64,000 nt of DNA from Pseudomonas sp. CBZ-4 (GTDB lineage Bacteria; Pseudomonadota; Gammaproteobacteria; Pseudomonadales; Pseudomonadaceae). Location: the NCBI RefSeq assembly GCF_000346755.1, contig NZ_ANNV01000009.1:124001-188000 (forward strand). The letters are read 5' to 3'. Shown here one piece after another: positions 1-64,000 of this stretch. Under the pieces are notes generated by a model. It was not told the DNA's origin, did not search any database, and was given only the letters and a program-made list of their open reading frames with translations. How positions within the stretch are numbered: position 1 is the stretch's first letter; each line of letters opens with the position of its first letter. A program made the translations under genes and the position numbers.

Positions 1-632
1 ACTACGAGCAAGCCTTCGTGCGCCGCGACAGCCTGACCAACGACTACTACGATTGCTCGGCGCACATGCTGTGGATCGGCGACCGCACCCGCCAGCTGGA
101 CGGCGCCCACGTCGAATTCCTGCGCGGCGTGAACAACCCGATCGGCGTCAAGGTCGGCCCAAGCATGAACCCCGACGACCTGATCCGTCTGATCGACATT
201 CTCAACCCAAGCAACGACCCCGGCCGCCTCAACCTGATCGCGCGCATGGGCGCTGGCAAGGTCAGCGACCACCTGCCCAACCTCATCCGCGCTGTACAGC
301 GCGAGGGCAAGCAGGTGCTCTGGAGTTCCGACCCGATGCACGGCAACACCATCAAGGCCAGCAGCGGCTACAAGACCCGCGACTTTGCGCAGATCCTCGG
401 CGAAGTGAAGGAGTTCTTCCAGGTGCACCAGGCGGAAGGCAGTTATGCCGGCGGGATTCATATCGAGATGACCGGGCAGAATGTCACCGAGTGCATCGGC
501 GGTGCGCGGCCGATTACCGAAGATGGATTGTCGGACCGTTATCACACCCACTGTGATCCACGGATGAATGCGGACCAGTCGCTGGAGTTGGCGTTTTTGA
601 TTGCCGAGACCTTGAAGCAGGTCAAGCGCTGA
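1..632 (+). CDS. Class II DAHP synthase, C-terminal part (5' end outside window)
   Basis: This is the 3' part of a class II (plant-type) 3-deoxy-D-arabino-heptulosonate-7-phosphate synthase, which joins phosphoenolpyruvate and erythrose-4-phosphate at the entry to the shikimate pathway. The frame is open from base 3 and no start lies in the window. Visible family features are the [18 protein letters not shown] segment, [25 protein letters not shown] and [16 protein letters not shown], which carry substrate- and metal-binding residues. About 209 codons remain, roughly the last half of a family of about 450 residues. A class I enzyme for the same reaction is encoded at 13478-14554. The gene is followed directly by a paired REP element. 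The family assignment is firm; the isozyme's feedback specificity cannot be read here. Confidence 0.93.
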
Positions 633-654
633 GATTCAGGCTGCCTGCACTGAC

Positions 655-734
655 GCCATCGCGGGCAAGCCCGCTCCCACATTTTGATTTGTGAACACGA
701 TCAATGGTGGGAGCGGGCTTGCCCGCGATGAGGC
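655..734. repeat. Paired REP element (REPIN)
   Basis: Two inverted copies of the Pseudomonas REP core face each other across a short AT-rich loop. The left arm reads GCCATCGCGGGCAAGCCCGC and the right arm GCGGGCTTGCCCGCGATGAG. It lies between the convergent ends of the DAHP synthase and ycaQ genes, a usual place for such elements. Confidence 0.9.
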
Positions 735-735
735 C

Positions 736-1965
736 CTAGAGGCCGACACCCATACCGATCATTGCCACCCTCAACCGCACCGCACTCGCCCGCTGACAAT
801 TCAACTGCACCCGCGCCAACCCCAACCAATCCGCCATCTGCCGCAAATTCAGCGCCAACGCCACCATCCCCTCCTCATCCAGCCCCGGCTCTTCCTCATG
901 CACCGCATGCACCGCCAGGCAGCCATTCGCGCGCTCGGCCCGCAGATCAACCCGCGCGGCGATCCGCTCATTGTGCAAAAACGGCAGCACGTAGTAGCCG
1001 TATACCCGCTTCTCCTGCGGGGTGTAGATCTCCAGCCGATAACGGAAATCGAACAGCCGCTCGGTGCGACTGCGCTCCCAGACCAGCGAATCGAACGGTG
1101 ACAGCAATGCACTGGCCGACACTTTGCGCGGCACTTTTGTCTCTGGCAGGCAGTACGCCGCCTGCTTCCAGCCTTGCACCTGGCACGCCAGCAGTTGCCC
1201 ATCTTCCACCAGCTCCGCGAGGCGAGTGCGGCTGTCGGCGGGGTCCAGGCGAAAGTAATCGCGCAGGTCCTTTTCCGTAGCCACCCCCAAGGCGGTGGCA
1301 CTGTGCAGCAACAAGGCACGCAGCGCTGCGGCTTCGCCTACGCGGGCTTGCAAGACTTCGCCCGGGATCACCCGCTCCGGCAGGTCATAGAGGCGTTCAA
1401 ACCCGCGCCGACCCGCCACGGTGACCAGCCCTGCGGCGAACAGCCATTCCAGCGCGTGCTTTTCCTCACTCCAGTCCCACCATGGCCCGGCGCGCTCCTC
1501 ACGGGTGGACAAGCTGCCCGCCCCCACCGCGCCCTGTTCTTCGACGGTGTTCAGCACGCGCTGGATGATCGCTTGCTGCTCACGCCCGAAGCGCGCCATC
1601 TGCGCGTAAATCCCCTGCCCTTGCCGTGCCCGCTCCATGCGCCAGCGCATCAACGGGTACAGCGCCATCGGCAGCAACGAGGCCTCATGCCCCCAGTATT
1701 CAAACAGCGAGCGCCGCCGCCCCTGGCTCCAGGCGGCCTGTTCCAGGATCTGCGGAGCGTAGTTGCCCAAGCGGGAAAACAGCGGCAGGTAGTGCGAGCG
1801 CACCACCGCGTTGACCGAATCGATCTGTAACACACCCAGGCGTTCGATCACCCGATTGAGGTGCGCGGCCTTGATCTGTGCAGGCGCCTGGCGACCGGAA
1901 AAACCCTGTGCCGCCAGCGCCATGCGGCGAGCTTGCTTAAGTGAGAAGGACAGGTCGGCGGGCAT
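736..1965 (-). CDS. ycaQ: YcaQ-type crosslink repair DNA glycosylase
   Basis: The product is a 409-residue winged-helix protein of the HTH_42 family, which contains the E. coli interstrand-crosslink glycosylase YcaQ and the Streptomyces enzyme AlkZ. The N-terminal part carries the segment LGVLQIDSVNAVVRSHYLPLFSR. In it, Gln47-Ile48-Asp49 forms the QxD motif typical of the YcaQ branch, whereas AlkZ has QxQ. The family unhooks or excises alkylated purines by base-excision repair. The length is full for the family, and the ATG at 1965 precedes the conserved FSLKQARRMAL start. The gene converges with the DAHP synthase gene and is divided from it by a REPIN. A role in repairing natural crosslinks is inferred from the family only. 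Confidence 0.85.
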   Translation of the reverse strand: MPADLSFSLKQARRMALAAQGFSGRQAPAQIKAAHLNRVIERLGVLQIDSVNAVVRSHYLPLFSRLGNYAPQILEQAAWSQGRRRSLFEYWGHEASLLPMALYPLMRWRMERARQGQGIYAQMARFGREQQAIIQRVLNTVEEQGAVGAGSLSTREERAGPWWDWSEEKHALEWLFAAGLVTVAGRRGFERLYDLPERVIPGEVLQARVGEAAALRALLLHSATALGVATEKDLRDYFRLDPADSRTRLAELVEDGQLLACQVQGWKQAAYCLPETKVPRKVSASALLSPFDSLVWERSRTERLFDFRYRLEIYTPQEKRVYGYYVLPFLHNERIAARVDLRAERANGCLAVHAVHEEEPGLDEEGMVALALNLRQMADWLGLARVQLNCQRASAVRLRVAMIGMGVGL

Positions 1966-2010
1966 GGGACTCTCCGTGTGGGCGCGCCAACCACCCTACT
2001 GCATCCGCGC

Positions 2011-2205
2011 TCATTTTCGCAGCGGATCTTGCCAGGCATGCAGACGGCGCTCACGCTCCACATCCGCACGGCGCAGCCCGATATCCTTCAGCGCGTCATC
2101 GCTCAAACCTGCCAACACCTGGCGCTCCTGCCAGCGAGCCAGTGCATTCAGCACGCCGCTAAACGGCCGCTTCGCCAGCACGACAAAACCTTTTTGACCT
2201 TTCAT
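2011..2205 (-). CDS. DUF1127 (YjiS-like) small protein
   Basis: This 64-residue basic protein has the DUF1127 core RWQERQVLAGLSDDALKDIGL followed by RRADVERE. Such proteins are common in proteobacteria. Some have been tied to phosphate or RNA metabolism, but no molecular role can be assigned here. The frame is open further upstream, but the ATG at 2205 is preferred because AGGGAGG sits about eight bases before it and the family begins near this point. The gene is divergent from the LysR gene at 2276. Confidence 0.8.
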   Translation of the reverse strand: MKGQKGFVVLAKRPFSGVLNALARWQERQVLAGLSDDALKDIGLRRADVERERRLHAWQDPLRK

Positions 2206-2275
2206 CTTTTCGCCCTCCCTTGGGGATGGCACAAGTGTGTGGTCCGGCTTACGATCAATCCAACGAATGTTTCTT

Positions 2276-3157
2276 ATGCAATACATCTCAGAGATTGATC
2301 AATTGTCAGGCTACCCCAGCATCGACACCGAAGTACTGCGCACCTTCGTCGCCATCGCCGACCAGGGCGGCTTTACCCGCGCCGGCGAACAGGTCAACCG
2401 CACCCAATCGGCGGTGAGCATGCAGATGAAGCGGCTGGAGGAGGACGTGTTGCAGCGCAAGCTGTTCGAACGCGATGGCCGCCAGGTGCGCCTGACCCCC
2501 GAGGGGCAAGTGTTGCTGGGCTATGCGCGGCGCATCCTGAAACTGCACAGCGAGGTGTTCAACACCCTGCGCGAGCCGCATATGGTCGGGCTGGTGCGCA
2601 TCGGCACGCCGGACGACTACGTGATGCGCTTCCTGCCGGGGATTCTCAAGCAGTTTTCCAAGGCCTACCCGCTGATCCAGATCGAGCTGCACTGCGAGTC
2701 GTCAACGGTGCTGATGCAACGCCGCGACCTGGCCTTGACGGTTATCAGTCGCGAACCCACCAAGGAAGTCGGCGAGTTGCTGCGCACCGAACGCATGGTG
2801 TGGGCGGCGGCGCCGTGTTTCTGCGTGGATGAACATGCGGCCTTGCCGCTGGCGATTTCCGGCCCCGACTGCCTCTACACCCAGTGGGCCTGCTCGGCAC
2901 TGGATGCCATCGGCCGCGACTATCGCCTGGCCTATCACAGCTCCAATGTCGCGGCGATCCAGGCGGTGGTCAACGCCGGCCTGGCGGTGATGGTCAGCAT
3001 GGAAAGCCTGGTGACCGAAGACCTGCGCGTGCTGGGGAGCGACCAGGGTTTCCCGGCACTGCCGTCGATGAACCTGCACTTGCTGCGCAACCCGCTGATG
3101 GCCTCGCCCATCACCGCATGCCTGGCCGACTACATCATCGAAGGTTTCAGACTTTGA
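2276..3157 (+). CDS. LysR-family transcriptional regulator
   Basis: The product is about 293 residues. An N-terminal winged helix-turn-helix (LRTFVAIADQGGFTRAGEQV, then NRTQSAVSMQMKRLEE) is followed by a periplasmic-binding-like effector domain starting around RIGTPDDYV. The ATG at 2276 puts the helix-turn-helix near residues 20-60; an in-frame ATG nine bases earlier is also possible. The gene ends inside the 3' end of the oppositely read TauE/SafE permease gene, with an 11-base overlap. Its effector and targets cannot be seen in the sequence. The divergent DUF1127 gene is the nearest possible target. Confidence 0.85.
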   Translation: MQYISEIDQLSGYPSIDTEVLRTFVAIADQGGFTRAGEQVNRTQSAVSMQMKRLEEDVLQRKLFERDGRQVRLTPEGQVLLGYARRILKLHSEVFNTLREPHMVGLVRIGTPDDYVMRFLPGILKQFSKAYPLIQIELHCESSTVLMQRRDLALTVISREPTKEVGELLRTERMVWAAAPCFCVDEHAALPLAISGPDCLYTQWACSALDAIGRDYRLAYHSSNVAAIQAVVNAGLAVMVSMESLVTEDLRVLGSDQGFPALPSMNLHLLRNPLMASPITACLADYIIEGFRL

Positions 3158-3911
3158 AGGTCAGCATCACCGCACACGCGATCAGGAAGCCGCAGAACAG
3201 CCCGCGCAGCACCCGCTCCGGCAAGGCATGGGCGACTTTCACCCCCCAGCTGATGCTGAGCAAACCGCCGACCGCCAAGGGCACGCCGATCACCCAATCG
3301 ACTTCGTGGTGCCAGGCGTAGGTCACCAGGGTCACGCCGGTGCTGGGCAATGCCAGGGCCAGGGACAGGCCTTGGGCGACGACTTGGGTGGTGCCGAACA
3401 GGCTGGTCAGTACGGGCGTCGCCACCACCGCGCCACCGACGCCAAACAACCCGCCCATGGAACCGGAGGCTGCGCCCAGCACCCCAAGCCATGGCCAGGA
3501 GTAGCGCATCTCGGCCGTCGGCGGCGCATTACGTGTGAACATGCGCAACAGGTTGTAGGCCGACAGCGCCACCAAGAAGGCGATAAAACCGATACGCATC
3601 GCGCCCGCATCCAGGCCCACCGCCCAGATCGAGCCCAGCCACGCAAAGCAGAACCCCATGCTGCCCAACGGCAGGGCATGGCGCAGTTGAATACGGTTGC
3701 GCTGGTGGTAGCGCCACAGCGCGAGCATCACGTTCGGCACCACCATCACTAGGGCAGTGCCTTGAGCGATCTGCTGGTCCAGGCCGAAAAACACCCCCAG
3801 CACCGGGATGGCAATCAGCCCGCCGCCGATGCCGAACAAGCCGCCCACCGTGCCCAAGGCCACGCCCAATACCAGGTACAACGCTAAATCCAACACAGCT
3901 GCCCACTCCAC
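3147..3911 (-). CDS. TauE/SafE-family anion exporter
   Basis: This 254-residue polytopic inner-membrane protein belongs to the TauE/SafE family (sulfite, sulfonate or organic-anion exporters). It shows the family's internal duplication: a glycine-rich motif GTVGGLFGIGGGLIAIPVL near residue 20 recurs as GSMGGLFGVGGAVVATPVL in the second half. About eight hydrophobic segments are visible. It is divergent from the LysR gene at 4004, with 92 bases between the start codons, so that regulator may control it. The substrate is not determined; sulfite or sulfoacetate are only family possibilities. Confidence 0.85.
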   Translation of the reverse strand: MEWAAVLDLALYLVLGVALGTVGGLFGIGGGLIAIPVLGVFFGLDQQIAQGTALVMVVPNVMLALWRYHQRNRIQLRHALPLGSMGFCFAWLGSIWAVGLDAGAMRIGFIAFLVALSAYNLLRMFTRNAPPTAEMRYSWPWLGVLGAASGSMGGLFGVGGAVVATPVLTSLFGTTQVVAQGLSLALALPSTGVTLVTYAWHHEVDWVIGVPLAVGGLLSISWGVKVAHALPERVLRGLFCGFLIACAVMLTFKV

Positions 3912-4003
3912 GATCCCAAGGCCTGCATGCTACGCAGTCCGCTCTAGCACGGAAACGCACAGCAACGCACAATGGCTGTGCCGATCTCGCATAAGCGCCT
4001 GCC

Positions 4004-4954
4004 ATGAACCCGAATACCTTGACCGACCAATTGAGCCTGTTTCTCGATGTACTGGAAACCGGCAGCTTTTCCGCCGCCGCGCGCCGTCATCCCCTGACGC
4101 CCTCGGCGGTGGCGCGGCGTATCGACAGCCTGGAAAATTCCGTAGGCAGTCGCCTGTTCCAGCGCAGCACCCACGCCGTGGTGCCGACCCCGGCGGGCCT
4201 GGCGTTTGCCGAGCGGGCGCGGCGGATTGTCAGCGAGTTGCAGCTGGCGCGGGCCGAAGCGGTGTCCCTCAGCCATGCGCCGGAGGGCTTGATCCGGGTG
4301 GATGCGCCAGCCGCGTTTGGCCGCCGGCACCTGGCGCCGGTGATCGCCGACTTCCTCAATGTGTATCCGGGGCTGGACGTGCACCTGCACCTGATCGACA
4401 GCTTTGTGGATATGCAGGGCGCGCACCTGGGCAAGGTTGACCTGGTGCTGCGGGCCGGGCATATCGTCGACACACGGCTGATTGCCACGCCGCTGGCCAG
4501 TATCGTGCGCATCGCCTGCGCCAGCCCGGCCTACTTGAAAAGCCGCGGTACACCGCGCCATCCCCGCGACCTGAATGAACATGATGGCCTGGATTGGGAT
4601 GGCCTGGCGCCGATGTTCGCCTGGCGTTTCGAGCTGGACGGGCGCCGCGCCACTTATCGCCCGCAGCGCATCCGCATGAGCGCCAACAATGCCGAGGCCC
4701 TGCTCTCCGGCGCCTTGGCCGGCTTGGGCATCGCCCATTTGCCGACGTGGCTGGCCAGCGAATACCTGGTGCGCGGCGAACTGGTGCCGCTGTTTTGCGA
4801 AGACGGCCTGCCAAGCCCGGAGACCACCGGCATCTACGCCCTGCGCCTGGAACAACAGCCCAACGCCCGCAGCCGGTTGTTGCTGGAATACCTGAAAACC
4901 CGTTTCAGCCCGGTACCGCCCTGGGATCTGGCCTTGCAGAGCGGTTTGGTCTGA
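4004..4954 (+). CDS. LysR-family transcriptional regulator (divergent to TauE/SafE)
   Basis: The product is a 316-residue LysR regulator. Its N-terminal helix-turn-helix (SLFLDVLETGSFSAAARR, then HPLTPSAVARRIDSLE) is followed by an effector-binding domain of the CrgA-like subgroup (IRVDAPAAFGRRHLAPVIADFL). It is divergent from the TauE/SafE permease gene, the standard arrangement for a LysR regulator and its target. The ATG at 4004 fits the family's N-terminus. The ligand is unknown. Confidence 0.87.
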   Translation: MNPNTLTDQLSLFLDVLETGSFSAAARRHPLTPSAVARRIDSLENSVGSRLFQRSTHAVVPTPAGLAFAERARRIVSELQLARAEAVSLSHAPEGLIRVDAPAAFGRRHLAPVIADFLNVYPGLDVHLHLIDSFVDMQGAHLGKVDLVLRAGHIVDTRLIATPLASIVRIACASPAYLKSRGTPRHPRDLNEHDGLDWDGLAPMFAWRFELDGRRATYRPQRIRMSANNAEALLSGALAGLGIAHLPTWLASEYLVRGELVPLFCEDGLPSPETTGIYALRLEQQPNARSRLLLEYLKTRFSPVPPWDLALQSGLV

Positions 4955-5032
4955 CTGCCCGGACAGAATTATCTGGCGCCTTAAACATTTGCCCGCTAGA
5001 TTCCAGCCCATAGATGCTTTGCGAGGTACCCC

Positions 5033-5485
5033 ATGAGCAAAAATCCCGCCCCGTGCGAATCCCTGATGCTGGACAACCAGCTGTGCTTCGCCCTGCACTC
5101 CACGTCGCTGCTGATGACCAAGGTCTACAAGCCGCTGCTGCAAGCCCTTGGCCTGACCTATCCGCAATACCTGGCCATGATGGTCCTGTGGGAAGAAGAC
5201 GGCTTGACCGTCGGCGAAATCAGCAGCCGCCTGCTGACGGACCCGGGCTCACTCACCCCGCTGCTCAAGCGCCTGGAAGCTGAAGGCCTGCTGAGCCGCA
5301 CGCGCAGCCGTGAGGATGAGCGGGTGGTGGTGGTGGAACTGACCGCCGCCGGGCGCGCCCTGCAGGAGAAAGCCATGGGCATTCCGCAGTGCATCCTGGG
5401 TGCCAGCGGCCTGGAGCTGGAACAGCTGCGCAAGCTGCAAGCTGATTTGATTGCGTTGCGCAGCAACCTGCAAGCCAGCGTCTGA
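5033..5485 (+). CDS. ohrR: OhrR, organic-peroxide-sensing MarR repressor
   Basis: The product is a 150-residue MarR-family protein. The N-terminal motif LDNQLCFALHSTS holds Cys18, the position of the reactive cysteine that organic hydroperoxides oxidise in OhrR. A winged helix-turn-helix follows (LTVGEISSRL, then LTDPGSLTPLLKRLEAEG) with the wing residues SREDERVV. Reduced OhrR represses ohr and usually its own gene; oxidation releases DNA. The target gene ohr lies 276 bases downstream on the same strand, beyond a REPIN and two operator-like sites. ATG 5033 is preceded by GAGG. Both the reactive cysteine and the gene context support the call. Confidence 0.92.
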   Translation: MSKNPAPCESLMLDNQLCFALHSTSLLMTKVYKPLLQALGLTYPQYLAMMVLWEEDGLTVGEISSRLLTDPGSLTPLLKRLEAEGLLSRTRSREDERVVVVELTAAGRALQEKAMGIPQCILGASGLELEQLRKLQADLIALRSNLQASV

Positions 5486-5529
5486 CACAGTAGACCTACC
5501 ACAGAAACCTGAAGTGTGGGAGCAATCAA

Positions 5530-5619
5530 TGTGGGAGCGGGCTTGCCCGCGATAGCGGTAGATCAGTCAAAAACCTATCGACTGACACACCGCTATCGCA
5601 GGCAAGCCAGCTCCCACAT
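5530..5619. repeat. Paired REP element (REPIN) between ohrR and ohr
   Basis: Inverted arms TGTGGGAGCGGGCTTGCCCG and CAGGCAAGCCAGCTCCCACA enclose a loop of about 30 bases. The two arms belong to slightly different REP sequence variants (CGGGCTTGCCCG against AGGCAAGCCAG). A second truncated TGTGGGAGC at 5515-5523 abuts the left arm. The element separates the regulator from its target, which argues for a separate ohr promoter. Confidence 0.88.
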
Positions 5620-5673
5620 TTGATTTTGTGGTGTGGCAAAAAGATCGCGAGGGAAATAATTTGCAAATTTATC

Positions 5674-5745
5674 TTGCGCGCAAAACATTAGCGCTATACA
5701 TTCGCCTCACCAACTACTTAGCGCGCAAACATTTAGCGCTACACA
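5674..5745 (+). promoter_or_regulatory. Candidate double OhrR operator and ohr promoter region
   Basis: Two similar 25-base segments, 5676-5700 and 5721-5745, match at 21 positions and are 45 bases apart. Each is centred on an imperfect dyad with an 11-base spacer: TTGCGC...GCGCTA at 5674-5696 and TAGCGC...GCGCTA at 5719-5741. They lie just upstream of ohr and are AT-rich between the half-sites, as expected for a MarR-type operator. OhrR binding is inferred from position and symmetry. Confidence 0.55.
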
Positions 5746-5761
5746 CCCAGAGGACGACACC

Positions 5762-6181
5762 ATGCAAACTCTCTACACCGCAGTAGCTACCGCCACCGGC
5801 GGCCGTGATGGTCGTGCGGTTTCCAGCGACAACATCCTCGACGTCAAACTCTCCACCCCCAAGGAATTGGGCGGTGCCGGTGGCCAGGCCACCAACCCTG
5901 AGCAACTGTTCGCCGCCGGCTACTCGGCCTGCTTTATTGGCGCGCTGAAATTCGTCGCCAGCCAGACCAAACGCAAGATCCCGGATGACGCTTCGATCAC
6001 TGCCCACGTCGGCATCGGTCAAATCCCCGGTGGTTTTGGCTTGGACATCGACCTGCACATCAGCCTGCCGGGCCTGGATCAGGACGATGCGCAAAGCCTG
6101 GTCGACGCGGCCCACCAGGTGTGCCCGTACTCCAACGCCACGCGCGGCAATGTGGATGTGCGCCTGCACGTCACGGTCTGA
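5762..6181 (+). CDS. ohr: Organic hydroperoxide resistance protein Ohr
   Basis: This 139-residue cytoplasmic OsmC/Ohr-family thiol peroxidase reduces organic and fatty-acid hydroperoxides. All catalytic positions are present: Cys57 in YSACF, the resolving Cys121 in QVCPYSNA, Arg18 and Glu47. The length is exactly that of the family. GAGG stands eight bases before the ATG. The gene is downstream of its regulator ohrR and of two operator-like sites, and ends at a strong bidirectional terminator shared with efp. Confidence 0.96.
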   Translation: MQTLYTAVATATGGRDGRAVSSDNILDVKLSTPKELGGAGGQATNPEQLFAAGYSACFIGALKFVASQTKRKIPDDASITAHVGIGQIPGGFGLDIDLHISLPGLDQDDAQSLVDAAHQVCPYSNATRGNVDVRLHVTV

Positions 6182-6194
6182 TAAACAGACGCCC

Positions 6195-6228
6195 ATAAAA
6201 AACCCGACGCTAAGTCGGGTTTTTTTCG
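6195..6228. terminator. Bidirectional rho-independent terminator between ohr and efp
   Basis: AACCCGAC and GTCGGGTT form a stem around the loop GCTAA, flanked by a run of A on the left and T on the right. It can therefore end both ohr (rightward) and efp (leftward) transcripts. Confidence 0.9.
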
Positions 6229-6245
6229 TAGCGGCGGGGCCAGAA

Positions 6246-6818
6246 TTACTTCTTGGCGCGACCTTTGTACGAACCACCTTCACGGGTGTCGATCTCGATC
6301 ATGTCGCCGATTTCGATGAAATCTGCAACAGCCAGCTCGGTACCGTTTTTCAGTTTGGCAGGCTTCATCACCTTGCCCGAAGTGTCGCCGCGAGCGGAAC
6401 CTTCGGTGTAGTCAACCTGACGCACGATGGTGGTCGGCAGCTCTACGGAAACCAGACGGTCTTCGAAGAAGATAGCTTCGCAGATGTCTTCCATGCCTTC
6501 TTCAACGAACGGCAGAACGGCTTCGATGTCTTCAGCGTTCAGCTCGTACATGGTGTAGTCAGTGGTGTCCATGAACGTGTAGGTGTCGCCGCTGATGAAG
6601 GACAGGGTCGCTTCTTTGCGGTCGAGGATCACGTCGTCCAGTTTGTCGTCGGCGCTGTAGACGATCTCGGTCTTGTAACCGGTCAGCAGGTTCTTCAGCT
6701 TGGTCTTCATGATTGCGCTGTTACGACCAGACTTGGTGAACTCAGCTTTCTGAACCAGCCAAGGGTCGTTTTCGAGACGGATCACTGTACCGGGTTTCAG
6801 TTCTTTACCAGTTTTCAT
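6246..6818 (-). CDS. efp: Elongation factor P (arginine-rhamnosylated type)
   Basis: This 190-residue translation factor enters the ribosomal E site and relieves stalling at polyproline stretches. The KOW-like N-terminal domain carries the tip loop TKSGRNSA, with Arg32 at the modified position. In this subclass Arg32 is rhamnosylated by EarP rather than lysine being beta-lysylated. Two OB-like domains follow. The EarP gene lies just upstream on the same strand (6868-8001), separated by 49 bases, so the substrate and its modifying enzyme are adjacent. No EpmA/EpmB genes are seen, consistent with the arginine pathway. Confidence 0.97.
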
Positions 6819-6867
6819 TGCATATATCCGAAATTTGGATGGGATTTACAAAATTCAAGGTGGCGTA

Positions 6868-8001
6868 TCATATCCAACTTTCATAAAACTGTACCAGCGC
6901 CGTCGCAAGATCGGCCTGCAAGGCCTGTTCCAGACACCAGGATTCGGCGTGCTGGTTGATCTCCGGCCAGTGCTCCATGAGCATTTTCCACGGTTGCGCC
7001 ATATCGCCCTGCGTGTTCCAGGCTTGCCACAGCGTGATCAGGGCCGCCCGCGCCGCCGGTGACAAGGCGGCGGTGTACAGCGCCAGGAACGCGTCGAGCT
7101 TGTCGAGGTGAATGTCTTCGTCCTGCCGGTAGATGTGCCACAACAGCGGCCGGCCGGCCCATTGCGCCCGCACGAAGGAGTCTTCGCCGCGCACCGCATT
7201 GAACTCACAGCACCACAGCAGGCGGTCATATTGGTCCTGGCGCACAAACGGCAGCACCTGCACCGTCAGGGCACCGCGCTGATGCACGTCGCCCACCGCA
7301 AGCCCCTCGACACCCAGCCAACGCTGCACATCACCGAGGATGCGCCCTTCCGGCACCAATAGATGGGTGGTACGCCCGTCCGTCGATAACACGTCCAGCC
7401 AAGCAGCGAGCCCGGCGTTTTCGTAGGCAAACAGCGAGATCAGCCGCGCAGACGTCGCCGGAAATACGCCCAGGGTTTGCAAGAATTTTTGCTGCGCGGC
7501 GGCATCCTGCTGAAACGCCCGACGCTGCTCAAGCAGCCCGGCCTCGCGCAACAGCCCGCCTGTACCCGCACGGAAACCGGGAAAGAAGAAGTACTTCTGC
7601 ACGCCCTTGAACTTCACCGAGGGCAAGCGGTGACAGCCCACGACCCAATCCTCGGCGCTCAGGTAATCCAGGTTCATCCACAACGGCGGGCGTTCGCGCG
7701 CGGCCATGGCGTCCATATAGTCAGGCGGCAGCTGGCAAGCGAATGCGGCAATCACCACATCCGCCGCTGCCGCGCCCTGCCACTCGGCCGGCCAGTGGCA
7801 CACGTCGACGCCGGCCTGCGATTGCTGGCCCAGTTGTACGTCGATCTCCGGGCACATGCGCTCGAACGCGCGCAGGTCATCAACCCACAGGCGCACGTCA
7901 CAGCCATGCTCTGCCACCAATTGCCGGGCCAGGCGCCAGGTCACGCCGATGTCGCCGTAGTTGTCGACGACGCTGCAAAAAATATCCCAGCGGGCTTTCA
8001 T
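6868..8001 (-). CDS. earP: EarP, EF-P arginine rhamnosyltransferase
   Basis: The 377-residue product is an inverting GT-B glycosyltransferase (GT104) that transfers rhamnose from dTDP-beta-L-rhamnose to Arg32 of EF-P. With the ATG at 8001, supported by GGAG seven bases upstream, the residues known to matter in Pseudomonas EarP fall at their expected numbers. These are Asp13 and Asp17 in SVVDNYGDIGVTWR and Glu273 in NAVRGEDSFVRA. An upstream in-frame ATG would add five residues and spoil this numbering. The gene precedes efp on the same strand, so the two are probably co-transcribed. Rhamnose donor genes are not in the window. Confidence 0.95.
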   Translation of the reverse strand: MKARWDIFCSVVDNYGDIGVTWRLARQLVAEHGCDVRLWVDDLRAFERMCPEIDVQLGQQSQAGVDVCHWPAEWQGAAAADVVIAAFACQLPPDYMDAMAARERPPLWMNLDYLSAEDWVVGCHRLPSVKFKGVQKYFFFPGFRAGTGGLLREAGLLEQRRAFQQDAAAQQKFLQTLGVFPATSARLISLFAYENAGLAAWLDVLSTDGRTTHLLVPEGRILGDVQRWLGVEGLAVGDVHQRGALTVQVLPFVRQDQYDRLLWCCEFNAVRGEDSFVRAQWAGRPLLWHIYRQDEDIHLDKLDAFLALYTAALSPAARAALITLWQAWNTQGDMAQPWKMLMEHWPEINQHAESWCLEQALQADLATALVQFYESWI

Positions 8002-8133
8002 TCCGGGCTCCAACACTTAAAGGCTCGATTGTCCGTATAAATGCGCCGATGCAGAAGACTTGATCGCGATTATTCTGCACGGTGGCTGTGCGACAATCGC
8101 CGCCACGCCGCAAATGCCTGCCAGGAGGCCGCC

Positions 8134-8502
8134 ATGTCTGATCGTCCGTTGTCGTTGTTCAAACTCAGTGCCGCCATCGCGTTTGGCGTATGGCTGGGGT
8201 TTGTCGCCATTGCGCTGACCGCCTGGCTGGCGTCGCGTTATCTATTCCCGCAAAGCCTGGCGCCAGTGGCGCAGGCGGTGCAGCAACTGGGCACGCCGGT
8301 GGAGGTGACACCGGAACCGCCGAACCGCCTGTTCGAGCAGTATCAACAGAACCTGCACAAGCAGGAACAGCAACAAACCCTGGACCAGGCCCGCAACAAT
8401 GCGCGCAACCTGTCCAACCCCAAATGCCAGTTCTGGCTGCAACAGGACCAGAACGCCCCCAACGAAAAGACCCGGGCCAATGTCCTGCAATTCTGCGATT
8501 GA
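8134..8502 (+). CDS. Small single-pass membrane protein, unknown function
   Basis: The 122-residue product has a short cytoplasmic N-terminus and one transmembrane helix at about residues 12-36 (FGVWLGFVAIALTAWLAS). A hydrophilic, glutamine-rich, probably helical tail of about 80 residues follows (FEQYQQNLHKQEQQQTLDQ), ending in a segment with two cysteines (NPKCQFW and LQFCD). ATG 8134 is chosen because AGGAGG lies at 8122-8127; longer frames lack a site. Its TGA overlaps the start of the Gre-like gene (ATGA), which implies translational coupling. No known family was recognised. Confidence 0.75.
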   Translation: MSDRPLSLFKLSAAIAFGVWLGFVAIALTAWLASRYLFPQSLAPVAQAVQQLGTPVEVTPEPPNRLFEQYQQNLHKQEQQQTLDQARNNARNLSNPKCQFWLQQDQNAPNEKTRANVLQFCD

Positions 8503-8990
8503 TGACCATGAATAAACACGCCGTCCACCTGTTGATCCTGGAAAAGCTCAGCGTCGATCTCGACATCGCCCAACGCGCTGCGCAAACCGCCTACGAAACC
8601 GCGACCCACGAAGAGAATATCGCCGAGAACAAGTACGACACCCTCGGGCTGGAAGCGTCCTACCTCGCGGCCGGGCAAGCCAAGCGCGTCGAAGAGATCA
8701 AGCAGGCGCTGACGCTGTGCCAGAACCTGCCACTGCGGGCCTACGATGATCAACGGGGTATAGAAATTGGCGCGCTACTGGGCCTGGAAGACGAGAACGG
8801 TCGCCAGCAGTGGCTGTTCCTCGCGCCGGACGGCGCAGGCTTGAAGGTGGATGTGGTGGGGCAACCGGTGACCGTCATCACCCCGCGCTCGCCCCTGGGC
8901 AAAAGCCTGCTGGGCAAGTTCGAAGGTGATGAGGTGGAGATTCTGGTGGCAGGCGCCCGGCAACACTTTACGGTTACCGAGGCCAAGTAA
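8502..8990 (+). CDS. GreA/GreB-like transcription elongation factor
   Basis: This 162-residue protein has the two-part Gre layout. The N-terminus is a helical hairpin (residues 1-75) with an acidic tip region HEENIAENKYDTLGLEASYL. The C-terminus is an FKBP-like domain ending with TPRSPLGKSLLGKFEGDEVEI, a Gre signature. Gre factors reach into the RNA polymerase secondary channel and stimulate transcript cleavage. It differs from canonical GreB, which is encoded at 21156, so it may be a paralogue with another role. The start ATG overlaps the previous stop as ATGA. It converges with cysB, leaving five bases between the genes. Confidence 0.8.
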   Translation: MTMNKHAVHLLILEKLSVDLDIAQRAAQTAYETATHEENIAENKYDTLGLEASYLAAGQAKRVEEIKQALTLCQNLPLRAYDDQRGIEIGALLGLEDENGRQQWLFLAPDGAGLKVDVVGQPVTVITPRSPLGKSLLGKFEGDEVEILVAGARQHFTVTEAK

Positions 8991-8995
8991 GCCAC

Positions 8996-9979
<984 letters not shown>

Positions 9980-10073
9980 TCAAAGCAGATAGACGCCACG
10001 GGTATCAGCGACGGTATATAACTATATTAAAGGTTAGACGGATAAATCTAGAACTTTTTATCGTTTTCTACCA

Positions 10074-10574
10074 TCACGCGTCGTCACTGCGTCGACGCTG
10101 TAGCGAGGGCACCAGGTAAACCGGCACCGCAGACAGTTGCAGCACCCGTGCAGCGGTGCGTCCCAGCGGTGTGGCCGCCGCCGTTGCATGGCTATGACTG
10201 CCGACGATCACCAGATCGACCGACAGCCTACGCAACTGGTCGAGTATCACCTCGCACGGATCGCCCTGGATTACCCGCACCGAACGGATCAGCTTGAGGT
10301 CTTGCTCGCCCTCCCCCAACTCTTCGCGAAAACTGTCCAGTACCCGTTGTTCGATGGTCGCCATGACCGTGGTCAGCCCCTGGCTCTGCCATTCACTCAG
10401 GGCCTTCTCATCAAGGTAGCTTTGCAACACCGATTCGGCGAACAACCCGATGGGTTCGACCACATGAATCACATACAGGTCCGCCTTGAACGTTCGCGCC
10501 AGCGCCAGTGCATGCTGCATCACATAAGGCGCGTACAGACCCAGGTCCGTGGCGTACAACATCGAACGAATCAT
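10074..10574 (-). CDS. Universal stress protein (UspA family)
   Basis: This 166-residue single-domain Usp protein begins MIRSMLYATDLGLYA and ends with VDLVIVGSHSHATAAATPLG, then RTAARVLQLSAVPVYLVP. The nucleotide-loop motif of ATP-binding Usps is G-x2-G-x9-G(S/T). Here the first part is GSHSH, without the second glycine, so ATP binding is doubtful. AGGAGG lies about six bases before the ATG. Its specific stress role is unknown. Confidence 0.88.
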   Translation of the reverse strand: MIRSMLYATDLGLYAPYVMQHALALARTFKADLYVIHVVEPIGLFAESVLQSYLDEKALSEWQSQGLTTVMATIEQRVLDSFREELGEGEQDLKLIRSVRVIQGDPCEVILDQLRRLSVDLVIVGSHSHATAAATPLGRTAARVLQLSAVPVYLVPSLQRRRSDDA

Positions 10575-10644
10575 AGAACCTCCTGGACTGCCAGGATGGC
10601 GGAGATTGAATGAGCTTAGCAGCGCATCAACGACTGCGACTGGC

Positions 10645-11562
10645 TTAGCTCTCGGACTGAACCCTTACCTCATTGCTGATGCCATGGGGCACATGCCCGG
10701 TGGCCACCACCTCCCTGGCTTTCTCGCAATGACCGGCCTGGTCATCGAAAAACACATCGGCGGCAAACGCTTCCAGGAACGCGGATTTCTCCAGGCCACC
10801 CAGGAACAGCGACTCATCCAGGCGGATATCCCACTCACGCAACGTGCGAATCACCCGCTCGTGGGACGGCGCCGAACGGGCGGTGACCAACGCGGTGCGG
10901 ATCGGGCACGCCTCCTGCGGGAACTCGCGCTGCAACAAATTCAGTGCCGCCAAAAAGCCCTTGAAGGGACCGCCGTGCAAGGGCTGGCGCGCCGACTCCC
11001 GCTCGCTGGCCTGGAACGCCTCCAGCCCGCCGGCCTGGTACACGCGCTCCGACTCATCGGAAAACAGTACCGCATCACCGTCGAACGCGATGCGCAGTTC
11101 GTCGCTACACGCACGGTTCGGGCCGCCGGACAAAATCGTCGCCGCGGCAAAGCCGGCATCGAGGGCGCTGCGCACATCTTCAGCATGGGTTGAAAGAAAC
11201 AGATGGCAACCGAAGGCCGCCAAATAAGGATAGGGACTACGCCCGCCAACGAACGCGGCGCGGGAAATATCCAAGCCGTAGTGCTGGATCGAATTGAACA
11301 CGCGCAAGCCGGTGTCGGCACTGTTGCGCGACACCAGCACCACTTCGACGCGGGCACGCCCGAGGCTGGCGTTGAGGCTCAGGAGCTTCTTGACCAGCGC
11401 AAACGCATCGCCGGTCGCGAGGACTTCCTCCTCGTGCTCGATCTGGTATTTGCGGTAGGCCTCCACACCCTGGGCCAGGTAGACCTTGTGGCTGTCGCTC
11501 AGGTCGAACAGCGCGCGCGAGGAAATCGCCAGCACCAGTTTGTCGCCCAATCCCTTTGCCAT
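10645..11562 (-). CDS. Cytosolic 5'-nucleotidase (NT5C1-like)
   Basis: This 305-residue protein resembles the 5'-nucleotidase family that includes eukaryotic cytosolic 5'-nucleotidase I. The motif RIAFDGDAVLFSDESERVYQ near residue 158 is characteristic and carries catalytic acidic residues of the HAD-like fold. Conserved blocks VSRNSADTGLRVFNSI and FVGGRSPYPYLAAF support the call. Such enzymes dephosphorylate nucleoside 5'-monophosphates; the preferred nucleotide cannot be told. It is 15 bases upstream of the ketopantoate-reductase-like gene's stop, though that gene lies upstream in transcription, so the two may share an mRNA. Confidence 0.82.
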   Translation of the reverse strand: MAKGLGDKLVLAISSRALFDLSDSHKVYLAQGVEAYRKYQIEHEEEVLATGDAFALVKKLLSLNASLGRARVEVVLVSRNSADTGLRVFNSIQHYGLDISRAAFVGGRSPYPYLAAFGCHLFLSTHAEDVRSALDAGFAAATILSGGPNRACSDELRIAFDGDAVLFSDESERVYQAGGLEAFQASERESARQPLHGGPFKGFLAALNLLQREFPQEACPIRTALVTARSAPSHERVIRTLREWDIRLDESLFLGGLEKSAFLEAFAADVFFDDQAGHCEKAREVVATGHVPHGISNEVRVQSES

Positions 11563-11577
11563 CGTATGCCTCCCGAA

Positions 11578-12531
11578 TCAGCGGTTATGCCGATCAATAA
11601 AACTCAACGCCTGATACAGCGCCTGCATCCGCGGCAGCTCGCAACCGGCAGCCTTGGCAGCGGCTAATGGCCGCGCGTAGATGGCGGCCAGTTCCAGCGG
11701 GCGCTTGTGGACATGGTCGTGGTACATGCTCGGCAGGTAATCGTCCATGGTTTCGGTCATGGCAAACATCTGCTCGGCGTAGCTGGCAGGGATCTCATGG
11801 CCACAGGCGTGGGCGCCCGCCACGACTTCGGCCATCAGCGCCTGGATCAGTTCGCGGCTGGACTCATCGGCCATCATCGCCGTCGTCCCCGTGCCCAACA
11901 ACACGGAAAGGCCGTTGTACGGCACGTTCCACACCAGCTTGTGCCAGCGCGCCTGATGCACATTGGCCATGGCCTGGGACTCGATGCCCGCCTGGTGGAA
12001 CAACGCCGCGCCGGCTTCGACAATCGCCTGCTGCTGCGCTTCGTCATTGGCCGCCGTGCCGCTGTGATAACCCAGGTTGACCCGGCCCAGGGCCTGATGC
12101 TCGACTACGCCAGGCCCGGAGCGGTGCACGCCGATGTAGCACAAGCCGCCAAGCAGATGCAGCGAGGCCGGCAGGTGTTCGCGCAGGCTGTCCTCGACAT
12201 CCAGGCCGTTTTGCAGGAGCACCACCTTGGCGTCCGGCGCCGCGACCTGGGCGATGGTCGGGGCCAGGTCCACATTGCCGGTGGACTTGGTACCCACCAG
12301 CAACCAATCACACGGCGGCATATCGGCAGCATTGGCATAGGCCTGCACCGGGTGCAGATGCATAGGGCCATGCACGCTGCTATTGATACGCAGGCCATGC
12401 TTGCTGACCGCCGCATACTCGCTGCGCAGCAGGAAGTGTACGTCGAAGCCGGCACGCGCCAGCATCACGCCGTAGAAACCACCGATGGCGCCGGTGCCGA
12501 TGATGCCAATGCGTGGCGATGGTGCGGTCAT
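11578..12531 (-). CDS. Ketopantoate-reductase (PanE/ApbA)-family oxidoreductase
   Basis: This 317-residue NAD(P)-dependent enzyme has an N-terminal Rossmann motif GIIGTGAIGGFYGVMLARAG, the loop LLVGTKSTGN and a C-terminal helical domain containing RWHKLVWNVPYNGLSVL, with the family's conserved Lys and Asn. PanE reduces 2-dehydropantoate to pantoate in the pantothenate pathway. Pseudomonads carry several paralogues, so the true substrate is uncertain. The ATG at 12531 overlaps the stop of the thioredoxin-like gene by four bases, indicating an operon. Confidence 0.82.
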   Translation of the reverse strand: MTAPSPRIGIIGTGAIGGFYGVMLARAGFDVHFLLRSEYAAVSKHGLRINSSVHGPMHLHPVQAYANAADMPPCDWLLVGTKSTGNVDLAPTIAQVAAPDAKVVLLQNGLDVEDSLREHLPASLHLLGGLCYIGVHRSGPGVVEHQALGRVNLGYHSGTAANDEAQQQAIVEAGAALFHQAGIESQAMANVHQARWHKLVWNVPYNGLSVLLGTGTTAMMADESSRELIQALMAEVVAGAHACGHEIPASYAEQMFAMTETMDDYLPSMYHDHVHKRPLELAAIYARPLAAAKAAGCELPRMQALYQALSFIDRHNR

Positions 12532-12914
12532 GGCAGATCCTCTGGAAGGCGAGTAAGGGCTTGATTAATGCTGTCGGCAAGGTCAGCTGCTGTAAGGCGC
12601 GTCTGCAATTGCCCAAGAAACTGACCCTCGCACACCAGGAACAACGCCGGCAAATGAAAGATCTGGTAGCGTTCAACCGCGCCACCGTTGTGGCCGGCGT
12701 CCACCCAGCACACGCGGTCCACCGGCAGTGACCAAGCGGGTAACTGCTGGCGTGCCCAACGGCAACTGGAACAGCCTACGCTGGTGAAGACCAGCAGAGA
12801 AAGGCCTGGCAATCCCAGCAATTGCTGGTCAATATCCAGGTCGGTCAATTCCAGTTCCTTCACTATACTGCTGCTGCCGCCGTCAACAGGACGGTGCTCG
12901 GAGTCCGTGTACAT
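12528..12914 (-). CDS. Thioredoxin-like thiol-disulfide protein
   Basis: The 128-residue product has a thioredoxin fold with the redox motif C48-S-S-C51 in VFTSVGCSSCRWARQQLP and a cis-proline segment FHLPALFLVCEG. There is no signal peptide, so it is probably cytoplasmic. The stop overlaps the start of the PanE-like gene. The start is uncertain. The ATG at 12914 shares its CATG with the opposite-strand PilZ start, and a GTG at 12863 just before KELELTDLDI would give a 111-residue protein of more usual size. Confidence 0.75.
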   Translation of the reverse strand: MYTDSEHRPVDGGSSSIVKELELTDLDIDQQLLGLPGLSLLVFTSVGCSSCRWARQQLPAWSLPVDRVCWVDAGHNGGAVERYQIFHLPALFLVCEGQFLGQLQTRLTAADLADSINQALTRLPEDLP

Positions 12915-13347
12915 GGGTCGTTTTTTACCTCACCCTGATGATGTCGCTGTCGAGTTAACACAACGTCCCTCCCCCGCCATTCCCCGTCAACGCCTGCTCA
13001 CGATCGGCCTGGGCGGCATCGCCTGCCAGTGGCCGCGCGCCTGGCGCCAGGGTACGGCGGTTGACCTGCACATTCCCTCCCTGGGGCCCAGCGCGCGTTA
13101 TCCGGGCTACGTGGCATGGTGCCGCAAGGTCGCGGACGGCTATCGCATCGGCATCGCGTTTACCGATGAGCATGCCCTGTTCGGTGCGCGGATGGGTGAG
13201 CAAGCATGCCGGATAGAGCGCTATTGCCGCCAGCACGAAGACGCCGAACCGACGCCCGAACAATTCGAAGCCCTGGCGCGCGAGTGGGTGTCGCGCCATG
13301 CCGTCGAGTTCTCCCATGAGGCCTTTGCGGCGCCAGCACTGGATTAA
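12913..13347 (+). CDS. PilZ-domain protein with altered c-di-GMP motif
   Basis: This 144-residue protein resembles short PilZ domains (RLLTIGLGGIACQWPRAWRQGTAVDLHIPSLG, then YVAWCRKVADGYRIGIAF). The canonical binding motif RxxxR...DxSxxG is not intact: the second part reads TIGLGG, so direct c-di-GMP binding is doubtful. The C-terminal helix FEALAREWVSRHAVEFSHEAF follows the barrel. The ATG at 12913 overlaps the opposite-strand start of the thioredoxin-like gene. The call rests on fold-level similarity and is moderate. Confidence 0.62.
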   Translation: MGRFLPHPDDVAVELTQRPSPAIPRQRLLTIGLGGIACQWPRAWRQGTAVDLHIPSLGPSARYPGYVAWCRKVADGYRIGIAFTDEHALFGARMGEQACRIERYCRQHEDAEPTPEQFEALAREWVSRHAVEFSHEAFAAPALD

Positions 13348-13477
13348 AGCGGGCTTTGCCCATTGTCGCGGGCCCGTGTTACGCGCTAAGGTTCCTCCCC
13401 CCTGCATTCAAATCATGCTGTGCTCCGCCGCACGGGGATGGCTGGCGGCCGGCACCCGTGACCCTGACGAGTAAACG

Positions 13478-14554
13478 ATGGCTGATTTACCGATCAATGA
13501 CCTAAACGTCGAATCCAACGAGACCCTGATCACGCCCGATCAGCTCAAGCGCGAAATCCCCCTGAGCGACGCTGCCCTGCAGACCGTCACCAAGGGCCGC
13601 GAAGTCATCCGTGAGATTCTCGACGGCACCGACCATCGCCTCTTCGTCGTCATCGGGCCTTGCTCGATCCACGACCTCAAGGCGGCCCACGAGTACGCCG
13701 AGCGCCTCAAGGTGCTGGCGGCGGAGGTGTCCGACACCCTGTACCTGGTGATGCGCGTCTACTTCGAGAAACCGCGTACCACCGTCGGCTGGAAAGGCTT
13801 GATCAACGACCCGTACCTGGACGACTCGTTCAAGATCCAGGACGGCTTGCACATCGGCCGTCAGCTGCTGCTGGACCTGGCTGAAATGGGCCTGCCCACC
13901 GCCACCGAAGCCCTGGACCCGATCTCCCCGCAGTACCTGCAGGACCTGATCAGCTGGTCGGCCATTGGCGCACGCACCACCGAATCCCAGACCCACCGCG
14001 AGATGGCGTCCGGCCTATCGTCGGCCGTGGGCTTCAAGAACGGCACCGACGGCGGCCTGACCGTGGCGATCAACGCGCTGCAATCGGTTTCCAGCCCGCA
14101 CCGTTTCCTGGGGATCAACCAGGAAGGTGGCGTGTCCATCGTCACCACCAAAGGCAACGCCTACGGTCACGTGGTCCTGCGTGGCGGCAACGGCAAGCCC
14201 AACTATGACTCGGTCAGCGTTGCCCTGTGCGAACAGGCGCTGAACAAGTCCAAGATCAAGCCGAACATCATGGTCGATTGCAGCCACGCCAACTCCAACA
14301 AGGACCCGGCGCTGCAGCCGCTGGTGATGGAAAACGTCGCCAACCAGATCCTGGAAGGCAACCAGTCGATCATCGGCCTGATGGTCGAGAGCCACTTGAA
14401 CTGGGGTTGCCAGGCCATTCCAAAAGACCTGGCCGACTTGCAGTACGGCGTGTCGATCACCGATGCCTGCATCGACTGGGCGGCCACCGAAAACACCCTG
14501 CGCAGCATGCATGCCAAGCTCAAGGACGTGTTGCCGAAACGCAAACGCACCTGA
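13478..14554 (+). CDS. Class I DAHP synthase (3-deoxy-7-phosphoheptulonate synthase)
   Basis: This 358-residue class I (AroF/AroG/AroH-type) enzyme catalyses the first step of aromatic amino acid synthesis. Hallmarks in order are VVIGPCSIHD (metal-binding Cys), MRVYFEKPRTTVGWKGLIND, SDL-type LISWSAIGARTTESQ, the FKNGTDG loop, HVVLRGG and MVDCSHANS. The N-terminal extension that holds the effector site in this class is present. It duplicates the reaction of the class II enzyme at the left edge. It ends at a strong terminator. Feedback specificity (Phe, Tyr or Trp) was not inferred. Confidence 0.96.
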   Translation: MADLPINDLNVESNETLITPDQLKREIPLSDAALQTVTKGREVIREILDGTDHRLFVVIGPCSIHDLKAAHEYAERLKVLAAEVSDTLYLVMRVYFEKPRTTVGWKGLINDPYLDDSFKIQDGLHIGRQLLLDLAEMGLPTATEALDPISPQYLQDLISWSAIGARTTESQTHREMASGLSSAVGFKNGTDGGLTVAINALQSVSSPHRFLGINQEGGVSIVTTKGNAYGHVVLRGGNGKPNYDSVSVALCEQALNKSKIKPNIMVDCSHANSNKDPALQPLVMENVANQILEGNQSIIGLMVESHLNWGCQAIPKDLADLQYGVSITDACIDWAATENTLRSMHAKLKDVLPKRKRT

Positions 14555-14571
14555 ACCCGCACTGCGCACAC

Positions 14572-14602
14572 AAAAACGCCGGGCTAAGCCCGGCGTTTTT
14601 CA
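14572..14602 (+). terminator. Rho-independent terminator after class I DAHP synthase
   Basis: The stem AACGCCGGGC / GCCCGGCGTT with loop TAA is followed by a run of five T. The A run on its left means it could also act leftward for the GNAT gene. Confidence 0.9.
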
Positions 14603-14619
14603 TGGTGCTGTTTCATGCC

Positions 14620-14901
14620 TTACAGCTTCGCCGCATGGCGCTGGTGGCGCTCCATGTAGCGTTCGACATAGGAGCAGGACGGGATCACCGTGTAGCCGGA
14701 CTCTTCGGCAAACTTCAGGGCTTCCTCGGTCAGCGCCGCTGCAATACCCCGGCCGCGCAGTGCGTTGGGCACGAAGGTCCGATAGATGTCCAGGGTCTGC
14801 TTCCCGAGGTCCATGTAGGTCAGGTAGGCACGATGACCGTCCACATTGGTCTCGAACTGATGACCAGCCTGGTCATGGTGGATGGACAACGCCTCGCTCA
14901 T
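14620..14901 (-). CDS. GNAT-family N-acetyltransferase (small, COG2388-like)
   Basis: The 93-residue product is a minimal GNAT domain of the YjdJ/COG2388 type. It has strands AYLTYMDLGKQTLDIYRTFVP, the acetyl-CoA loop LRGRGIAAALTEEAL and the terminal segment SGYTVIPSCSYVERYMERH. ATG 14901 is supported by AGGAG about six bases upstream; the frame is open another 22 codons but without a site. Such small proteins are widespread and their acceptor substrates are unknown. The gene converges with the DAHP synthase gene over the shared terminator. Confidence 0.83.
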   Translation of the reverse strand: MSEALSIHHDQAGHQFETNVDGHRAYLTYMDLGKQTLDIYRTFVPNALRGRGIAAALTEEALKFAEESGYTVIPSCSYVERYMERHQRHAAKL

Positions 14902-15417
14902 CACTACTCCTCGCGGGTCTTGGATTTCGACCCCTACCTTACCGATGTTTTTCCGGCGAAGGAACATCTACGCCACCCCGTGCCGGTTTCGACAACGAGA
15001 AACCTCTAGCGCTCACAACCAGCACGTAGGGAATAGTAGGCACCAATCCTGAAATTGCTCAAGGCGCACTCATCATCCCCCACCGCTGGCGGTTATAGAA
15101 AAGCCATCGATCAACCGGTGATCGATAGCCAGAACATTGCCGGCAGTTGAAGCTTGAGACGAACAGGCGCTCTTAAAGTCACCTCTACATGCGTAAAAGA
15201 TGCGAGACGGCGTAACGGCAAGCTGAACAAAAGAGCAGGTGCCGATATATAAATGTCTAGCCATATACCCAGCCCGACGCATGCGGGCCGTAGCTTTCAG
15301 ACGGGATCCAATGCACATCCGATTGAAAAAAATTGAACGGTTTTTATACAAACCTTCAAAAGATTAGCCAAAATAGATTCGGCGCGAGAATTTTTTTTGC
15401 TTCTTGCGCTACGTCAG
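14902..15417. other. AT-rich non-coding stretch upstream of oprI
   Basis: About 500 bases between the GNAT start and the oprI promoter hold no convincing gene. A 92-codon minus-strand frame at 15073-15351 has no recognisable domain and a poor start. Base composition is clearly richer in A+T than the neighbours, with runs of T near 15391. It may hold promoter elements or a small RNA, but no specific one was identified. Confidence 0.5.
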
Positions 15418-15445
15418 TTTACTTACTACAAGTAATGGGTAGTAT
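15418..15445 (+). promoter_or_regulatory. Candidate sigma-70 promoter of oprI
   Basis: TTTACT at 15418-15423 and TAGTAT at 15440-15445 are separated by 16 bases. They lie about 65 bases before the oprI start codon in an AT-rich tract. Inverted repeats TTACTT/AAGTAA overlap the spacer. Confidence 0.35.
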
Positions 15446-15511
15446 GTACGCCGGCTTTTGCTCACTCTGGGCAAGTAGCTATTTAATAGAAAGTCCTTGA
15501 AGGGGAACACG

Positions 15512-15763
15512 ATGAACAACGTTCTGAAATTCTCTGCTCTGGCTCTGGCCGCAGTTCTGGCTACCGGTTGCAGCAGCGTCTCCAAAGAAACCGAAGCTCG
15601 TCTGACTGCAACTGAAGACGCAGCAGCTCGCTCCCAGGCTCGTGCAGACGAAGCCTACCGTAAAGCTGATGAAGCTCTGGCTGCTGCTCAAAAAGCACAA
15701 CAGACTGCTGACGAAGCTAACGAGCGCGCTCTGCGCATGCTTGAAAAAGCTAGCCGCAAGTAA
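15512..15763 (+). CDS. oprI: Major outer membrane lipoprotein OprI (Lpp-like)
   Basis: This 83-residue lipoprotein has a signal peptide ending in the lipobox LATGC, with the lipidated Cys at position 20. The mature part is a continuous alanine-rich helix with heptad spacing ([20 protein letters not shown] and onward), and the C-terminus is KASRK. In Lpp proteins the terminal lysine is joined to meso-diaminopimelate of peptidoglycan. ATG 15512 follows GAAGGGGAA; an earlier ATG would only prepend MKGNT. A near-perfect terminator follows. The L,D-transpeptidase gene facing it could encode the enzyme class that makes the covalent link. Confidence 0.97.
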
Positions 15764-15784
15764 TAATCCCTCGGGGTTGTTATC

Positions 15785-15815
15785 AAGCCGATCCATTTAT
15801 GGGTCGGCTTTTTTA
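15785..15815 (+). terminator. Rho-independent terminator of oprI
   Basis: AAGCCGATCC pairs with GGGTCGGCTT around ATTTAT and runs directly into TTTTTT. Its T run continues into one arm of a 15-base inverted repeat shared with the opposing terminator. Confidence 0.92.
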
Positions 15816-15848
15816 TTGCCCGGGATTCGGCACTGAACCCCAGGCAAT

Positions 15849-15888
15849 AAAAAAGCCCGCCGCAGCGCAAGGCCGTGGCGGGCTTTCG
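15849..15888 (-). terminator. Rho-independent terminator of the L,D-transpeptidase gene
   Basis: Read leftward, AAAGCCCGCCACGG...GCGGCGGGC forms a GC-rich stem followed by TTTTTT. It lies just past the stop codon at 15900. GGCAATAAAAAAGCC at 15843-15857 is the exact reverse complement of 15806-15820 at the oprI terminator. Confidence 0.85.
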
Positions 15889-15899
15889 ATCCGGCAGGT

Positions 15900-16868
15900 T
15901 TACTGCTGCAAGTCGATCGGCGCGCTGGCGGCAATCGGCGCGCCACCGGGCACACCAATTTCAGTCGGCAAGCCATCTTCCGCGGCGACCACATCACGCA
16001 CCTGATCCCAGTTCACCCGCAGGTTATTGGCCAGGTCTTCACGCTTGAGCAAGGCGTTGATCACCGCCGTGTGCTTATCGACCACCGACGGCGTGCCGTC
16101 ATCATTCAACGGCGTGTGCGCTTCCAGAAAAACCTTGCCGCCGCTGCTGCCGAACTTGTAGGCATCGTTGATGATGCGCACCGACGTACCCACCGGCACC
16201 ATGCCGGCCATTTCCAGCACGTTGTTGTTGAACATGCGGAAGCAGCCGTGGCTGGTCCGCGTGCCAATACCAAATTTCATGTTGGAGCCGTGGATCAGGT
16301 AACCCGGCGTGCCCAGGGTGAACTTGAATGGCCCCAGCGGGTTGTTCGGACCGGCAGGCACTACGTTGGGCAACGGATCGCCATTGGCGGCGTGCTCGGC
16401 CTTGATCGATGCAGGCGGGGTCCAGGTCGGGTTCGGCGTCTTCGCGATGATGCTGGTATGGGCGATGGGCGAACCCCAGCCCTCACGACCAATCCCCAGC
16501 GGGAAGGTGTAGACGACGTTCTGCCCCTTGGGATAGTAGTAGAGCCGGTATTCCGCCAGGTTGATCACGATGCCTTCGCGCGGACCGGGCGGCAGGATGA
16601 AGCGCGTCGGCAACACGATCTCGGTGCCGGCGCCCGGCAGCCACGCATCCACACCCGGGTTGGCCGCGACCATCTCCGAATAACCCAGGTCGTAGGTGGT
16701 GCCCAGGTCGGCGAAGGTATCTTCGTACTTGGCCTTGATCACCTGGACCTGCCCCACGATGTCTTCACCCGGTGGTGGCAACGGTAACTGCAGCGCTGCC
16801 GCAGGGCCGGCCGCGCACAGGGCGGCGAGAGACAGGCAGCAGGTGACGACGGAGAGGCGCGACAACAT
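15900..16868 (-). CDS. Periplasmic L,D-transpeptidase (LysM-YkuD)
   Basis: The 322-residue product has a signal peptide (RLSVVTCCLSLAALCAAGPAAA) and a LysM-like segment about residues 35-80 (DTFADLGTTYDLGYSEMVAANPG, then VLPTRF). A YkuD catalytic domain follows with HGSNMKFGIGTRTSHGCFRM, where the Cys of SHGC is the nucleophile. Such enzymes form 3-3 crosslinks in peptidoglycan or attach Lpp-type lipoproteins to it. ATG 16868 is preferred over an upstream frame because AGGA lies eight bases before it and the signal peptide starts there. It converges with oprI, whose product is a plausible substrate; that link is inference. Confidence 0.93.
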   Translation of the reverse strand: MLSRLSVVTCCLSLAALCAAGPAAALQLPLPPPGEDIVGQVQVIKAKYEDTFADLGTTYDLGYSEMVAANPGVDAWLPGAGTEIVLPTRFILPPGPREGIVINLAEYRLYYYPKGQNVVYTFPLGIGREGWGSPIAHTSIIAKTPNPTWTPPASIKAEHAANGDPLPNVVPAGPNNPLGPFKFTLGTPGYLIHGSNMKFGIGTRTSHGCFRMFNNNVLEMAGMVPVGTSVRIINDAYKFGSSGGKVFLEAHTPLNDDGTPSVVDKHTAVINALLKREDLANNLRVNWDQVRDVVAAEDGLPTEIGVPGGAPIAASAPIDLQQ

Positions 16869-16953
16869 CCGGAAAATCCTTCGCAGAACGACGGGTAGGA
16901 AAAAACTGATTGTATACGTGAAGCACGCCGGGAGCATCCATCTGCCCCCGAGA

Positions 16954-17244
16954 CTACTCGAAGCGCAGCTCCGGCCAGATCAGCGGCGTGCCGCGCTTCT
17001 GGGATTCGAGGATCGCCCGGCACAACGGGCACAACCGCTGGTCCTGGAAAATCGCACGACCCACCGATGACCAGCGCGGCTGGGCTGGCAGCAAGGTGCC
17101 ACAGAGCGTGCGGTCAATCGTGCCGCCCAGCTCCAATTGGCGTGCCACCAGATGCACCCGGACTTCCTGGCAGGCGAACAGATCCAGCTGCTCGTCAGGC
17201 TCGATCAGTTGGTAGTTGAACAGGGACCAGGCAGGGCGTGACAT
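16954..17244 (-). CDS. Conserved-looking small protein with CxxC motif, unknown function
   Basis: The 96-residue product has no signal peptide or membrane segment. A CPLC motif near residue 72 (QRLCPLCRAILESQ) and single cysteines in DLFACQEV and RTLCGTLL could make up a metal site, though spacing is not that of a known zinc ribbon. The frame lies between the L,D-transpeptidase and tesA, reads the same way and starts with a good ATG. No family was recognised. Confidence 0.65.
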   Translation of the reverse strand: MSRPAWSLFNYQLIEPDEQLDLFACQEVRVHLVARQLELGGTIDRTLCGTLLPAQPRWSSVGRAIFQDQRLCPLCRAILESQKRGTPLIWPELRFE

Positions 17245-17302
17245 CGGGGGCTCCAGATCGGGGGGGCGCCACCTTAGCCGAAAGCCTGCCGGTAGAAAAG
17301 CG

Positions 17303-17908
17303 TCATAACAGCGGTTTTAGCGTCGGCCAGACATTTTCCAGCAACTTGCCCTGGGCGCCGACGGCGGGATGCAGCCCGTCAGCCTGCATCAGCTCCGGGT
17401 GGCCACCGATACCTTCCAGGAAAAACGGCACCAGCGGCACGGCTTTGTCCTTGGCCAGGCTGCCGTAGACTTCGGCAAAGGCGTTGGTGTAGCGCGGGCC
17501 GTAGTTGGGCGGCAATTGCATGCCGAGCAACAGCACCTTGGCGCCAATGGCCTTGGACTGGTCAATCATCGAGGCAAGATTTTGTTGCAATTGCGCCGGA
17601 GGCTGACCGCGCAGGCCGTCATTGCCGCCCAACTCGATGATCACCAGTTCCGGTTTATGCTCTGCAAGCGCCGCCGGCAGCCGCGCGAGGCCTCCGGCAC
17701 TGGTGTCGCCGCTGATGGAGGCATTGACCACTTTATCGTCGAAACCTTCGCGCTTGAGCCGTTGTTCCAGCAGCGCGACCCATCCTTTGCTGGTATCCAG
17801 GCCGAAACCGGCACTGATACTATCGCCAACGATCAGGACTGTACCCGCCGCTGCGCCCTGGGCCACGCACATCAAGGCCAGGCCAGCACTCAAAAACCAC
17901 ATTCGCAT
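17303..17908 (-). CDS. tesA: TesA-type arylesterase / acyl thioesterase I
   Basis: The 201-residue product is a secreted SGNH hydrolase. The signal peptide spans residues 1-21 (MRMWFLSAGLALMCVAQGAAA). Catalytic blocks are VGDSISAGFGL (Ser30), SGDT, LGGNDGLRG (Asn96) and ADGLHP (Asp177, His180), the full set of E. coli TesA. It hydrolyses acyl thioesters and aryl esters in the periplasm. ATG 17908 has GGAG about seven bases upstream. The gene is divergent from ybbA, ten bases away, the same arrangement as tesA-ybbA-ybbP in E. coli. Confidence 0.95.
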   Translation of the reverse strand: MRMWFLSAGLALMCVAQGAAAGTVLIVGDSISAGFGLDTSKGWVALLEQRLKREGFDDKVVNASISGDTSAGGLARLPAALAEHKPELVIIELGGNDGLRGQPPAQLQQNLASMIDQSKAIGAKVLLLGMQLPPNYGPRYTNAFAEVYGSLAKDKAVPLVPFFLEGIGGHPELMQADGLHPAVGAQGKLLENVWPTLKPLL

Positions 17909-17918
17909 CGGATTCTCC

Positions 17919-18602
17919 ATGGGCGCAAGCATTCTCACCGCGCGGAACCTTAGCAAAGTGGTTCCCAGCGCGGAAGGTGAACTGACTATCCTGCACGAAC
18001 TGAGCCTGGAACTGAACAAGGGCGATAGCCTGGCTATCGTCGGCAGCTCCGGTTCCGGCAAATCCACCCTCCTCGGCCTACTCGCCGGCCTCGACCTGCC
18101 CAGCAGCGGCGAAGTCACCCTCGCCGGCCAAGCCCTCAGTACGCTGGACGAAGACCAGCGCGCACGCATCCGTGCCGAACACGTGGGTTTTGTCTTCCAG
18201 TCATTCCAACTGCTCGACAGCCTCAACGCCCTGGAAAACGTCATGCTGCCGCTGGAGTTGGACGGCCGCAAAGACGCCCGCGAGCGCGCCCGGCACCTGC
18301 TCGAACGTGTCGGCCTGGGCCAACGCCTGACCCACTCGCCACGCCAGCTGTCCGGTGGCGAGCAGCAACGCGTGGCGATTGCCCGCGCCTTCGCCGCCGA
18401 ACCGGACGTGCTGTTTGCCGATGAACCCACCGGCAACCTCGACAGCCACACCGGCGAGCGCATCAGCGACCTGCTGTTCGAACTCAATAAAGAGAGCGGC
18501 ACGACCCTGGTACTGGTCACCCACGACGAGCGCCTGGCACACCGCTGCCGCCGCCTGATCCGCCTTGAAGCCGGCCTGATGGTCGCGCCCCTGGAGCCTT
18601 GA
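17919..18602 (+). CDS. ybbA: YbbA, LolD-like ABC transporter ATPase
   Basis: This 227-residue ATPase belongs to the MacB/LolD class. It has Walker A GSSGSGKST, Q-loop FVFQSFQLLDSL, signature LSGGEQQRVAIARA, Walker B VLFADEPTGNLDS and an H-loop histidine in LVTHDE. It pairs with the FtsX-like permease immediately downstream; the TGA and ATG overlap as ATGA. These exporters act mechanically on periplasmic or outer-membrane-bound substrates, but the substrate of YbbAP is not settled. No room for a promoter exists between this start and tesA, so its promoter must lie inside tesA. Confidence 0.94.
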   Translation: MGASILTARNLSKVVPSAEGELTILHELSLELNKGDSLAIVGSSGSGKSTLLGLLAGLDLPSSGEVTLAGQALSTLDEDQRARIRAEHVGFVFQSFQLLDSLNALENVMLPLELDGRKDARERARHLLERVGLGQRLTHSPRQLSGGEQQRVAIARAFAAEPDVLFADEPTGNLDSHTGERISDLLFELNKESGTTLVLVTHDERLAHRCRRLIRLEAGLMVAPLEP

Positions 18603-21112
18603 TGGCACGTTTGCCCCTATTGCGTCTGTTCAGCCTGGCCATGCGCCAACTCCTGCGCGATGCCCGCGCCGGTGAGTTGCGCGTGTTGTTCTTCGCCCTG
18701 CTGGTGGCGGTGTCCGCCAGCACCGCCATCGGCTACTTCGGTGCGCGCCTCAACGGCGCCATGCTGTTGCGCGCCACCGAGTTCCTGGGGGCCGACCTGG
18801 TGCTCGAAGGCAGCTCGCCAGCGCGTCCCGAACAAATCAGATCCGGCACCGAGCTGGGCCTCGACCATGCGCGTATCGTCGAGTTTTCCAGCGTTATCGC
18901 CACCGACAATGGCATCCAGCTCTCCAGTATCAAGGCGGTCAACGAGCAGTACCCACTGCGCGGCGAACTGAAAAGCGCGGCCGAGCCCTTCGCCGAGGAA
19001 ACTCCAGGGGGCGGCCCGAAACCCGGCGAAGCCTGGGTGGAGGCGCGCCTGCTCACAGCGCTGAGCCTGAAGGTCGGCGACAGCATCGATGTGGGCATGA
19101 AGACCCTGCGCCTGGCCCGCATCCTGACCTATGAACCCGACCGCGCCGGCAACTTCTACAGCCTCACGCCCCGGGTGATGATCAACCTGGCCGACCTGGA
19201 CGCCACCGGCGTGGTCCAGCCCGGCAGCCGCGTCAGCTACCGCGAACTGTGGCGCGCGCCGCCCGACAGCACGACCCTGCAAACCTATCGCGACCTGATC
19301 AAGCCGGGGCTCGCCGCCAACCAGCGCCTGCAGGACTCGCGGGACGGCAACCAGCAGATCGGCGGCGCCCTGGGCAAGGCCGAACGCTACCTGAACATGG
19401 CCAGCCTGGTCGCCGTGCTGCTGGCCGGCGTGGCCGTGGCGCTGTCGGCCAACCGCTTCGCCAGCCGCCGTTTCGACGCCAGCGCGTTGCTGCGCTGCCT
19501 CGGCTTGTCGCGCCGCGAAACCATGCTGCTGTTCAGCCTGCAATTGAGCGTGCTTGGCCTGCTGGCCAGCCTGACCGGCGCCCTGCTCGGCTGGCTGGCG
19601 CAATTTGGCCTGTTCTACTTCCTGCATGACCTGCTGCCGGCCGACGTGCCCCCGGGTGGCCTGCTGCCGGCGGTCGCCGGGATCGGCACCGGGCTGGTCG
19701 CCCTCGCCGGCTTCGCCCTGCCGCCGCTGGCCGCACTGGGCCGCGTACCACCGCTGCGGGTGCTGCGTCGCGACCTGCTGCCCATCGCCTCCAGCACCTG
19801 GATGGTCTACGGCGCGGCGCTGTTCGCCCTGGGCCTGATCATGTGGCGCCTGAGCCTCGACCTGGTGCTGACCTTCGCCTTGCTCGGCGGCGGTGTGATT
19901 GCCGCGCTGATCCTCGGCGGCCTGCTCCTGCTGTTGCTGCAAAGCCTGCGCAAGCTGCTGGCGCGTGCATCACTGCCGTGGCGCCTGGGGTTGGGCCAAT
20001 TGCTGCGTCACCCGCTGGCGGCAGCCGGCCAATCCCTGGCGTTTGGTCTGATCCTGCTGTCGATGGGGCTGATCGCGCTGTTGCGTGGCGAGCTGCTCGA
20101 CACCTGGCAAAACCAGTTGCCCAAGAACGCCCCCAACTATTTCGCGCTGAACATCCTGCCCGCCGACACCGACGCCTTCAGTGCTCGCCTGCTGGCCTTG
20201 CAGGCCCAATCGGCGCCGCTGTATCCGGTGGTCCCAGGGCGCCTGATCAGCATCAATGGCGAAGCGGTACAGGCGATTGTCAGCAAGGACTCCAGCGGTG
20301 ACCGTGCCGTGCAGCGCGACCTGAGCCTGACCTGGGCCGCCGACCTGCCACCGGGGAACGTCCTGACATCCGGTGCCTGGTGGTCGTCGCAGCCAACGGA
20401 CGAGATTCCCGGGGTATCGGTAGAGGCCAAGGTCGCTGAAAGCCTCAAGCTCAAGCTCAATGACCACCTGGTGTTCACCGTCGCCGGGGAAAACCGCGAG
20501 GCGCGCGTCACCAGCTTGCGGACCATCAATTGGGATAACTTCCAGCCCAACTTCTTCATGATCTTCCAGCCTGGCACCCTGAAGGACCTGCCTGCCACCT
20601 ACCTGACCAGCTTCTACCTGGCACCCGGGCATGACCAACAGATCGTCGATCTGTCCCGGGCGTTCCCGGCGGTGACCATCCTGCAAGTCGAGGCCTTGCT
20701 GGAACAATTGCGCAGCATCCTCGCCCAGGTGACCTTGGCGGTGGAGTACGTGCTGTTGTTTGTGTTGGCCGCCGGGATGGCGGTGCTGTTCTCCGGTTTG
20801 CAGGCCACCCTGGATGAGCGAATCCGCCAGGGCGCCTTGCTGCGGGCACTGGGAGCAGAGCGCAAGCTGCTGATCAAGGCACGGCGTATCGAGTTCGGCT
20901 TGCTGGGCGCGGTCAGCGGGTTGCTGGCCGCACTGGGCACGGAGCTGGTGACACTGGTGCTGTACCGCTATGCCTTTGATCTGGCCTGGCACCCTCACCC
21001 ATGGCTGTTGCTGCTGCCGGTGCTCGGGGCCGTGCTGATCGGCGCTGCCGGCGTGTTCGGCACCCGCCGCGCATTGAACGCCAGTCCACTGACCGTGCTG
21101 CGCGAAGGCTGA
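18602..21112 (+). CDS. ybbP: YbbP, FtsX-like ABC permease with duplicated core
   Basis: The 836-residue product is the permease partner of YbbA. It has an N-terminal transmembrane helix, a large periplasmic domain (about residues 45-250), a first FtsX block (LNMASLVAVLLAGVAVALSANRFA), further helices around residues 330-500, a second periplasmic domain and a C-terminal FtsX block (VEYVLLFVLAAGMAVLFSGLQ). Ten transmembrane segments match the YbbP subgroup, which is longer than LolC/LolE. The C-terminus RRALNASPLTVLREG is typical. It is translationally coupled to ybbA. Confidence 0.94.
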   Translation: MARLPLLRLFSLAMRQLLRDARAGELRVLFFALLVAVSASTAIGYFGARLNGAMLLRATEFLGADLVLEGSSPARPEQIRSGTELGLDHARIVEFSSVIATDNGIQLSSIKAVNEQYPLRGELKSAAEPFAEETPGGGPKPGEAWVEARLLTALSLKVGDSIDVGMKTLRLARILTYEPDRAGNFYSLTPRVMINLADLDATGVVQPGSRVSYRELWRAPPDSTTLQTYRDLIKPGLAANQRLQDSRDGNQQIGGALGKAERYLNMASLVAVLLAGVAVALSANRFASRRFDASALLRCLGLSRRETMLLFSLQLSVLGLLASLTGALLGWLAQFGLFYFLHDLLPADVPPGGLLPAVAGIGTGLVALAGFALPPLAALGRVPPLRVLRRDLLPIASSTWMVYGAALFALGLIMWRLSLDLVLTFALLGGGVIAALILGGLLLLLLQSLRKLLARASLPWRLGLGQLLRHPLAAAGQSLAFGLILLSMGLIALLRGELLDTWQNQLPKNAPNYFALNILPADTDAFSARLLALQAQSAPLYPVVPGRLISINGEAVQAIVSKDSSGDRAVQRDLSLTWAADLPPGNVLTSGAWWSSQPTDEIPGVSVEAKVAESLKLKLNDHLVFTVAGENREARVTSLRTINWDNFQPNFFMIFQPGTLKDLPATYLTSFYLAPGHDQQIVDLSRAFPAVTILQVEALLEQLRSILAQVTLAVEYVLLFVLAAGMAVLFSGLQATLDERIRQGALLRALGAERKLLIKARRIEFGLLGAVSGLLAALGTELVTLVLYRYAFDLAWHPHPWLLLLPVLGAVLIGAAGVFGTRRALNASPLTVLREG

Positions 21113-21121
21113 CACGCCAAC

Positions 21122-21147
21122 GGCCCGTACCCTCACAGGTACGGGCC
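21122..21147. terminator. Hairpin between convergent ybbP and greB
   Basis: GGCCCGTACC pairs with GGTACGGGCC around CTCACA. It has no clear T run on either side, so it may stall or protect 3' ends rather than terminate alone. Confidence 0.55.
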
Positions 21148-21155
21148 GCCCTGGC

Positions 21156-21629
21156 CTACTTCACATACTCGATCGCGGTAATCCACCAGCAGGCTTCGCC
21201 ACTAGGCGTCTGCACCATGGCCTCATCGTCGACTTCCTTGCGCAGCAGCGCCCTGGCCATGGGTGAGTCGATGGAGATGTAATCCATCCGGTCATAGATC
21301 TCGTCATAGCCCACGATGCGAAAACGCTTGGTCTCGCCTTGCTCGTTTTCAATATCGACCCAGGCGCCAAAAAATACCCGCCCTTCCTGCTCCGGCATGT
21401 ACTCCACCACCCGCATATCTTCCAGGCGTTTGCGCAGGTAGCGCACGCGACGGTCGATCTCACGCAGCAGCTTCTTGTTGTACTGGTAATCCGCGTTCTC
21501 GCTGCGATCCCCCAGGGACGCCGCCCATGTCACTTTGCGCGTGGTGTCCGGGCGCTTTTCCCGCCACAGGTAATCCAACTCTTTTTTCAGCGCTTCATGA
21601 CCTTCTTTGGTAATCAGCTTGGTGCTCAA
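21156..21629 (-). CDS. greB: GreB transcript cleavage factor
   Basis: This 157-residue factor stimulates RNA polymerase to cleave backtracked RNA. The N-terminal coiled coil ends in the acidic tip SLGDRSENADYQYNKKLLREIDRRVRYL, as in GreB. The C-terminal domain ends with ISIDSPMARALLRKEVDDEA and the GreB-type TPSGEACWWITAIEY. The length is as expected. A second, divergent Gre-like factor is encoded at 8502-8990. The gene converges with ybbP. Confidence 0.96.
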   Translation of the reverse strand: MSTKLITKEGHEALKKELDYLWREKRPDTTRKVTWAASLGDRSENADYQYNKKLLREIDRRVRYLRKRLEDMRVVEYMPEQEGRVFFGAWVDIENEQGETKRFRIVGYDEIYDRMDYISIDSPMARALLRKEVDDEAMVQTPSGEACWWITAIEYVK

Positions 21630-21743
21630 ACGCCTTCATCCCCAGAAAATGCTCATTGATCCCACTACGCCATTGCACCAGGGCACGGCGTCGGCGAACA
21701 GAGCCTGATGATAAATGAACAAGGGAAAGTAGCCAGAACTGCA

Positions 21744-22862
21744 TCACGTCGACATCGAACGAGAGTCGACCATCGATGGCGTGCGCTCGGCACTGTCGAA
21801 GTCGCCCACCACTTGATCCAGCTCAGGGAGCATGACCTGCATACGTTGGCGCAAACCGGAAAACTGCAAAAGCATGGCTGCCAACTGCTCGCCTTTGCGG
21901 TGAACCACCAATTCCTGGGCGTGCACCTGGGCCACACGCGTCTCAAGGGCATCGGCTCGCTCATCCATTTGCTGCTGCGCCTGCTGATAGACGGCCGAGG
22001 CACTCGCCAAGCGACCCTCACGATTCTCCAGGGCCTGCGCCTGCATTTGCAGAGCGGTCTCCTTCTCCAGGGTTCGACTCGCCAACTCCTGACGCTTTTG
22101 CTCAAGCTCAGCCTGGCCTTGCTGCAGTTGAACTTGCCACTGCTCAAGCGCTGCCTCTTTCTTGAGTACCACCAGTTTCTGTTGGGTCAGCTCCTGGGCG
22201 ACGCGCGCAAGGCTGGTCAGCGTGCTGTCCACCTCGAACAATGACGGGGCTTCAACCGGCGCGCCCAGTGTTTCAAGGAGCGGTTCGCTCAGTGGCAAGG
22301 GGGCAGGCTGTGGCTCGAGCAGCGCCGGCTGGGGCGGTTCAGGCCGGCTTGCGGCCTGTGGCGGCGAGACCATTTGAGAAGAGAAGCGAATGGAAGGGAC
22401 CACCACAGCAGTGCTTTCGATCGCGGGTGACGCGGGGGCAGATGTTCCCAGGGTAATGACTTTCATCACCAGGGCTTTCTTGATGATCAGGGAGTGGTGA
22501 TCCTCAGGACGTGCCGGGGGTAACTTGCAACCTTTCAAGTCGACGAAGTGATAAGGAATCTGGGCATCGGTAACGCCGCTGGTTTTCACACCGGAGGCTG
22601 CCCACGTCAATATCTGCTTGAATACCTGCATTGCCAATTGCAAATCGGCTTGCACATCGACACCACCCAAGTAATAACGCTCAAGTTTCTTACGCAAGGC
22701 TGCGATATATACCCGGGAACTACCTGGCTCCGCCTCTTCATCCAGGCTATACACCAGAAAGTTTGAACTGATTTGAGGCACGGCAAAACCACAAAGCAGC
22801 GCGCCGTTGACTGGGGCATCCGCACCGGAGGGCGCAAGAACAAGGGTACGTAAAAGCATCAT
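21744..22862 (-). CDS. Unrecognised protein: globular N-domain, Pro-rich linker, long coiled coil
   Basis: The product is about 372 residues if the ATG pair at 22859-22862 is the start (GAGG about ten bases upstream). The frame stays open further, with an ATG at 22916. Residues about 1-140 look globular (SSNFLVYSLDEEAEPGSS, then IAALRKKLERYYLGGVDVQ). A proline-rich linker follows (PQAASRPEPPQPALLEPQPA). The C-terminal half is an almost unbroken Gln/Glu/Ala-rich coiled coil. No signal peptide is evident and no family was recognised. It is divergent from the gliding-type ABC operon, with about 235 bases between, which suggests a shared function. A cytoplasmic scaffold or partner role is only a guess. 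Confidence 0.7.
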   Translation of the reverse strand: MMLLRTLVLAPSGADAPVNGALLCGFAVPQISSNFLVYSLDEEAEPGSSRVYIAALRKKLERYYLGGVDVQADLQLAMQVFKQILTWAASGVKTSGVTDAQIPYHFVDLKGCKLPPARPEDHHSLIIKKALVMKVITLGTSAPASPAIESTAVVVPSIRFSSQMVSPPQAASRPEPPQPALLEPQPAPLPLSEPLLETLGAPVEAPSLFEVDSTLTSLARVAQELTQQKLVVLKKEAALEQWQVQLQQGQAELEQKRQELASRTLEKETALQMQAQALENREGRLASASAVYQQAQQQMDERADALETRVAQVHAQELVVHRKGEQLAAMLLQFSGLRQRMQVMLPELDQVVGDFDSAERTPSMVDSRSMST

Positions 22863-23098
22863 GATTGTTGGGCCTCGTGCCAGTGAATAAACTTCAAATA
22901 AACACCACATAAACATTGCGCCGTCCAACGCTACCCACAAAACAATTGTTTCAGCGAGCTGCAAGTCTGAACGTAGGACTAATCTTATTCATCCCGCCGC
23001 GCGTTTCCAAGCCCCTGCATTGAACGTACTATTTTTTAACCCGAGCCCCGACACACGTCAACCAAAGCGCTTGCCTCCTCATATATATTGCGAAACTA

Positions 23099-24043
23099 AT
23101 GCAGCAGAACAGCATAATGATCGAGATAAGTAACCTGACCAAACAACTGGGTAAACAACATGTTATCAGCGATCTTTCATTGGTGGCCCAGGGCCAAGAA
23201 TGCATTGGCTTGTTCGGGCATGGGGGCGCGGGTAAAACGACACTCCTGAAGCTGATGGCTGGCCTGCTCAAACCCTCTTCCGGGCACGTGAGCATCCTTG
23301 GTTTCAATACCCGGACCCATCGGCTTCAAGTAGCCCAGGCCATGGGCTACCAGCCCGAACCCGGCATCAACCATTCGACGATGCCTGTCGCAGGCTTCCT
23401 CAACCTTATCGCCACTTTCCGCAGGTTCTGCGGCGCCGAAAAACGCAAACGCATTGACCGGATCACCATGCAGCTGGAGCTGTCGGCCGTTCTCAACGAA
23501 CCGCTCAACGCACTCCCCATGGGCTTGCAACGCAAGGTTGCGCTGGCGCAGGCCATCTTGCATGACCCCGGCGTGCTGTTGCTCGATGAGCCGACCGAGG
23601 GCCTGTCACCGTATCAACAATGCAAAATCCGCGCGCTCATCCAGTCGTTGGCCGAAGAGATGACAGTGATCGTTGCCACGCGGGATTGCGATGCGTTGTC
23701 GGGTATCTGCACCCGCGCCCTGGTCATCGGCGGGGGCCGCCTGCTGGCAGACACCTCCATGCCGGAACTCCAGCGCAGCTCTCGGTACTACAGGGCAGTC
23801 ACCCTGGCAGCGGATACGCCGCTGGACCTGCTGGCATTGGCCGTACTGCCGGGGGTTGCCGGCATCGAAGAAGATCGCCGCAGCCCCGGCACCGTCACCG
23901 TTCTCGCCATGCCGGGCCACACCATCTACCCCCCGATCTGCGCCCTGATTGCCAAACGCGGCTGGCAGATAACCGCGCTTAACCTGGAGCCTGGTCGCCT
24001 GAACGACGTCGTCCACCACTTAAGCCAAGAGGCGTCCATTTGA
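23099..24043 (+). CDS. Gliding-type (GldA-like) ABC ATPase with altered catalytic motifs
   Basis: The 314-residue product has Walker A G40-HGGAGKTT and Walker B VLLLDEPTEGLS (159-170). The signature motif is LPMGLQRK (139-146) instead of LSGGQ, and the H-loop reads IVATRDC with Arg195 where histidine is usual. A C-terminal extension of about 90 residues (LAADTPLDLLALAVLPGVAG...) resembles that of GldA/NatA-type ATPases. The next genes are an ABC-2 permease and a GldG-like auxiliary protein, so it is the motor of a Gld-like exporter. The start is ATG 23099 or ATG 23117; neither has a strong ribosome site. The altered motifs may reduce turnover. Confidence 0.88.
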   Translation: MQQNSIMIEISNLTKQLGKQHVISDLSLVAQGQECIGLFGHGGAGKTTLLKLMAGLLKPSSGHVSILGFNTRTHRLQVAQAMGYQPEPGINHSTMPVAGFLNLIATFRRFCGAEKRKRIDRITMQLELSAVLNEPLNALPMGLQRKVALAQAILHDPGVLLLDEPTEGLSPYQQCKIRALIQSLAEEMTVIVATRDCDALSGICTRALVIGGGRLLADTSMPELQRSSRYYRAVTLAADTPLDLLALAVLPGVAGIEEDRRSPGTVTVLAMPGHTIYPPICALIAKRGWQITALNLEPGRLNDVVHHLSQEASI

Positions 24044-24765
24044 ATATGCTGCCATCTATTATCAAGCGCCAACTTTCCCGCTACCTCTGCACTCCCGCAA
24101 CCTACCTGAACATCGCAGTATTTCTGATACTGTCAACTACCCTTGGATTACACAGCAGCCAGTTACTGGAGCAAAACAGCACTGACCTGCAACACTTTTT
24201 TCAACTACACCCCTGGTTGTACCTGCTACTAATTCCCGCACTCTCCACCCAACTATGGGCCGATGAACATGAAACGGGTCTTCGTGATTTGCTCATCACG
24301 CTACCGGTGACAAACGCGGAACTGATCATGGGTAAATTCTTCGCAGCCTGGATCTTAACTGCAATCACGCTGGCATTGACACTGCCCATTGTAGTAATGG
24401 TCAATATGTTAGGCAGCGCAGACAACAGCGTGATCGCCACGCAGTATCTGGCCAGCTGGTTGCTCGCTGGAAGTTATCTTTCCATCGGCTGTCTTATATG
24501 CGCCCTTAGCCGTCATCATCTGATTATATTCATACTAACCTTGAGCATTTTGCTGGTGATCAGCGGGCTGTCCAGCGTACTTGACGCACTTGAACACCAG
24601 GCCCCGATCTGGGTAATCGACAACGTGGCGTCCTTAAGCCCACTGTCACGTTTCACTCAGATTGATCACGGCGTCATTGTTCTTCGAGACTGTCTTTACT
24701 TTATCAGCGTCATAGTGGCCTCACTCGCTGCGACGACCGTCATTCTCAACTACAAAAACAGCTGA
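24040..24765 (+). CDS. ABC-2-type permease (GldF-like)
   Basis: This 241-residue protein has six predicted membrane helices, including YLNIAVFLILSTTLGL, FFAAWILTAITLALTLPIVVM and LIIFILTLSILLVISGL. The motif LPVTNAELIMGKFFAAW after the second helix is typical of GldF/NosY-type ABC-2 permeases. A TTG at 24040 overlaps the ATPase stop (TTGA), with AGAGG seven bases upstream; an ATG two codons later is the alternative. Codon use is more A+T-rich than in the flanking genes. It forms an operon with the ATPase and the GldG-like gene. Confidence 0.88.
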   Translation: MNMLPSIIKRQLSRYLCTPATYLNIAVFLILSTTLGLHSSQLLEQNSTDLQHFFQLHPWLYLLLIPALSTQLWADEHETGLRDLLITLPVTNAELIMGKFFAAWILTAITLALTLPIVVMVNMLGSADNSVIATQYLASWLLAGSYLSIGCLICALSRHHLIIFILTLSILLVISGLSSVLDALEHQAPIWVIDNVASLSPLSRFTQIDHGVIVLRDCLYFISVIVASLAATTVILNYKNS

Positions 24766-24780
24766 GAGGGAGCGTTCCCG

Positions 24781-26481
24781 ATGCGATCCGCACTGCACGC
24801 CGGCATGACACTGGTGGTCCTACTGTTGGTTTTCCTCGCCTTTAACCTGGTGTGGGCCGTCAAGCTGCCTGATGTGCGCTGGGATGTCTCACGCGCGAAA
24901 ACCAACACCCTATCGGCTCCAGTACAGCAATTGCTGGCATCCCTGGACACTCCGCTGGATCTTTACTACTTCAATTCGAAAAAAAGCCGTGCCACCCAAC
25001 GCTACGCCAAGCGTGTAGAAGAAACGCTCAAGGCGTTCGAAGCCGCGGCAAACGGCATGATCAATCTGCACATTGTCGACCCAGGCGCTTTTTCAGAAGA
25101 CGCCTACAGAGCAGGGCTCTATGGGCTTGATGACGAAGCGGGTTTCTTTGGCCTCATTGGCACCCGAGACGGCCAGGCCGCGCAACGCATCAAATCGTTC
25201 AGCGCCGACCGTGCAGCGTTGCTGGAATACGAAATCAGCCACTTGATCAACCAGTTACTCCACCCGCAACCGCCTGTCATCGGCCTGCTGTCTGGGCTAC
25301 CGATCAAGGAACTGGCCGCCCCCCTGCTACAGGAACTGCATCGACACTTGAACGTGGTAGCGCTGGAGCCCAGCGCGCAGCGTGTCCCCACGCAGATCAA
25401 AACCCTCATGCTTGTGCACCCCCGGGCACTGCCTGAGCAGGCCTTGTACGCCATTGATCAATTTGTACTGGGTGGTGGCAAACTCATGATGTTTATCGAC
25501 CCCCTGAGCGAACAGGGTTCAAGGCAACAAGCCCTCAACCCCCGACTGGAGGCGCTGCTGTCCAGCTGGGGCATCCGGATGCCGGCCGACCAGGTGTTGA
25601 TCGACAATCGCTATGCCATACAAGCGCCCTCAGGCGCCGTTTCCACCACGCTGAGTCTGCCCAGGCAGGCCATGGCCGCAAACGATATCAGTACCTGGAA
25701 ACTGGACTCTGTCAGGGTATCGAGCAGCGGCGCCCTCTTCCCTCTCGACAAGCACCGCACACGCTTCACCCCCCTCCTGTACAGCTCCGAGCAGTCGGCA
25801 CTGCTGGAGGCCGGCAGGGTTGGCAAAGCGCCCTATGTCGACGAACCGCCTCCAAGCGGGGAACGCTACGTGATCGCCGCTCGTCTTGAGGGGCCGGCCT
25901 ATTCGGCGTTTCCCGACGGTAGTGGTGGCCAAGCCCCCGGATTGCAGAAGGCGTCGCAGATTCAGGTCGTGGTGGTCGCAGACACCGATTTGCTCATGGG
26001 CCCGTCAACCCGATCGATGCCCCACAGCAACAGCCTGTTTGTCTTGAACACATTGGATAACCTGGCAGCGCCTCAAGCGCTTGCCAACATACGCCCACGG
26101 CCACCGACGGAATACGCACTGCATGGCCTGGAGAGCCGGCGCAAGGCGACCGCACGCGCCTACCAGGAACAGGCCCGCGAACTTGAGCGGCGCCTGGCGC
26201 AGACAGAACACGAATGGCAGCGCTTGAACCCACCTGTGACGACCTTGGGCACCGAAACCGTCAATACCACAGCCCAATTGCAGGCGCACAACAAGGAGCG
26301 TCTACGCCTGGCAATGGAACTGCACGCACTGAAAGTGCAGGTTTATGCGCCGCTGGATCGCCTGGTGCAAAACGTCAAGCTAGGGGTGAGCGCACCGATA
26401 CCGATACTGCTCTGCCTGACGGCCTGGGGCCTGTATCGACGGCAGCGTCGCCGACACCCAACACCGGCGCCGACACCGTGA
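24781..26481 (+). CDS. GldG-family auxiliary protein of ABC exporter
   Basis: This 566-residue protein has the layout of the GldG / ABC-type uncharacterised transport family. There is an N-terminal membrane anchor (residues 8-28), a large extracytoplasmic domain starting RWDVSRAKTNTLSAPVQQLLASLD (ABC_transp_aux), and a middle part with IKTLMLVHPRALPEQALYAIDQFVLGGGKLMMFIDPLSE. A coiled coil (about residues 455-530) and a C-terminal helix before a basic tail follow. GldG works with GldA and GldF in Bacteroidetes gliding; in proteobacteria the role is unknown. GAGAGGGAG lies eight bases before the ATG, and the permease stop is 15 bases away. Confidence 0.88.
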   Translation: MRSALHAGMTLVVLLLVFLAFNLVWAVKLPDVRWDVSRAKTNTLSAPVQQLLASLDTPLDLYYFNSKKSRATQRYAKRVEETLKAFEAAANGMINLHIVDPGAFSEDAYRAGLYGLDDEAGFFGLIGTRDGQAAQRIKSFSADRAALLEYEISHLINQLLHPQPPVIGLLSGLPIKELAAPLLQELHRHLNVVALEPSAQRVPTQIKTLMLVHPRALPEQALYAIDQFVLGGGKLMMFIDPLSEQGSRQQALNPRLEALLSSWGIRMPADQVLIDNRYAIQAPSGAVSTTLSLPRQAMAANDISTWKLDSVRVSSSGALFPLDKHRTRFTPLLYSSEQSALLEAGRVGKAPYVDEPPPSGERYVIAARLEGPAYSAFPDGSGGQAPGLQKASQIQVVVVADTDLLMGPSTRSMPHSNSLFVLNTLDNLAAPQALANIRPRPPTEYALHGLESRRKATARAYQEQARELERRLAQTEHEWQRLNPPVTTLGTETVNTTAQLQAHNKERLRLAMELHALKVQVYAPLDRLVQNVKLGVSAPIPILLCLTAWGLYRRQRRRHPTPAPTP

Positions 26482-26487
26482 GACGAT

Positions 26488-26796
26488 TCAGCGACGCGCG
26501 ATCAGCCCTTGCCTGGCAACGCGTGTCAGGTGTCGGATCACTTCATCCGCGTCAGCGGCGCTGGGTGCCTGGATAACCGCAAGGTCAAAGCTGTTATTGG
26601 CAAAACGGGCGAGGGAATCGCCGTCTTCGACAAACTGGATCAGAAACGCCGAAGGCCGGCCGGTGCGACGTGGCCAGCCATCCAGGTAACGCAGCAGTGT
26701 CGGCTGGTGTTTGCCGCCCAGGAGGATTTTCGGGTTGCGCTGAGTCAGGTCGGCAGTGATTGGGGCCAAGCGTATGAGGGGGCGTAGTGCAGTCAT
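26488..26796 (-). CDS. Short methyltransferase-like protein, possibly a remnant
   Basis: The 102-residue product contains VEDGDSLARFANNSFDLAVIQ followed by a helix ending VIRHLTRVARQGLI. This resembles the C-terminal half of class I SAM-dependent methyltransferases (xDGxxLPFxDxSFDxV...VxR). The SAM-binding GxGxG part is not visible and the protein is too short for an active enzyme. ATG 26796 is used because the longer frame begins with TTG. It converges with the GldG-like gene, six bases apart. It may be a regulatory protein or a decayed gene. Confidence 0.55.
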   Translation of the reverse strand: MTALRPLIRLAPITADLTQRNPKILLGGKHQPTLLRYLDGWPRRTGRPSAFLIQFVEDGDSLARFANNSFDLAVIQAPSAADADEVIRHLTRVARQGLIARR

Positions 26797-27033
26797 CGTG
26801 TCGTGTCTCTGCCTCAAAAGTCTGCGGGCAGGTGAGAGGCAACACCGAACCAGCGCTTTAGCGGTATTTCGAAGCCTGCTCCTGAGTCGGATGCAGCACT
26901 TCTATCGGGACTGTTCGCTCTGAACGCAGCACAAACAATCACCCATGGCGCCCCGCAATTAGCTGTTTAAATCGGCGCATGAGCGGGCATCCTAGAGAAG
27001 CCGACGGGGCCATGTCAAGAATTGCGCGCAACG

Positions 27034-27062
27034 AAAAGGCCCGCACATGGCGGGCCTGTTCA
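27034..27062 (-). terminator. Terminator of doxX-like gene
   Basis: Read leftward, AGGCCCGCC and GCGGGCCTTTT form a stem around ATGT and end in a short T run. It lies about 20 bases past the stop at 27079. Confidence 0.8.
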
Positions 27063-27078
27063 GGGTGTTGCAGGTGGC

Positions 27079-27513
27079 TCAGTTGGCGATGGCGCGGTCG
27101 GCAGACAGCTTGCCGGCACCTTCAAACAGCACCGCCAGCGAGCCGCCCAGCAAGGCCAGCGCAAACTCATAACCGTTGTTGGCCATGAACAGCCCATTGT
27201 GGATATGCACCGAGAGAATCGCGACCACCGACAGAATGGTCAGGCCCAAGGCCGCAGGACGCACCAGCAAACCAATGATCAGTGCCAGACCGGCGAAAAA
27301 CTCGGTACCACCGGACAACAGTGCCATCAGGGTACCTGGCGCCAGGCCGATGCTTTCCATCCACTGGGCCGTGCCCGCCAGGCCATAGCCGCCAAACCAG
27401 CCGAAGAGTTTCTGCGAACCGTGGGCGGCAAAAATCACGCCGACAACAATACGCAGAACGGTCAGGCCGTAACCGGCGCGGGTGGACAGCAGGTTTTTGA
27501 TCAGTGGGCTCAT
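27079..27513 (-). CDS. DoxX-family membrane protein
   Basis: This 144-residue protein has four hydrophobic helices and the DoxX hallmarks GVIFAAHGSQKLFGWFGGYG near residue 30 and EFFAGLALIIGLLVRPAALG. The family includes subunits of thiosulfate:quinone oxidoreductase and small oxidoreductase-linked membrane proteins. Many members, such as YphA or SURF4-like forms, lack a known role. The ATG at 27513 is preceded by AAAGGATTA. The upstream region carries two striking inverted repeats that may regulate it. Confidence 0.9.
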   Translation of the reverse strand: MSPLIKNLLSTRAGYGLTVLRIVVGVIFAAHGSQKLFGWFGGYGLAGTAQWMESIGLAPGTLMALLSGGTEFFAGLALIIGLLVRPAALGLTILSVVAILSVHIHNGLFMANNGYEFALALLGGSLAVLFEGAGKLSADRAIAN

Positions 27514-27552
27514 GGGGGTAATCCTTTTCGATGTAGGGGTTGGTTGGCCGCT

Positions 27553-27617
27553 ATATTAATCAGTTTATGGAATGATAAAAGCCGAAAAAATGCCTGATTA
27601 ATATCGATTAAATCGAT
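27553..27617 (-). promoter_or_regulatory. Inverted repeats upstream of doxX-like gene
   Basis: ATATTAATCAG at 27553-27563 and CTGATTAATAT at 27594-27604 are perfect reverse complements across 30 bases. A perfect 15-base palindrome ATCGATTAAATCGAT at 27603-27617 overlaps the right arm and touches the stop codon of the lytic transglycosylase gene. The region is AT-rich and precedes the doxX-like start by 40 bases, so regulator binding is plausible. Confidence 0.5.
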
Positions 27618-29038
27618 TACTTCCGTGAGGCGACTTTCGGCACCGGTGGCTCCAGGGACTCCCGCTCCCGGTCGAACGCCAAGTAGTACTTGTTGACGCT
27701 ATTAACATAGCTGACGCTGCCCATTCCCACCTGCTCCATGGCAATGCGCTCGACCTGGAAGAACCACTGGTTGGGATTCAGCCCCCGACGCCTGGCCTCA
27801 GTGCGCATCCCCTGCACGCGCTCCGGGCCCATGTTGTAAGCCGCCAAGACAAACGCCATGCGCTCGCGCTCGTTGAGCTTGGGGCTGGCGAAGAATTTGC
27901 GGCGAATCATCGCCAGGTAGCGAGCGCCCGCCTGCACGTTGCTGTCCAGGCTTTCGATATTGTTGACACCCACCCGCTGCGCCGCCGACGGGGTGATCTG
28001 CATCAGCCCGGTGGGCCCGCCGCTGTTGCGTGCGCCAGGGTCGAGAGCGGACTCCTTGAAGGCCAGCGCGGCGAGGTTCAACCAGTCCATGCCCTGCTCG
28101 CGAGCGTGCTTTTGCAAGACCGGGCGCAGTTTTTCCAGGCGCTGGCGGTCGACACGCGCCAGCGGATTGCGCACCTGATAAAGGCGTCGGTAGATACGCT
28201 GGAACGCCACATCCTGGTCGGAAGGCGTGTGATAGGTCTTGAGGAATCGATCAATGCTCGCCCGCAACATCGACGCATCCTGGCGCACGAACCAGTACTC
28301 GTCGCCCGGTTCGCTGATGGCCACCTGCTTATCGAAGCGCAGCTTAGGGAGGATTTTCGACCAGCGCTCGGCAATCGGTTTTTCCACGATCGTCAGGTGG
28401 AAAATGCCCGCCTGGACCATCTCCAGCACATCTTCCACGGCCAGGGTCGGGTCCACCCATTCCACTTTTACCGGCGGCTGCTTGTGCAGCGCCAGCTTCT
28501 GGTTGACCTGGTTGATGGCGTCCGCCGCCGCGCTGCCGGTGGTCAGCGCCAGCGTGCGCCCGGACAATTGCTCCAGTTTGGTAAAACGCCGCTCGCCCTT
28601 CACCCCCACCAGCCATAACGGTACGCCGCTGGCAATCGGGTCACTGGTGCTGATCTTGTGCGCAGCCTTGACGTCGAGCAGTTCACCCGGCGCGACCAAG
28701 TCACCTTCGCCGCGCGCCAGGGCGCCGAGCAACTGGTCCTTGGCCTTGGGAATGATCTTGAGGTTGATCTCCTGGCCATCGCGGGCGTGGCCGTTGAGGT
28801 ATTGCTCAAAGGCGCGCAGGCGATGGTATTCGACGCCGATGGCCTGGCCTTGCACTTCGCCGGAACTGTTGCGGCTCTGGTTGACCAAGACGCGCAGGGT
28901 ACGGCTGGCGCGGATTTCCGCCAGGTCGCGGACCTTGCCGGGCTTGGTCACTTCCAGCGGCCCGTCGAGACGCGCGACCGCCGCCATGGGCAGCAGCAAC
29001 GTCAGGCACAACATAAGCAACGCCGAGGGTCGGATCAT
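27617..29038 (-). CDS. MltF-family membrane-bound lytic transglycosylase
   Basis: The 473-residue product has an N-terminal signal sequence (ALLMLCLTLLLPMAAVA), a family-3 solute-binding-like domain (about residues 35-275: TLRVLVNQSRNSSGEVQGQA...) and a C-terminal SLT catalytic domain. Glu329 in LAFKESALDPGARNSGG is the expected catalytic acid, followed by PTGLMQITPSAA and VLAAYNMGPERV. MltF enzymes cleave peptidoglycan with anhydro-MurNAc formation, modulated by the sensor-like domain. Pseudomonads carry more than one MltF-like protein, so this may not be MltF proper. It is divergent from tatD. Confidence 0.92.
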   Translation of the reverse strand: MIRPSALLMLCLTLLLPMAAVARLDGPLEVTKPGKVRDLAEIRASRTLRVLVNQSRNSSGEVQGQAIGVEYHRLRAFEQYLNGHARDGQEINLKIIPKAKDQLLGALARGEGDLVAPGELLDVKAAHKISTSDPIASGVPLWLVGVKGERRFTKLEQLSGRTLALTTGSAAADAINQVNQKLALHKQPPVKVEWVDPTLAVEDVLEMVQAGIFHLTIVEKPIAERWSKILPKLRFDKQVAISEPGDEYWFVRQDASMLRASIDRFLKTYHTPSDQDVAFQRIYRRLYQVRNPLARVDRQRLEKLRPVLQKHAREQGMDWLNLAALAFKESALDPGARNSGGPTGLMQITPSAAQRVGVNNIESLDSNVQAGARYLAMIRRKFFASPKLNERERMAFVLAAYNMGPERVQGMRTEARRRGLNPNQWFFQVERIAMEQVGMGSVSYVNSVNKYYLAFDRERESLEPPVPKVASRK

Positions 29039-29274
29039 CCGCTCTCCGGTAAGAATACTGGCCAGCGCTCTCGCGAAAAACGAGGCGGTGGGGGTCAGAA
29101 ACAGAGCGCTTTAAGCGCTGGCAAGACGCGCAACGGTGACACAGGGCAAAGCATTGGGCCAACCACGATGTCGGTTGCGACGTTCAAAGACAGCGATAAC
29201 CTGTTGTAGTTCTTCGTTTTTCTTATAAATCTACAGCTCTGATATGCTTTCCGGCCGCAGGCGGAGATAGCACC

Positions 29275-30081
29275 ATGCAACTCATTGATATCGGCGTCAA
29301 CCTGACCAACCCCAGTTTCGACGAGAAGCACCAGGCCGTACTCGACCGTGCCTACGCCGCTGGCGTGCAACAATTGATCCTTACCGGCACCAGCCTCGAC
29401 GGCAGCGAACAGGCCCTGGAACTCTGCGTAAAACTCGACGAAAGCGGCCAACGCCTGTTCAGCACCGCCGGCATTCACCCCCACTCCGCCAGCGACTGGA
29501 ACGGCGACAGCGCCCGGCGCCTGCGCGGCTTGCTCAGCGAAAGCCGCGTGCGTGCGGTGGGCGAATGCGGGCTGGATTTCAACCGGGATTTCTCCCCGCG
29601 CCCGCAGCAGGAAAAAGTCCTCGAAGAGCACCTGGCCCTGGCCGTCGAGCTGCAACTGCCGGTGTTCCTCCACGAACGTGACGCCAACCAGCGCCTGCTG
29701 GACATCCTCAAGGACTACCGTGACCACCTCACCGCCGCCGTGGTGCACTGCTTCACCGGCGAGCAGCAGGCGCTGTTCAGCTACCTCGACCTGGATTTGC
29801 ACATCGGCATTACCGGCTGGATCTGCGACGAACGCCGTGGGACCCATCTGCACCCGCTAGTCAGGGAAATTCCCCGGGGCCGTCTGATGCTGGAAAGCGA
29901 TGCGCCCTACCTGCTGCCGCGTACCCTGCGGCCCAAGCCGAAAAACGGCCGCAACGAACCGGCCTACCTGCCCGAAGTGCTGCGCGAAGTCGCCCTGCAC
30001 CGCAACGAGACCATGGAAGACCTGGCCGAGCACAGCAGCGCCTGTGCCCGCGCGTTCTTTGGCCTGCCCAGCGTGGAGTAA
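29275..30081 (+). CDS. tatD: TatD metal-dependent hydrolase
   Basis: This 268-residue TIM-barrel metalloenzyme is of the TatD type. The N-terminus [14 protein letters not shown] matches TatD, which lacks the first HxH of its paralogues. Other metal and catalytic residues are present: [27 protein letters not shown] and [27 protein letters not shown]. TatD acts as a Mg-dependent 3'-5' exonuclease in E. coli and in DNA repair. The tatABC genes are not adjacent here. ATG 29275 is preceded by GGAG. Confidence 0.93.
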
Positions 30082-30178
30082 TGCGGCGCATTGACCCATG
30101 TCAAAAGCGCTTTTCCTGAATAGCGGCACAATAATGGCACCTTGCCAATGCTGTTTCCGCTATCAGAGAAAACCTTCC

Positions 30179-31660
30179 ATGGGTGCCTGGCTTAGCAACA
30201 TCTCGCTGAAGTACAAATTCTGGGCCGTCAACGCGGTCGCTTTCATCACCACCTTGTTGCTGGTGCTGTACGCCGTGCAGCTTGAACAACAAGCGCGCAG
30301 CGACGCTTCCCGGGCATCGGCGCAGGCCCAGGCGCGCTTGCTCGGCGCCTGGCCCGCGGAAAAACCGCTGCCCAGGGACGAGCACTGGCTGACATTTTCC
30401 CGTGGCCAAGTCCCACAAGTGGCGGATCAGGATCTGTCAGCCCTGGGCAGCGCAACGGGCTGGGTCGAACTCAACCACATGCCCTGGTTCGGCGAAAACC
30501 CACTGCTGGGCGCCGACGTGGTCGCCCGCGCCGACGGTCAATACGTCGCCGTGCTGGCCTATGCGCCTAGCCTGAGCCAAGTGTTCGAAGACCGCTTTGC
30601 CAACTACGCCATCGCCGTGGCGATCCTGATGTTGGCGATGCTCGGCGCTTCGCAGTTGCTGATCCGCTTCCTGCTCAGCCAGCTCAACACCCTCAAGGAC
30701 CTGATGCTGCACGTGGAAAAAACCGGCGACCTGGCGGCCCGCGTGCCACTGGCGTGCAAGGATGAGGTCGGGCAGATGGCCAGCGCCTTCAATGCCATGC
30801 AGGCCGGCTACCAACGGGTGGTCAACACCGTGGCGCGCACCGCCCAGCAACTGGATGACGGCGCCGCACGCCTGGCCAGCAGCATGAACGAGGTGCAGCA
30901 CGGCATGCTTGGCCAGCAAAGCGAAACCGACCAGGCCGCCACCGCCATCAACGAAATGACCGCCACCGTCTACCACATCGCCCAGCACGCCGGCGCCACC
31001 CGCGACCTGTCCCAGACCGCCGACGCCCTCGCCGGCAGCGGCCAGGAAGTGGTGGGCCGCGTACAACGCTCAATTGCCGGGCTGTCCACCGGCGTGCAAC
31101 AGACCGCCGAAATGATCCAGAAACTCGCCGAGGACAGCCAGAAAATCAACGGCGTGGTCGGGGTGATCCACAGCATCGCCGAACAGACCAACCTGCTCGC
31201 CCTCAACGCCGCCATCGAAGCCGCCCGCGCCGGCGAAATGGGCCGTGGCTTTGCGGTGGTCGCCGACGAAGTGCGCAACCTGGCCAAGCGCGTGCAAAGC
31301 TCCACCGACGAAATCACCCGCATGGTCTCCGCCCTGCAAGCCGGCACCCGCGACGCGGTGGACTTTATGCAGGAAAGCTCATTCAAGGCCGACGACTGCG
31401 TGCAACAAGCCCTCGAAGCCGGCAACGCCCTCGCCGAAATCACCAGCGCCGTGGCGCAGATGCGCGAGAGCAACACCCAGATCGCCGTCGCCGCCGAGCA
31501 GCAAAGCCATGTCGCGGAAGAAATGAACCGGGCCGTGGTAAGCATCCGCGACGTCACCGAAAACACCGTGCAACAAACCGTGGAGTCGGCGACCACCAGC
31601 AATGAACTGGCGACCTTGGCGGGCGAGTTGAGCAAGGCCATTGGGCAACTTAAGTTGTAA
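30179..31660 (+). CDS. Methyl-accepting chemotaxis protein
   Basis: The 493-residue receptor has a transmembrane helix at about residues 14-34 ([21 protein letters not shown]), a short periplasmic domain of about 110 residues and a second membrane helix ([24 protein letters not shown]). A HAMP domain ending [24 protein letters not shown] and a cytoplasmic signalling domain follow. The hairpin tip [20 protein letters not shown], then [17 protein letters not shown], is canonical for binding CheA/CheW. ATG 30179 is chosen because translation upstream (MSKALFL...) would precede the membrane anchor with unrelated residues. The ligand is unknown and no che genes are nearby. Confidence 0.93.
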
Positions 31661-31682
31661 GTTAACGCAGGCGAGGTACCGA

Positions 31683-31775
31683 GTGGTGGGGCAAAAGCCC
31701 TTTGGGTTACTTTTGGCTGGGCCGGCACTCCGGGCTCTTTTCCAAAAGTGACCCGCCTTAAGGGCGGAACCAATA
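31683..31775. repeat. Interspersed repeat with TTACTTTTGG inverted arms
   Basis: GGGTTACTTTTGG at 31704-31716 and CCAAAAGTGACCC at 31742-31754 are inverted with one mismatch, followed by GCCTTAAGGGCGGAACC. I know this type of unit (AAAGTAACCCGC...AAGGGCGGAACC) as common in P. fluorescens-group genomes, often mis-annotated as small proteins. Confidence 0.6.
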
Positions 31776-31838
31776 TCAGCCGTTACCCAAATAACGGATA
31801 TGTACTCCGACCCAAAGCCCTCCAGCGCCTCACACATA

Positions 31839-31870
31839 GCTATCGCAGGCAAGCCAGCTCCCACATTTTG
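31839..31870. repeat. Solitary REP element
   Basis: A single REP unit (GCTATCGCAGGCAAGCCAGC then TCCCACATTTTG) stands without an inverted partner nearby. Confidence 0.8.
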
Positions 31871-32036
31871 AACCGGTTTACACCCGGTAAAAATCGCCCG
31901 GCCGTCACGGGTACAGCAGCAATGCTGAAAGTTGTGTAGATACCTATAGCCCCCATAGCCAGCCTTGATTCGCCGACCCGCCCGCCCCCACCTAAACTCT
32001 GTGCAAGTTGTTTTAATGGACAGAGGATTTTTCATC

Positions 32037-32399
32037 ATGGGCAAACGTCACCCCAATCTCCCCGCCTGGCAATGGCGCAGCTACCCACAGAACCATCAGC
32101 ACCCGACCAACCTGGCGTTGCACCTGATTGCCGTGCCGCTGTTTATCGTCGGGTTTCTGTTGATTGTGTCCGGGGTGTTCAGCTTGAGCCTGGCCAGCTT
32201 TGCCATTGGTGTGGTCGGCATCGTGGCCGGCCTGGCGTTGCAGCGTCACGGCCACAGCCTGGAAGCCCAGGCCAGTGAGCCCTTCAGTGATCGCACAGAC
32301 GCAGTGCAGCGCCTGGTGGTCGAGCAGTTCGTGACCTTCCCGCGCTTTGTCTTCAGCGGCGGCTGGTGGCGCGCCTGGCGGCAGCGCCACCGGCACTGA
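32037..32399 (+). CDS. DUF962 / Mpo1-like small membrane protein
   Basis: The 120-residue product has two adjacent hydrophobic segments (LALHLIAVPLFIVGFLLIVSG and LASFAIGVVGIVAGLAL). The arrangement of HPTNLALHLIAVPL and LQRHGHSLEAQ resembles the DUF962 family, whose yeast member Mpo1 is an Fe-dependent dioxygenase of 2-hydroxy fatty acids. Paired histidines in these positions support a metal site. ATG 32037 follows AGAGGA. Enzymatic activity is not proven for such bacterial forms. Confidence 0.65.
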   Translation: MGKRHPNLPAWQWRSYPQNHQHPTNLALHLIAVPLFIVGFLLIVSGVFSLSLASFAIGVVGIVAGLALQRHGHSLEAQASEPFSDRTDAVQRLVVEQFVTFPRFVFSGGWWRAWRQRHRH

Positions 32400-32402
32400 G
32401 TG

Positions 32403-33200
32403 TCAGGCGAACACCACCACGGTCTGGCGGCTGATGGCGATCAACGCGCCGCTCGGGCTCCACAGCGCGGCGGCGGCGTGGCCGTAGCCATCGCGGGCGT
32501 GCTCGATGGTTACGTAGTACTGGCACCAGTCCAGCGTGGTCAGCTCCTGCAACGGCTGGATGAACTCGATGGTCCAGGTCAGCGTGCTGCCCGGCGCGGG
32601 CTTCTTCAGGTGCGGCAGCAAGGCCGGAGGCCAGGCGTCAACCAACGCAAGGATGTGCGCCTCGGTCAGCGGTTCTTCCTTCACATCCCCACGCAGTCGG
32701 ACCCAGCCACCCATGTCGCGGGACTTGTTCCCGGTAAACGGTAGGCCACCGACACTCCAGCGCATCGCCAGATGGCGCATGAACTCCGGGGTGACGCCCT
32801 TGATGTAGGGCAGTTCCTGGCATTCGTCCCAATGCTTGAACACCGGCGGCGCTTCGCTCTCAACCGTGATTTCCGACTCGCGAGACCCGCCGAAACTGGC
32901 CTGCACCAGCGTCGCCACTTCGCCGTTCTGCACCACGCGGCCGAGCAATTGGCTGACGGCCTTGCCTTCGCGCAACACTTCGACTTGATAACTGGCGGGC
33001 ACATCGGGGGCCACTGGGCCGACGAAGGTGATGGCCAGCGAGCGCAGCGGGCGGTCGGCTGGCACCTGGGCGCGTAGCGCTTCGTACTGCAACGCGGCGA
33101 CCAGGCCGCCGAAAGTGGCACGGCCCTGAGCCCATTCGGCGGGGATGGTGACGTCTTGCGGGTGGCTTCGGGCGGCGTCGAGCAAATCACTAAAGCGCAT
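32403..33200 (-). CDS. Acyl-CoA thioesterase, double hotdog family
   Basis: The 265-residue product has two consecutive hotdog domains as in TesB-like and 4HBT_3 thioesterases. The first begins GRATFGGLVAALQYEALRAQ and includes SLAITFVGPVAPDVPASYQVEVLREGKAV in two strands. The second includes GSTLTWTIEFIQPL and ends HAAAALWSPSGALIAISRQTVVVF. These hydrolyse acyl-CoA thioesters; chain-length preference is not deducible. The gene converges with the DUF962-like gene and stands alone. Confidence 0.85.
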   Translation of the reverse strand: MRFSDLLDAARSHPQDVTIPAEWAQGRATFGGLVAALQYEALRAQVPADRPLRSLAITFVGPVAPDVPASYQVEVLREGKAVSQLLGRVVQNGEVATLVQASFGGSRESEITVESEAPPVFKHWDECQELPYIKGVTPEFMRHLAMRWSVGGLPFTGNKSRDMGGWVRLRGDVKEEPLTEAHILALVDAWPPALLPHLKKPAPGSTLTWTIEFIQPLQELTTLDWCQYYVTIEHARDGYGHAAAALWSPSGALIAISRQTVVVFA

Positions 33201-33294
33201 GGCGACCTCACAGCAAAGTAAACGAGTGAGCGATCTTAACCAGCGTGTTGGCCGGGTACAGCGCCTATTCCGGCCAAAAGCCGGACGATTGTCG

Positions 33295-33365
33295 GACGCG
33301 GAGCGTCCTGGGCTGCATTCCCACGCGGAGCGTGGGAACGATCAGCGGAGCGTGGGGACGATCAG
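33295..33365. repeat. CGCGGAGCGTGGGAACGAT-type interspersed repeat
   Basis: GGACGCGGAGCGTCC, CCCACGCGGAGCGTGGG and AGCGGAGCGTGGGGACGATCAG occur in tandem. Each unit can form a small hairpin around GCGGAGC. This is a repeat type seen widely between Pseudomonas genes, and it lies between the thioesterase start and the CHAD gene's 3' end. Confidence 0.75.
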
Positions 33366-33368
33366 GTG

Positions 33369-34130
33369 TCAGAAACAATCGGCGCGGAGTTTATCCAGCA
33401 CGCGGTCCGCCTGCCCTTCGGCCTTGGCCATGGTGCGTTGCCACACGGCAACGCAGGGTTGCAGATCCGGCTGGTGTTCGGCCTGGGCCAGCCACTGCCA
33501 GCAGTCGTGCCAATCGCCCAGGGCGCCTTGGGCTTTCTTCAGGCGGGACATGGCGTTGGCGGGGAGTTTGTGCAATTCGGGATAGGCCTCGGCGGCATAA
33601 CGCACGCGCTTGATCAGCAACCGCAGGCGGTGGCGATCATGGCTGGGGTCCTTCAACGCGGCGTCGAGGGCGTGCCATTGCTTGGCCAAACGCTTCTCGA
33701 TGCGCGGGCGCAGGCCCTTGAGCAATTTCTGATGTTCGGATGCGCGGATAAAGCGCGGGAAGGCATCGAGGATCAGCAGCAGTTGCGCCAGCTCGGGGCT
33801 TTGCGCCACGTGGCGATACGCCTCGGGTTGCAGGCGCAGGCGCCGATCGGCCGCCTCGTGATAGCCGTGCTGGTGCAAATAGGCCGCCAGCACCTCGCGG
33901 TCACGCAGTGGCGTGGTCAATTGGCCGACCGCGCTGGCGGCCGATTCCAGCTGTTCCACGCCGGGCAGCCCACGCAAGGGGCGCAGCAAGCTGCGCAGGC
34001 GGCGCACGGTGGTGCGCAGGTCATGCAGGGCTTCATCGTCGGTGACGGCGGTGAGACGAGCCTGGCAGCTCAGTAACCCTACTTCCAGGCCAATGACCTG
34101 AGCGACTAACTGATCGACCAACGCTGACAT
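33369..34130 (-). CDS. CHAD-domain protein
   Basis: The 253-residue all-helical protein carries the CHAD pattern of conserved histidines and basic residues: EALHDLRTTVRRLRSLLRPL near residue 34 and HDRHRLRLLIKRVRYAAEAY in the second half, then LGDWHDCWQWL. CHAD domains bind inorganic polyphosphate through these basic faces and occur with CYTH phosphatases or near polyphosphate genes. Neither a CYTH domain nor ppk/ppx is present in the window. The ATG at 34130 gives the full domain. Confidence 0.88.
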   Translation of the reverse strand: MSALVDQLVAQVIGLEVGLLSCQARLTAVTDDEALHDLRTTVRRLRSLLRPLRGLPGVEQLESAASAVGQLTTPLRDREVLAAYLHQHGYHEAADRRLRLQPEAYRHVAQSPELAQLLLILDAFPRFIRASEHQKLLKGLRPRIEKRLAKQWHALDAALKDPSHDRHRLRLLIKRVRYAAEAYPELHKLPANAMSRLKKAQGALGDWHDCWQWLAQAEHQPDLQPCVAVWQRTMAKAEGQADRVLDKLRADCF

Positions 34131-34173
34131 CCTGCCCTCACTCTCCGATGAATAATCCTACTCGCCGCTCGGA

Positions 34174-34452
34174 TCAACGCCCGGCGCGCGACTCACGAAT
34201 ATAGAACCGCGCTTTTTCGGCCTTGTTGGCGCAGCCTTCAAACGCTTCAAATTGCTGCTGGGTCTTGGCACCGGTCAGCAGGGACAGGGCCTTGGAATAG
34301 CTGACAGTCCCGGCAAAACCTTCGGCCTTGGCCAAGTCCAGCTCGTGCCAGGCAGCGTCCAATTGCGTGCCGCAGCTGTCGCGGTACGCGGTTTTCCCGG
34401 CACAACCGGCCAGGGCCAACACGATCACAGGCACACACATCCAGGCTTTCAT
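34174..34452 (-). CDS. Small lipoprotein, unknown function
   Basis: The 92-residue precursor has a signal peptide with the lipobox LALAGC, so the mature protein begins at Cys17 and is lipid-anchored. The mature part is helical (AAWHELDLAKAEGFAGTVSY, SKALSLLTGAKTQQQFEAFE) and holds two further cysteines (DSCGTQ and FEGCANK) that may form a disulfide. ATG 34452 has GAGG about nine bases upstream; the GTG three codons earlier sits directly on that site and is rejected. The serine-kinase-free stand-alone position gives no functional clue. Confidence 0.82.
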   Translation of the reverse strand: MKAWMCVPVIVLALAGCAGKTAYRDSCGTQLDAAWHELDLAKAEGFAGTVSYSKALSLLTGAKTQQQFEAFEGCANKAEKARFYIRESRAGR

Positions 34453-34642
34453 CGATGACACCTCAAAATAAAGAAAAACAGTCGTACGTTGTAGACGTTG
34501 CCTACATGAAAAAGTGCCTTGTCCTTAGCCTGAAAACGATAGTACCTATTCCCAGAGCATACCCGAGGCTTGGCACTCCCGCAGCGAAGATTGAAGCCGC
34601 CCCCTCAATGGGTGCATTGTGGGCACCTGCCATCTGTAGGAC

Positions 34643-35686
34643 ATGACCATGAAGAAACGTGTTGCCTTGGTGCTGGGCTCTGGCGGGGCCCGGGGCTACG
34701 CCCATATCGGCGTGATCGAAGAGATCGAACGACGCGGCTACGACATCGCCTGCGTCGCCGGTTGTTCCATGGGCGCCGTGGTCGGTGGCATCTACGCCGC
34801 CGGCAAGCTGGATGAGTACCGCAACTGGATTGAAAGCCTCGATTACCTCGATGTGCTACGCCTGGTGGACGTGAGTTTTCGCCTCGGCGCGATCCGCGGC
34901 GAGAAGGTCTTCGGCCAGATCCGCAAGATCGTCGGCGAGTTGAATATCGAAGAGCTGCGCATCCCCTACACCGCCGTCGCCACCGACCTCACCAACCAAC
35001 AGGAAATCTGGTTCCAGGAAGGCTGCCTGCACCAGGCCATGCGCGCTTCGGCGGCGATCCCCAGCCTGTTCACGCCGGTGATGCAAGGCAACCGCATGCT
35101 GGTGGACGGCGGCCTGCTCAACCCCCTGCCGATCGTGCCGGTGGTGTCGAGCCATTGCGACTTGATCATCGCGGTCAACCTCAACGCCACCAACCAAAAG
35201 CACTACCAACTGCCGGTGATCCAGCGCCCACCGGCGTTCAAGAGCCGCTTCAACAGCCTGGCGAAATCACTCGGTTCGCACCTGCCATTTCGGCGCAAGC
35301 AGGCCGAGCAACTGATGAAACTGGAACAGGAAGCCTTGCAGGCCGAAGCGGCGGATATCAACCCGTGGCTGGACTCGGCGGAACCCGAGTCCCAGCAACC
35401 CGCCGCCGCGCCGGAAAAGGCCGGCGCGCCGAAGTCGGCGACCGGGTCGTTCATCATCGACAACGTGGGGCCGGCGTCGTTGCTGGACCTGATCAACCAG
35501 AGTTTCGAGGTGATGCAGACGTCGCTGGCGCAGTACAAGATTGCCGGGTACCCGCCGGATGTATTGATCAACGTGCCGAAGCGGGTGTGCCGGTTTTTCG
35601 AGTTCTACAAGGCGCCGGAGTTGATCGCGTTGGGGCGGGAGATTGCCAGGGATACCCTGGACCGGTATGAGAGTGAGCAGGGCTGA
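34643..35686 (+). CDS. Patatin-like phospholipase (RssA-like)
   Basis: The 347-residue protein has a bacterial patatin domain with the oxyanion motif GSGGARGYAHIG (12-23), the nucleophile Ser42 in GCSMG and the catalytic Asp155 in VDGGLLNP. The dyad of a patatin lipase or acyl hydrolase is therefore complete. After residue 200 a helical C-terminal extension with a Pro/Ala-rich linker is present (PESQQPAAAPEKAGAPKS). No secretion signal is seen, so it acts in the cytoplasm or at the inner membrane. ATG 34643 is followed by MKKRVALVLG. Confidence 0.9.
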   Translation: MTMKKRVALVLGSGGARGYAHIGVIEEIERRGYDIACVAGCSMGAVVGGIYAAGKLDEYRNWIESLDYLDVLRLVDVSFRLGAIRGEKVFGQIRKIVGELNIEELRIPYTAVATDLTNQQEIWFQEGCLHQAMRASAAIPSLFTPVMQGNRMLVDGGLLNPLPIVPVVSSHCDLIIAVNLNATNQKHYQLPVIQRPPAFKSRFNSLAKSLGSHLPFRRKQAEQLMKLEQEALQAEAADINPWLDSAEPESQQPAAAPEKAGAPKSATGSFIIDNVGPASLLDLINQSFEVMQTSLAQYKIAGYPPDVLINVPKRVCRFFEFYKAPELIALGREIARDTLDRYESEQG

Positions 35687-35705
35687 AATCTTGGGTGCTG
35701 CTGAT

Positions 35706-35789
35706 GGCCTCATCGCAGGCAAGCCAGCTCCCACATTTTGACCGTGTTCACAATTCAAGTGTGGGAGCTGGCTTGCCTGCGATGAGGCC
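35706..35789. repeat. Paired REP element (REPIN)
   Basis: GGCCTCATCGCAGGCAAGCC and its reverse complement GGCTTGCCTGCGATGAGGCC face each other with the intervening GCTCCCACA arms. It lies between the convergent patatin and kdpE genes. Confidence 0.9.
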
Positions 35790-35807
35790 GGCACACACAA
35801 CAAAAAT

Positions 35808-36497
35808 CTATGTGCCCAACAACCGATACCCCACCCCCGCCTCCGTCACGATAAACCGCGGCTGCGTCGGATCATCCGCCAGCTTCTGGCGCAAATGCCC
35901 CACCACAATCCGCAGATAGTGGCTGTCCTCGGTATGGGTCGGCCCCCAGATATCCTTGAGCAATTGCTGCTGGGTAATCACCCGCCCCGGATGCCGCGCC
36001 AGTTGCGCCAGCACCGCGTATTCCTTGCGCGTCAGGGCGACTTCGACGCCGTCCAGCAGCACGCGGCGGTAGGCGAGGTCCACGGTCAACGGCCCGAAAG
36101 ACAGCGCCGCTTCCTGGGCCTCCCCCGCCGGTGCCTGGCGCAGCAGCGCGCGCACGCGGGCGAGAAATTCCTGGATGCCAAAGGGCTTGGTCACATAGTC
36201 ATTGGCGCCGCCGTCCAGGGCTTCGACTTTCTGCCCTTCGCTGGCGCGCACCGACAGCACCAGCACCGGCACCGTGGACCACTCGCGAAATTCGCGCAGC
36301 ACGTGCTGGCCGTCCATGTCCGGCAGGCCGAGGTCGAGCACCAGCAAGTCCGGTTTGCTCAGGGCCGCCTGGGCCAGGCCTTCGTTGCCGGTGCCGGCCT
36401 CGATCACCTTGTAGCCTTGGGAAGCCAGGCTGATACGCAGGAATTTGCGGATCTGCGGTTCGTCATCAATGACCAAAATCGTCGCGGTCTGGCTCAT
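35808..36497 (-). CDS. kdpE: KdpE response regulator
   Basis: This 229-residue OmpR-family regulator activates kdpFABC at low K+ or high osmolarity. The receiver domain has the acidic pair Asp11-Asp12, phospho-acceptor Asp55 in LLVLDLGLPDMDG and Lys in DYVTKPFG. The C-terminal winged helix includes LTRKEYAVLAQLARHPGRV and HYLRIVVGHLRQKL. ATG 36497 (MSQTATILVIDDEP) is used because the longer frame starts with TTG. It follows kdpD at 37 bases and is the last gene of the kdp run. Confidence 0.95.
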   Translation of the reverse strand: MSQTATILVIDDEPQIRKFLRISLASQGYKVIEAGTGNEGLAQAALSKPDLLVLDLGLPDMDGQHVLREFREWSTVPVLVLSVRASEGQKVEALDGGANDYVTKPFGIQEFLARVRALLRQAPAGEAQEAALSFGPLTVDLAYRRVLLDGVEVALTRKEYAVLAQLARHPGRVITQQQLLKDIWGPTHTEDSHYLRIVVGHLRQKLADDPTQPRFIVTEAGVGYRLLGT

Positions 36498-36534
36498 GGT
36501 GTCCAATCAGCATCGGGAGAGAAAACAGGGTAGC

Positions 36535-39186
36535 TCATGCCTCGCGCTCCAGGCCAGGCTGGGTCGGCAACGGCAGGAACAGGGTGATGCAAGTCCCTCG
36601 GCCGTCGATGCCGTCGGCCACGCCGATATGCCCGCCGTGAGCACCGACCATGCCCTGGCAGATCGCCAGACCGAGACCGGTGCCCTGCCCGCCACGGTCA
36701 CCCCGAGCGGCGGTGTAGAACATGTCGAAAATCTTCGCGCGCTCGTCCTCGGGGATGCCGGGGCCTTCGTCGGCGACGGCAAAAAACAGCTGGTTATCCG
36801 CGACGCCCGCGCTCAACTGCAAACGCCCATGGGCCGGCGAAAAGCGCGCGGCGTTTTCCAGCACATTGACCAGTGCCTGCTCGATCAGCGCCGCGTGCAC
36901 ATACAGCAATGGCAACTGTGCCGGCACCTCGGTGTGCACCTGCAGCGGCGCCAGCACCGCGCGCAAGCGGCCAAGGGCGCTGCCGACGATATCGCCGGGC
37001 GACACCCAGTCCCGCGCCAGCTTCAACGCGCCGTGACCCAGGCGCGTCATGTCCAGCAGGTTCTGGATGTAGCGGTCGAGGCGCTCGGCTTCATCGCGGG
37101 TGCCTTCCAGCAGTTCGCGGCGGTCCTCCAGGGGGATGGCCTCGCCGAGGGCCAGCAGGCTGTCGATGCTGCCGCGCATGGAGGTCAGCGGCGTGCGCAA
37201 ATCGTGGGACACCGAGGCGAGCAAGGCGCTGCGCAGTTGCTCGGTTTCGCCGTGCAGGCGCGCCGACTCCAACTCCTGCGCCAGTTGCGCACGGGCCAGG
37301 GCTTGCGCAAGCGGCTGGCTCAGGGCCGTCAGCAAACGGCGGCGCTGGCCGCTCAATTCCAGGCCCGGCTTGGGGCTCACGCCGAGCAAACCCAGCGGCC
37401 CCTCTTCAGCCGACAGCGGCCACCACCACCAACGCCCCAGCGGCAAGGTGCCCGTGCCCATGCCAGCCGGTTGATCGTGCTGCCAGGCCCAATCGGCGGC
37501 AGCGCGTTCGCCTTCGGTGAGGGTCAGTGGGCCACCGGTTTCAATCGTCCATCCACCCTGGCCGTCGCGATTGACCAGGCACAGGTCGAGATCGCTCCAG
37601 CCTTCCAGGTGATGAGCCGCCGCGCTGATCACCGCCTGGCGGTCGGTGGCAGCGGTGAGTTTGCGCGACAGGTCGAGCAACTCGCTGGTTTCTTCCTGGG
37701 TGTCGCGCAGCGCCTGCAACTGTCGGCGTTGGCGCGCGGCGAGGTTGCCGGTGAGCGCTGCCATCAGCAGGAAAAAAAGCAAGGTCAGCACGTCCTCTTC
37801 ACGCTGGATCGCGAAGGAGAAATTCGGCGGGATAAACAGGAAGTCGTAGGTCATGAACGACAACGCCGCACACACCAGCGACGGGCCCAGGCTGCTGCGC
37901 ACGGCCACCAGCAGCACTGCTGCGAGGAATACCAGCGAGATATTCGGCAACGGCAACACACTGGACACCGCCCAGGCCACCGCCGCCGCGACGACGGTCG
38001 CCACCACCGCCAGGCCGTAGTCGAACCACACCAGCCCACGCACATCCGGCAGGCGCGGCGGTGCGGGGATGTCGTCGCTGTCGAGGACGTTGATTTCCAG
38101 ACCCCGGGCATTGCGCAACAGGCGCGCCGCCAGCCCGCCACCAAACACGCGACGGCGCCAGCGCATGCGTGACTGCCCCACCAGCAACAGGCTGGCCCGG
38201 CGTTCGGCGGCGTGCTGGATCAGGGTCTTGGCCACTTCGCCTGCGCGCAGCAACACCACTTCGCCGCCCAGGCGTTCGGCCAGTTGCTGGGCGTTTTGCA
38301 GGCGCAGGCGCGATTGTTCGTCCCGCGCGCCGCCGTTATCGATATGCACCAGGCTCCACGGCAAATGCCGACGCTGCGCGACACGGCTGGCATGACGCAC
38401 CAGGCGTTCGGCCTGGGCATCGCCGTCCACGCCCACCAGCAGGCGACCGCGCACCGCCGGCGCGGCCTGGCCGAGCTGACGGTAGCCTTGGGCCAAGTCA
38501 TCATCGACGTGGGCGGCGGCGGTCTGCATCGCCAGCTCGCGCAGGGCCATCAGGTTGGTCTGGGTGAAAAATGCGTCGATGGCCGCGCGGGCCTGTTCCG
38601 GCACATACACCTTGCCGTCACGCAGGCGCTCCAGCAGCTCGCGCGATGGCAGGTCGATCAGCAGCAGTTCGTCGGCCTCTTGCAGCACCCAGTCCGGCAG
38701 GGTTTCGCGCACTTGCACGCCGGTGATGCCGCGAACTTGGTCGTTGAGGCTTTCCAGGTGCTGGACGTTGACCGTGGTGAACACGTTGATGCCGGCGGCG
38801 AGCAGTTCCTGGATGTCTTGCCAGCGCTTTTCATGACGGCTGCCAGGGGCGTTGCTGTGGGCCAGTTCGTCCACCAGCACCAGCTTGGGCTTGGCGGCGA
38901 GCAGGCCGTCGAGGTCCATTTCTTCGAGCATCACGCCGCGGTATTCAGTGCGTAACAGCGGTTGCTGTGGCAGGCCGCTGAGCAGGGCTTCGGTCTCGGC
39001 GCGGCCGTGGGTCTCGACCACGCCGGCGATCAGCTTCACGCCCTGGCGCAGCTGGGTGTGGGCGGCCTGGAGCATGGCGTAGGTCTTGCCTACGCCCGGC
39101 GCGGCGCCGAGGAAGACTTTGAGCCGGCCACGGCCGTTGCGGGGCAGGTCGGCTAGCAGGGCATCGGCGCGGCCGGAGTCGCTCAT
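36535..39186 (-). CDS. kdpD: KdpD sensor histidine kinase
   Basis: This 883-residue sensor has the complete KdpD order. The N-terminal KdpD domain carries the Walker-like GAAPGVGKTYAM (28-39) and ETHGRAETEALL. A Usp-like domain (about 250-370), four closely spaced membrane helices (about 395-500), a GAF-like domain, and the HisKA site LASVSHDLRTPLTSM with the phosphorylated His follow. The HATPase boxes are NVLENAARFSP, DEGPGIP and GTGLGLAICQGMV. It senses K+ limitation and phosphorylates KdpE. The gene is separated from kdpC by a REPIN of about 140 bases. Confidence 0.96.
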   Translation of the reverse strand: MSDSGRADALLADLPRNGRGRLKVFLGAAPGVGKTYAMLQAAHTQLRQGVKLIAGVVETHGRAETEALLSGLPQQPLLRTEYRGVMLEEMDLDGLLAAKPKLVLVDELAHSNAPGSRHEKRWQDIQELLAAGINVFTTVNVQHLESLNDQVRGITGVQVRETLPDWVLQEADELLLIDLPSRELLERLRDGKVYVPEQARAAIDAFFTQTNLMALRELAMQTAAAHVDDDLAQGYRQLGQAAPAVRGRLLVGVDGDAQAERLVRHASRVAQRRHLPWSLVHIDNGGARDEQSRLRLQNAQQLAERLGGEVVLLRAGEVAKTLIQHAAERRASLLLVGQSRMRWRRRVFGGGLAARLLRNARGLEINVLDSDDIPAPPRLPDVRGLVWFDYGLAVVATVVAAAVAWAVSSVLPLPNISLVFLAAVLLVAVRSSLGPSLVCAALSFMTYDFLFIPPNFSFAIQREEDVLTLLFFLLMAALTGNLAARQRRQLQALRDTQEETSELLDLSRKLTAATDRQAVISAAAHHLEGWSDLDLCLVNRDGQGGWTIETGGPLTLTEGERAAADWAWQHDQPAGMGTGTLPLGRWWWWPLSAEEGPLGLLGVSPKPGLELSGQRRRLLTALSQPLAQALARAQLAQELESARLHGETEQLRSALLASVSHDLRTPLTSMRGSIDSLLALGEAIPLEDRRELLEGTRDEAERLDRYIQNLLDMTRLGHGALKLARDWVSPGDIVGSALGRLRAVLAPLQVHTEVPAQLPLLYVHAALIEQALVNVLENAARFSPAHGRLQLSAGVADNQLFFAVADEGPGIPEDERAKIFDMFYTAARGDRGGQGTGLGLAICQGMVGAHGGHIGVADGIDGRGTCITLFLPLPTQPGLEREA

Positions 39187-39230
39187 GCTTGGGGTTCCTT
39201 CAGGTATCTATTTTTTGTCTTTGATGCCGC

Positions 39231-39314
39231 CATCGCGGGCAAGTCGAATCGTCGCACCGCCGCTCCCACAGGGGAATGCATTCCAAATGTGGGAGCGGGC
39301 TTGCCCGCGATAGC
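39231..39314. repeat. Paired REP element with a variant left arm
   Basis: The right arm is a normal REP (TGTGGGAGCGGGCTTGCCCG). The left arm reads CATCGCGGGCAAGTCGAATC then GTCGCACCGCCGCTCCCACA, so about 16 bases interrupt or replace the core. It lies between kdpD and kdpC. Confidence 0.85.
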
Positions 39315-39325
39315 GTCTTCAATGG

Positions 39326-39871
39326 CTACAACTTTTCCAGGGCCATGTTCAGCGCCAGCACATTCACCACCGGCGGCCCCACCAACGGGCTTTCGATGTG
39401 CTCATCGAGCAAACGTTGCAGGGTCGACACCGGCACATTCCGCGCCGCCGCCACGCGCGCCAGTTGATAGGCAATCGCCTCCGGTGGCAAGTGTGGATCA
39501 AGACCGCTGCCAGAGGTAGTCAGCGAGGCCAGAGGCACCGGGCCCTGGCTCGGCACTAGCTGCTTGTTCGCGTCCTCGAAGATGCGCGTGGCCAATGCCG
39601 GGTTGCTCGGGCCGAGGTTGCTGGCGCTGCTGGAAACCGTGGCATAGGCACCAGCAGATGGGCGCGGGTGGAACCAGTTGTCGCCGCTGAAATCCTGGGC
39701 GATCAGGCTGGAGCCGCGCACCTTGCCGCTGGCGTCGTACACCAGGCTGCCGTTGGCCTGGGCCGGGAAGGCAACCTGGGCGACGCCGGTGACCACCAGT
39801 GGGTAGGCGACGCCGGTAATCAGGGTCATGAGCACCAGCAGGCTCAGAGCCGGGCGGATGATATTGGACAT
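39326..39871 (-). CDS. kdpC: KdpC, potassium ATPase subunit C
   Basis: The 181-residue subunit has one N-terminal transmembrane helix ([22 protein letters not shown]) and a periplasmic domain with the conserved [21 protein letters not shown] and [17 protein letters not shown]. KdpC stabilises the KdpFABC pump and affects its K+ or nucleotide affinity. ATG 39871 follows GAGGAA by six bases; the longer frame has no such site. It follows kdpB by 64 bases. Confidence 0.96.
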
Positions 39872-39935
39872 TTCAAGTTCCTCAATTCGGTCATTGCAAC
39901 CTGTGGGCACTGGGAGAGCACCCACAGGCATCGGG

Positions 39936-41999
39936 TCAAACCAGGTGCAGCGCGGTCAACAGCATGTCGATCGCCTTGATGCCCACGAACGGCACCAGCA
40001 ACCCGCCCACGCCGTAGATCAGCAGGTTGCGCCGCAGCAAGGCCGCCGCACTCGCCGCCTGCACGCGCACACCGCGCAGCGCCAGGGGAATCAACACCAC
40101 GATGATCAAGGCGTTGAACACGATGGCCGAGAGGATCGCGCTCTGCGGACTCTGCAAGTGCATCACGTTGAGTACGCCCAGTTGCGGGTAGATCGAGGCG
40201 AACAGCGCCGGCAGGATCGCGAAGTACTTGGCCACGTCATTGGCGATGGAAAAGGTCGTCAGCGCGCCACGGGTCACCAGCAATTCCTTGCCGATCTGCA
40301 CCACGTCCAAGAGCTTGGTGGGGTCGCTGTCGAGGTCGACCATATTGGCCGCTTCACGGGCGGCCTGGGTGCCGTCGTTCATCGCCATGCCGACGTCAGC
40401 CTGGGCCAGCGCCGGGGCGTCGTTGGCGCCGTCGCCGCACATGGCGACCAGGCGGCCGTCGTTTTGCTCGTGACGAATGCGCGCGAGTTTTTTCTCCGGG
40501 GTGGCTTCGGCCAGCACGTCATCCACGCCGGCTTCGGCGGCAATTGCAGCGGCGGTCAGCGGGTTGTCGCCGGTGACCATCACGGTGCGAATCCCCAGCT
40601 TGCGCAGCTCGGCGAACCGTTCGCGGATGCCGGGCTTGACCACGTCCTTGAGGTGGATCGCACCGAGCAGTTTGCCGTCGGCGCACACCAGCAACGGCGT
40701 GCCGCCGCTTTGGGCGATCTTGTCGATTTCCCGCGACAGCGCGGGTGCGAGGTCGCGGCGTTGTTGGCCAACAAAGGCCAGCAGCGAATCCACCGCGCCT
40801 TTGCGGAATACGCGGCCTTGGTAGTCGACGCCGGACAAGCGGGTTTCGGCGCTGAACGGTACGGCGGTGAGTTCGTCCAGGGACGGCTCGGCCTGGGGGT
40901 GCAGCGCACGCAGGTATTCGACGATGGATTTGCCTTCGGCCGTGTCGTCCGCCAGGGACGCCAGCAGCGCGCCTTCGGCCAGCTCACGGCCACTGATGCC
41001 AGGCGCCGCGACCACCGCCGAGCAGCGACGGTTACCAAAGGTGATGGTGCCGGTCTTGTCCAGCAGCAGCACATGCACGTCCCCCGCCGCCTCAACCGCG
41101 CGACCGGATTTGGCGATCACGTTGAGGCGCACCAGGCGGTCCATGCCGGCGATGCCGATGGCCGACAACAAGCCGCCAATCGTCGTGGGAATCAACGTCA
41201 CCAGCAGTGCGACCAGGAACACCAGCGGCAAGCTGCCATTGGCGAAGTGGGCGAACGGTTGCAGGGTCACCACCACCAACAGGAAGATCAGCGTCAGGCC
41301 GATCAGCAGGATATCCAGCGCCACTTCGTTGGGGGTTTTCTGGCGTTTGGCGCCTTCGACCAGGGCGATCATGCGGTCCAGGGTGGACTCACCGGGGTTG
41401 GCGGTGATGCGGATCAGCAGCCAGTCCGACACCAGCCGCGTGTTGCCGGTGACGGCCGAGCGGTCGCCGCCGGACTCGCGGATCACCGGCGCGGATTCGC
41501 CGGTGATCGCCGCTTCGTTGACCGCCGCGATGCCTTCGATGACTTCGCCGTCACCGGGGATCATTTCCCCGGCGGCGACGCGCACCACATCGCCTTTGCG
41601 CAGGCTGGTGGCCGGCACGACCTTGAAGCTGCCGTCGGCTTCCTTGCGGCGTGCGCTGAGGCCTTCGCTGCCGGCCTTGAGGCTGTCGGCACGGGCCTTG
41701 CCACGCCCTTCGGCCAAGGCTTCGGCGAAGTTGGCGAACAACACGGTGAACCACAGCCACACGGCGATTTGCACGGCGACGAACGTCGGCACGCTGGTGT
41801 CGGGCACGAAGCACAGCACGGTGGTGAGGATGGCGGTCAGCTCGACCACCAGCATCACCGGCGAGCGTTGCAATTGGCGCGGGTCGAGCTTGACGAACGC
41901 CTGGACCAGCGCCGGGCGCCACAGGGCGGAGATGGCGGTTTTGGCGGGCTCCTGGGTTTGCACGGGAGCGGCGTTTTTTGCAGGCATATTCATGTTCAT
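39936..41999 (-). CDS. kdpB: KdpB, P-type ATPase catalytic subunit
   Basis: The 687-residue catalytic subunit hydrolyses ATP to drive high-affinity K+ uptake. It shows the actuator motif ITGESAPV, the phosphorylation motif [14 protein letters not shown], the nucleotide-binding KGA and GGTPL segments and the hinge [10 protein letters not shown], then [16 protein letters not shown]. About seven membrane helices flank them. A long frame on the opposite strand is its shadow. The start lies six bases from the kdpA stop, so translation is probably coupled. Confidence 0.97.
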
Positions 42000-42005
42000 A
42001 TCCCC

Positions 42006-43700
42006 TTAGAAGCCCATGCTCAGGTGTTCAGCGATGGGGCCTAGAGCAAGCGTCGGCAGGAAGGTCAGGCCGCCCACCAGCAAGATGGTCACGGTCAACA
42101 GGGTCACGAACAGCGGGCCATGGGTCGGGAAGCTGTTCTGGCCAATTGGTGCGGCCTTCTTCATCGCCAGGCTGCCGGCCAGGGCCAGGACCGGGAGGAT
42201 GTAGCCGAAGCGGCCGATCAACATGCCAAGGCCGAGCATCAGGTTGTGGAACGCGGTGTTGGCGCTGAGGCCGGCGAACGCCGAGCCGTTGTTGGCACTG
42301 GCGGAGGTGTAGGCGTAGAGCAATTGGCTGAACCCGTGAGGGCCAGGGTTGCTGATGGCACTCGCCGGGCCGGGCAGGCTGGCGGCGATCGCACTGAGGA
42401 CGAGCACGCCTACCGGCATCACCAGCAAGGTGACGACGAGCAATTGCACTTCCTTGGCCTGGAGTTTCTTGCCGAGGTATTCCGGCGTGCGGCCGATCAT
42501 CAAACCGGCGAGGAACACCGCGATCAACACGTTGAGCAGCATGCCGTACATGCCGGCACCGACGCCGCCGAAGATCACTTCACCGACCATCATGTTGACC
42601 AGCGCGACCATGCCGCTCAGCGGGCTGAGGCTGTCTTGCATGCCGTTGACCGAGCCGTTGGACGCCGCGGTGGTAGTCACCGACCAAAGCACGGTGCCGG
42701 TGGTGCCGAAGCGCGTTTCCTTGCCTTCCAGCGGTGCGGTCTGCTCGACGGCCGGGTGGTTCAGGGTCGGGTTGGGCTGGGACTCGGACCACAGCGAGGT
42801 GGCGCCGCCGATCAGGAACAGCGCCAACATGCAGCCAAGGATCGCGCGGCTCTGGCGCAGGTCCTTCACGTAGTGACCAAAGGTGAACACCAGCGCCACC
42901 GGGATCAGGATGATCGACGCCACCTCGAACAGATTGGCCCACGCGGTAGGGTCTTCAAACGGATGCGCCGAGTTGACGCCGAAGAAACCACCGCCGTTGG
43001 TACCCAGTTGCTTGATCGCGATCTGGCTGGCGGCCGGGCCGAGAGGGATCACCTGATCCACGCCCTGCATCGTCAGCGCATCGACGTAATGGGCGAAGGT
43101 CTGCGGCACGCCCTGCCACACCAGGAACAATGCGAGCACCAGGCACAGGGGCAGCAGGCCGTAGAGGGTGGCGCGGGTCATGTCGACCCAGAAGTTACCC
43201 AGGGTCTGCGCGGATTTGCGACCGATCCCGCGGCACAAAGCGACCAGGACGGCCAGGCCGGTGGCGGCGCTGACGAAGTTCTGCACGGTCAGGCCGGCCA
43301 TCTGGCTGAGGTAGCTCAGGGACGCTTCACCGCTGTAGGACTGCCAGTTGGTGTTGGTCATGAAACTGACGGCCGTGTTGAAGGCCAGCGTCCATTCCTG
43401 GCCCGGTAATTTCTGCGGGTTCAGTGGGAGGTAGTCCTGGAACAGCAGGATGGCGAACAACAGCAGGAAGCCGGCAAGGTTGAATGCCAGCAGGGCCAGC
43501 ATGTACTTCTGCCAGCTTTGTTCCTGATGTTCGTCCACGCCCGAGAGGCGATAGCAGGCTTTTTCGACGGGCCCCAGGACCGGGCTCAGCCAGGTGCGCT
43601 GGCCTTCCATCACCTTGTAGTAGAACCGGCCCAGGAACGGCGCCGGCACCAACACCACGGCAAAGAAGGCGATGATCAGCCAATAGTCATAACTGTGCAT
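42006..43700 (-). CDS. kdpA: KdpA, potassium-translocating subunit
   Basis: The 564-residue subunit of the SKT superfamily has ten or so membrane helices and the K+-selectivity filter segment LGTNGGGFFGVNSAHPFEDP. Other loops, such as MTNTNWQSYSGEASLSYLSQM, are typical KdpA filter regions. ATG 43700 has AGGAG eight bases upstream; the longer frame runs through kdpF in another frame. It follows kdpF with 10 bases between. Confidence 0.97.
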   Translation of the reverse strand: MHSYDYWLIIAFFAVVLVPAPFLGRFYYKVMEGQRTWLSPVLGPVEKACYRLSGVDEHQEQSWQKYMLALLAFNLAGFLLLFAILLFQDYLPLNPQKLPGQEWTLAFNTAVSFMTNTNWQSYSGEASLSYLSQMAGLTVQNFVSAATGLAVLVALCRGIGRKSAQTLGNFWVDMTRATLYGLLPLCLVLALFLVWQGVPQTFAHYVDALTMQGVDQVIPLGPAASQIAIKQLGTNGGGFFGVNSAHPFEDPTAWANLFEVASIILIPVALVFTFGHYVKDLRQSRAILGCMLALFLIGGATSLWSESQPNPTLNHPAVEQTAPLEGKETRFGTTGTVLWSVTTTAASNGSVNGMQDSLSPLSGMVALVNMMVGEVIFGGVGAGMYGMLLNVLIAVFLAGLMIGRTPEYLGKKLQAKEVQLLVVTLLVMPVGVLVLSAIAASLPGPASAISNPGPHGFSQLLYAYTSASANNGSAFAGLSANTAFHNLMLGLGMLIGRFGYILPVLALAGSLAMKKAAPIGQNSFPTHGPLFVTLLTVTILLVGGLTFLPTLALGPIAEHLSMGF

Positions 43701-43710
43701 GGCCAAGCTC

Positions 43711-43800
43711 CTAGTTCCGATCCGCGCGTAGCAGCGCAACCAGCAGATAAATGAACAGCGCCACGGCCAATAGCAGTGACACCCCGTCCAGAACGCTCAT
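43711..43800 (-). CDS. kdpF: KdpF, small membrane subunit
   Basis: This 29-residue protein consists of one transmembrane helix (MSVLDGVSLLLAVALFIYLL then VALLRADRN). KdpF stabilises the KdpABC complex, replacing lipid in part. The gene is the first of the kdp operon, ends ten bases before kdpA, and has GGAG about ten bases before its ATG. It is short enough to be missed by automatic gene finding. Confidence 0.92.
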   Translation of the reverse strand: MSVLDGVSLLLAVALFIYLLVALLRADRN

Positions 43801-43857
43801 GGAAGTTTCTCCGTTTAGCGGCGTATTGCCGCGTGTGGGGCAATTGTCCGCAGGAGT

Positions 43858-43910
43858 GGTGTAAAGGAACGAGAGCGAGGGGGTGGGCGGGGCGTAAAGA
43901 CGGCGTAAAG
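43858..43910 (-). promoter_or_regulatory. Candidate KdpE operator: three phased direct repeats
   Basis: GGYGTAAAG occurs at 43858-43866, 43891-43899 and 43902-43910, so the spacings are 33 and 11 bases. On the kdp coding strand the close pair reads CTTTACGCCGTCTTTACGCC. OmpR-family regulators such as KdpE bind direct repeats with an 11-base period. The site lies 58-110 bases before the kdpF start. Confidence 0.55.
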
Positions 43911-43955
43911 AGTGGGTTTATGCGGGGGTTACAGGAGAGGTGTAGTGGCTGGGAA

Positions 43956-44047
43956 GGCCTCATCGCGGGCAAGCCCGCTCCCACAGTTTGATCGGCGTTT
44001 GCCATGACAACGCGGTCGAGTGTGGGAGCGGGCTTGCCCGCGATGGC
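43956..44047. repeat. Paired REP element (REPIN)
   Basis: GCCTCATCGCGGGCAAGCCC then GCTCCCACA faces TGTGGGAGCGGGCTTGCCCG then CGATGGC across a loop of about 40 bases. Confidence 0.9.
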
Positions 44048-44212
44048 GGCAGCTCAAACAACCTCGCACTCATCTGGTGCAACCCTGCCGAGATTCAAAC
44101 GCCAAACCATCCCCCCGACGACAGGTGTGCGCCTTTACGACAATGATTCTCAGGCTGGCATGGCCGCTGCAACACCTTGAATCATTCCAAACCGTTCAGG
44201 GAGCGCAGCACG

Positions 44213-45577
44213 ATGAACACACAACTCAAACCCACCTTGGGCACCCTGCATTTGTGGGGCATTGCTGTCGGCCTGGTGATTTCCGGGGAGTACTTCGGCT
44301 GGAGCTACGGCTGGGGCGTCGCCGGCACCTTGGGCTTCCTGGTGACCTCGCTGATGGTCGCCGCGATGTACACCTGCTTTATCTTCAGTTTCACCGAACT
44401 GACCACCGCCATTCCCCACGCAGGTGGGCCGTTTGCCTACAGCCGTCGCGCCTTCGGCGAGAAAGGCGGCTTGATCGCCGGGCTGGCGACGCTGATTGAA
44501 TTCGTGTTCGCCCCGCCCGCCATCGCCCTGGCCATCGGCGCCTACCTCAACGTGCAGTTTCCGGCACTGGACCCGAAACATGCGGCCGTCGGCGCCTATT
44601 TCGTGTTCATGGGCCTGAACATCCTCGGCGTGAAACTCGCTGCCACCTTCGAATTGGTGGTGTGCGTGCTCGCCGTGGCCGAGTTGCTGGTATTCATGGG
44701 CGTGGTCGCCCCGGCGTTCAGTTTCAGCAACTTCGCCCTGAATGGCTGGGCCGGTTCGGATACGTTTGGCGCGCCGGCGATTGCCGGGATGTTTGCGGCG
44801 ATTCCCTTTGCGATCTGGTTCTTCCTTGCCATCGAAGGCGCAGCCATGGCCGCAGAAGAAGCGAAAGATCCCAAGCGCACCATTCCAAAAGCCTACATCA
44901 GCGGCATCCTGACCCTGGTGATCCTGGCCATGGGCGTGATGTTCTTCGCCGGCGGCGTGGGTGACTGGCGCACCTTGTCGAACATCAACGACCCACTGCC
45001 CCAAGCGATGAAAACCGTGGTGGGCGACCACTCAGGTTGGCTGCACATGCTGGTGTGGATCGGCCTGTTCGGCCTGGTGGCGAGCTTCCACGGCATCATC
45101 CTCGGCTATTCGCGTCAGTTCTTTGCCCTGGCCCGCGCCGGTTACCTGCCCTCTTTCCTCGCCAAGCTGTCGCGTTTTCAGACACCCCACCGCGCCATCC
45201 TCGCCGGCGGCGTGGTCGGCATCGCCGCGATCTACAGCGACGGCTTGATCAACCTGGGCGGCATGACGCTGACCGCAGCGATGATCACCATGGCGGTGTT
45301 CGGCGCCATCGTGATGTACATCATGAGCATGCTCAGCCTGTTCAAGCTACGTAAGACCGAACCGCTGCTGGAGCGCACCTTTCGCGCGCCGGGTTACCCG
45401 ATTGTGCCGGGCATTGCGCTGGTGCTGGCGGTGGTGTGCCTGGTGGCCATGGCCTGGTTAAACACGTTGATCGGGTTGATCTTCCTGGGCTTCATGGCGG
45501 TAGGGTTTGCCTACTTCCAGATGACCGCGCAGCACCGTGCCGATGCCCCGGCGGATGCGATGTTGACCGGACTCTGA
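44213..45577 (+). CDS. Ethanolamine-type APC-family permease
   Basis: The 454-residue product has 12 hydrophobic segments of the amino acid-polyamine-organocation family. The N-terminus LGTLHLWGIAVGLVISGEYFGWSYGWG and the loop IEGAAMAAEEAKDPKRTIPKAYISG closely resemble ethanolamine permeases (EutP/Eat). ATG 44213 has AGGGAG upstream; the longer frame has no good site. The ammonia-lyase genes eutBC that usually sit beside it are not in the window, so the substrate is probable, not certain. Confidence 0.85.
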   Translation: MNTQLKPTLGTLHLWGIAVGLVISGEYFGWSYGWGVAGTLGFLVTSLMVAAMYTCFIFSFTELTTAIPHAGGPFAYSRRAFGEKGGLIAGLATLIEFVFAPPAIALAIGAYLNVQFPALDPKHAAVGAYFVFMGLNILGVKLAATFELVVCVLAVAELLVFMGVVAPAFSFSNFALNGWAGSDTFGAPAIAGMFAAIPFAIWFFLAIEGAAMAAEEAKDPKRTIPKAYISGILTLVILAMGVMFFAGGVGDWRTLSNINDPLPQAMKTVVGDHSGWLHMLVWIGLFGLVASFHGIILGYSRQFFALARAGYLPSFLAKLSRFQTPHRAILAGGVVGIAAIYSDGLINLGGMTLTAAMITMAVFGAIVMYIMSMLSLFKLRKTEPLLERTFRAPGYPIVPGIALVLAVVCLVAMAWLNTLIGLIFLGFMAVGFAYFQMTAQHRADAPADAMLTGL

Positions 45578-45643
45578 GCAACTTGAGGCAGAACGGGCCT
45601 ACACTGAACTACTGAGAAAGCCCGTTACTCAAAGCAGTTATTC

Positions 45644-45665
45644 CCGTGGGAAAATTCTCCCACGG
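45644..45665. promoter_or_regulatory. Short hairpin between permease and DUF2897 genes
   Basis: CCGTGGG and CCCACGG form a seven-base stem around AAAATTCT. It lies 24 bases before the DUF2897 start and has no T run, so it may influence mRNA processing or translation rather than terminate. Confidence 0.4.
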
Positions 45666-45688
45666 CAATCTGCCTCAAGGAGAGCCTT

Positions 45689-45856
45689 ATGCCGTGGTAC
45701 GCGTGGTTGATTTTAGTGGTGGCGATCGGCTCGATCGTCGGTGGCCTGCTGATGCTGCGGGACAGCGCCAACAAGGTGGAACTCACCGACGAACAACGCA
45801 AACGCGTGGCCGAACGCAACGCCCAGGCGGATGCCAAGGACGCGCAAGATCGCTGA
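45689..45856 (+). CDS. DUF2897 small membrane protein
   Basis: The 55-residue product has one N-terminal transmembrane helix (WYAWLILVVAIGSIVGGLLM) and a charged tail (DEQRKRVAERNAQADAKDAQ). This is the DUF2897 layout, conserved in Pseudomonas and relatives without a known role. AAGGAGAG stands seven bases before the ATG. It was too short for the usual gene-length cutoff. Confidence 0.8.
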   Translation: MPWYAWLILVVAIGSIVGGLLMLRDSANKVELTDEQRKRVAERNAQADAKDAQDR

Positions 45857-45864
45857 GCCTTGGG

Positions 45865-46713
45865 TTACTCCCAAGCCGCCTTGGCCATATGCAACCCGTG
45901 CTGCCCCTTGTAGGCAGCACGTTCCGGCTGGCTCCAGCCATTCAGCAGCGCCGCTTCCAACCGGTAGATCTCAACGCCCAGCGGGCGACATACCGTCAGC
46001 GGGTCCTGCGCGTCGGGGCCCCACATCGGCAGTGACAGGTCCCCGCCCGGGCAGGTCGACAGCGCGCACAGCAGATCAATCTCGGCAAAGAACTCCAGGT
46101 AATCACCCTTCTGCGCCGGGCACGCCTTCATGAAATACATGTCGTCCTGATTGAGGCCGGTGCACTGGAAAATATTCAGCACGTCATGCACGTCGAATTC
46201 CGTCAGGCCGTGGGGTAAAACCGCACGCGTCAGGTTCGAGTGGCAATGGTGATGGAAGTCCTCACCGGTGAGCATGCGGTTCACATAAGGGTCGCAGCGC
46301 GTACCCAGCAGGTCATGCAGGCGCCCGCCATGTTCATCGATGCCATAGCTCGCCAGGCTGTCATCGGTGATAGTCACCAGGGGCCGCAGAAACGGCAGGT
46401 TCGACCACAAGCGGTCATGGGTGCTGACATGGGCGCCCTGCAACTGCCGCGTGCGTGCGGCCCACAGCCGCTCGCGCGGGTCATTGGCGTTCCACACGTT
46501 GAAGTCGCCCACCTGCGGGCCAACCGGCGTGGTCACCCGGAACACATGCCCGGCCGGCACTTTCCATGCCCTGCCCGTACGAATCGGCACCTCGAATTGT
46601 TCGATCAAGGTGCGCTGGTCGGCGCGCTCGCGAATGCGCTCATAAAACGCCTTATCAACCTGCAGCGCCGAACCTTTGCTGACCTGATAAGCCGCCGGAT
46701 AGTCTTTGTACAT
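45865..46713 (-). CDS. DUF1989 (urea-carboxylase-associated) protein
   Basis: The 282-residue product matches the DUF1989 family, whose members flank urea carboxylase or guanidine-metabolism genes or act in lineage-specific amine degradation. Conserved blocks are WKVPAGHVFRVTTPVGPQVGDFNVW, EDFHHHCHSNLTRAV (a likely metal-binding His cluster), VLNIFQCTGLNQDDMYFM and GDYLEFFAEIDLLCALSTCPGGD. The stop of the upstream GntR gene overlaps this start as TAATG. No urea carboxylase or allophanate hydrolase gene is nearby, so its pathway here is open. Confidence 0.85.
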   Translation of the reverse strand: MYKDYPAAYQVSKGSALQVDKAFYERIRERADQRTLIEQFEVPIRTGRAWKVPAGHVFRVTTPVGPQVGDFNVWNANDPRERLWAARTRQLQGAHVSTHDRLWSNLPFLRPLVTITDDSLASYGIDEHGGRLHDLLGTRCDPYVNRMLTGEDFHHHCHSNLTRAVLPHGLTEFDVHDVLNIFQCTGLNQDDMYFMKACPAQKGDYLEFFAEIDLLCALSTCPGGDLSLPMWGPDAQDPLTVCRPLGVEIYRLEAALLNGWSQPERAAYKGQHGLHMAKAAWE

Positions 46714-47372
46714 TATGGAAATCCTCGATCAAGGGGGGCGAACAGGGCCAGCGACACGCGCTCCGAATCATCCAGATACAAACTCAGAGCCTGCCCTGCT
46801 GCCGGTTTATCCGCTTGGACCAATAGCACGTATATCTCACGGTCACGCTCCAGCCAGGGTGACTGGAACCGCTGCTCATCGGGTGCGGCACAAAATACCA
46901 GGCGTAACTGGGCGATCACCTGGGCAAAAAAGTCATCGAACAACGGGCTGCGCATCAGCCCGACAATCTGTTGGTGGAACACCAGGCTGTGGGTGGCCAC
47001 GGCGCGCCAATCTTCACGTTCCCGCGCCAGGGTGGTGGCGTCGATAGCGTTTTGCATGCGCTCGGACTGATCGGCGGTCAATGCGCCGCTCTGGGCGATG
47101 GCCTGTAACTCCAGGGTGCGTCGCACTACAAACACATCACGCACCTCTTCACGCTCCAGGCGCCGGACCATCACCCCCTTGTTTCGCACGTACCGGGTCA
47201 GGCCTTCCTGCCCCAGGCGATGCAAGGCTTCGCGAATCGTGTTGCGCGAGGCGTTGTAACGCCTCACCAACTCCACCTCGACCAACGCCATGCCAGGTAG
47301 CAACCGCCCACCGATGATGTCGGCACGAAGTTCCAGCGCGATCTGATCGGCTAACGACAAACTGAGTGCCAT
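46713..47372 (-). CDS. GntR-family (FCD/VanR-type) regulator of the DUF1989 gene
   Basis: The 219-residue protein has an N-terminal winged helix (VELVRRYNASRNTIREALHRLGQEGLTRYVRN) and an all-helical FCD ligand domain (VFVVRRTLELQAIAQSGAL... THSLVFHQQIVGLMRSPLFDDFF). The ATG at 47372 is close to GGGGGAG; a TTG eight codons earlier is the alternative. It is coupled to the DUF1989 gene (TAATG overlap). A perfect palindrome at 47384-47398 just upstream suggests autoregulation. It is divergent from the TetR gene. Confidence 0.88.
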   Translation of the reverse strand: MALSLSLADQIALELRADIIGGRLLPGMALVEVELVRRYNASRNTIREALHRLGQEGLTRYVRNKGVMVRRLEREEVRDVFVVRRTLELQAIAQSGALTADQSERMQNAIDATTLAREREDWRAVATHSLVFHQQIVGLMRSPLFDDFFAQVIAQLRLVFCAAPDEQRFQSPWLERDREIYVLLVQADKPAAGQALSLYLDDSERVSLALFAPLDRGFP

Positions 47373-47383
47373 CACTCCCCCAT

Positions 47384-47398
47384 GATTGTTGAACAATC
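47384..47398 (-). promoter_or_regulatory. Perfect 15-base palindrome, candidate GntR operator
   Basis: GATTGTTGAACAATC is an exact palindrome with a single central G. GntR FCD regulators often bind short palindromes at their own promoters. The site overlaps the region just before the GntR start codon and also lies in the 130-base divergent region with the TetR gene. Confidence 0.6.
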
Positions 47399-47502
47399 CT
47401 CTGCGTAGACGTAATCACTTTTCGTGCCAACCGCTGCGCTTCGCTGGATGTGTAATAACGTTCAACTCCGTTAAACTGCCACCTCGTTACCGAGGCTGCC
47501 CT

Positions 47503-48081
47503 ATGCGTTACTCCCAAGACCACAAAGCCCAAACCCATCAGCGCATCATCAAGGAAGCGTCGGTGCGCTTTCGCCGCGACGGCATTGGCGCCACCGGCCT
47601 GCAACCGCTGATGAAAGCGCTGGGCCTGACGCATGGCGGGTTTTACGCACACTTCAAGTCCAAGGACGAACTGGTAGAAAAAGCCTTGCTCGCCTCGGCC
47701 GCAGAACTCGATGCTCACTGCGAGATGCTGTTCAGCCAGGAGCGGCCGTTGGACGCGTTCATCGACAGCTACCTGTCGGACTGGCACCAGACCTCCCCGG
47801 ACCAGGGCTGCCCTTTGCCGACCATGTGTTCCGAACTAGGGCTACGAGGCCAGCCTAGTCCGACAACGGACGCAGTGCTCGATGCACGGCTCAAACAGAT
47901 TGATACAGCTTTGGGTGAGGGCCGTGCCGACGCTCAGGCACTGGTGATGATGTCGACACTCGTAGGCGCGCTGGTACTGGCCAGGAGTGTCGAGAATCCA
48001 CAATTGGCCACGCGGATCATGGATGTGGTTCGAGACACCTTGAAAACGCAGATCCGGGAAGATGAAAAGGCCGATCAATGA
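47503..48081 (+). CDS. TetR-family transcriptional regulator
   Basis: The 192-residue protein has a TetR helix-turn-helix (RIIKEASVRFRRDGIGATGL, LMKALGLTHGGFYAHFKSKDELVEKAL) and a helical C-terminal domain with TMCSELGLRGQPSPTTDA. The subgroup with YSQDHKAQTHQRI at the start often regulates divergent oxidoreductase or efflux genes. The nearest divergent gene here is the GntR regulator. ATG 47503 follows GAGG at eight bases. Its ligand is unknown. Confidence 0.88.
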   Translation: MRYSQDHKAQTHQRIIKEASVRFRRDGIGATGLQPLMKALGLTHGGFYAHFKSKDELVEKALLASAAELDAHCEMLFSQERPLDAFIDSYLSDWHQTSPDQGCPLPTMCSELGLRGQPSPTTDAVLDARLKQIDTALGEGRADAQALVMMSTLVGALVLARSVENPQLATRIMDVVRDTLKTQIREDEKADQ

Positions 48082-48097
48082 CCGGCCTCCTGGCGAC

Positions 48098-48430
48098 TTA
48101 ATTGATCGACAGCCTATCGCGGTTCTTCTCCAGCAACGCCTTGCCGATGCCCTTCACCTCCAACAACTCATCCACTGCCGTGAACGGACCGTTGCTATCG
48201 CGGTAGGCGACGATTGCCTTGGCTTTGGCGGCGCCGATGCCGAACAAGTCACGCCGCAGGGTTTCGGCGTCGGCGGCGTTCAGGTTGACCTTGGCGGCTT
48301 GCTCGGCCTTGGTTATTTGCGCAGTGATGGGGGTGGGTGCTTCGGGTTTGATCGAAGGGGCTGCGGTGGTGGTGACGGAGAGTGTGGTGAGGAAGGCGAA
48401 GATCAGGGAAGAAACGTAGGTGTTTTGCAT
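48098..48430 (-). CDS. ComEA-type helix-hairpin-helix DNA-binding protein
   Basis: The 110-residue product has a signal peptide (YVSSLIFAFLTTLSVTTTAA) and a C-terminal pair of helix-hairpin-helix motifs, VNLNAADAETLRRDLFGIGAAKAKAIVAYR and FTAVDELLEVKGIGKALLEK. ComEA proteins bind incoming DNA in the periplasm during transformation. ATG 48430 has GGAG eight bases upstream. It lies downstream of wbpM in the same direction, an order known from other Pseudomonas O-antigen loci, so it may be co-transcribed, although the function is unrelated. Confidence 0.9.
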   Translation of the reverse strand: MQNTYVSSLIFAFLTTLSVTTTAAPSIKPEAPTPITAQITKAEQAAKVNLNAADAETLRRDLFGIGAAKAKAIVAYRDSNGPFTAVDELLEVKGIGKALLEKNRDRLSIN

Positions 48431-48540
48431 TGGTGACGCTCCATGACAACTATGAGAGAAAAGCAGCTTTCCGAAGCTGCTTTTCAAACTTAGGTGATGC
48501 GTGGGATTCGTCAAAAAAGCTTGAGTAACAGGGTGTTAAA

Positions 48541-50535
48541 TCAAGGCTCCAGGCGACGTTGCTGATAGATCCAATCAACGATTTCGCCATCGGGGGAGTA
48601 GCCGCTGACAGTGTCGCGCAACAGCTCTCGGATACGCGCGTAATCATCTTGATCGACCGCAGCCAGCAGCTCTTTGAGCGTGCCCTTGAGCACCTCCCAC
48701 GACAGATGATCTTCACTGGCGCTCATGATCATCGGGTGCTGGGTCGCGACCACGTTGTCGCCAATCAGTAACTCCTCGTAAAGTTTTTCACCGGGACGCA
48801 AGCCGGTGAACTCGATGGAGATGTCACCTTGGGGGTTTTTATCGGAGCGCACGCTCAGGCCAGAGAGATGAACCATCTTTTCTGCGAGTTCGATGATTTT
48901 CACCGGTTCGCCCATATCCAGTACAAATACGTCCCCGCCCTGCCCCATGGAGCCTGCCTGGATGACGAGTTGGGCGGCCTCCGGGATCGTCATGAAGTAG
49001 CGCGTGATCTTCGGGTGGGTAACCGTCAGCGGCCCTCCGGATTTGATCTGCTTGTGGAACAACGGAATCACAGAGCCCGAGGACCCAAGAACGTTGCCGA
49101 AGCGAACCATGGTGAAGCGGGTCTTGTTGACGTGGGAAACATTGGACTTGTCGCCGAACAGTACGGGGGCCAATTCCCTGCTCAGGGCTTGCAGTGTCAA
49201 CTCTGCCAGGCGCTTGGTACTGCCCATGATGTTTGTCGGGCGTACAGCCTTGTCAGTTGAGATCAACACGAAGTTGGCAACCCCCGACTGGAGTGCCGCC
49301 TGGGCGGTATTCAGTGTTCCGATGACGTTGTTCAACACGCCTTCTGCCACGTTGTGCTCAACCATCGGGACGTGTTTGTAGGCCGCGGCATGGTAGACGG
49401 TATCGACATGCCAGGTCTTCATCACGTCGAGCAGTTTTTCCGGGTTACGCACTGACCCGAGAATCGGTAGAAGTTTTACCGGCAAAGACTCCCGCGCAAT
49501 GCGCTGTTCCAACTCGGACAGGATGGTGTACAGGTTGAATTCGCCGTGATCGAACAACAACAAGGTCGTTGGCCGCAGGGAAAGAATCTGTCGGCAAAGC
49601 TCCGAGCCGATGGAACCACCCGCACCGGTTACCAGTACCACCTGGGCCTTGACGCAGTGCTCAAGCAAGTCGGCCTGTGCCGGGACCGCATCGCGCCCCA
49701 GCAGGTCGGCGATATCGACTTCTTGAATATCGTCAACTTTGACACGCCCACTGGCGAGGTCCATGAAGCCGGGAACACTGCGCACGTGGAGTGGAAAGCC
49801 TTCAAGAAAACTCAGGATTTCACGACGGCGGCCACGGTTGGACGAGGGGATGGCCAGAAGGATTTCCTGGGCGCCGGTTGCCTCGATCATTTGTTGGATG
49901 TGCTTGGGTTTATACACATGCAAACCCGATATGACTCGGTCTGAAATGCTCGAGTCGTCATCGATAAACGCCACTGGGCGCATGACTCGCCCCATTCGAA
50001 GTGCGGCAACCAACTGGTTCCCGGCAGAACCGGCGCCGTAGATAGCGACTTTGATCAAGCCATCGTCACGACTGGTGAAAGGCACGTGCTGCGAAGCGGT
50101 GAACCAATCCCCCAGAAAGTATTGGCGCATGCCCAGTCGCAAGCCGCCGATCATGATCAGGCTCAACCACCAATAGTTGAACACGATCGAGCGCGGAACC
50201 ACGTTTTGATGATTGCTGTACCAATAGACCACCAACGCCAATATCAACGCTGACAAGCTGACGGCCTTGATGATGGCGATCAGCGCATCATTGCCGAAAT
50301 AACGCATGACTGCCCGGTACATGCCAAATCGCACGAACAACGGGATGGCAATGATGGGCGCAGAAATGAACAGCCAGAAGTGCATCCGGACAGGATTGAC
50401 CATTTCATCGATGCCCAGGCGTACTACAAAGGCCATCCACAACGCGATCCACACCATCACGACGTCAGTCAGAACCTGCAGAACGCGCTTGTGACGCCTT
50501 GGCAAGCCCAGCAGCAGCGTGCGCATTCGATCCAT
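48541..50535 (-). CDS. wbpM: WbpM-type UDP-GlcNAc 4,6-dehydratase
   Basis: The 664-residue enzyme has four N-terminal membrane helices (about residues 15-130), a first nucleotide-binding segment AIYGAGSAGNQLVAALR and a second GAGGSIGSELCRQI for the dehydratase domain. The catalytic segment is STDKAVRPTNIMGSTKRLAE: the usual SDR Tyr is Met (MxxxK), as in WbpM. It makes UDP-4-keto-6-deoxy-GlcNAc for the initial O-antigen sugar. GGAG lies seven bases before the third codon's ATG (50535), which is preferred over 50541. It ends the O-antigen cluster. Confidence 0.95.
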   Translation of the reverse strand: MDRMRTLLLGLPRRHKRVLQVLTDVVMVWIALWMAFVVRLGIDEMVNPVRMHFWLFISAPIIAIPLFVRFGMYRAVMRYFGNDALIAIIKAVSLSALILALVVYWYSNHQNVVPRSIVFNYWWLSLIMIGGLRLGMRQYFLGDWFTASQHVPFTSRDDGLIKVAIYGAGSAGNQLVAALRMGRVMRPVAFIDDDSSISDRVISGLHVYKPKHIQQMIEATGAQEILLAIPSSNRGRRREILSFLEGFPLHVRSVPGFMDLASGRVKVDDIQEVDIADLLGRDAVPAQADLLEHCVKAQVVLVTGAGGSIGSELCRQILSLRPTTLLLFDHGEFNLYTILSELEQRIARESLPVKLLPILGSVRNPEKLLDVMKTWHVDTVYHAAAYKHVPMVEHNVAEGVLNNVIGTLNTAQAALQSGVANFVLISTDKAVRPTNIMGSTKRLAELTLQALSRELAPVLFGDKSNVSHVNKTRFTMVRFGNVLGSSGSVIPLFHKQIKSGGPLTVTHPKITRYFMTIPEAAQLVIQAGSMGQGGDVFVLDMGEPVKIIELAEKMVHLSGLSVRSDKNPQGDISIEFTGLRPGEKLYEELLIGDNVVATQHPMIMSASEDHLSWEVLKGTLKELLAAVDQDDYARIRELLRDTVSGYSPDGEIVDWIYQQRRLEP

Positions 50536-50631
50536 CTTCATTCTCCAAAATAACCTTCACCTGCCAATAGACACCGCAGGGATGATGTCGCTATCAGACT
50601 ATTTTAGTCTGCACTTGAACATCCAGGATGA

Positions 50632-51657
50632 TCAGCGCGCCTCAACGTGCTCCAGCGCTCCCGCGTGAAACCTTACTGCCAGCCAAATCAAAGGGGCATA
50701 AGCGAGAGCAAGCCCAAGAAAGCCATCGATATCCAACAACACGACTGCCAGTGCCACGGGGAACAGCCAGAAGATATTGATGCACGCGACCGTCAGCGTG
50801 ACTGGACGGTGTTGACCAAACTGTCGCGAGGCAAACTGGTAGGCGTGACTGCGATGGGCCTCATAAACCTTATCCCCGCGCAACAGCCGGCGTATCAAGG
50901 TGAATGTGGCATCGACGATGAACACCCCCAGCATGATCAGCCATGCCCAGAGCAACTGAGGGGAAACGACACTGGCCTGCAATGAGAAAGCACCCAGCAT
51001 GATGCCGATAAACCCGCTTCCAGCATCACCCATGAAAATCCTGGCCGGTGGGAAATTCCAATACAGAAACCCCGCTACCGCCATGCTGAACACCAGCGGT
51101 GTCCACACAAGCTGTGGCTGGCCCACCCACCAATAGATGGCGCACATGCCCAAGCAGGCACACAGCGCTTCAACGCTTGCGATGCCGTCGATGCCATCCA
51201 TGAAGTTATAGAGATTCAACAGCCAGACCAGATAGAGAACGGCCAGGACATTCCCAAACCAGCCAAGGTCCAGAAGCTGGCCGAACACCCTGACCGGCCC
51301 CAGCCCGTGAAGGAAAAACAACACCCAAGCCGCCGCCAGGAAATGGCCGAGCAGCCGCCAACGCGCTGCGATATGCCCGTGGTCATCCATGAACCCCAGG
51401 ACTGCCACGCCCAGCCCCGCGCCCAGCATGCCCCACGCCCAGGGCCAAGGCACAAGGCCGGCGAAGGCCAGCACGGGGACCGCCGCCAGGAAGCTGAGCA
51501 CAATCGCCACCCCGCCCCCCCTGGGCGTTGGGATGGAGTGAGAGCTGCGAGCGTTGGGTGTATCGATCAGGCTGGCCGACAATGCATAGCGCCGAAGCAG
51601 CCACGTGAGCAGTAGCGAAACACCTGCCAGGCCGGGGAGTAACCAAAGAACATTCAT
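50632..51657 (-). CDS. wbpL: WbpL-type undecaprenyl-phosphate sugar-1-phosphate transferase
   Basis: The 341-residue polytopic protein belongs to the MraY/WecA/WbpL family, which starts O-antigen units by loading a GlcNAc-derived sugar-1-phosphate on undecaprenyl phosphate. Motifs are STPRGGG-like SIPTPRGGGVAIV, LGFMDDHGHIAARWRLLGH, NLYNFMDGIDGIA, RIFMGDAGSGFIGIMLGAF and EAHRSHAYQFASRQF with the cytoplasmic His residues. It overlaps the epimerase gene by four bases (ATGA). In Pseudomonas it normally uses UDP-D-FucNAc or a related sugar. Confidence 0.93.
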   Translation of the reverse strand: MNVLWLLPGLAGVSLLLTWLLRRYALSASLIDTPNARSSHSIPTPRGGGVAIVLSFLAAVPVLAFAGLVPWPWAWGMLGAGLGVAVLGFMDDHGHIAARWRLLGHFLAAAWVLFFLHGLGPVRVFGQLLDLGWFGNVLAVLYLVWLLNLYNFMDGIDGIASVEALCACLGMCAIYWWVGQPQLVWTPLVFSMAVAGFLYWNFPPARIFMGDAGSGFIGIMLGAFSLQASVVSPQLLWAWLIMLGVFIVDATFTLIRRLLRGDKVYEAHRSHAYQFASRQFGQHRPVTLTVACINIFWLFPVALAVVLLDIDGFLGLALAYAPLIWLAVRFHAGALEHVEAR

Positions 51658-52619
51658 CGTTTATTCTGATCCAGAAAATGTCGTGCCGTGCCGTCAAGTG
51701 CTTGATCCAAGCCAACACGAGGCGCCCATCCCAGCAACGAACGGGTCTTGCTGATATCGACCTGCAAGGTCCCGCACAGCCGTTGGGAAAACCCGGACAG
51801 TCCCAAAAGCTTGGCCGTAGCCGTAAGAAGCCAGGCCGGAACGGGCACCAAACGCGCGGGCGCGCGCAGCGCACGCGCCATTTTGCGCAACAGCTCAGTG
51901 GTAGAAAGGTCCTCATCATCACTGACGAGAAACACCTGATTACTGGCTGCCGGGTGATCCAGGCACGTGACGATCAGATCGGTTACGTTATCCAACGCAA
52001 CAAAACTGCGTTTGTTATGAATGGCGCCCAACGGCAAAGGGATGCCCTTGCACAAATAACGCATCATGTTTTGAAAGTTTGCTTTTACCCCTGGGCCGTA
52101 GATAAGCACGGGGCGAATGATGACGATCTCCATCTCGACCTCCTCGGCCAATTGCAGGAGCCCTTTTTCAGCCTCCCATTTGGAGAGACCGTAGGCGTCG
52201 ATTGGCTTGGGCTCGTCATCGGGCCGATACGGCCTGCCCGCCAGGGATTCTTCGCCATTGACCTTGATCGAGCTGATAAACACAAAGCGGCGGACTCCGG
52301 CAGTTGCCGCCTGCCGAGCCAGGTGCAGCGTGGCGGCAACGTTGACCTCGCGAAAAGCCTGAAGCGGGTCGGCGCAGGTATCGGCCATGACGTGCACTCG
52401 GGCAGCACAGTGGACGACTACGTCCACGCCGGTGAGGGCCGCCGCCCAGGAGCTTCGGGCGTCCATCGCGCCGGTGAAATGCGCAACCACGCCCGCAGGG
52501 ACATGGGTCTCGGCATTCCGGACCGAGGCGGACAGGCGATACCGACCCTCTGATTGCAGGCGACGGATCAAGTCTCTACCCAAAAAGCCGCCGGCACCGG
52601 TAATGAAGATATGTTCCAT
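51654..52619 (-). CDS. WbpV/WbpK-like NAD-dependent nucleotide-sugar reductase
   Basis: The 321-residue extended SDR has an N-terminal ITGAGGFLGRDLIRRLQSEG motif, the active-site segment FISSIKVNGE and the catalytic YGLSKWEAEK (YxxxK). Such proteins pair with WbpM and reduce the 4-keto group to give UDP-D-QuiNAc (WbpV) or UDP-D-FucNAc (WbpK). Which stereochemistry is made cannot be read. It is coupled to wbpL (4-base overlap) and directly abuts the GT2 gene. Confidence 0.87.
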   Translation of the reverse strand: MEHIFITGAGGFLGRDLIRRLQSEGRYRLSASVRNAETHVPAGVVAHFTGAMDARSSWAAALTGVDVVVHCAARVHVMADTCADPLQAFREVNVAATLHLARQAATAGVRRFVFISSIKVNGEESLAGRPYRPDDEPKPIDAYGLSKWEAEKGLLQLAEEVEMEIVIIRPVLIYGPGVKANFQNMMRYLCKGIPLPLGAIHNKRSFVALDNVTDLIVTCLDHPAASNQVFLVSDDEDLSTTELLRKMARALRAPARLVPVPAWLLTATAKLLGLSGFSQRLCGTLQVDISKTRSLLGWAPRVGLDQALDGTARHFLDQNKR

Positions 52620-53386
52620 CAGCTCCTCGTTCCCGGGCGCTTGAGGTATTCCAATAACTTGAATGGGATTTTACTGAGGACCATGAACAAATTGGTATAT
52701 ATGCCATTTCGCTTGCAGGCCTGAACGATTTCCCTATTGAGCTTCAAGCTGCTTTTGACACCTGAAGTACTGACGCCACCCGAACGCATGCGTACCAATA
52801 CTTTATCGATATACGAAAAGCGGCAGTGCCTGGTCAACAACAGGCGGACAAACATCTCATAGTCCGCAGATATCGTGTACAACAAGGAATAATCACCGAC
52901 GTCCTTGTAGGCTTGCCTTCTTATAAACGTTCCGGGATGGGGAGGCATCCATCCAAACCGAAGTTTCCAAGCCTTGAAATGAGCGGCGCGGTAGACCCGT
53001 GTCACCCGATGCAGGTCATCAGGGTTGACGAAGACGACATCGCCGAAGATCAACGCATCGTCTGGCTTTAGCCGAAACGCTGCGGCGACGCTCTCCAACG
53101 ACGACGGGCTCTCGTAGAAATCGTCGGAGTTGAGAATACCGATGACATCGCCGGTGGCCAGCGCAATACCTTTGTTCATCGCGTCGTATATACCGCGATC
53201 CGGTTCGCTCACGATGGTCGCGATAGACGCCGCATACTCCGCGACCACACCCATCGTATTATCTTTGGAACCACCGTCTACGATGATGTATTCAATATCC
53301 GAATAGGTTTGAGCCAACACAGATTCAATAGTGTCTCTTATCGTTTTTTCACTATTGTATGAAACCGTGATAATCGAGATCTTCAA
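52619..53386 (-). CDS. Family 2 glycosyltransferase
   Basis: The 255-residue GT-A enzyme begins MKISIITVSYNSEKTIRDTIESV and has IIVDGGSKDNT, the acidic EPDRGIYDAMNKGI, the metal-binding ILNSDDFY and later YEMFVRLL. It resembles WcaA/WcaE-type transferases of polysaccharide loci. It probably adds one sugar to the lipid-linked unit at the cytoplasmic face. Donor and acceptor are unknown. It lies between the WbpV/K-like gene and manC in the same direction, with one base overlapping the former. Confidence 0.9.
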   Translation of the reverse strand: MKISIITVSYNSEKTIRDTIESVLAQTYSDIEYIIVDGGSKDNTMGVVAEYAASIATIVSEPDRGIYDAMNKGIALATGDVIGILNSDDFYESPSSLESVAAAFRLKPDDALIFGDVVFVNPDDLHRVTRVYRAAHFKAWKLRFGWMPPHPGTFIRRQAYKDVGDYSLLYTISADYEMFVRLLLTRHCRFSYIDKVLVRMRSGGVSTSGVKSSLKLNREIVQACKRNGIYTNLFMVLSKIPFKLLEYLKRPGTRS

Positions 53387-53390
53387 TACG

Positions 53391-54806
53391 TCAACCCTTT
53401 ACGCGACCGTAAATATCTTCAAACCGCACAATATCATCCTCGCCCAAATAAGACCCTGATTGAACCTCAATCAGTTCCAGGGGGATCATCCCCGGATTCT
53501 CAAGTGCATGGACCTGGCCGATGGGGATAAACGTGGATTGGTTTTCCGTGACGAGATAGGTTTTCTCCCCGTTGGTGACACGAGCAGTGCCACTCACGAC
53601 AACCCAATGCTCTGCGCGGTGATGGTGCATTTGCACCGAAAGCTTTTCACCCGGTTTGACTGTAATCCTCTTGACCTGATAACGCTCGCCACTATCGATG
53701 GAATCGTACACACCCCAGGGACGATAGACCTCGCGGTGGTTGACCTGCTCTTGACGGCCACCCGCCTTGAGTTGATCGACAATCTTTTTGACTTCCTGAA
53801 CCTGGTCTTTGTGCGCCACCAGGACAGCGTCCTTGGTCTCGACAATAATCAGGTCTTGCACGCCCACCGTAGTGACCAGGCGATGGGTCGCGTGAACGTA
53901 GCTGCCGGTGGTGTTTTCCGACAGCACATCCCCCTTGAACAGGTTGCCTTGCGCGTTTTTTTCACCGGCCTCCCAGAGCGCCGACCACGAGCCGATGTCG
54001 CTCCAGCCTGCGTTCAACGGAACCATCACGGCATCCGCCGTTTTCTCCATGACGGCATAGTCAATTGACACGTCCGGGCTCGTCGCAAAGAGGGTGCCGT
54101 CAACCCGGGTAAAATGCATATCCTGCTGGCCCCCGGCCAAGGCACCACGGCATACCGACACGATTTCCGGGTGAAACTTTTCAAGTTCCTGGATATAGCG
54201 ACTGGCGCGAAACATAAACATACCGCTGTTCCAAAAGTAGTCACCTTGGGACAAGTAGGATTTCGCGGTGTTCAAGTCGGGTTTTTCGACGAATCGGCTG
54301 ACCTTGAACCCACCGGCCCCAACAGGAGCACCCAACTGAAGGTAGCCATAGCCCGTCTCAGGGCTGGTGGGGGCAATGGCAAACGTGACCAATTTGCCCG
54401 ACTCTGCAAGCAAAAGGGCCGCCGTAATACTCTCCTGGAAGGCCTGGACGTCTTGAATCAAGTGGTCGGCAGCCAACACCAGCATGATCGGATCGGTCTG
54501 CTCGCTCAGCGCCTGCAGGGCCGCCAAGGCGATGGCCGGCGCCGTGTTCCGGCCTACCGGCTCAAGAATGATGTTCGCGTCTTCCAGCCCCAGTTGCCGA
54601 AGCTGCTCGGCAGCAAGAAAGCGATGATGCTCATTGCAAATCAACCGCGGCAAGCCGTGCTCAAGTCCATCAAGGCGCTTGATCGTGGCCTGGAGCATCG
54701 TCAGGTCTGCATCCACCAAGGGCAGGAACTGCTTAGGGTTCAGTTGACGAGAGAGTGGCCATAGCCGGGTGCCCGAGCCGCCGGCCATGATTACTGGAAG
54801 AAACAT
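53391..54806 (-). CDS. manC: Bifunctional mannose-1-P guanylyltransferase / mannose-6-P isomerase
   Basis: The 471-residue type II enzyme (AlgA/WbpW/ManC) has the pyrophosphorylase motif [24 protein letters not shown] at the start, [13 protein letters not shown] and NSGMFMFRA in the middle, and a C-terminal cupin with [19 protein letters not shown]. It makes GDP-D-mannose, feeding gmd and fcl. AlgC-type phosphomannomutase is not in the window. It follows fcl after a palindromic terminator-like element, which would separate the two transcripts. Confidence 0.95.
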
Positions 54807-54910
54807 TCAATCATCCTTTGAGACCGAGATCAGCGCCGCTGTACAGGCGCGAGTGTAGTTTGCGCGGGAGACAACCGTTAACACCCACAACGAAGTGGTT
54901 GAACCGAGCC

Positions 54911-54940
54911 CTGAAAAAGACCGTCACGGTCAGTTTTCAG
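54911..54940. terminator. Terminator-like palindrome between fcl and manC
   Basis: CTGAAAA...TTTTCAG encloses GACCG TCA CGGTC, a 30-base near-perfect inverted repeat with A and T runs. It begins two bases after the fcl stop codon, so it may end or attenuate transcription between fcl and manC. Confidence 0.6.
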
Positions 54941-54941
54941 C

Positions 54942-55919
54942 CTAGCGTGAACGAGCATGCAAGGCGTTCTCGGAGAACCAGGCGTAGGCGTCTCGCAGCC
55001 CGTCTTCGAGACGTACAGTTGCGTGCCATCCCAATCGCCCAAGACGCGAAACATCCATCAGCTTCCTTGGCGGGCCGTCCGGCTTGGTGGCGTCAAAGCT
55101 CAGGCGACCCTTGAACCCAGTGACCTTGGCGATGGTTTCGGCCAACTCTCGAATAGTGCAGTCCTGCCCCGTACCAACGTTGATATGAGAGAGCATCGGT
55201 TGGGTGCAGGCGCCGTACTGCGCTTGATCCAACTCCATGATATGAACGGATGCACTGGCCATGTCATCAACATGCAGGAACTCGCGCTTTGGCGAACCGC
55301 TGCCCCAAATCACTACCTCTTCAACGCCCTGCTCGACAGCATCGTGGAACCGACGCAGCAGAGCCGGTATCACGTGAGAGTTTTGCGGGTGGAAGTTATC
55401 GTTCGGACCATACAGATTGGTGGGCATGGCACTGCGATAATCACGTCCATATTGACGGTTGTAACTCTCGCACAGCTTGATCCCGGCGATCTTCGCAATC
55501 GCATAAGGCTCATTGGTTGGCTCGAGCACCCCTGTCAGCAGAGCCTCTTCAGCCATTGGCTGCTGGACCTTGATGGGGTAAATGCATGAGGAGCCAAGAA
55601 ACAGCATTTTCTGCACGTCATGCTGGTGCGCCGCATGGACGATATTCGCCTGCATCGTCAGGTTTTCGTAGATGAACTCGGCCGGGTAGGTGTTGTTCGC
55701 ATGAATGCCACCCACCTTTGCCGCGGCCATATAGACTTGCTCGATCTTGTTCCCGGCAAAAAAATCCGCTACCGCGCGCTGATCAAGCAAATTCAATTGA
55801 GCCCTGTCGCGGGTCACAATATTGGTATAACCCAACGTTCGCAGGCGCCGGACGATGGCCGAACCCACCATCCCCTTGTGGCCGGCAACAAAAACACATT
55901 CGCTCAATTGACGTGACAT
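54942..55919 (-). CDS. fcl: GDP-L-fucose synthase
   Basis: The 325-residue epimerase-reductase (Fcl/WcaG) converts GDP-4-keto-6-deoxy-mannose to GDP-L-fucose with NADPH. It has [16 protein letters not shown], the conserved FLGSSCIYP, the catalytic [13 protein letters not shown] (YxxxK), [14 protein letters not shown] and [18 protein letters not shown]-type [14 protein letters not shown]. All match characterised GDP-fucose synthases. It directly follows gmd with one base between the stop and its start. Confidence 0.96.
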
Positions 55920-55920
55920 G

Positions 55921-57045
55921 TTAGTTCTCCAGCGACACCGGCAAATCGTAACCGTGGTTCTTCAACAATGCGTGACGCTGGGCGACTTTCAAGTCTTCGC
56001 GAACCATTTCAGCGCACATCTCCTGGGCAGTGATTTCCGGCACCCAGCCTAACTTTGTCTTGGCCTTGGTAGGATCGCCGAGCAATGTTTCAACTTCGGC
56101 CGGGCGGAAGTAGCGTGGGTCAATACGCACCAGCGTATCGCCAACTTTGAGCGCCGGTGCCTTATCTCCAACAATGGAGTCGATAATGCCACGCTCGTCT
56201 ACACCCGTACCTTCGAAGCGCAAGGTCAGGCCAAGCTCAGCGGCAGACCAGCAAATGAACTCACGCACCGAATACTGGACGCCCGTTGCAATGACAAAGT
56301 CTTCAGCAACCTCTTGTTGCAACATCATCCACTGCATACGGACGTAGTCTTTGGCATGGCCCCAATCCCGCAGCGCATCCATGTTGCCCATGTAGAGGCA
56401 CTGCTCAAGTCCCTGGGCAATATTTGCCAGGCCGCGGGTGATTTTGCGGGTCACAAACGTCTCGCCTCGGCGCGGCGACTCGTGGTTGAAGAGGATCCCG
56501 TTACAGGCATGCATGCCATACGCTTCGCGGTAGTTGACGACAATCCAGTACGCGTAGAGTTTTGCAACAGCGTAGGGCGAGCGCGGATAGAACGGCGTGG
56601 TTTCTTTCTGCGGCGTTTCCTGCACCAGGCCGTACAGTTCAGAGGTGGAGGCTTGGTAGAAACGGGTCTTTTTCTCCAGCCCGAGCAGACGGATGGCCTC
56701 AAGAATTCGCAGGGTGCCCATTGCATCGACGTCAGCTGTGTATTCCGGAGATTCAAAGCTTACGGCGACGTGAGATTGCGCACCGAGGTTGTAGACCTCG
56801 TCAGGTTGAACTTCCTGAATGATACGGGTCAGGTTCGACGAGTCGGTAAGGTCGCCGTAATGCAAGATGAACCGTTGATTATCTACATGCGGATCCTGAT
56901 AAATGTGATCCACACGTTGCGTATTAAACGACGACGCGCGTCGTTTGATACCGTGAACTTCGTAGCCCTTTTCCAACAGCAGTTCGGCCAAATAAGAGCC
57001 GTCCTGGCCGGTGATCCCGGTAATTAGCGCTTTTTTCAGGGTCAT
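55921..57045 (-). CDS. gmd: GDP-mannose 4,6-dehydratase
   Basis: The 374-residue SDR has the diagnostic [20 protein letters not shown], then [17 protein letters not shown], the catalytic Thr-Glu segment [20 protein letters not shown] and [15 protein letters not shown]. It makes GDP-4-keto-6-deoxy-D-mannose. It is followed by fcl, so the product is GDP-L-fucose; other reductases, such as one for D-rhamnose, are not seen. A shorter Gmd paralogue lies directly upstream. Confidence 0.97.
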
Positions 57046-57075
57046 GTTTAGGTCCTAAAATTCTTAGAGTGACTG

Positions 57076-58035
57076 TTAAATCGCATTTAGCATGCTGGTA
57101 ATGACATCAGGCATTGTCGATTGGGCTTTCCACCCCAGAACCTGTTCCGCCTTTGCCGGACAAGCTCGACTGATCAGTAGATCAGTGGGTCGGAAGAACT
57201 CCGTCGATTGATCGACATGAGCTTGCCAGTCGAGGCCCAATTGCGTGAATGCTTCAGCAACAAAGGTTTCCAGCGTGTGGGTTTGACCCGTTGCGATCAC
57301 GAAATCACCGGGTTCCTCACACTGAAGCATCCTCCACATTGCATCAACGTATTCTGAGGCAGCCCCCCAATCGCGTGCGATATCCAGACGCCCAAGCGTC
57401 AACCGCTCCGTGGAGCCCTGTGCAATTCGTTTGGCTGTAGTTACGATTTTTTGTGTTACAAATCTGGAGGGGCGTAAAGGCGATTCGTGATTAAACAAGA
57501 TGCCAGTACACGCAAAAAGATTATAAGCCTCGCGATAGTTATCGACCAGCCAGAACGCCGAGGACTTAGCCACGGCATAAGGGCTACGAGGATGAAAGGC
57601 GGTACTCTCGATGGCGGGCTCGCCGTTGGTATCACCAAAACATTCGCTGGAACCAGCTTGATAGAAGCGAATCGGACGTTCGGTCATCCGGCATGCCTCA
57701 AGCATGTTCAGGGTTCCCAAGGTAATACTTTGAATTGTTTCAGCAGGCTGCTCGAACGACAGTCCGACTGACGACTGCCCGGCCAGAAAATAGACTTCAT
57801 CAGGCTGGCTACGCTTGAGCGCCATGAACACACTGCGAAAATCTTCGGGCACCATCGACAGCAACTTCACCCTGGGGAAAACGTCCAGTCGCTTCAAATT
57901 GGCGAATGAAGAGCCCTGCGCATCCCGGGATGTCCCCCAAACGGTATAGCCCTTACTCAGCAACAGCTTTGCGAGATAAGCACCATCCTGGCCACTCACA
58001 CCGCAAATCAGGGCGGTTTTTTCTGAATAGTCCAA
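57076..58035 (-). CDS. Gmd-like nucleotide-sugar dehydratase paralogue
   Basis: The 319-residue SDR resembles gmd in CGVSGQDGAYLAKLLLSKGY, YQAGSSECFGD, YAVAKSSAFWLVDNY and NHESPLRPSRFVTQKI, but is 55 residues shorter. It lacks the KRRASSFNT segment (here TSRDAQGSSFANLKRL). Conserved catalytic Ser-Ser-Glu in GSSECF and the YxxxK pair suggest an active 4,6-dehydratase or epimerase. Its sugar nucleotide may be GDP-mannose or another, so product identity is open. It lies 30 bases upstream of gmd. Confidence 0.85.
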   Translation of the reverse strand: MDYSEKTALICGVSGQDGAYLAKLLLSKGYTVWGTSRDAQGSSFANLKRLDVFPRVKLLSMVPEDFRSVFMALKRSQPDEVYFLAGQSSVGLSFEQPAETIQSITLGTLNMLEACRMTERPIRFYQAGSSECFGDTNGEPAIESTAFHPRSPYAVAKSSAFWLVDNYREAYNLFACTGILFNHESPLRPSRFVTQKIVTTAKRIAQGSTERLTLGRLDIARDWGAASEYVDAMWRMLQCEEPGDFVIATGQTHTLETFVAEAFTQLGLDWQAHVDQSTEFFRPTDLLISRACPAKAEQVLGWKAQSTMPDVITSMLNAI

Positions 58036-58039
58036 AGTA

Positions 58040-59140
58040 TTACCTTTGCAATGAATTGTAGATCGATAGTGTTTCTTGGCTACAGCGCTGCCAGGAGAAT
58101 TGGTTTAAGCGCTCATGCCCGAGCCCGACCAATCTCGCAATTTCGCTGTCAGAGTAAACCACTCTTTCTATCGCTCCAGCCATTTCATCATCATTAACGG
58201 GATCGAAAAAAACACCTGCGGTGCCGATGATTTCAGGCATTGAACTGGTGCCACTACTGATTACAGGGCAGGAATGCGCCATCGCCTCCAGTGGAGGAAG
58301 TCCGAAGCCCTCATAGATAGAGGGATAGACAAAGGCTTTGGCGCCCTCGTAGAGCTCACCCAGCAAAGCATCGTCGCCCCCCATCTGCCGCACCTGCCCG
58401 GGAGCAAAACCAAGACGTTGTACCAACTCCTGTTCGTTTTCGGAGAACCCGCCGCCGCCAAACGCGACAATGTCAAAGTCTGACTTTAACCGTGTTGAGT
58501 TCGCCACGGCACGAAGCAGCCCGGCGAAGTTCTTGTAGGCAAAGCGTGCCCCTACATACAACAGATAGGGTCTGGGCAACTGGCTCGGTTTTTTTAGGGT
58601 GACCGGCTTGAATTGTTCAAAACCCAAATGAACAACCGACAACTTGCTTTCGGGGACGTCGAACAGCCTCATGAGGTCTTGCCGCGTGCTCTCCGAAATG
58701 CAAATAACGTGGTCTGCACGCTCTACTGCGCGGCGCTTGAGCAGGGATGTCTTGTCCTCCGAAGAGAAGCTCTCAGGGTACAGCTCGTGGATCATATCGT
58801 AGACCGTCAGAACGGTTGGACACCCCTTGGGGGCCGTACCGGAACGGGCGTAATAGGTTTCGTGCACCACCTGAGGCCGCCAACGATTCATCGCCACTCG
58901 CCCTTGAAGACGGTTGTAGCCAAGCATGAGCCTCGCGGTATAGCGCGGATACTTTTCTATCCAGCGTCCATGAACGATTCCCTCAGGCAACTCATTCAAG
59001 TACACATTGCGGTAGAAAGGCGAGAAAACACCTACATCGGTACCGGCCTGGGCCATCTGCTCGGCGATGCGGCAAAAATAACGAGAAATGCCACCGTAAT
59101 TTTGCAGGGCGAATATTTGGTAATCGAAAGCAACGCGCAT
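58040..59140 (-). CDS. GT-B family (GT4) glycosyltransferase
   Basis: The 366-residue enzyme has a GT-B fold. The N-terminal domain holds FALQNYGGISRYFCRIAEQMA and HGRWIEKYP. The C-terminal donor-binding domain has YLLYVGARFAYKNFAGLLRA and the motif YPSIYEGFGLPPLEAMAHSCP with the conserved Glu-x7-Glu. Such enzymes transfer mannose, fucose or related sugars. The sugar is not readable. Four bases separate its stop from the Gmd-like start. Confidence 0.9.
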   Translation of the reverse strand: MRVAFDYQIFALQNYGGISRYFCRIAEQMAQAGTDVGVFSPFYRNVYLNELPEGIVHGRWIEKYPRYTARLMLGYNRLQGRVAMNRWRPQVVHETYYARSGTAPKGCPTVLTVYDMIHELYPESFSSEDKTSLLKRRAVERADHVICISESTRQDLMRLFDVPESKLSVVHLGFEQFKPVTLKKPSQLPRPYLLYVGARFAYKNFAGLLRAVANSTRLKSDFDIVAFGGGGFSENEQELVQRLGFAPGQVRQMGGDDALLGELYEGAKAFVYPSIYEGFGLPPLEAMAHSCPVISSGTSSMPEIIGTAGVFFDPVNDDEMAGAIERVVYSDSEIARLVGLGHERLNQFSWQRCSQETLSIYNSLQR

Positions 59141-59277
59141 ATTATTTTTTTACTCGAGAGAAGGTTAAGTCCCAACCGATCAAAAAATCGAGCCTGTACC
59201 GCATCACACCCAACGCCACTGCCAACTTGAACAAATGGTGCCAAAGCTGCGCCAGCCTCAGAGGTCTCATTGGAAAA

Positions 59278-60777
59278 TTACAGTGCATTTCTCCACTGAA
59301 CCCTCCGGAGATCAAAACGAAAAACGAACAACCGGAGCGCCACAAGAAAATAGCTCACCCCTAGCGACAAGAACATCACCACGAGGTTACCCACACTTAG
59401 AACATCATAGATCACTTTGAAAAACCACAACGTAGAAACTGAAATAGCCAGCGGAATAACGATAGCCTCGAAATACCAGACCTTGGCGGGCTTGATATTC
59501 AGTTTTCTAAATACAATCGGCGGACACAACACAACAAATCCTATATTCAGCAACAGCCAGGGCCAGGCACTCCCCGTCAGGCCATAGGTACTTGCCAGGT
59601 AATAGGTCACAGGCACCACGAGAATTGCGGCAATGAAATTTTGCCAAACACTAAACCGGGTCCAACCATGGGCCAATTGCAACGCATAAGGCATATGCAT
59701 AAAGGAATGAAGCATGGTACCAATTACCAGTATCACAAGAGGACCACTCGCCGCTGCGGCGATATTCGAATCTCTCGTCCAGAATGTAAGCAGCGGGTGG
59801 CTATACAACGCAATCCACACGGAAAACGGAATGACCAACATCGACAATATCTGACTGGCCCTGATATAAGAGCTGAAAGCCTCTTGGGTATTTTCAGATG
59901 CTACGGCTGCGACAATTCTAGGGTAATAGGCATTAAACACGGGTGATATAAGCCTGAACGCTATCGTACCCAACGTCCAAGCCAGCATGTAATAACCAAA
60001 ATCCGTCAATGACAGCGTCTTCGACAACACGATTTTATCGGCCTGCATCAATAAAAACGTGAGCGCATTGGTTACGCCGACACCGATTGCAAAGCCACGA
60101 AGGCGGCGAAGCGCTTCAACCGAAAATGATGGGGACTTCTTCCAGCCGCCTAACTCCCGCACCAACTGAATACGCAAAATAAAAACAGTCAGAACATTGA
60201 TCACGCACTGCCATATAAAAAACCATTCAACCGTCGGCGAAACAAGCCATAACACCAACACGGCGCCCACCGAGCGCAGCGTTGCAAAAACAGAGGTTGC
60301 AACATTCAACTCAACTTGCTTTTGAAGCCCGGTCAGGGCCCCGTAATAAAATGCGATAGGAAACTGAAGAACCAGCGCCACGCCCATTACTCTTAACGAT
60401 AGAGTAACCGACTCCAGCTTGCTGGGAGTCACATCAAGCCAGTAAGAAGAAATCACCGGAGCCAAAAATATAACGATTGTGCCCGCCGTAAGCGCAACAC
60501 ACCAAAATATCCACTCGACGCTTCTTAACAGCAAAACAACCTTTAGCTTGTCCGCTGGCGACGCGGCGTCGTAAACCGAGGCTTCTTTGGTCGCAACAGC
60601 CCCAAAGCCTCCGTCAAGCATAGTCATAGCGGCAGAAAGAATTACAAAGAAACCAACTAAACCGTAACCTTCAACGCCAATAAACTTGAGATACAGGGGG
60701 ACGAAACAGATCCCCATCAAGGCAGCCCACCCCTGCCCCAAAAAGTTCGCCGCTACGTTTTTAAGCGCGCTATTCAT
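59278..60777 (-). CDS. Wzx-type O-unit flippase
   Basis: The 499-residue inner-membrane protein has about 12-14 hydrophobic helices with charged loops, in the manner of polysaccharide exporters of the MVF/MOP superfamily. Its N-terminus LKNVAANFLGQGWAALMGICFVPL and the helices around GYGLVGFFVILSAAMTM are typical of Wzx. It would flip the undecaprenyl-linked O-unit to the periplasm. Base composition is more A+T-rich than in manC or gmd, as usual for flippases in O-antigen loci. The 137 bases between it and the GT4 gene hold no gene. Confidence 0.9.
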   Translation of the reverse strand: MNSALKNVAANFLGQGWAALMGICFVPLYLKFIGVEGYGLVGFFVILSAAMTMLDGGFGAVATKEASVYDAASPADKLKVVLLLRSVEWIFWCVALTAGTIVIFLAPVISSYWLDVTPSKLESVTLSLRVMGVALVLQFPIAFYYGALTGLQKQVELNVATSVFATLRSVGAVLVLWLVSPTVEWFFIWQCVINVLTVFILRIQLVRELGGWKKSPSFSVEALRRLRGFAIGVGVTNALTFLLMQADKIVLSKTLSLTDFGYYMLAWTLGTIAFRLISPVFNAYYPRIVAAVASENTQEAFSSYIRASQILSMLVIPFSVWIALYSHPLLTFWTRDSNIAAAASGPLVILVIGTMLHSFMHMPYALQLAHGWTRFSVWQNFIAAILVVPVTYYLASTYGLTGSAWPWLLLNIGFVVLCPPIVFRKLNIKPAKVWYFEAIVIPLAISVSTLWFFKVIYDVLSVGNLVVMFLSLGVSYFLVALRLFVFRFDLRRVQWRNAL

Positions 60778-61210
60778 GCGTCACAGCCCTTTGCCTCGTA
60801 ACACGGGTATTTTCGGAAAATTCAACGAGCGTTAAAAACATCATCGATTATATTCCGTCGCAATTCAGACTCTTTGGAAATATGCGCACCCCGTACACCA
60901 ACCCACTTCCGGACTTTATGAAAAGCCGCGCCTGACAACGCGAATGAAAATAGCGCCCTCATTGGATGCCCCTGGTAGCACGCAGCAGTGACACGCACCG
61001 GACAAAAAGCTTGGCAACAGCGAGAACCTTAGCATGACGCTGGAACACTGAAAAGTCTCTGACCAGGCACAGGCCATTGATTTTACAGGCAAAATGCCAT
61101 CTGTCGTAGACACCCTGAAGCCCGCCAACCCACGCAAAGCCAGCAGCTGACGCTTTTGAACACTCTGCGAAGAAACACCAGTTACGGCTCCAGAGACGCC
61201 AATGTGTGGG
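60778..61210. other. 433-base gap in the O-antigen cluster
   Basis: No supported gene lies here. Read leftward, the frame that follows the epimerase stop stays open for about 75 codons (ending RATRGIQ then TGA) without a start codon, and a second frame is open beside it. This could be the remains of a gene or simple non-coding sequence. A promoter for the wzx-to-wbpM part is possible near 60800. Confidence 0.5.
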
Positions 61211-62185
61211 TTATTCCTTTGTCGATGATGCCTTGAGCCATGACAGTGTTTTTTCAATCCCCTCCTGCAGACCTACCACAGGGTAGACATTCGATTTTTC
61301 TGCCGGAGCGCAGTCCACCACATTATGAGTTGTCATGTTTTTCAGCCGAAAACTACTGAACGGAAATCTCAAGCCCGTAAAATTGCAGAGATCACCCACC
61401 CATGCCAAACAATAGAAAAAAAACATTGGCGCCTTTATCGGCTTCCGACGACCTGCATGCGACGCAATACTCAAACTCCACTCGTCTACATTCAACGGGA
61501 CGGCATCACCGATATAAAAATATTCAACACTGTCATCAGGACGCTGGGCAATCGAAATAATCTGATTGACGCAGTTTTCTACATAGCCGTAGGTCTTCGT
61601 GCTGGACGCCCGACCAATTCTAATATAACGACCGGCGAGCACCATATCGAAAAAGTTTCGATAGGGCTCTCCAAACCAGGCCCCCCAAATAGACGTGGGG
61701 CGCACAATAGAGCACTTTGGCATCCGCGCCATCCACTGCCGGACGATACGCTCCCCCTCCACCTTGCTTTTGCCATAGACAGTAGTAGGAGAAACATCCT
61801 CTATCGTAGCGGGTATGTGGCCAGCCCTACAAACCAACATACTGGAAGCGAAAACAGCATGTTTAACGTAGTCGGCCGAGGAAAGAACTGCGCACAAATT
61901 GTCCACGCCAGCAATATTTTCCCGATAGTCGTCCAAACTCTTGCCGCGAAGATCCGTGCGCGCCGCAAGGTGAAAAACGTAGTCGGGCCTGAACGACTCA
62001 AACGCCTCAGCCAACAGATCCACATCGCAAATATCACAATAACGGTGGACGTCAAGGTTATCGCGATTCCTCGGTGCAGCCACATCCAGGCTTAAAACAT
62101 CGAACCCGAGCCCCTTCAGACGACCTACCAAATTAGTCCCTATGAAGCCCGACCCGCCGGTAACCAAAACCTTATAGTTAGTCAC
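61211..62185 (-). CDS. NAD-dependent epimerase/dehydratase
   Basis: The 324-residue extended SDR has VLVTGGSGFIGTNLVGRLKGLG, VFHLAARTDLRGKSLDDY, FASSMLVCRAG and the catalytic YGKSKVEGERI (YxxxK). The substrate-binding segment RPTSIWGAWFGEPYRNFF follows. Its likely role is modification of a nucleotide sugar used in the O-unit, but the specific sugar is unknown. Its ATG overlaps the 3' end of the GT4 gene by eight bases. Residues near the C-terminus are rich in Phe (FFFYCLAWVGDLCNFTGLRF), possibly a membrane-associated part. Confidence 0.85.
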   Translation of the reverse strand: MTNYKVLVTGGSGFIGTNLVGRLKGLGFDVLSLDVAAPRNRDNLDVHRYCDICDVDLLAEAFESFRPDYVFHLAARTDLRGKSLDDYRENIAGVDNLCAVLSSADYVKHAVFASSMLVCRAGHIPATIEDVSPTTVYGKSKVEGERIVRQWMARMPKCSIVRPTSIWGAWFGEPYRNFFDMVLAGRYIRIGRASSTKTYGYVENCVNQIISIAQRPDDSVEYFYIGDAVPLNVDEWSLSIASHAGRRKPIKAPMFFFYCLAWVGDLCNFTGLRFPFSSFRLKNMTTHNVVDCAPAEKSNVYPVVGLQEGIEKTLSWLKASSTKE

Positions 62186-63233
62186 GCATCAACTCCTCAT
62201 AGACCTTAAGATAGTTGGTTGCCATCGCAAGAGAGCTATACTTCTCGCGAGCAACGTTCAACACCGCTGGCCCTTTGGATTCGTCAGACAAGCCTCTCAT
62301 CACTGCTGCATCCAGGCTCGCGACATCATCAAGCTCAAAAAAACAAACGGCCTCTTCACTGAAAAGCTCCCTGAATATAGGAATATCGGAGCACACTATT
62401 TTTTTCGAGTGCAGAGCCGCCTCAATCAGAGCCAATCCAAACCCCTCTGAACGAGAAGGCATGGCAAACATATCAAAAAAAACATTACACTGATGCGCAT
62501 AAGGAACCGAGGGCAGAAATACACACCGACTGTCTACACCCAGCGACACACTCAGTTCCTGCAATGACTGCTTCGCTGGGCCATCACCAATGACCACCAA
62601 CCCCAGCCGAGCATTGATAGTCAACAATTTCACCAATTGATCAACGCCTTTTGTGGCGGTGAGCACACAGTAGGTCCCTAATAAATAGTCGACACGCCCT
62701 TTCAATTTATTTATTTCAGCGGCACACCAATCCTCGACCAAACTATAATCCACAACAATATCTCTACCGTTATAGACCCTTGTTAGTTTCTTATTATATG
62801 AAAACCTCGAATAGTACTTTACCGCATCATCGCTCAGTACGACGAGCCGATCGTGCCTCAACCAACACACATTCCAGACAAAGCTGAACACAAACGAAAC
62901 AAACCTGTTGTAATGAAAATACAACTCCCGCTCGACATAATTATGCAAGGTACTTACATAGCTTACCTTTGTAAAAAATGATTTATTCCTAAACACGAAC
63001 GCATCAGCCCGCAACAGGTGAGAGTGAACAACATCATAAGCGGAAAAATCAAATGACTTGTAGAAACCAACACGCTCAAACCTGACCCCTTCCAGCAGTT
63101 CGATTTCGACACACTCATCAAAATAGAGCACGGTAACCTCGTGCCCTCTACGAACCATTTGCTCACACAGCTGCATAACCACTAAAATGGGAGCTTTATT
63201 GACAATCGCTGGAACCACATAGCAGATTTTCAT
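62178..63233 (-). CDS. GT4-type glycosyltransferase
   Basis: The 351-residue GT-B enzyme has an N-terminal acceptor domain (NKAPILVVMQLCEQMVRRGHEVTVLYF, DVVHSHLLRAD). The C-terminal donor domain has GLVVIGDGPAKQSLQELSVSLG and MPSRSEGFGLALIEAALHSKKIV with the E-x7-E motif. Codons are much richer in A and T than in the left half of the window, an indication of a transferred gene. The sugar is not readable. It is four bases overlapped by the next upstream gene. Confidence 0.9.
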   Translation of the reverse strand: MKICYVVPAIVNKAPILVVMQLCEQMVRRGHEVTVLYFDECVEIELLEGVRFERVGFYKSFDFSAYDVVHSHLLRADAFVFRNKSFFTKVSYVSTLHNYVERELYFHYNRFVSFVFSFVWNVCWLRHDRLVVLSDDAVKYYSRFSYNKKLTRVYNGRDIVVDYSLVEDWCAAEINKLKGRVDYLLGTYCVLTATKGVDQLVKLLTINARLGLVVIGDGPAKQSLQELSVSLGVDSRCVFLPSVPYAHQCNVFFDMFAMPSRSEGFGLALIEAALHSKKIVCSDIPIFRELFSEEAVCFFELDDVASLDAAVMRGLSDESKGPAVLNVAREKYSSLAMATNYLKVYEELMRD

Positions 63234-64000
63234 TTCTTCACGAGCCCACCATAAACCGACAGCAACTTCATAACACCACGATCACCCAATACAGCGCTCA
63301 GTAAGAAAAGCACCAATCGCTTGATAAAAATCGAATCAACCAAATACACCGGAGATAGCGCCAACTCTTTCCGAAGCCTGAAGTTCTCTCGAATAATCGA
63401 CATCATCAAGCTAGGCTTGTTGCTCAGCCCACCCACTCGATGAGACACCACGGAAAAAGGATAAAAGCCGGCGTCCCGCGCCCGGAGCGCACGCAGGATA
63501 AAATGATAGTCACCTATCACCTTATAGCTCTCGTCGAATCCATTCCCCGCTTCAAACAGCGACGCATGATGGAAACAACCCGGGTGGCGTATCGTCATTT
63601 TATTTTTCAAACCAATACGTGCTGCCTCCCAAGGCAGGCCCACCTCGTCGATAAAGGCTCCAGACTGATCAACAAGATTATTTTTACCGTAAACAATCTT
63701 GACATCACGCTCTCCCGCAGCGTCCAAGTGTGCAATTATGGAAGCCAGTGCAGAAGGCGAACTAAAGTAGTCATCACTCCCAAGGAACGTTATCCAGTCA
63801 GCGTCAACCTGCGCCAATGCTTTATTCCACGCATTGTAAACGCCAGAATCCTTCTCACTGGAGAACCTGGCCATTCCGTACTCTTCTATTATTTGCAGCG
63901 TACCGTCTGTACTACCACCATCCTGAATATATAGATCAACATCCTTGAATGTCTGCCCCTTAATAGAGTCCAGGCACTCACGTAGCGTCCGTTCACTATT
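63230..64000 (-). CDS. Family 2 glycosyltransferase (5' part beyond window)
   Basis: The frame runs from its stop at 63230 to the right edge and beyond, so the N-terminus is missing. The visible part starts NSERTLRECLDSIKGQTFKD and includes YIQDGGSTDGT, FSSEKDSGVYNAWNKALAQ, the metal-binding FLGSDDYF and DYHFILRALRARD. It is a GT-A enzyme, similar in layout to the GT2 at 52619. An internal ATG at 63874 is not the start. It overlaps the GT4 gene by four bases and belongs to the same operon. Confidence 0.9.
   Translation of the reverse strand, partial: NSERTLRECLDSIKGQTFKDVDLYIQDGGSTDGTLQIIEEYGMARFSSEKDSGVYNAWNKALAQVDADWITFLGSDDYFSSPSALASIIAHLDAAGERDVKIVYGKNNLVDQSGAFIDEVGLPWEAARIGLKNKMTIRHPGCFHHASLFEAGNGFDESYKVIGDYHFILRALRARDAGFYPFSVVSHRVGGLSNKPSLMMSIIRENFRLRKELALSPVYLVDSIFIKRLVLFLLSAVLGDRGVMKLLSVYGGLVKK

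Follow-up and report, generated by a model that had tools for sequence, protein, structure and literature searches.

Layout of the locus

The window, a stretch of 64,000 nucleotides from Pseudomonas sp. CBZ-4, contains a cassette in which the gene of a 372-aa protein, here called X, diverges from three genes A, F and G (Table 1). The initial annotation described the latter as a tight operon opposite X, which is confirmed by the coordinates and by Pfam domains. A is a member of the ABC superfamily (ABC_tran, E = 1.8e-21, 77.6 bits against a cut-off of 25), F matches ABC2_membrane_4 (7.6e-7, 29.7 against 27 bits), and G matches ABC_transp_aux (3.7e-43, 148.3 against 34.7 bits) and DUF7088 (2.9e-13, 50.3 against 27.8 bits). 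An ATG at 23117 corresponds to the start position in most A homologues. X starts with (M/V)MLLRTL at 22862, conserved in 59 of 59 homologous loci; a TTG upstream is not the start.

In all 59 loci greB adjoins X diverging from A-F-G, with DoxX and SLT genes beyond as far as the contigs reach. Downstream of G, the 109-aa reading frame and the DoxX gene both lie on the other strand, and there is no DUF4340-like gene. Conservation of the cassette in dozens of species rules out a chance arrangement. In one cassette-free relative (L223), the 109-aa flank protein adjoins greB.

Table 1. Features of the cassette and its flanks, in window coordinates.
Feature	Position	Strand	Remarks
greB, core flank of the slot	21156..21629	-	GreA_GreB Pfam domains; present in 59/59 loci
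X	21744..22862	-	372-aa partner protein; without known family
X coiled-coil helix, residues 210-358	21789..22235	-	149 residues; AlphaFold2
X proline-rich linker, residues about 166-207	22242..22367	-	13 Pro in residues 166-210; low pLDDT
X N-domain, residues 1-165	22368..22862	-	74-96% identity to the window in 59 loci
X-A divergent regulatory region	22863..23098	.	conserved blocks
Inverted-repeat box TAGGACTAATCTTATTC	22974..22990	+	within the X-A intergenic region
A, degenerate ABC ATPase	23099..24043	+	Pfam and motif comparison
Walker A of A (GHGGAGKT)	23216..23239	+	intact in the window
Signature motif of A (LPMGL)	23513..23527	+	signature Ser is Pro
Walker B and D-loop of A (LLLDEPTEGLSP)	23576..23611	+	D-loop Asp is Ser
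H-loop position of A	23681..23683	+	Arg for His
A C-terminal domain	23765..24040	+	unusually conserved
F, ABC-2 permease	24040..24765	+	4-base overlap with A
G, GldG-like protein	24781..26481	+	15-base gap after F
Weak coiled-coil signal in G, residues about 455-523	26143..26349	+	Pfam, below cut-offs; presumably periplasmic
109-aa protein, slot flank	26488..26817	-	without Pfam family
DoxX-family gene, flank	27079..27513	-	present in 58/59 loci

X has the composition initially proposed, an N-domain, a Pro-rich linker and a coiled coil of about 150 residues. AlphaFold2 models the helix with block-mean pLDDT of 95-98 over residues 221-330 and lower values at both ends. Confidence is low across the linker, and the N-domain is weakly modelled, its predicted strands and helix having low to moderate confidence. 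Profile searches likewise agree that X is unlike known families: Pfam and NCBIfam gave coiled-coil-type matches only, those from Pfam below every cut-off. PDB sequences yielded coiled coils or weak chance-like matches only, and Foldseek searches with the models of X and of its N-domain gave nothing at E 0.001 or better; given the poor N-domain model (mean pLDDT 50), this does not indicate a new fold. By eye, the strand and helix pattern of the N-domain presumably resembles DUF1292. This identity was rejected: PF06949 matched one of ten members (E 0.043) and none of the other nine, far short of significance and below the Pfam cut-off, and had no fold support. Another, unrelated family matches two of the ten (best E 0.12). 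Anti-phage defence, considered for the fast evolution at a fixed slot, found no support in PADLOC, where X gave one weak MukB-like match. The matches of A there are generic ATPase ones.

Membership in the gliding machinery, as implied by the initial label "gliding-type", was not supported. A, F and G missed the NCBIfam cut-offs for GldA (TIGR03522, 176.7 against 402.6 bits), GldF (TIGR03518, 123.4 against 288.5 bits) and GldG (TIGR03521, 49.2 against 389.85 bits), and for GldJ the genome offers one partial match of 35 residues (29.5 bits, cut-off 458.2). GldG has no relative among PDB sequences at E 0.01. The Flavobacterium proteins GldA, GldF and GldG, related to A, F and G, are required for gliding, and the consulted part of that source mentions no X-like partner (PMC8269157). 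That no role is settled in Pseudomonas still stands, as titles and opening lines of abstracts revealed no literature on the trio there.

Linkage of X and the trio in Pseudomonas

X is carried by 67 of 398 Pseudomonas genomes. A GldG gene lies within 9 kb of X in all 75 tallied places, divergently in 74, so the co-occurrence suggested by the initial annotation is borne out by neighbourhood and the linkage of X with the trio is well supported. The tally derives from 77 matches, of which two tiny G052 fragments were removed and two other decayed G052 fragments kept. One of 24 early matches (G054) covers the linker/coiled-coil part only, is not X, and is absent from the tally. The same annotation had named two findings that would speak against the pairing, a trio without X and an X elsewhere. 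Only the former occurs: 54 further genomes (54 of the 121 with GldG) carry GldG without X, at 38-42% identity to GldG of the window, and the eight X-less trios placed in the tree form a separate branch, while X is never found away from the trio.

X-linked trios fall into one branch (bootstrap 100), and so do L104 and the clade occupying the greB site (bootstrap 100), represented in the tree by 16 of its 60 loci. Of the strong splits, 21 of 39 from the flanks reappear in the A-F-G tree and 25 of 36 from A-F-G in the tree of X; five of the 60 loci were left out of this comparison for incomplete genes. The former proportion means either that inheritance partly departs from that of the flanks or that the trees are noisy.

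The closest system for comparison is a generic GldA-GldF-GldG-like trio with DUF4340, found in Gammaproteobacteria including other Pseudomonas. It shares the A-F-G order and has homologous subunits, and its Pseudomonas members are the sister branch of the X-linked trios. It differs from the cassette in that tblastn places a DUF4340-like gene after the trio in 12 of the 20 Pseudomonas loci and in 19 of the 20 class-wide ones (PF14238 was confirmed for one locus, L100) and finds no X within these 40 loci of about 6 kb. Furthermore, the generic trio keeps all 11 catalytic positions of the ATPase in 37 of 37 scored loci, whereas A of the window does not; the remaining three of the 40, from the 20 class loci, were not scorable, with an A reading frame below 250 aa.

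Beyond the genus, a 60-aa query of X against 369 class genomes gave three weak matches besides the genome of the window (L113-L115, E 0.016-0.034). With no F or G gene beside any of them, they were taken as chance. An ABC ATPase gene that looks unrelated lies near two of them. No X was found in plasmids or in viral contigs.

Catalytic motifs of A and selection on the cassette

Motif loss in A is well supported. All 60 clade sequences have lost at least one of the 11 catalytic positions, while the 43 scored comparators keep every one, as do L100-L103; X-linked copies outside the greB site keep canonical ATPases. The H-loop His is gone in all 60 and replaced by an Arg fixed in 59, the D-loop Asp is gone in 58, and Walker A is intact in 33 and not intact in 27. 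The Walker A Lys is kept in 60, the catalytic Glu in 59 (Gln in one) and the Walker B Asp in 56 (Asn in four). By parsimony, the signature positions changed 9-12 times each. A of the window lacks the signature Ser, the D-loop Asp and the H-loop His expected of a competent ATPase. Judged by these residues, A looks unable to hydrolyse ATP; it may bind ATP or turn it over slowly. The initial designation "exporter" is accordingly not supported, given that no clade member retains the full set of conserved hydrolysis residues.

The genes are nevertheless maintained. Close pairs (53 with ftsX dS below 0.5, of which 51 were usable for the C-part of X and 47 for slt and doxX) gave dN/dS of 0.134 for A, 0.117 for F, 0.181 for G and 0.061 for the X N-domain, the most constrained part of the cassette. 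Reading frames are full-length for A and F in 60 of 60 loci and for G and X in 59, at a median pairwise dS above 1.3 among clade loci. With all copies full-length and dN/dS near 0.13, A is not simply decaying. Within A, mean clade identity is lower in the ATP domain (0.608) than in the C-domain (0.775), the reverse of three comparator sets (ATP/C-domain 0.735/0.676, 0.892/0.831, 0.658/0.353). Broken copies exist: G is affected at L062 and L180 (apparently one contig, of 17,612 bases in each case), X is short at L092, X and G are both affected at L179, and at L108 inserted DNA replaces the N-terminus of X.

Hydropathy indicates two hydrophobic segments in G (residues 9-27 and 534-552), the body between them presumably lying in the periplasm. 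X has no membrane segment by hydropathy and no signal sequence by eye, and is thus presumably cytosolic. The coiled coil previously noted near the C-terminus of G has a counterpart in the weak signal listed in Table 1, which stays below the cut-offs. All parts of the cassette show high distance correlations with one another (seven of 60 loci left out for incomplete genes); no single interface emerges, and X with A is not singled out.

Regulatory box and proposed function

The box between X and A is one that we take to be reminiscent of RcsB/BvgA-type sites. Of the 60 intergenic regions of the clade, 48 contain its 16-base core with at most one mismatch and none contains the reversed pattern. 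It is missing even at two mismatches in eight, including L091, which is close to the copy of the window, and is not found or weakly present in most ATP-competent copies. The box matches nowhere else in the window and has three sites genome-wide, against none for a control pattern. One of these sites precedes a RocR-like gene of a Roc-like system: it lies 62 bases before the gene of an EAL response regulator that belongs to a cluster of hybrid kinase, LuxR-type regulator and EAL genes. The regulator link depends on this one site, which has a single mismatch and lies across the end of the kinase gene. Next to the third site is the gene of a 136-aa protein that matches no Pfam family.

Fimbrial, usher or PapD Pfam matches lie near X at L105, L106, L176, L177 and L178, i.e., fimbrial genes neighbour five of six ATP-competent X-linked copies; two tested neighbours at L175 are not fimbrial. 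LuxR-type response regulators occur near L104 and L177. The fimbrial setting is one of ATP-competent relatives, and the greB-site copies sit among core genes. Together, the box by the RocR-like gene and the fimbrial neighbours would make control of surface structures or of biofilm by a two-component system the likeliest setting.

With a probability of about one half, we propose that the four genes form one membrane complex which lost its motor and now serves as a regulated, surface-related, non-pumping platform, a job that we infer. A dimer of A would sit beneath the permease F, with the body of G in the periplasm and X as cytosolic adaptor. An originally ATP-driven, X-linked complex would have lost its motor and survived. 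The sequences show that, at the greB site of the P. fluorescens-type lineage, A lost the H-loop His and usually the D-loop Asp, the signature changed repeatedly and Walker A was lost once or twice, while the proteins stayed under purifying selection. A would then hydrolyse no ATP, both sites of the homodimer being affected, and the platform would relay a signal, by binding or conformation, between G and X by way of F and A. The narrower formulation, in which a complete transporter, degenerate at both sites of its ATPase homodimer, became a non-hydrolysing transmembrane platform throughout this lineage, with a dedicated coiled-coil adaptor in the cytosol and a regulator box of its own, as sensor or tether for surface structures instead of a pump, is tentative, at slightly under even odds.

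That A is still an active motor, with the H-loop Arg and the altered D-loop compensated, the trio exporting a substrate and X regulating it, we consider unlikely. The retained Lys, Glu and Asp and the purifying selection on all genes agree with it; the universal loss of the His, the Walker A, Walker B and Glu changes, the repeatedly altered signature and the lower constraint on the ATP domain do not. Slow decay of a relic, with motif loss as first step to a pseudogene, could draw on the broken copies and is rather unlikely in view of the dN/dS range of 0.06-0.18, the full-length frames at high dS, the fixed Arg and the conserved box.

A could also pair with a canonical ATPase encoded at another locus and form the degenerate subunit of a heterodimer. 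Catalytic-motif changes maintained in evolution likewise occur in ABC exporters that have a degenerate nucleotide site; according to the consulted part of the source, these keep a second, working site (PMC7756269), whereas in the cassette both sites presumably come from a single ATPase gene. The genome of the window has no close GldA-like ATPase that might pair with A, its only other matches at E up to 1e-20 being two halves of one 984-aa frame (29-30%). We consider this reading quite unlikely; a more distant, unrelated partner may exist. The direct helical contact of X and GldG once thought conceivable could build on coiled-coil-type segments in both. Predicted topology, with the G segment between membrane segments and X presumably on the cytosolic side, renders it very unlikely, and the distance correlation of X with the G segment is not above others.

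A motor-deficient transporter kept by selection beside a new coiled-coil protein, in one soil and plant group of Pseudomonas, suggests the non-pump reuse of the platform reading. The genus offers a natural series, from canonical trios that carry DUF4340 through canonical ones linked to X to motif-deficient ones linked to X. On it one can test which part of an ABC complex can be retained once the motor is gone, and what X does when ATP is hydrolysed and when it is not. At these loci, genes that annotation would probably call ABC ATP-binding proteins may not power a pump.

Gene anatomy and distribution of the cassette

The initial annotation described an ABC trio operon divergent from an apparently new coiled-coil protein, and this anatomy is borne out: X, the family-less partner protein, lies opposite a tight operon of the ATPase A, the permease F and the GldG-like protein G (the trio), at an intergenic distance of 236 bases. 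Pfam identifies the window proteins A, F and G as ABC ATPase, ABC-2 permease and GldG-like protein, respectively; none of them reaches the NCBIfam cut-offs for GldA, GldF or GldG. X is composed of a conserved N-domain, a proline-rich linker (13 prolines within residues 166-210) and a helix of 149 residues.

Coordinates of the cassette and of a Roc-like locus
Feature	Location	Strand	Remark
X	window 21744-22862	minus	faces A-F-G operon
A-F-G operon	window 23099-26481	plus	divergent from X
Roc-like hybrid kinase, EAL response regulator, LuxR-type regulator	L232 4697-10236		elsewhere in the window's genome; holds box-like site

A profile of the X N-domain revealed X in 67 of 398 Pseudomonas genomes; in the same 398, GldG was found at E up to 1e-10 in 121. 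GldG is encoded at most 9 kb from X in all 75 tallied X places and divergently in 74, the sole exception being part of a decayed second site in genome G052. X is tied to the trio. Trios without X, initially named as counter-evidence, do exist in 54 other GldG genomes, which lack any genome-wide match to the N-domain profile, but their GldG is 38-42% identical to that of the window and X was never met away from GldG among the tallied places. Likewise, tblastn detected no X in 20 Pseudomonas loci drawn from these genomes and 20 class-wide loci of about 6 kb each.

In all 59 named Pseudomonas loci, X is divergent from A-F-G and greB follows beyond X, accompanied by a DoxX gene in 58 and an SLT gene in 57 (labels by Pfam; absences are contig ends). 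Most of the locus names belong to the P. fluorescens complex; several carry P. syringae or P. viridiflava labels. Together with the window, these loci form the greB-site clade. Among 22 X-negative genomes searched for greB, seven were inspected for the content of the slot between greB and a 109-aa gene. In L223 the slot contains almost nothing, and greB directly follows the 109-aa gene; in most of the remainder, other genes occupy the slot. Since three relatives without the cassette (L224, L225, L226) carry unrelated genes there, the slot may be a small insertion hotspot.

X itself shows some variation. Two X genes adjoin one trio at the second site of G606 (L178 5723-6544 and 10639-11394), and X is thus able to duplicate beside the trio. 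The X of L104 (7237-9138) measures 633 aa, including a long additional stretch in its centre; in L108 (10090-12114) the N-terminus of X is replaced by inserted DNA, which may be an insertion sequence.

Catalytic motifs and selection

The ATPase was scored at 11 catalytic positions in the clade set (n=60). Every clade A sequence has lost at least one of them, and no loss was found in 43 comparators, namely six X-linked second-site copies, 20 generic Pseudomonas trios and 17 of 20 class-wide loci (three were not scorable). The H-loop His is replaced throughout (Arg in 59, Asn in one), the D-loop Asp is lost in 58, the signature Ser in 27 and the signature Gly in 14; Walker A is no longer intact in 27, and the Walker B Asp and catalytic Glu are lost in four and one, respectively. 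Retained are the Walker A Lys (60/60), the catalytic Glu (59/60) and the Walker B Asp (56/60). In the window A, the signature Ser, the D-loop Asp and the H-loop His are missing; the A of L104 (greB site) is likewise without the D-loop Asp and the H-loop His, and also without the signature Gly. Parsimony over 55 loci gives one or two changes for Walker A, 10-12 for the signature Ser and 9-10 for the signature Gly. To judge from these motifs, the motor of A appears damaged, and we infer that hydrolysis has been lost. The degenerate ABC exporters described in the review PMC7756269 keep one working site.

Median dN/dS, taken over up to 53 close pairs, is 0.061 for the N-domain and 0.118 for the C-part of X. 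The trio members A, F and G have values of 0.134, 0.117 and 0.181, respectively, and four flanking genes lie at 0.016-0.033. The cassette evolves more quickly than its neighbours, yet far from neutrally. Full-length genes are present in 60/60 (A, F) and 59/60 (G, X) loci; broken copies were found beyond this set in L179, L180 (apparently the same contig as L062) and L108. Within clade A, mean identity is 0.608 in the ATP domain versus 0.775 in the C-terminal domain, whereas the ATP domain is the better-conserved part in all three comparator groups. Constraint within A is reversed in the clade, and A is not simply decaying.

Proposed order of events, predicted topology and candidate role

When 52 A-F-G sets were concatenated for a tree (16 from the 60 clade loci, eight generic Pseudomonas, 20 class loci and eight others), the X-linked trios came out monophyletic with bootstrap 100. 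Inside this branch, six ATP-competent copies (95) split from the greB-site clade plus L104 (100). Because canonical ATPases occur outside the clade and in its X-linked sister group, the simplest order would be that X joined the trio first and the ATPase was altered later.

Hydropathy predicts membrane segments at 9-27 and 534-552 of G and several in F, and none in X and A. This would place the body of G in the periplasm and X in the cytosol, which makes the direct coiled-coil contact between X and GldG, initially thought conceivable, unlikely. The sequences themselves show motif loss, linkage of X to the trio and selection. On the reading proposed here, the complex was at first ATP-driven and Gld-like, X serving as its cytosolic adaptor; the P. 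fluorescens-type lineage would then have lost the motor and retained the complex, most likely as a membrane platform joining periplasmic G to cytosolic X and probably acting in surface or biofilm control. Among the literature matches listed (titles, abstract starts and parts of PMC5898192, PMC8269157 and PMC7756269), no description of the cassette or of X in Pseudomonas was found.

Intergenic box and surroundings

The X-A intergenic region contains a conserved inverted-repeat box, TAGGACTAATCTTATTC, at 22974-22990, which may resemble RcsB/BvgA-type sites. When up to one mismatch is allowed, 48 of the 60 clade intergenic regions contain the 16-base core of the box (21 of them exactly) and 0/60 the reversed control pattern; in eight of the 60 the core is missing even at two mismatches. 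A looser inverted repeat is exact in L104. Among the ATP-competent copies, L175 and L177 carry this repeat at one mismatch and L106, L176 and L178 at two; it was not found in L105.

The whole genome of the window harbours three box sites at up to one mismatch versus none for the control pattern. Of the two sites other than the X-A box, one extends into the end of a hybrid kinase gene; an EAL response regulator begins 62 bases downstream of this site and a LuxR-type regulator is encoded nearby, a gene make-up reminiscent of Roc systems. The other adjoins a 136-aa protein without Pfam family. In P. aeruginosa, cup fimbriae are under the control of Roc systems (PMC3083521). Usher, PapD or fimbrial genes (Pfam) are located near five of the six ATP-competent X-linked loci (L105, L106, L176, L177, L178) and likewise near the decayed L107; in L175, Pfam identifies the two neighbours examined as ArnA-like and LysR-type, respectively. 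Both L104 and L177 encode LuxR-type response regulators close to X.

A filamentous-hemagglutinin-type protein (L105 32-5254) is encoded near the ATP-competent X-linked trio of that locus. Elsewhere in the window, a polysaccharide gene cluster (48541-60777; four genes scanned) includes Polysacc_synt_2, GDP-mannose enzymes and flippase-like Polysacc_synt proteins, and a potassium system (36535-43739) includes KdpD kinase, an E1-E2 ATPase and KdpA.
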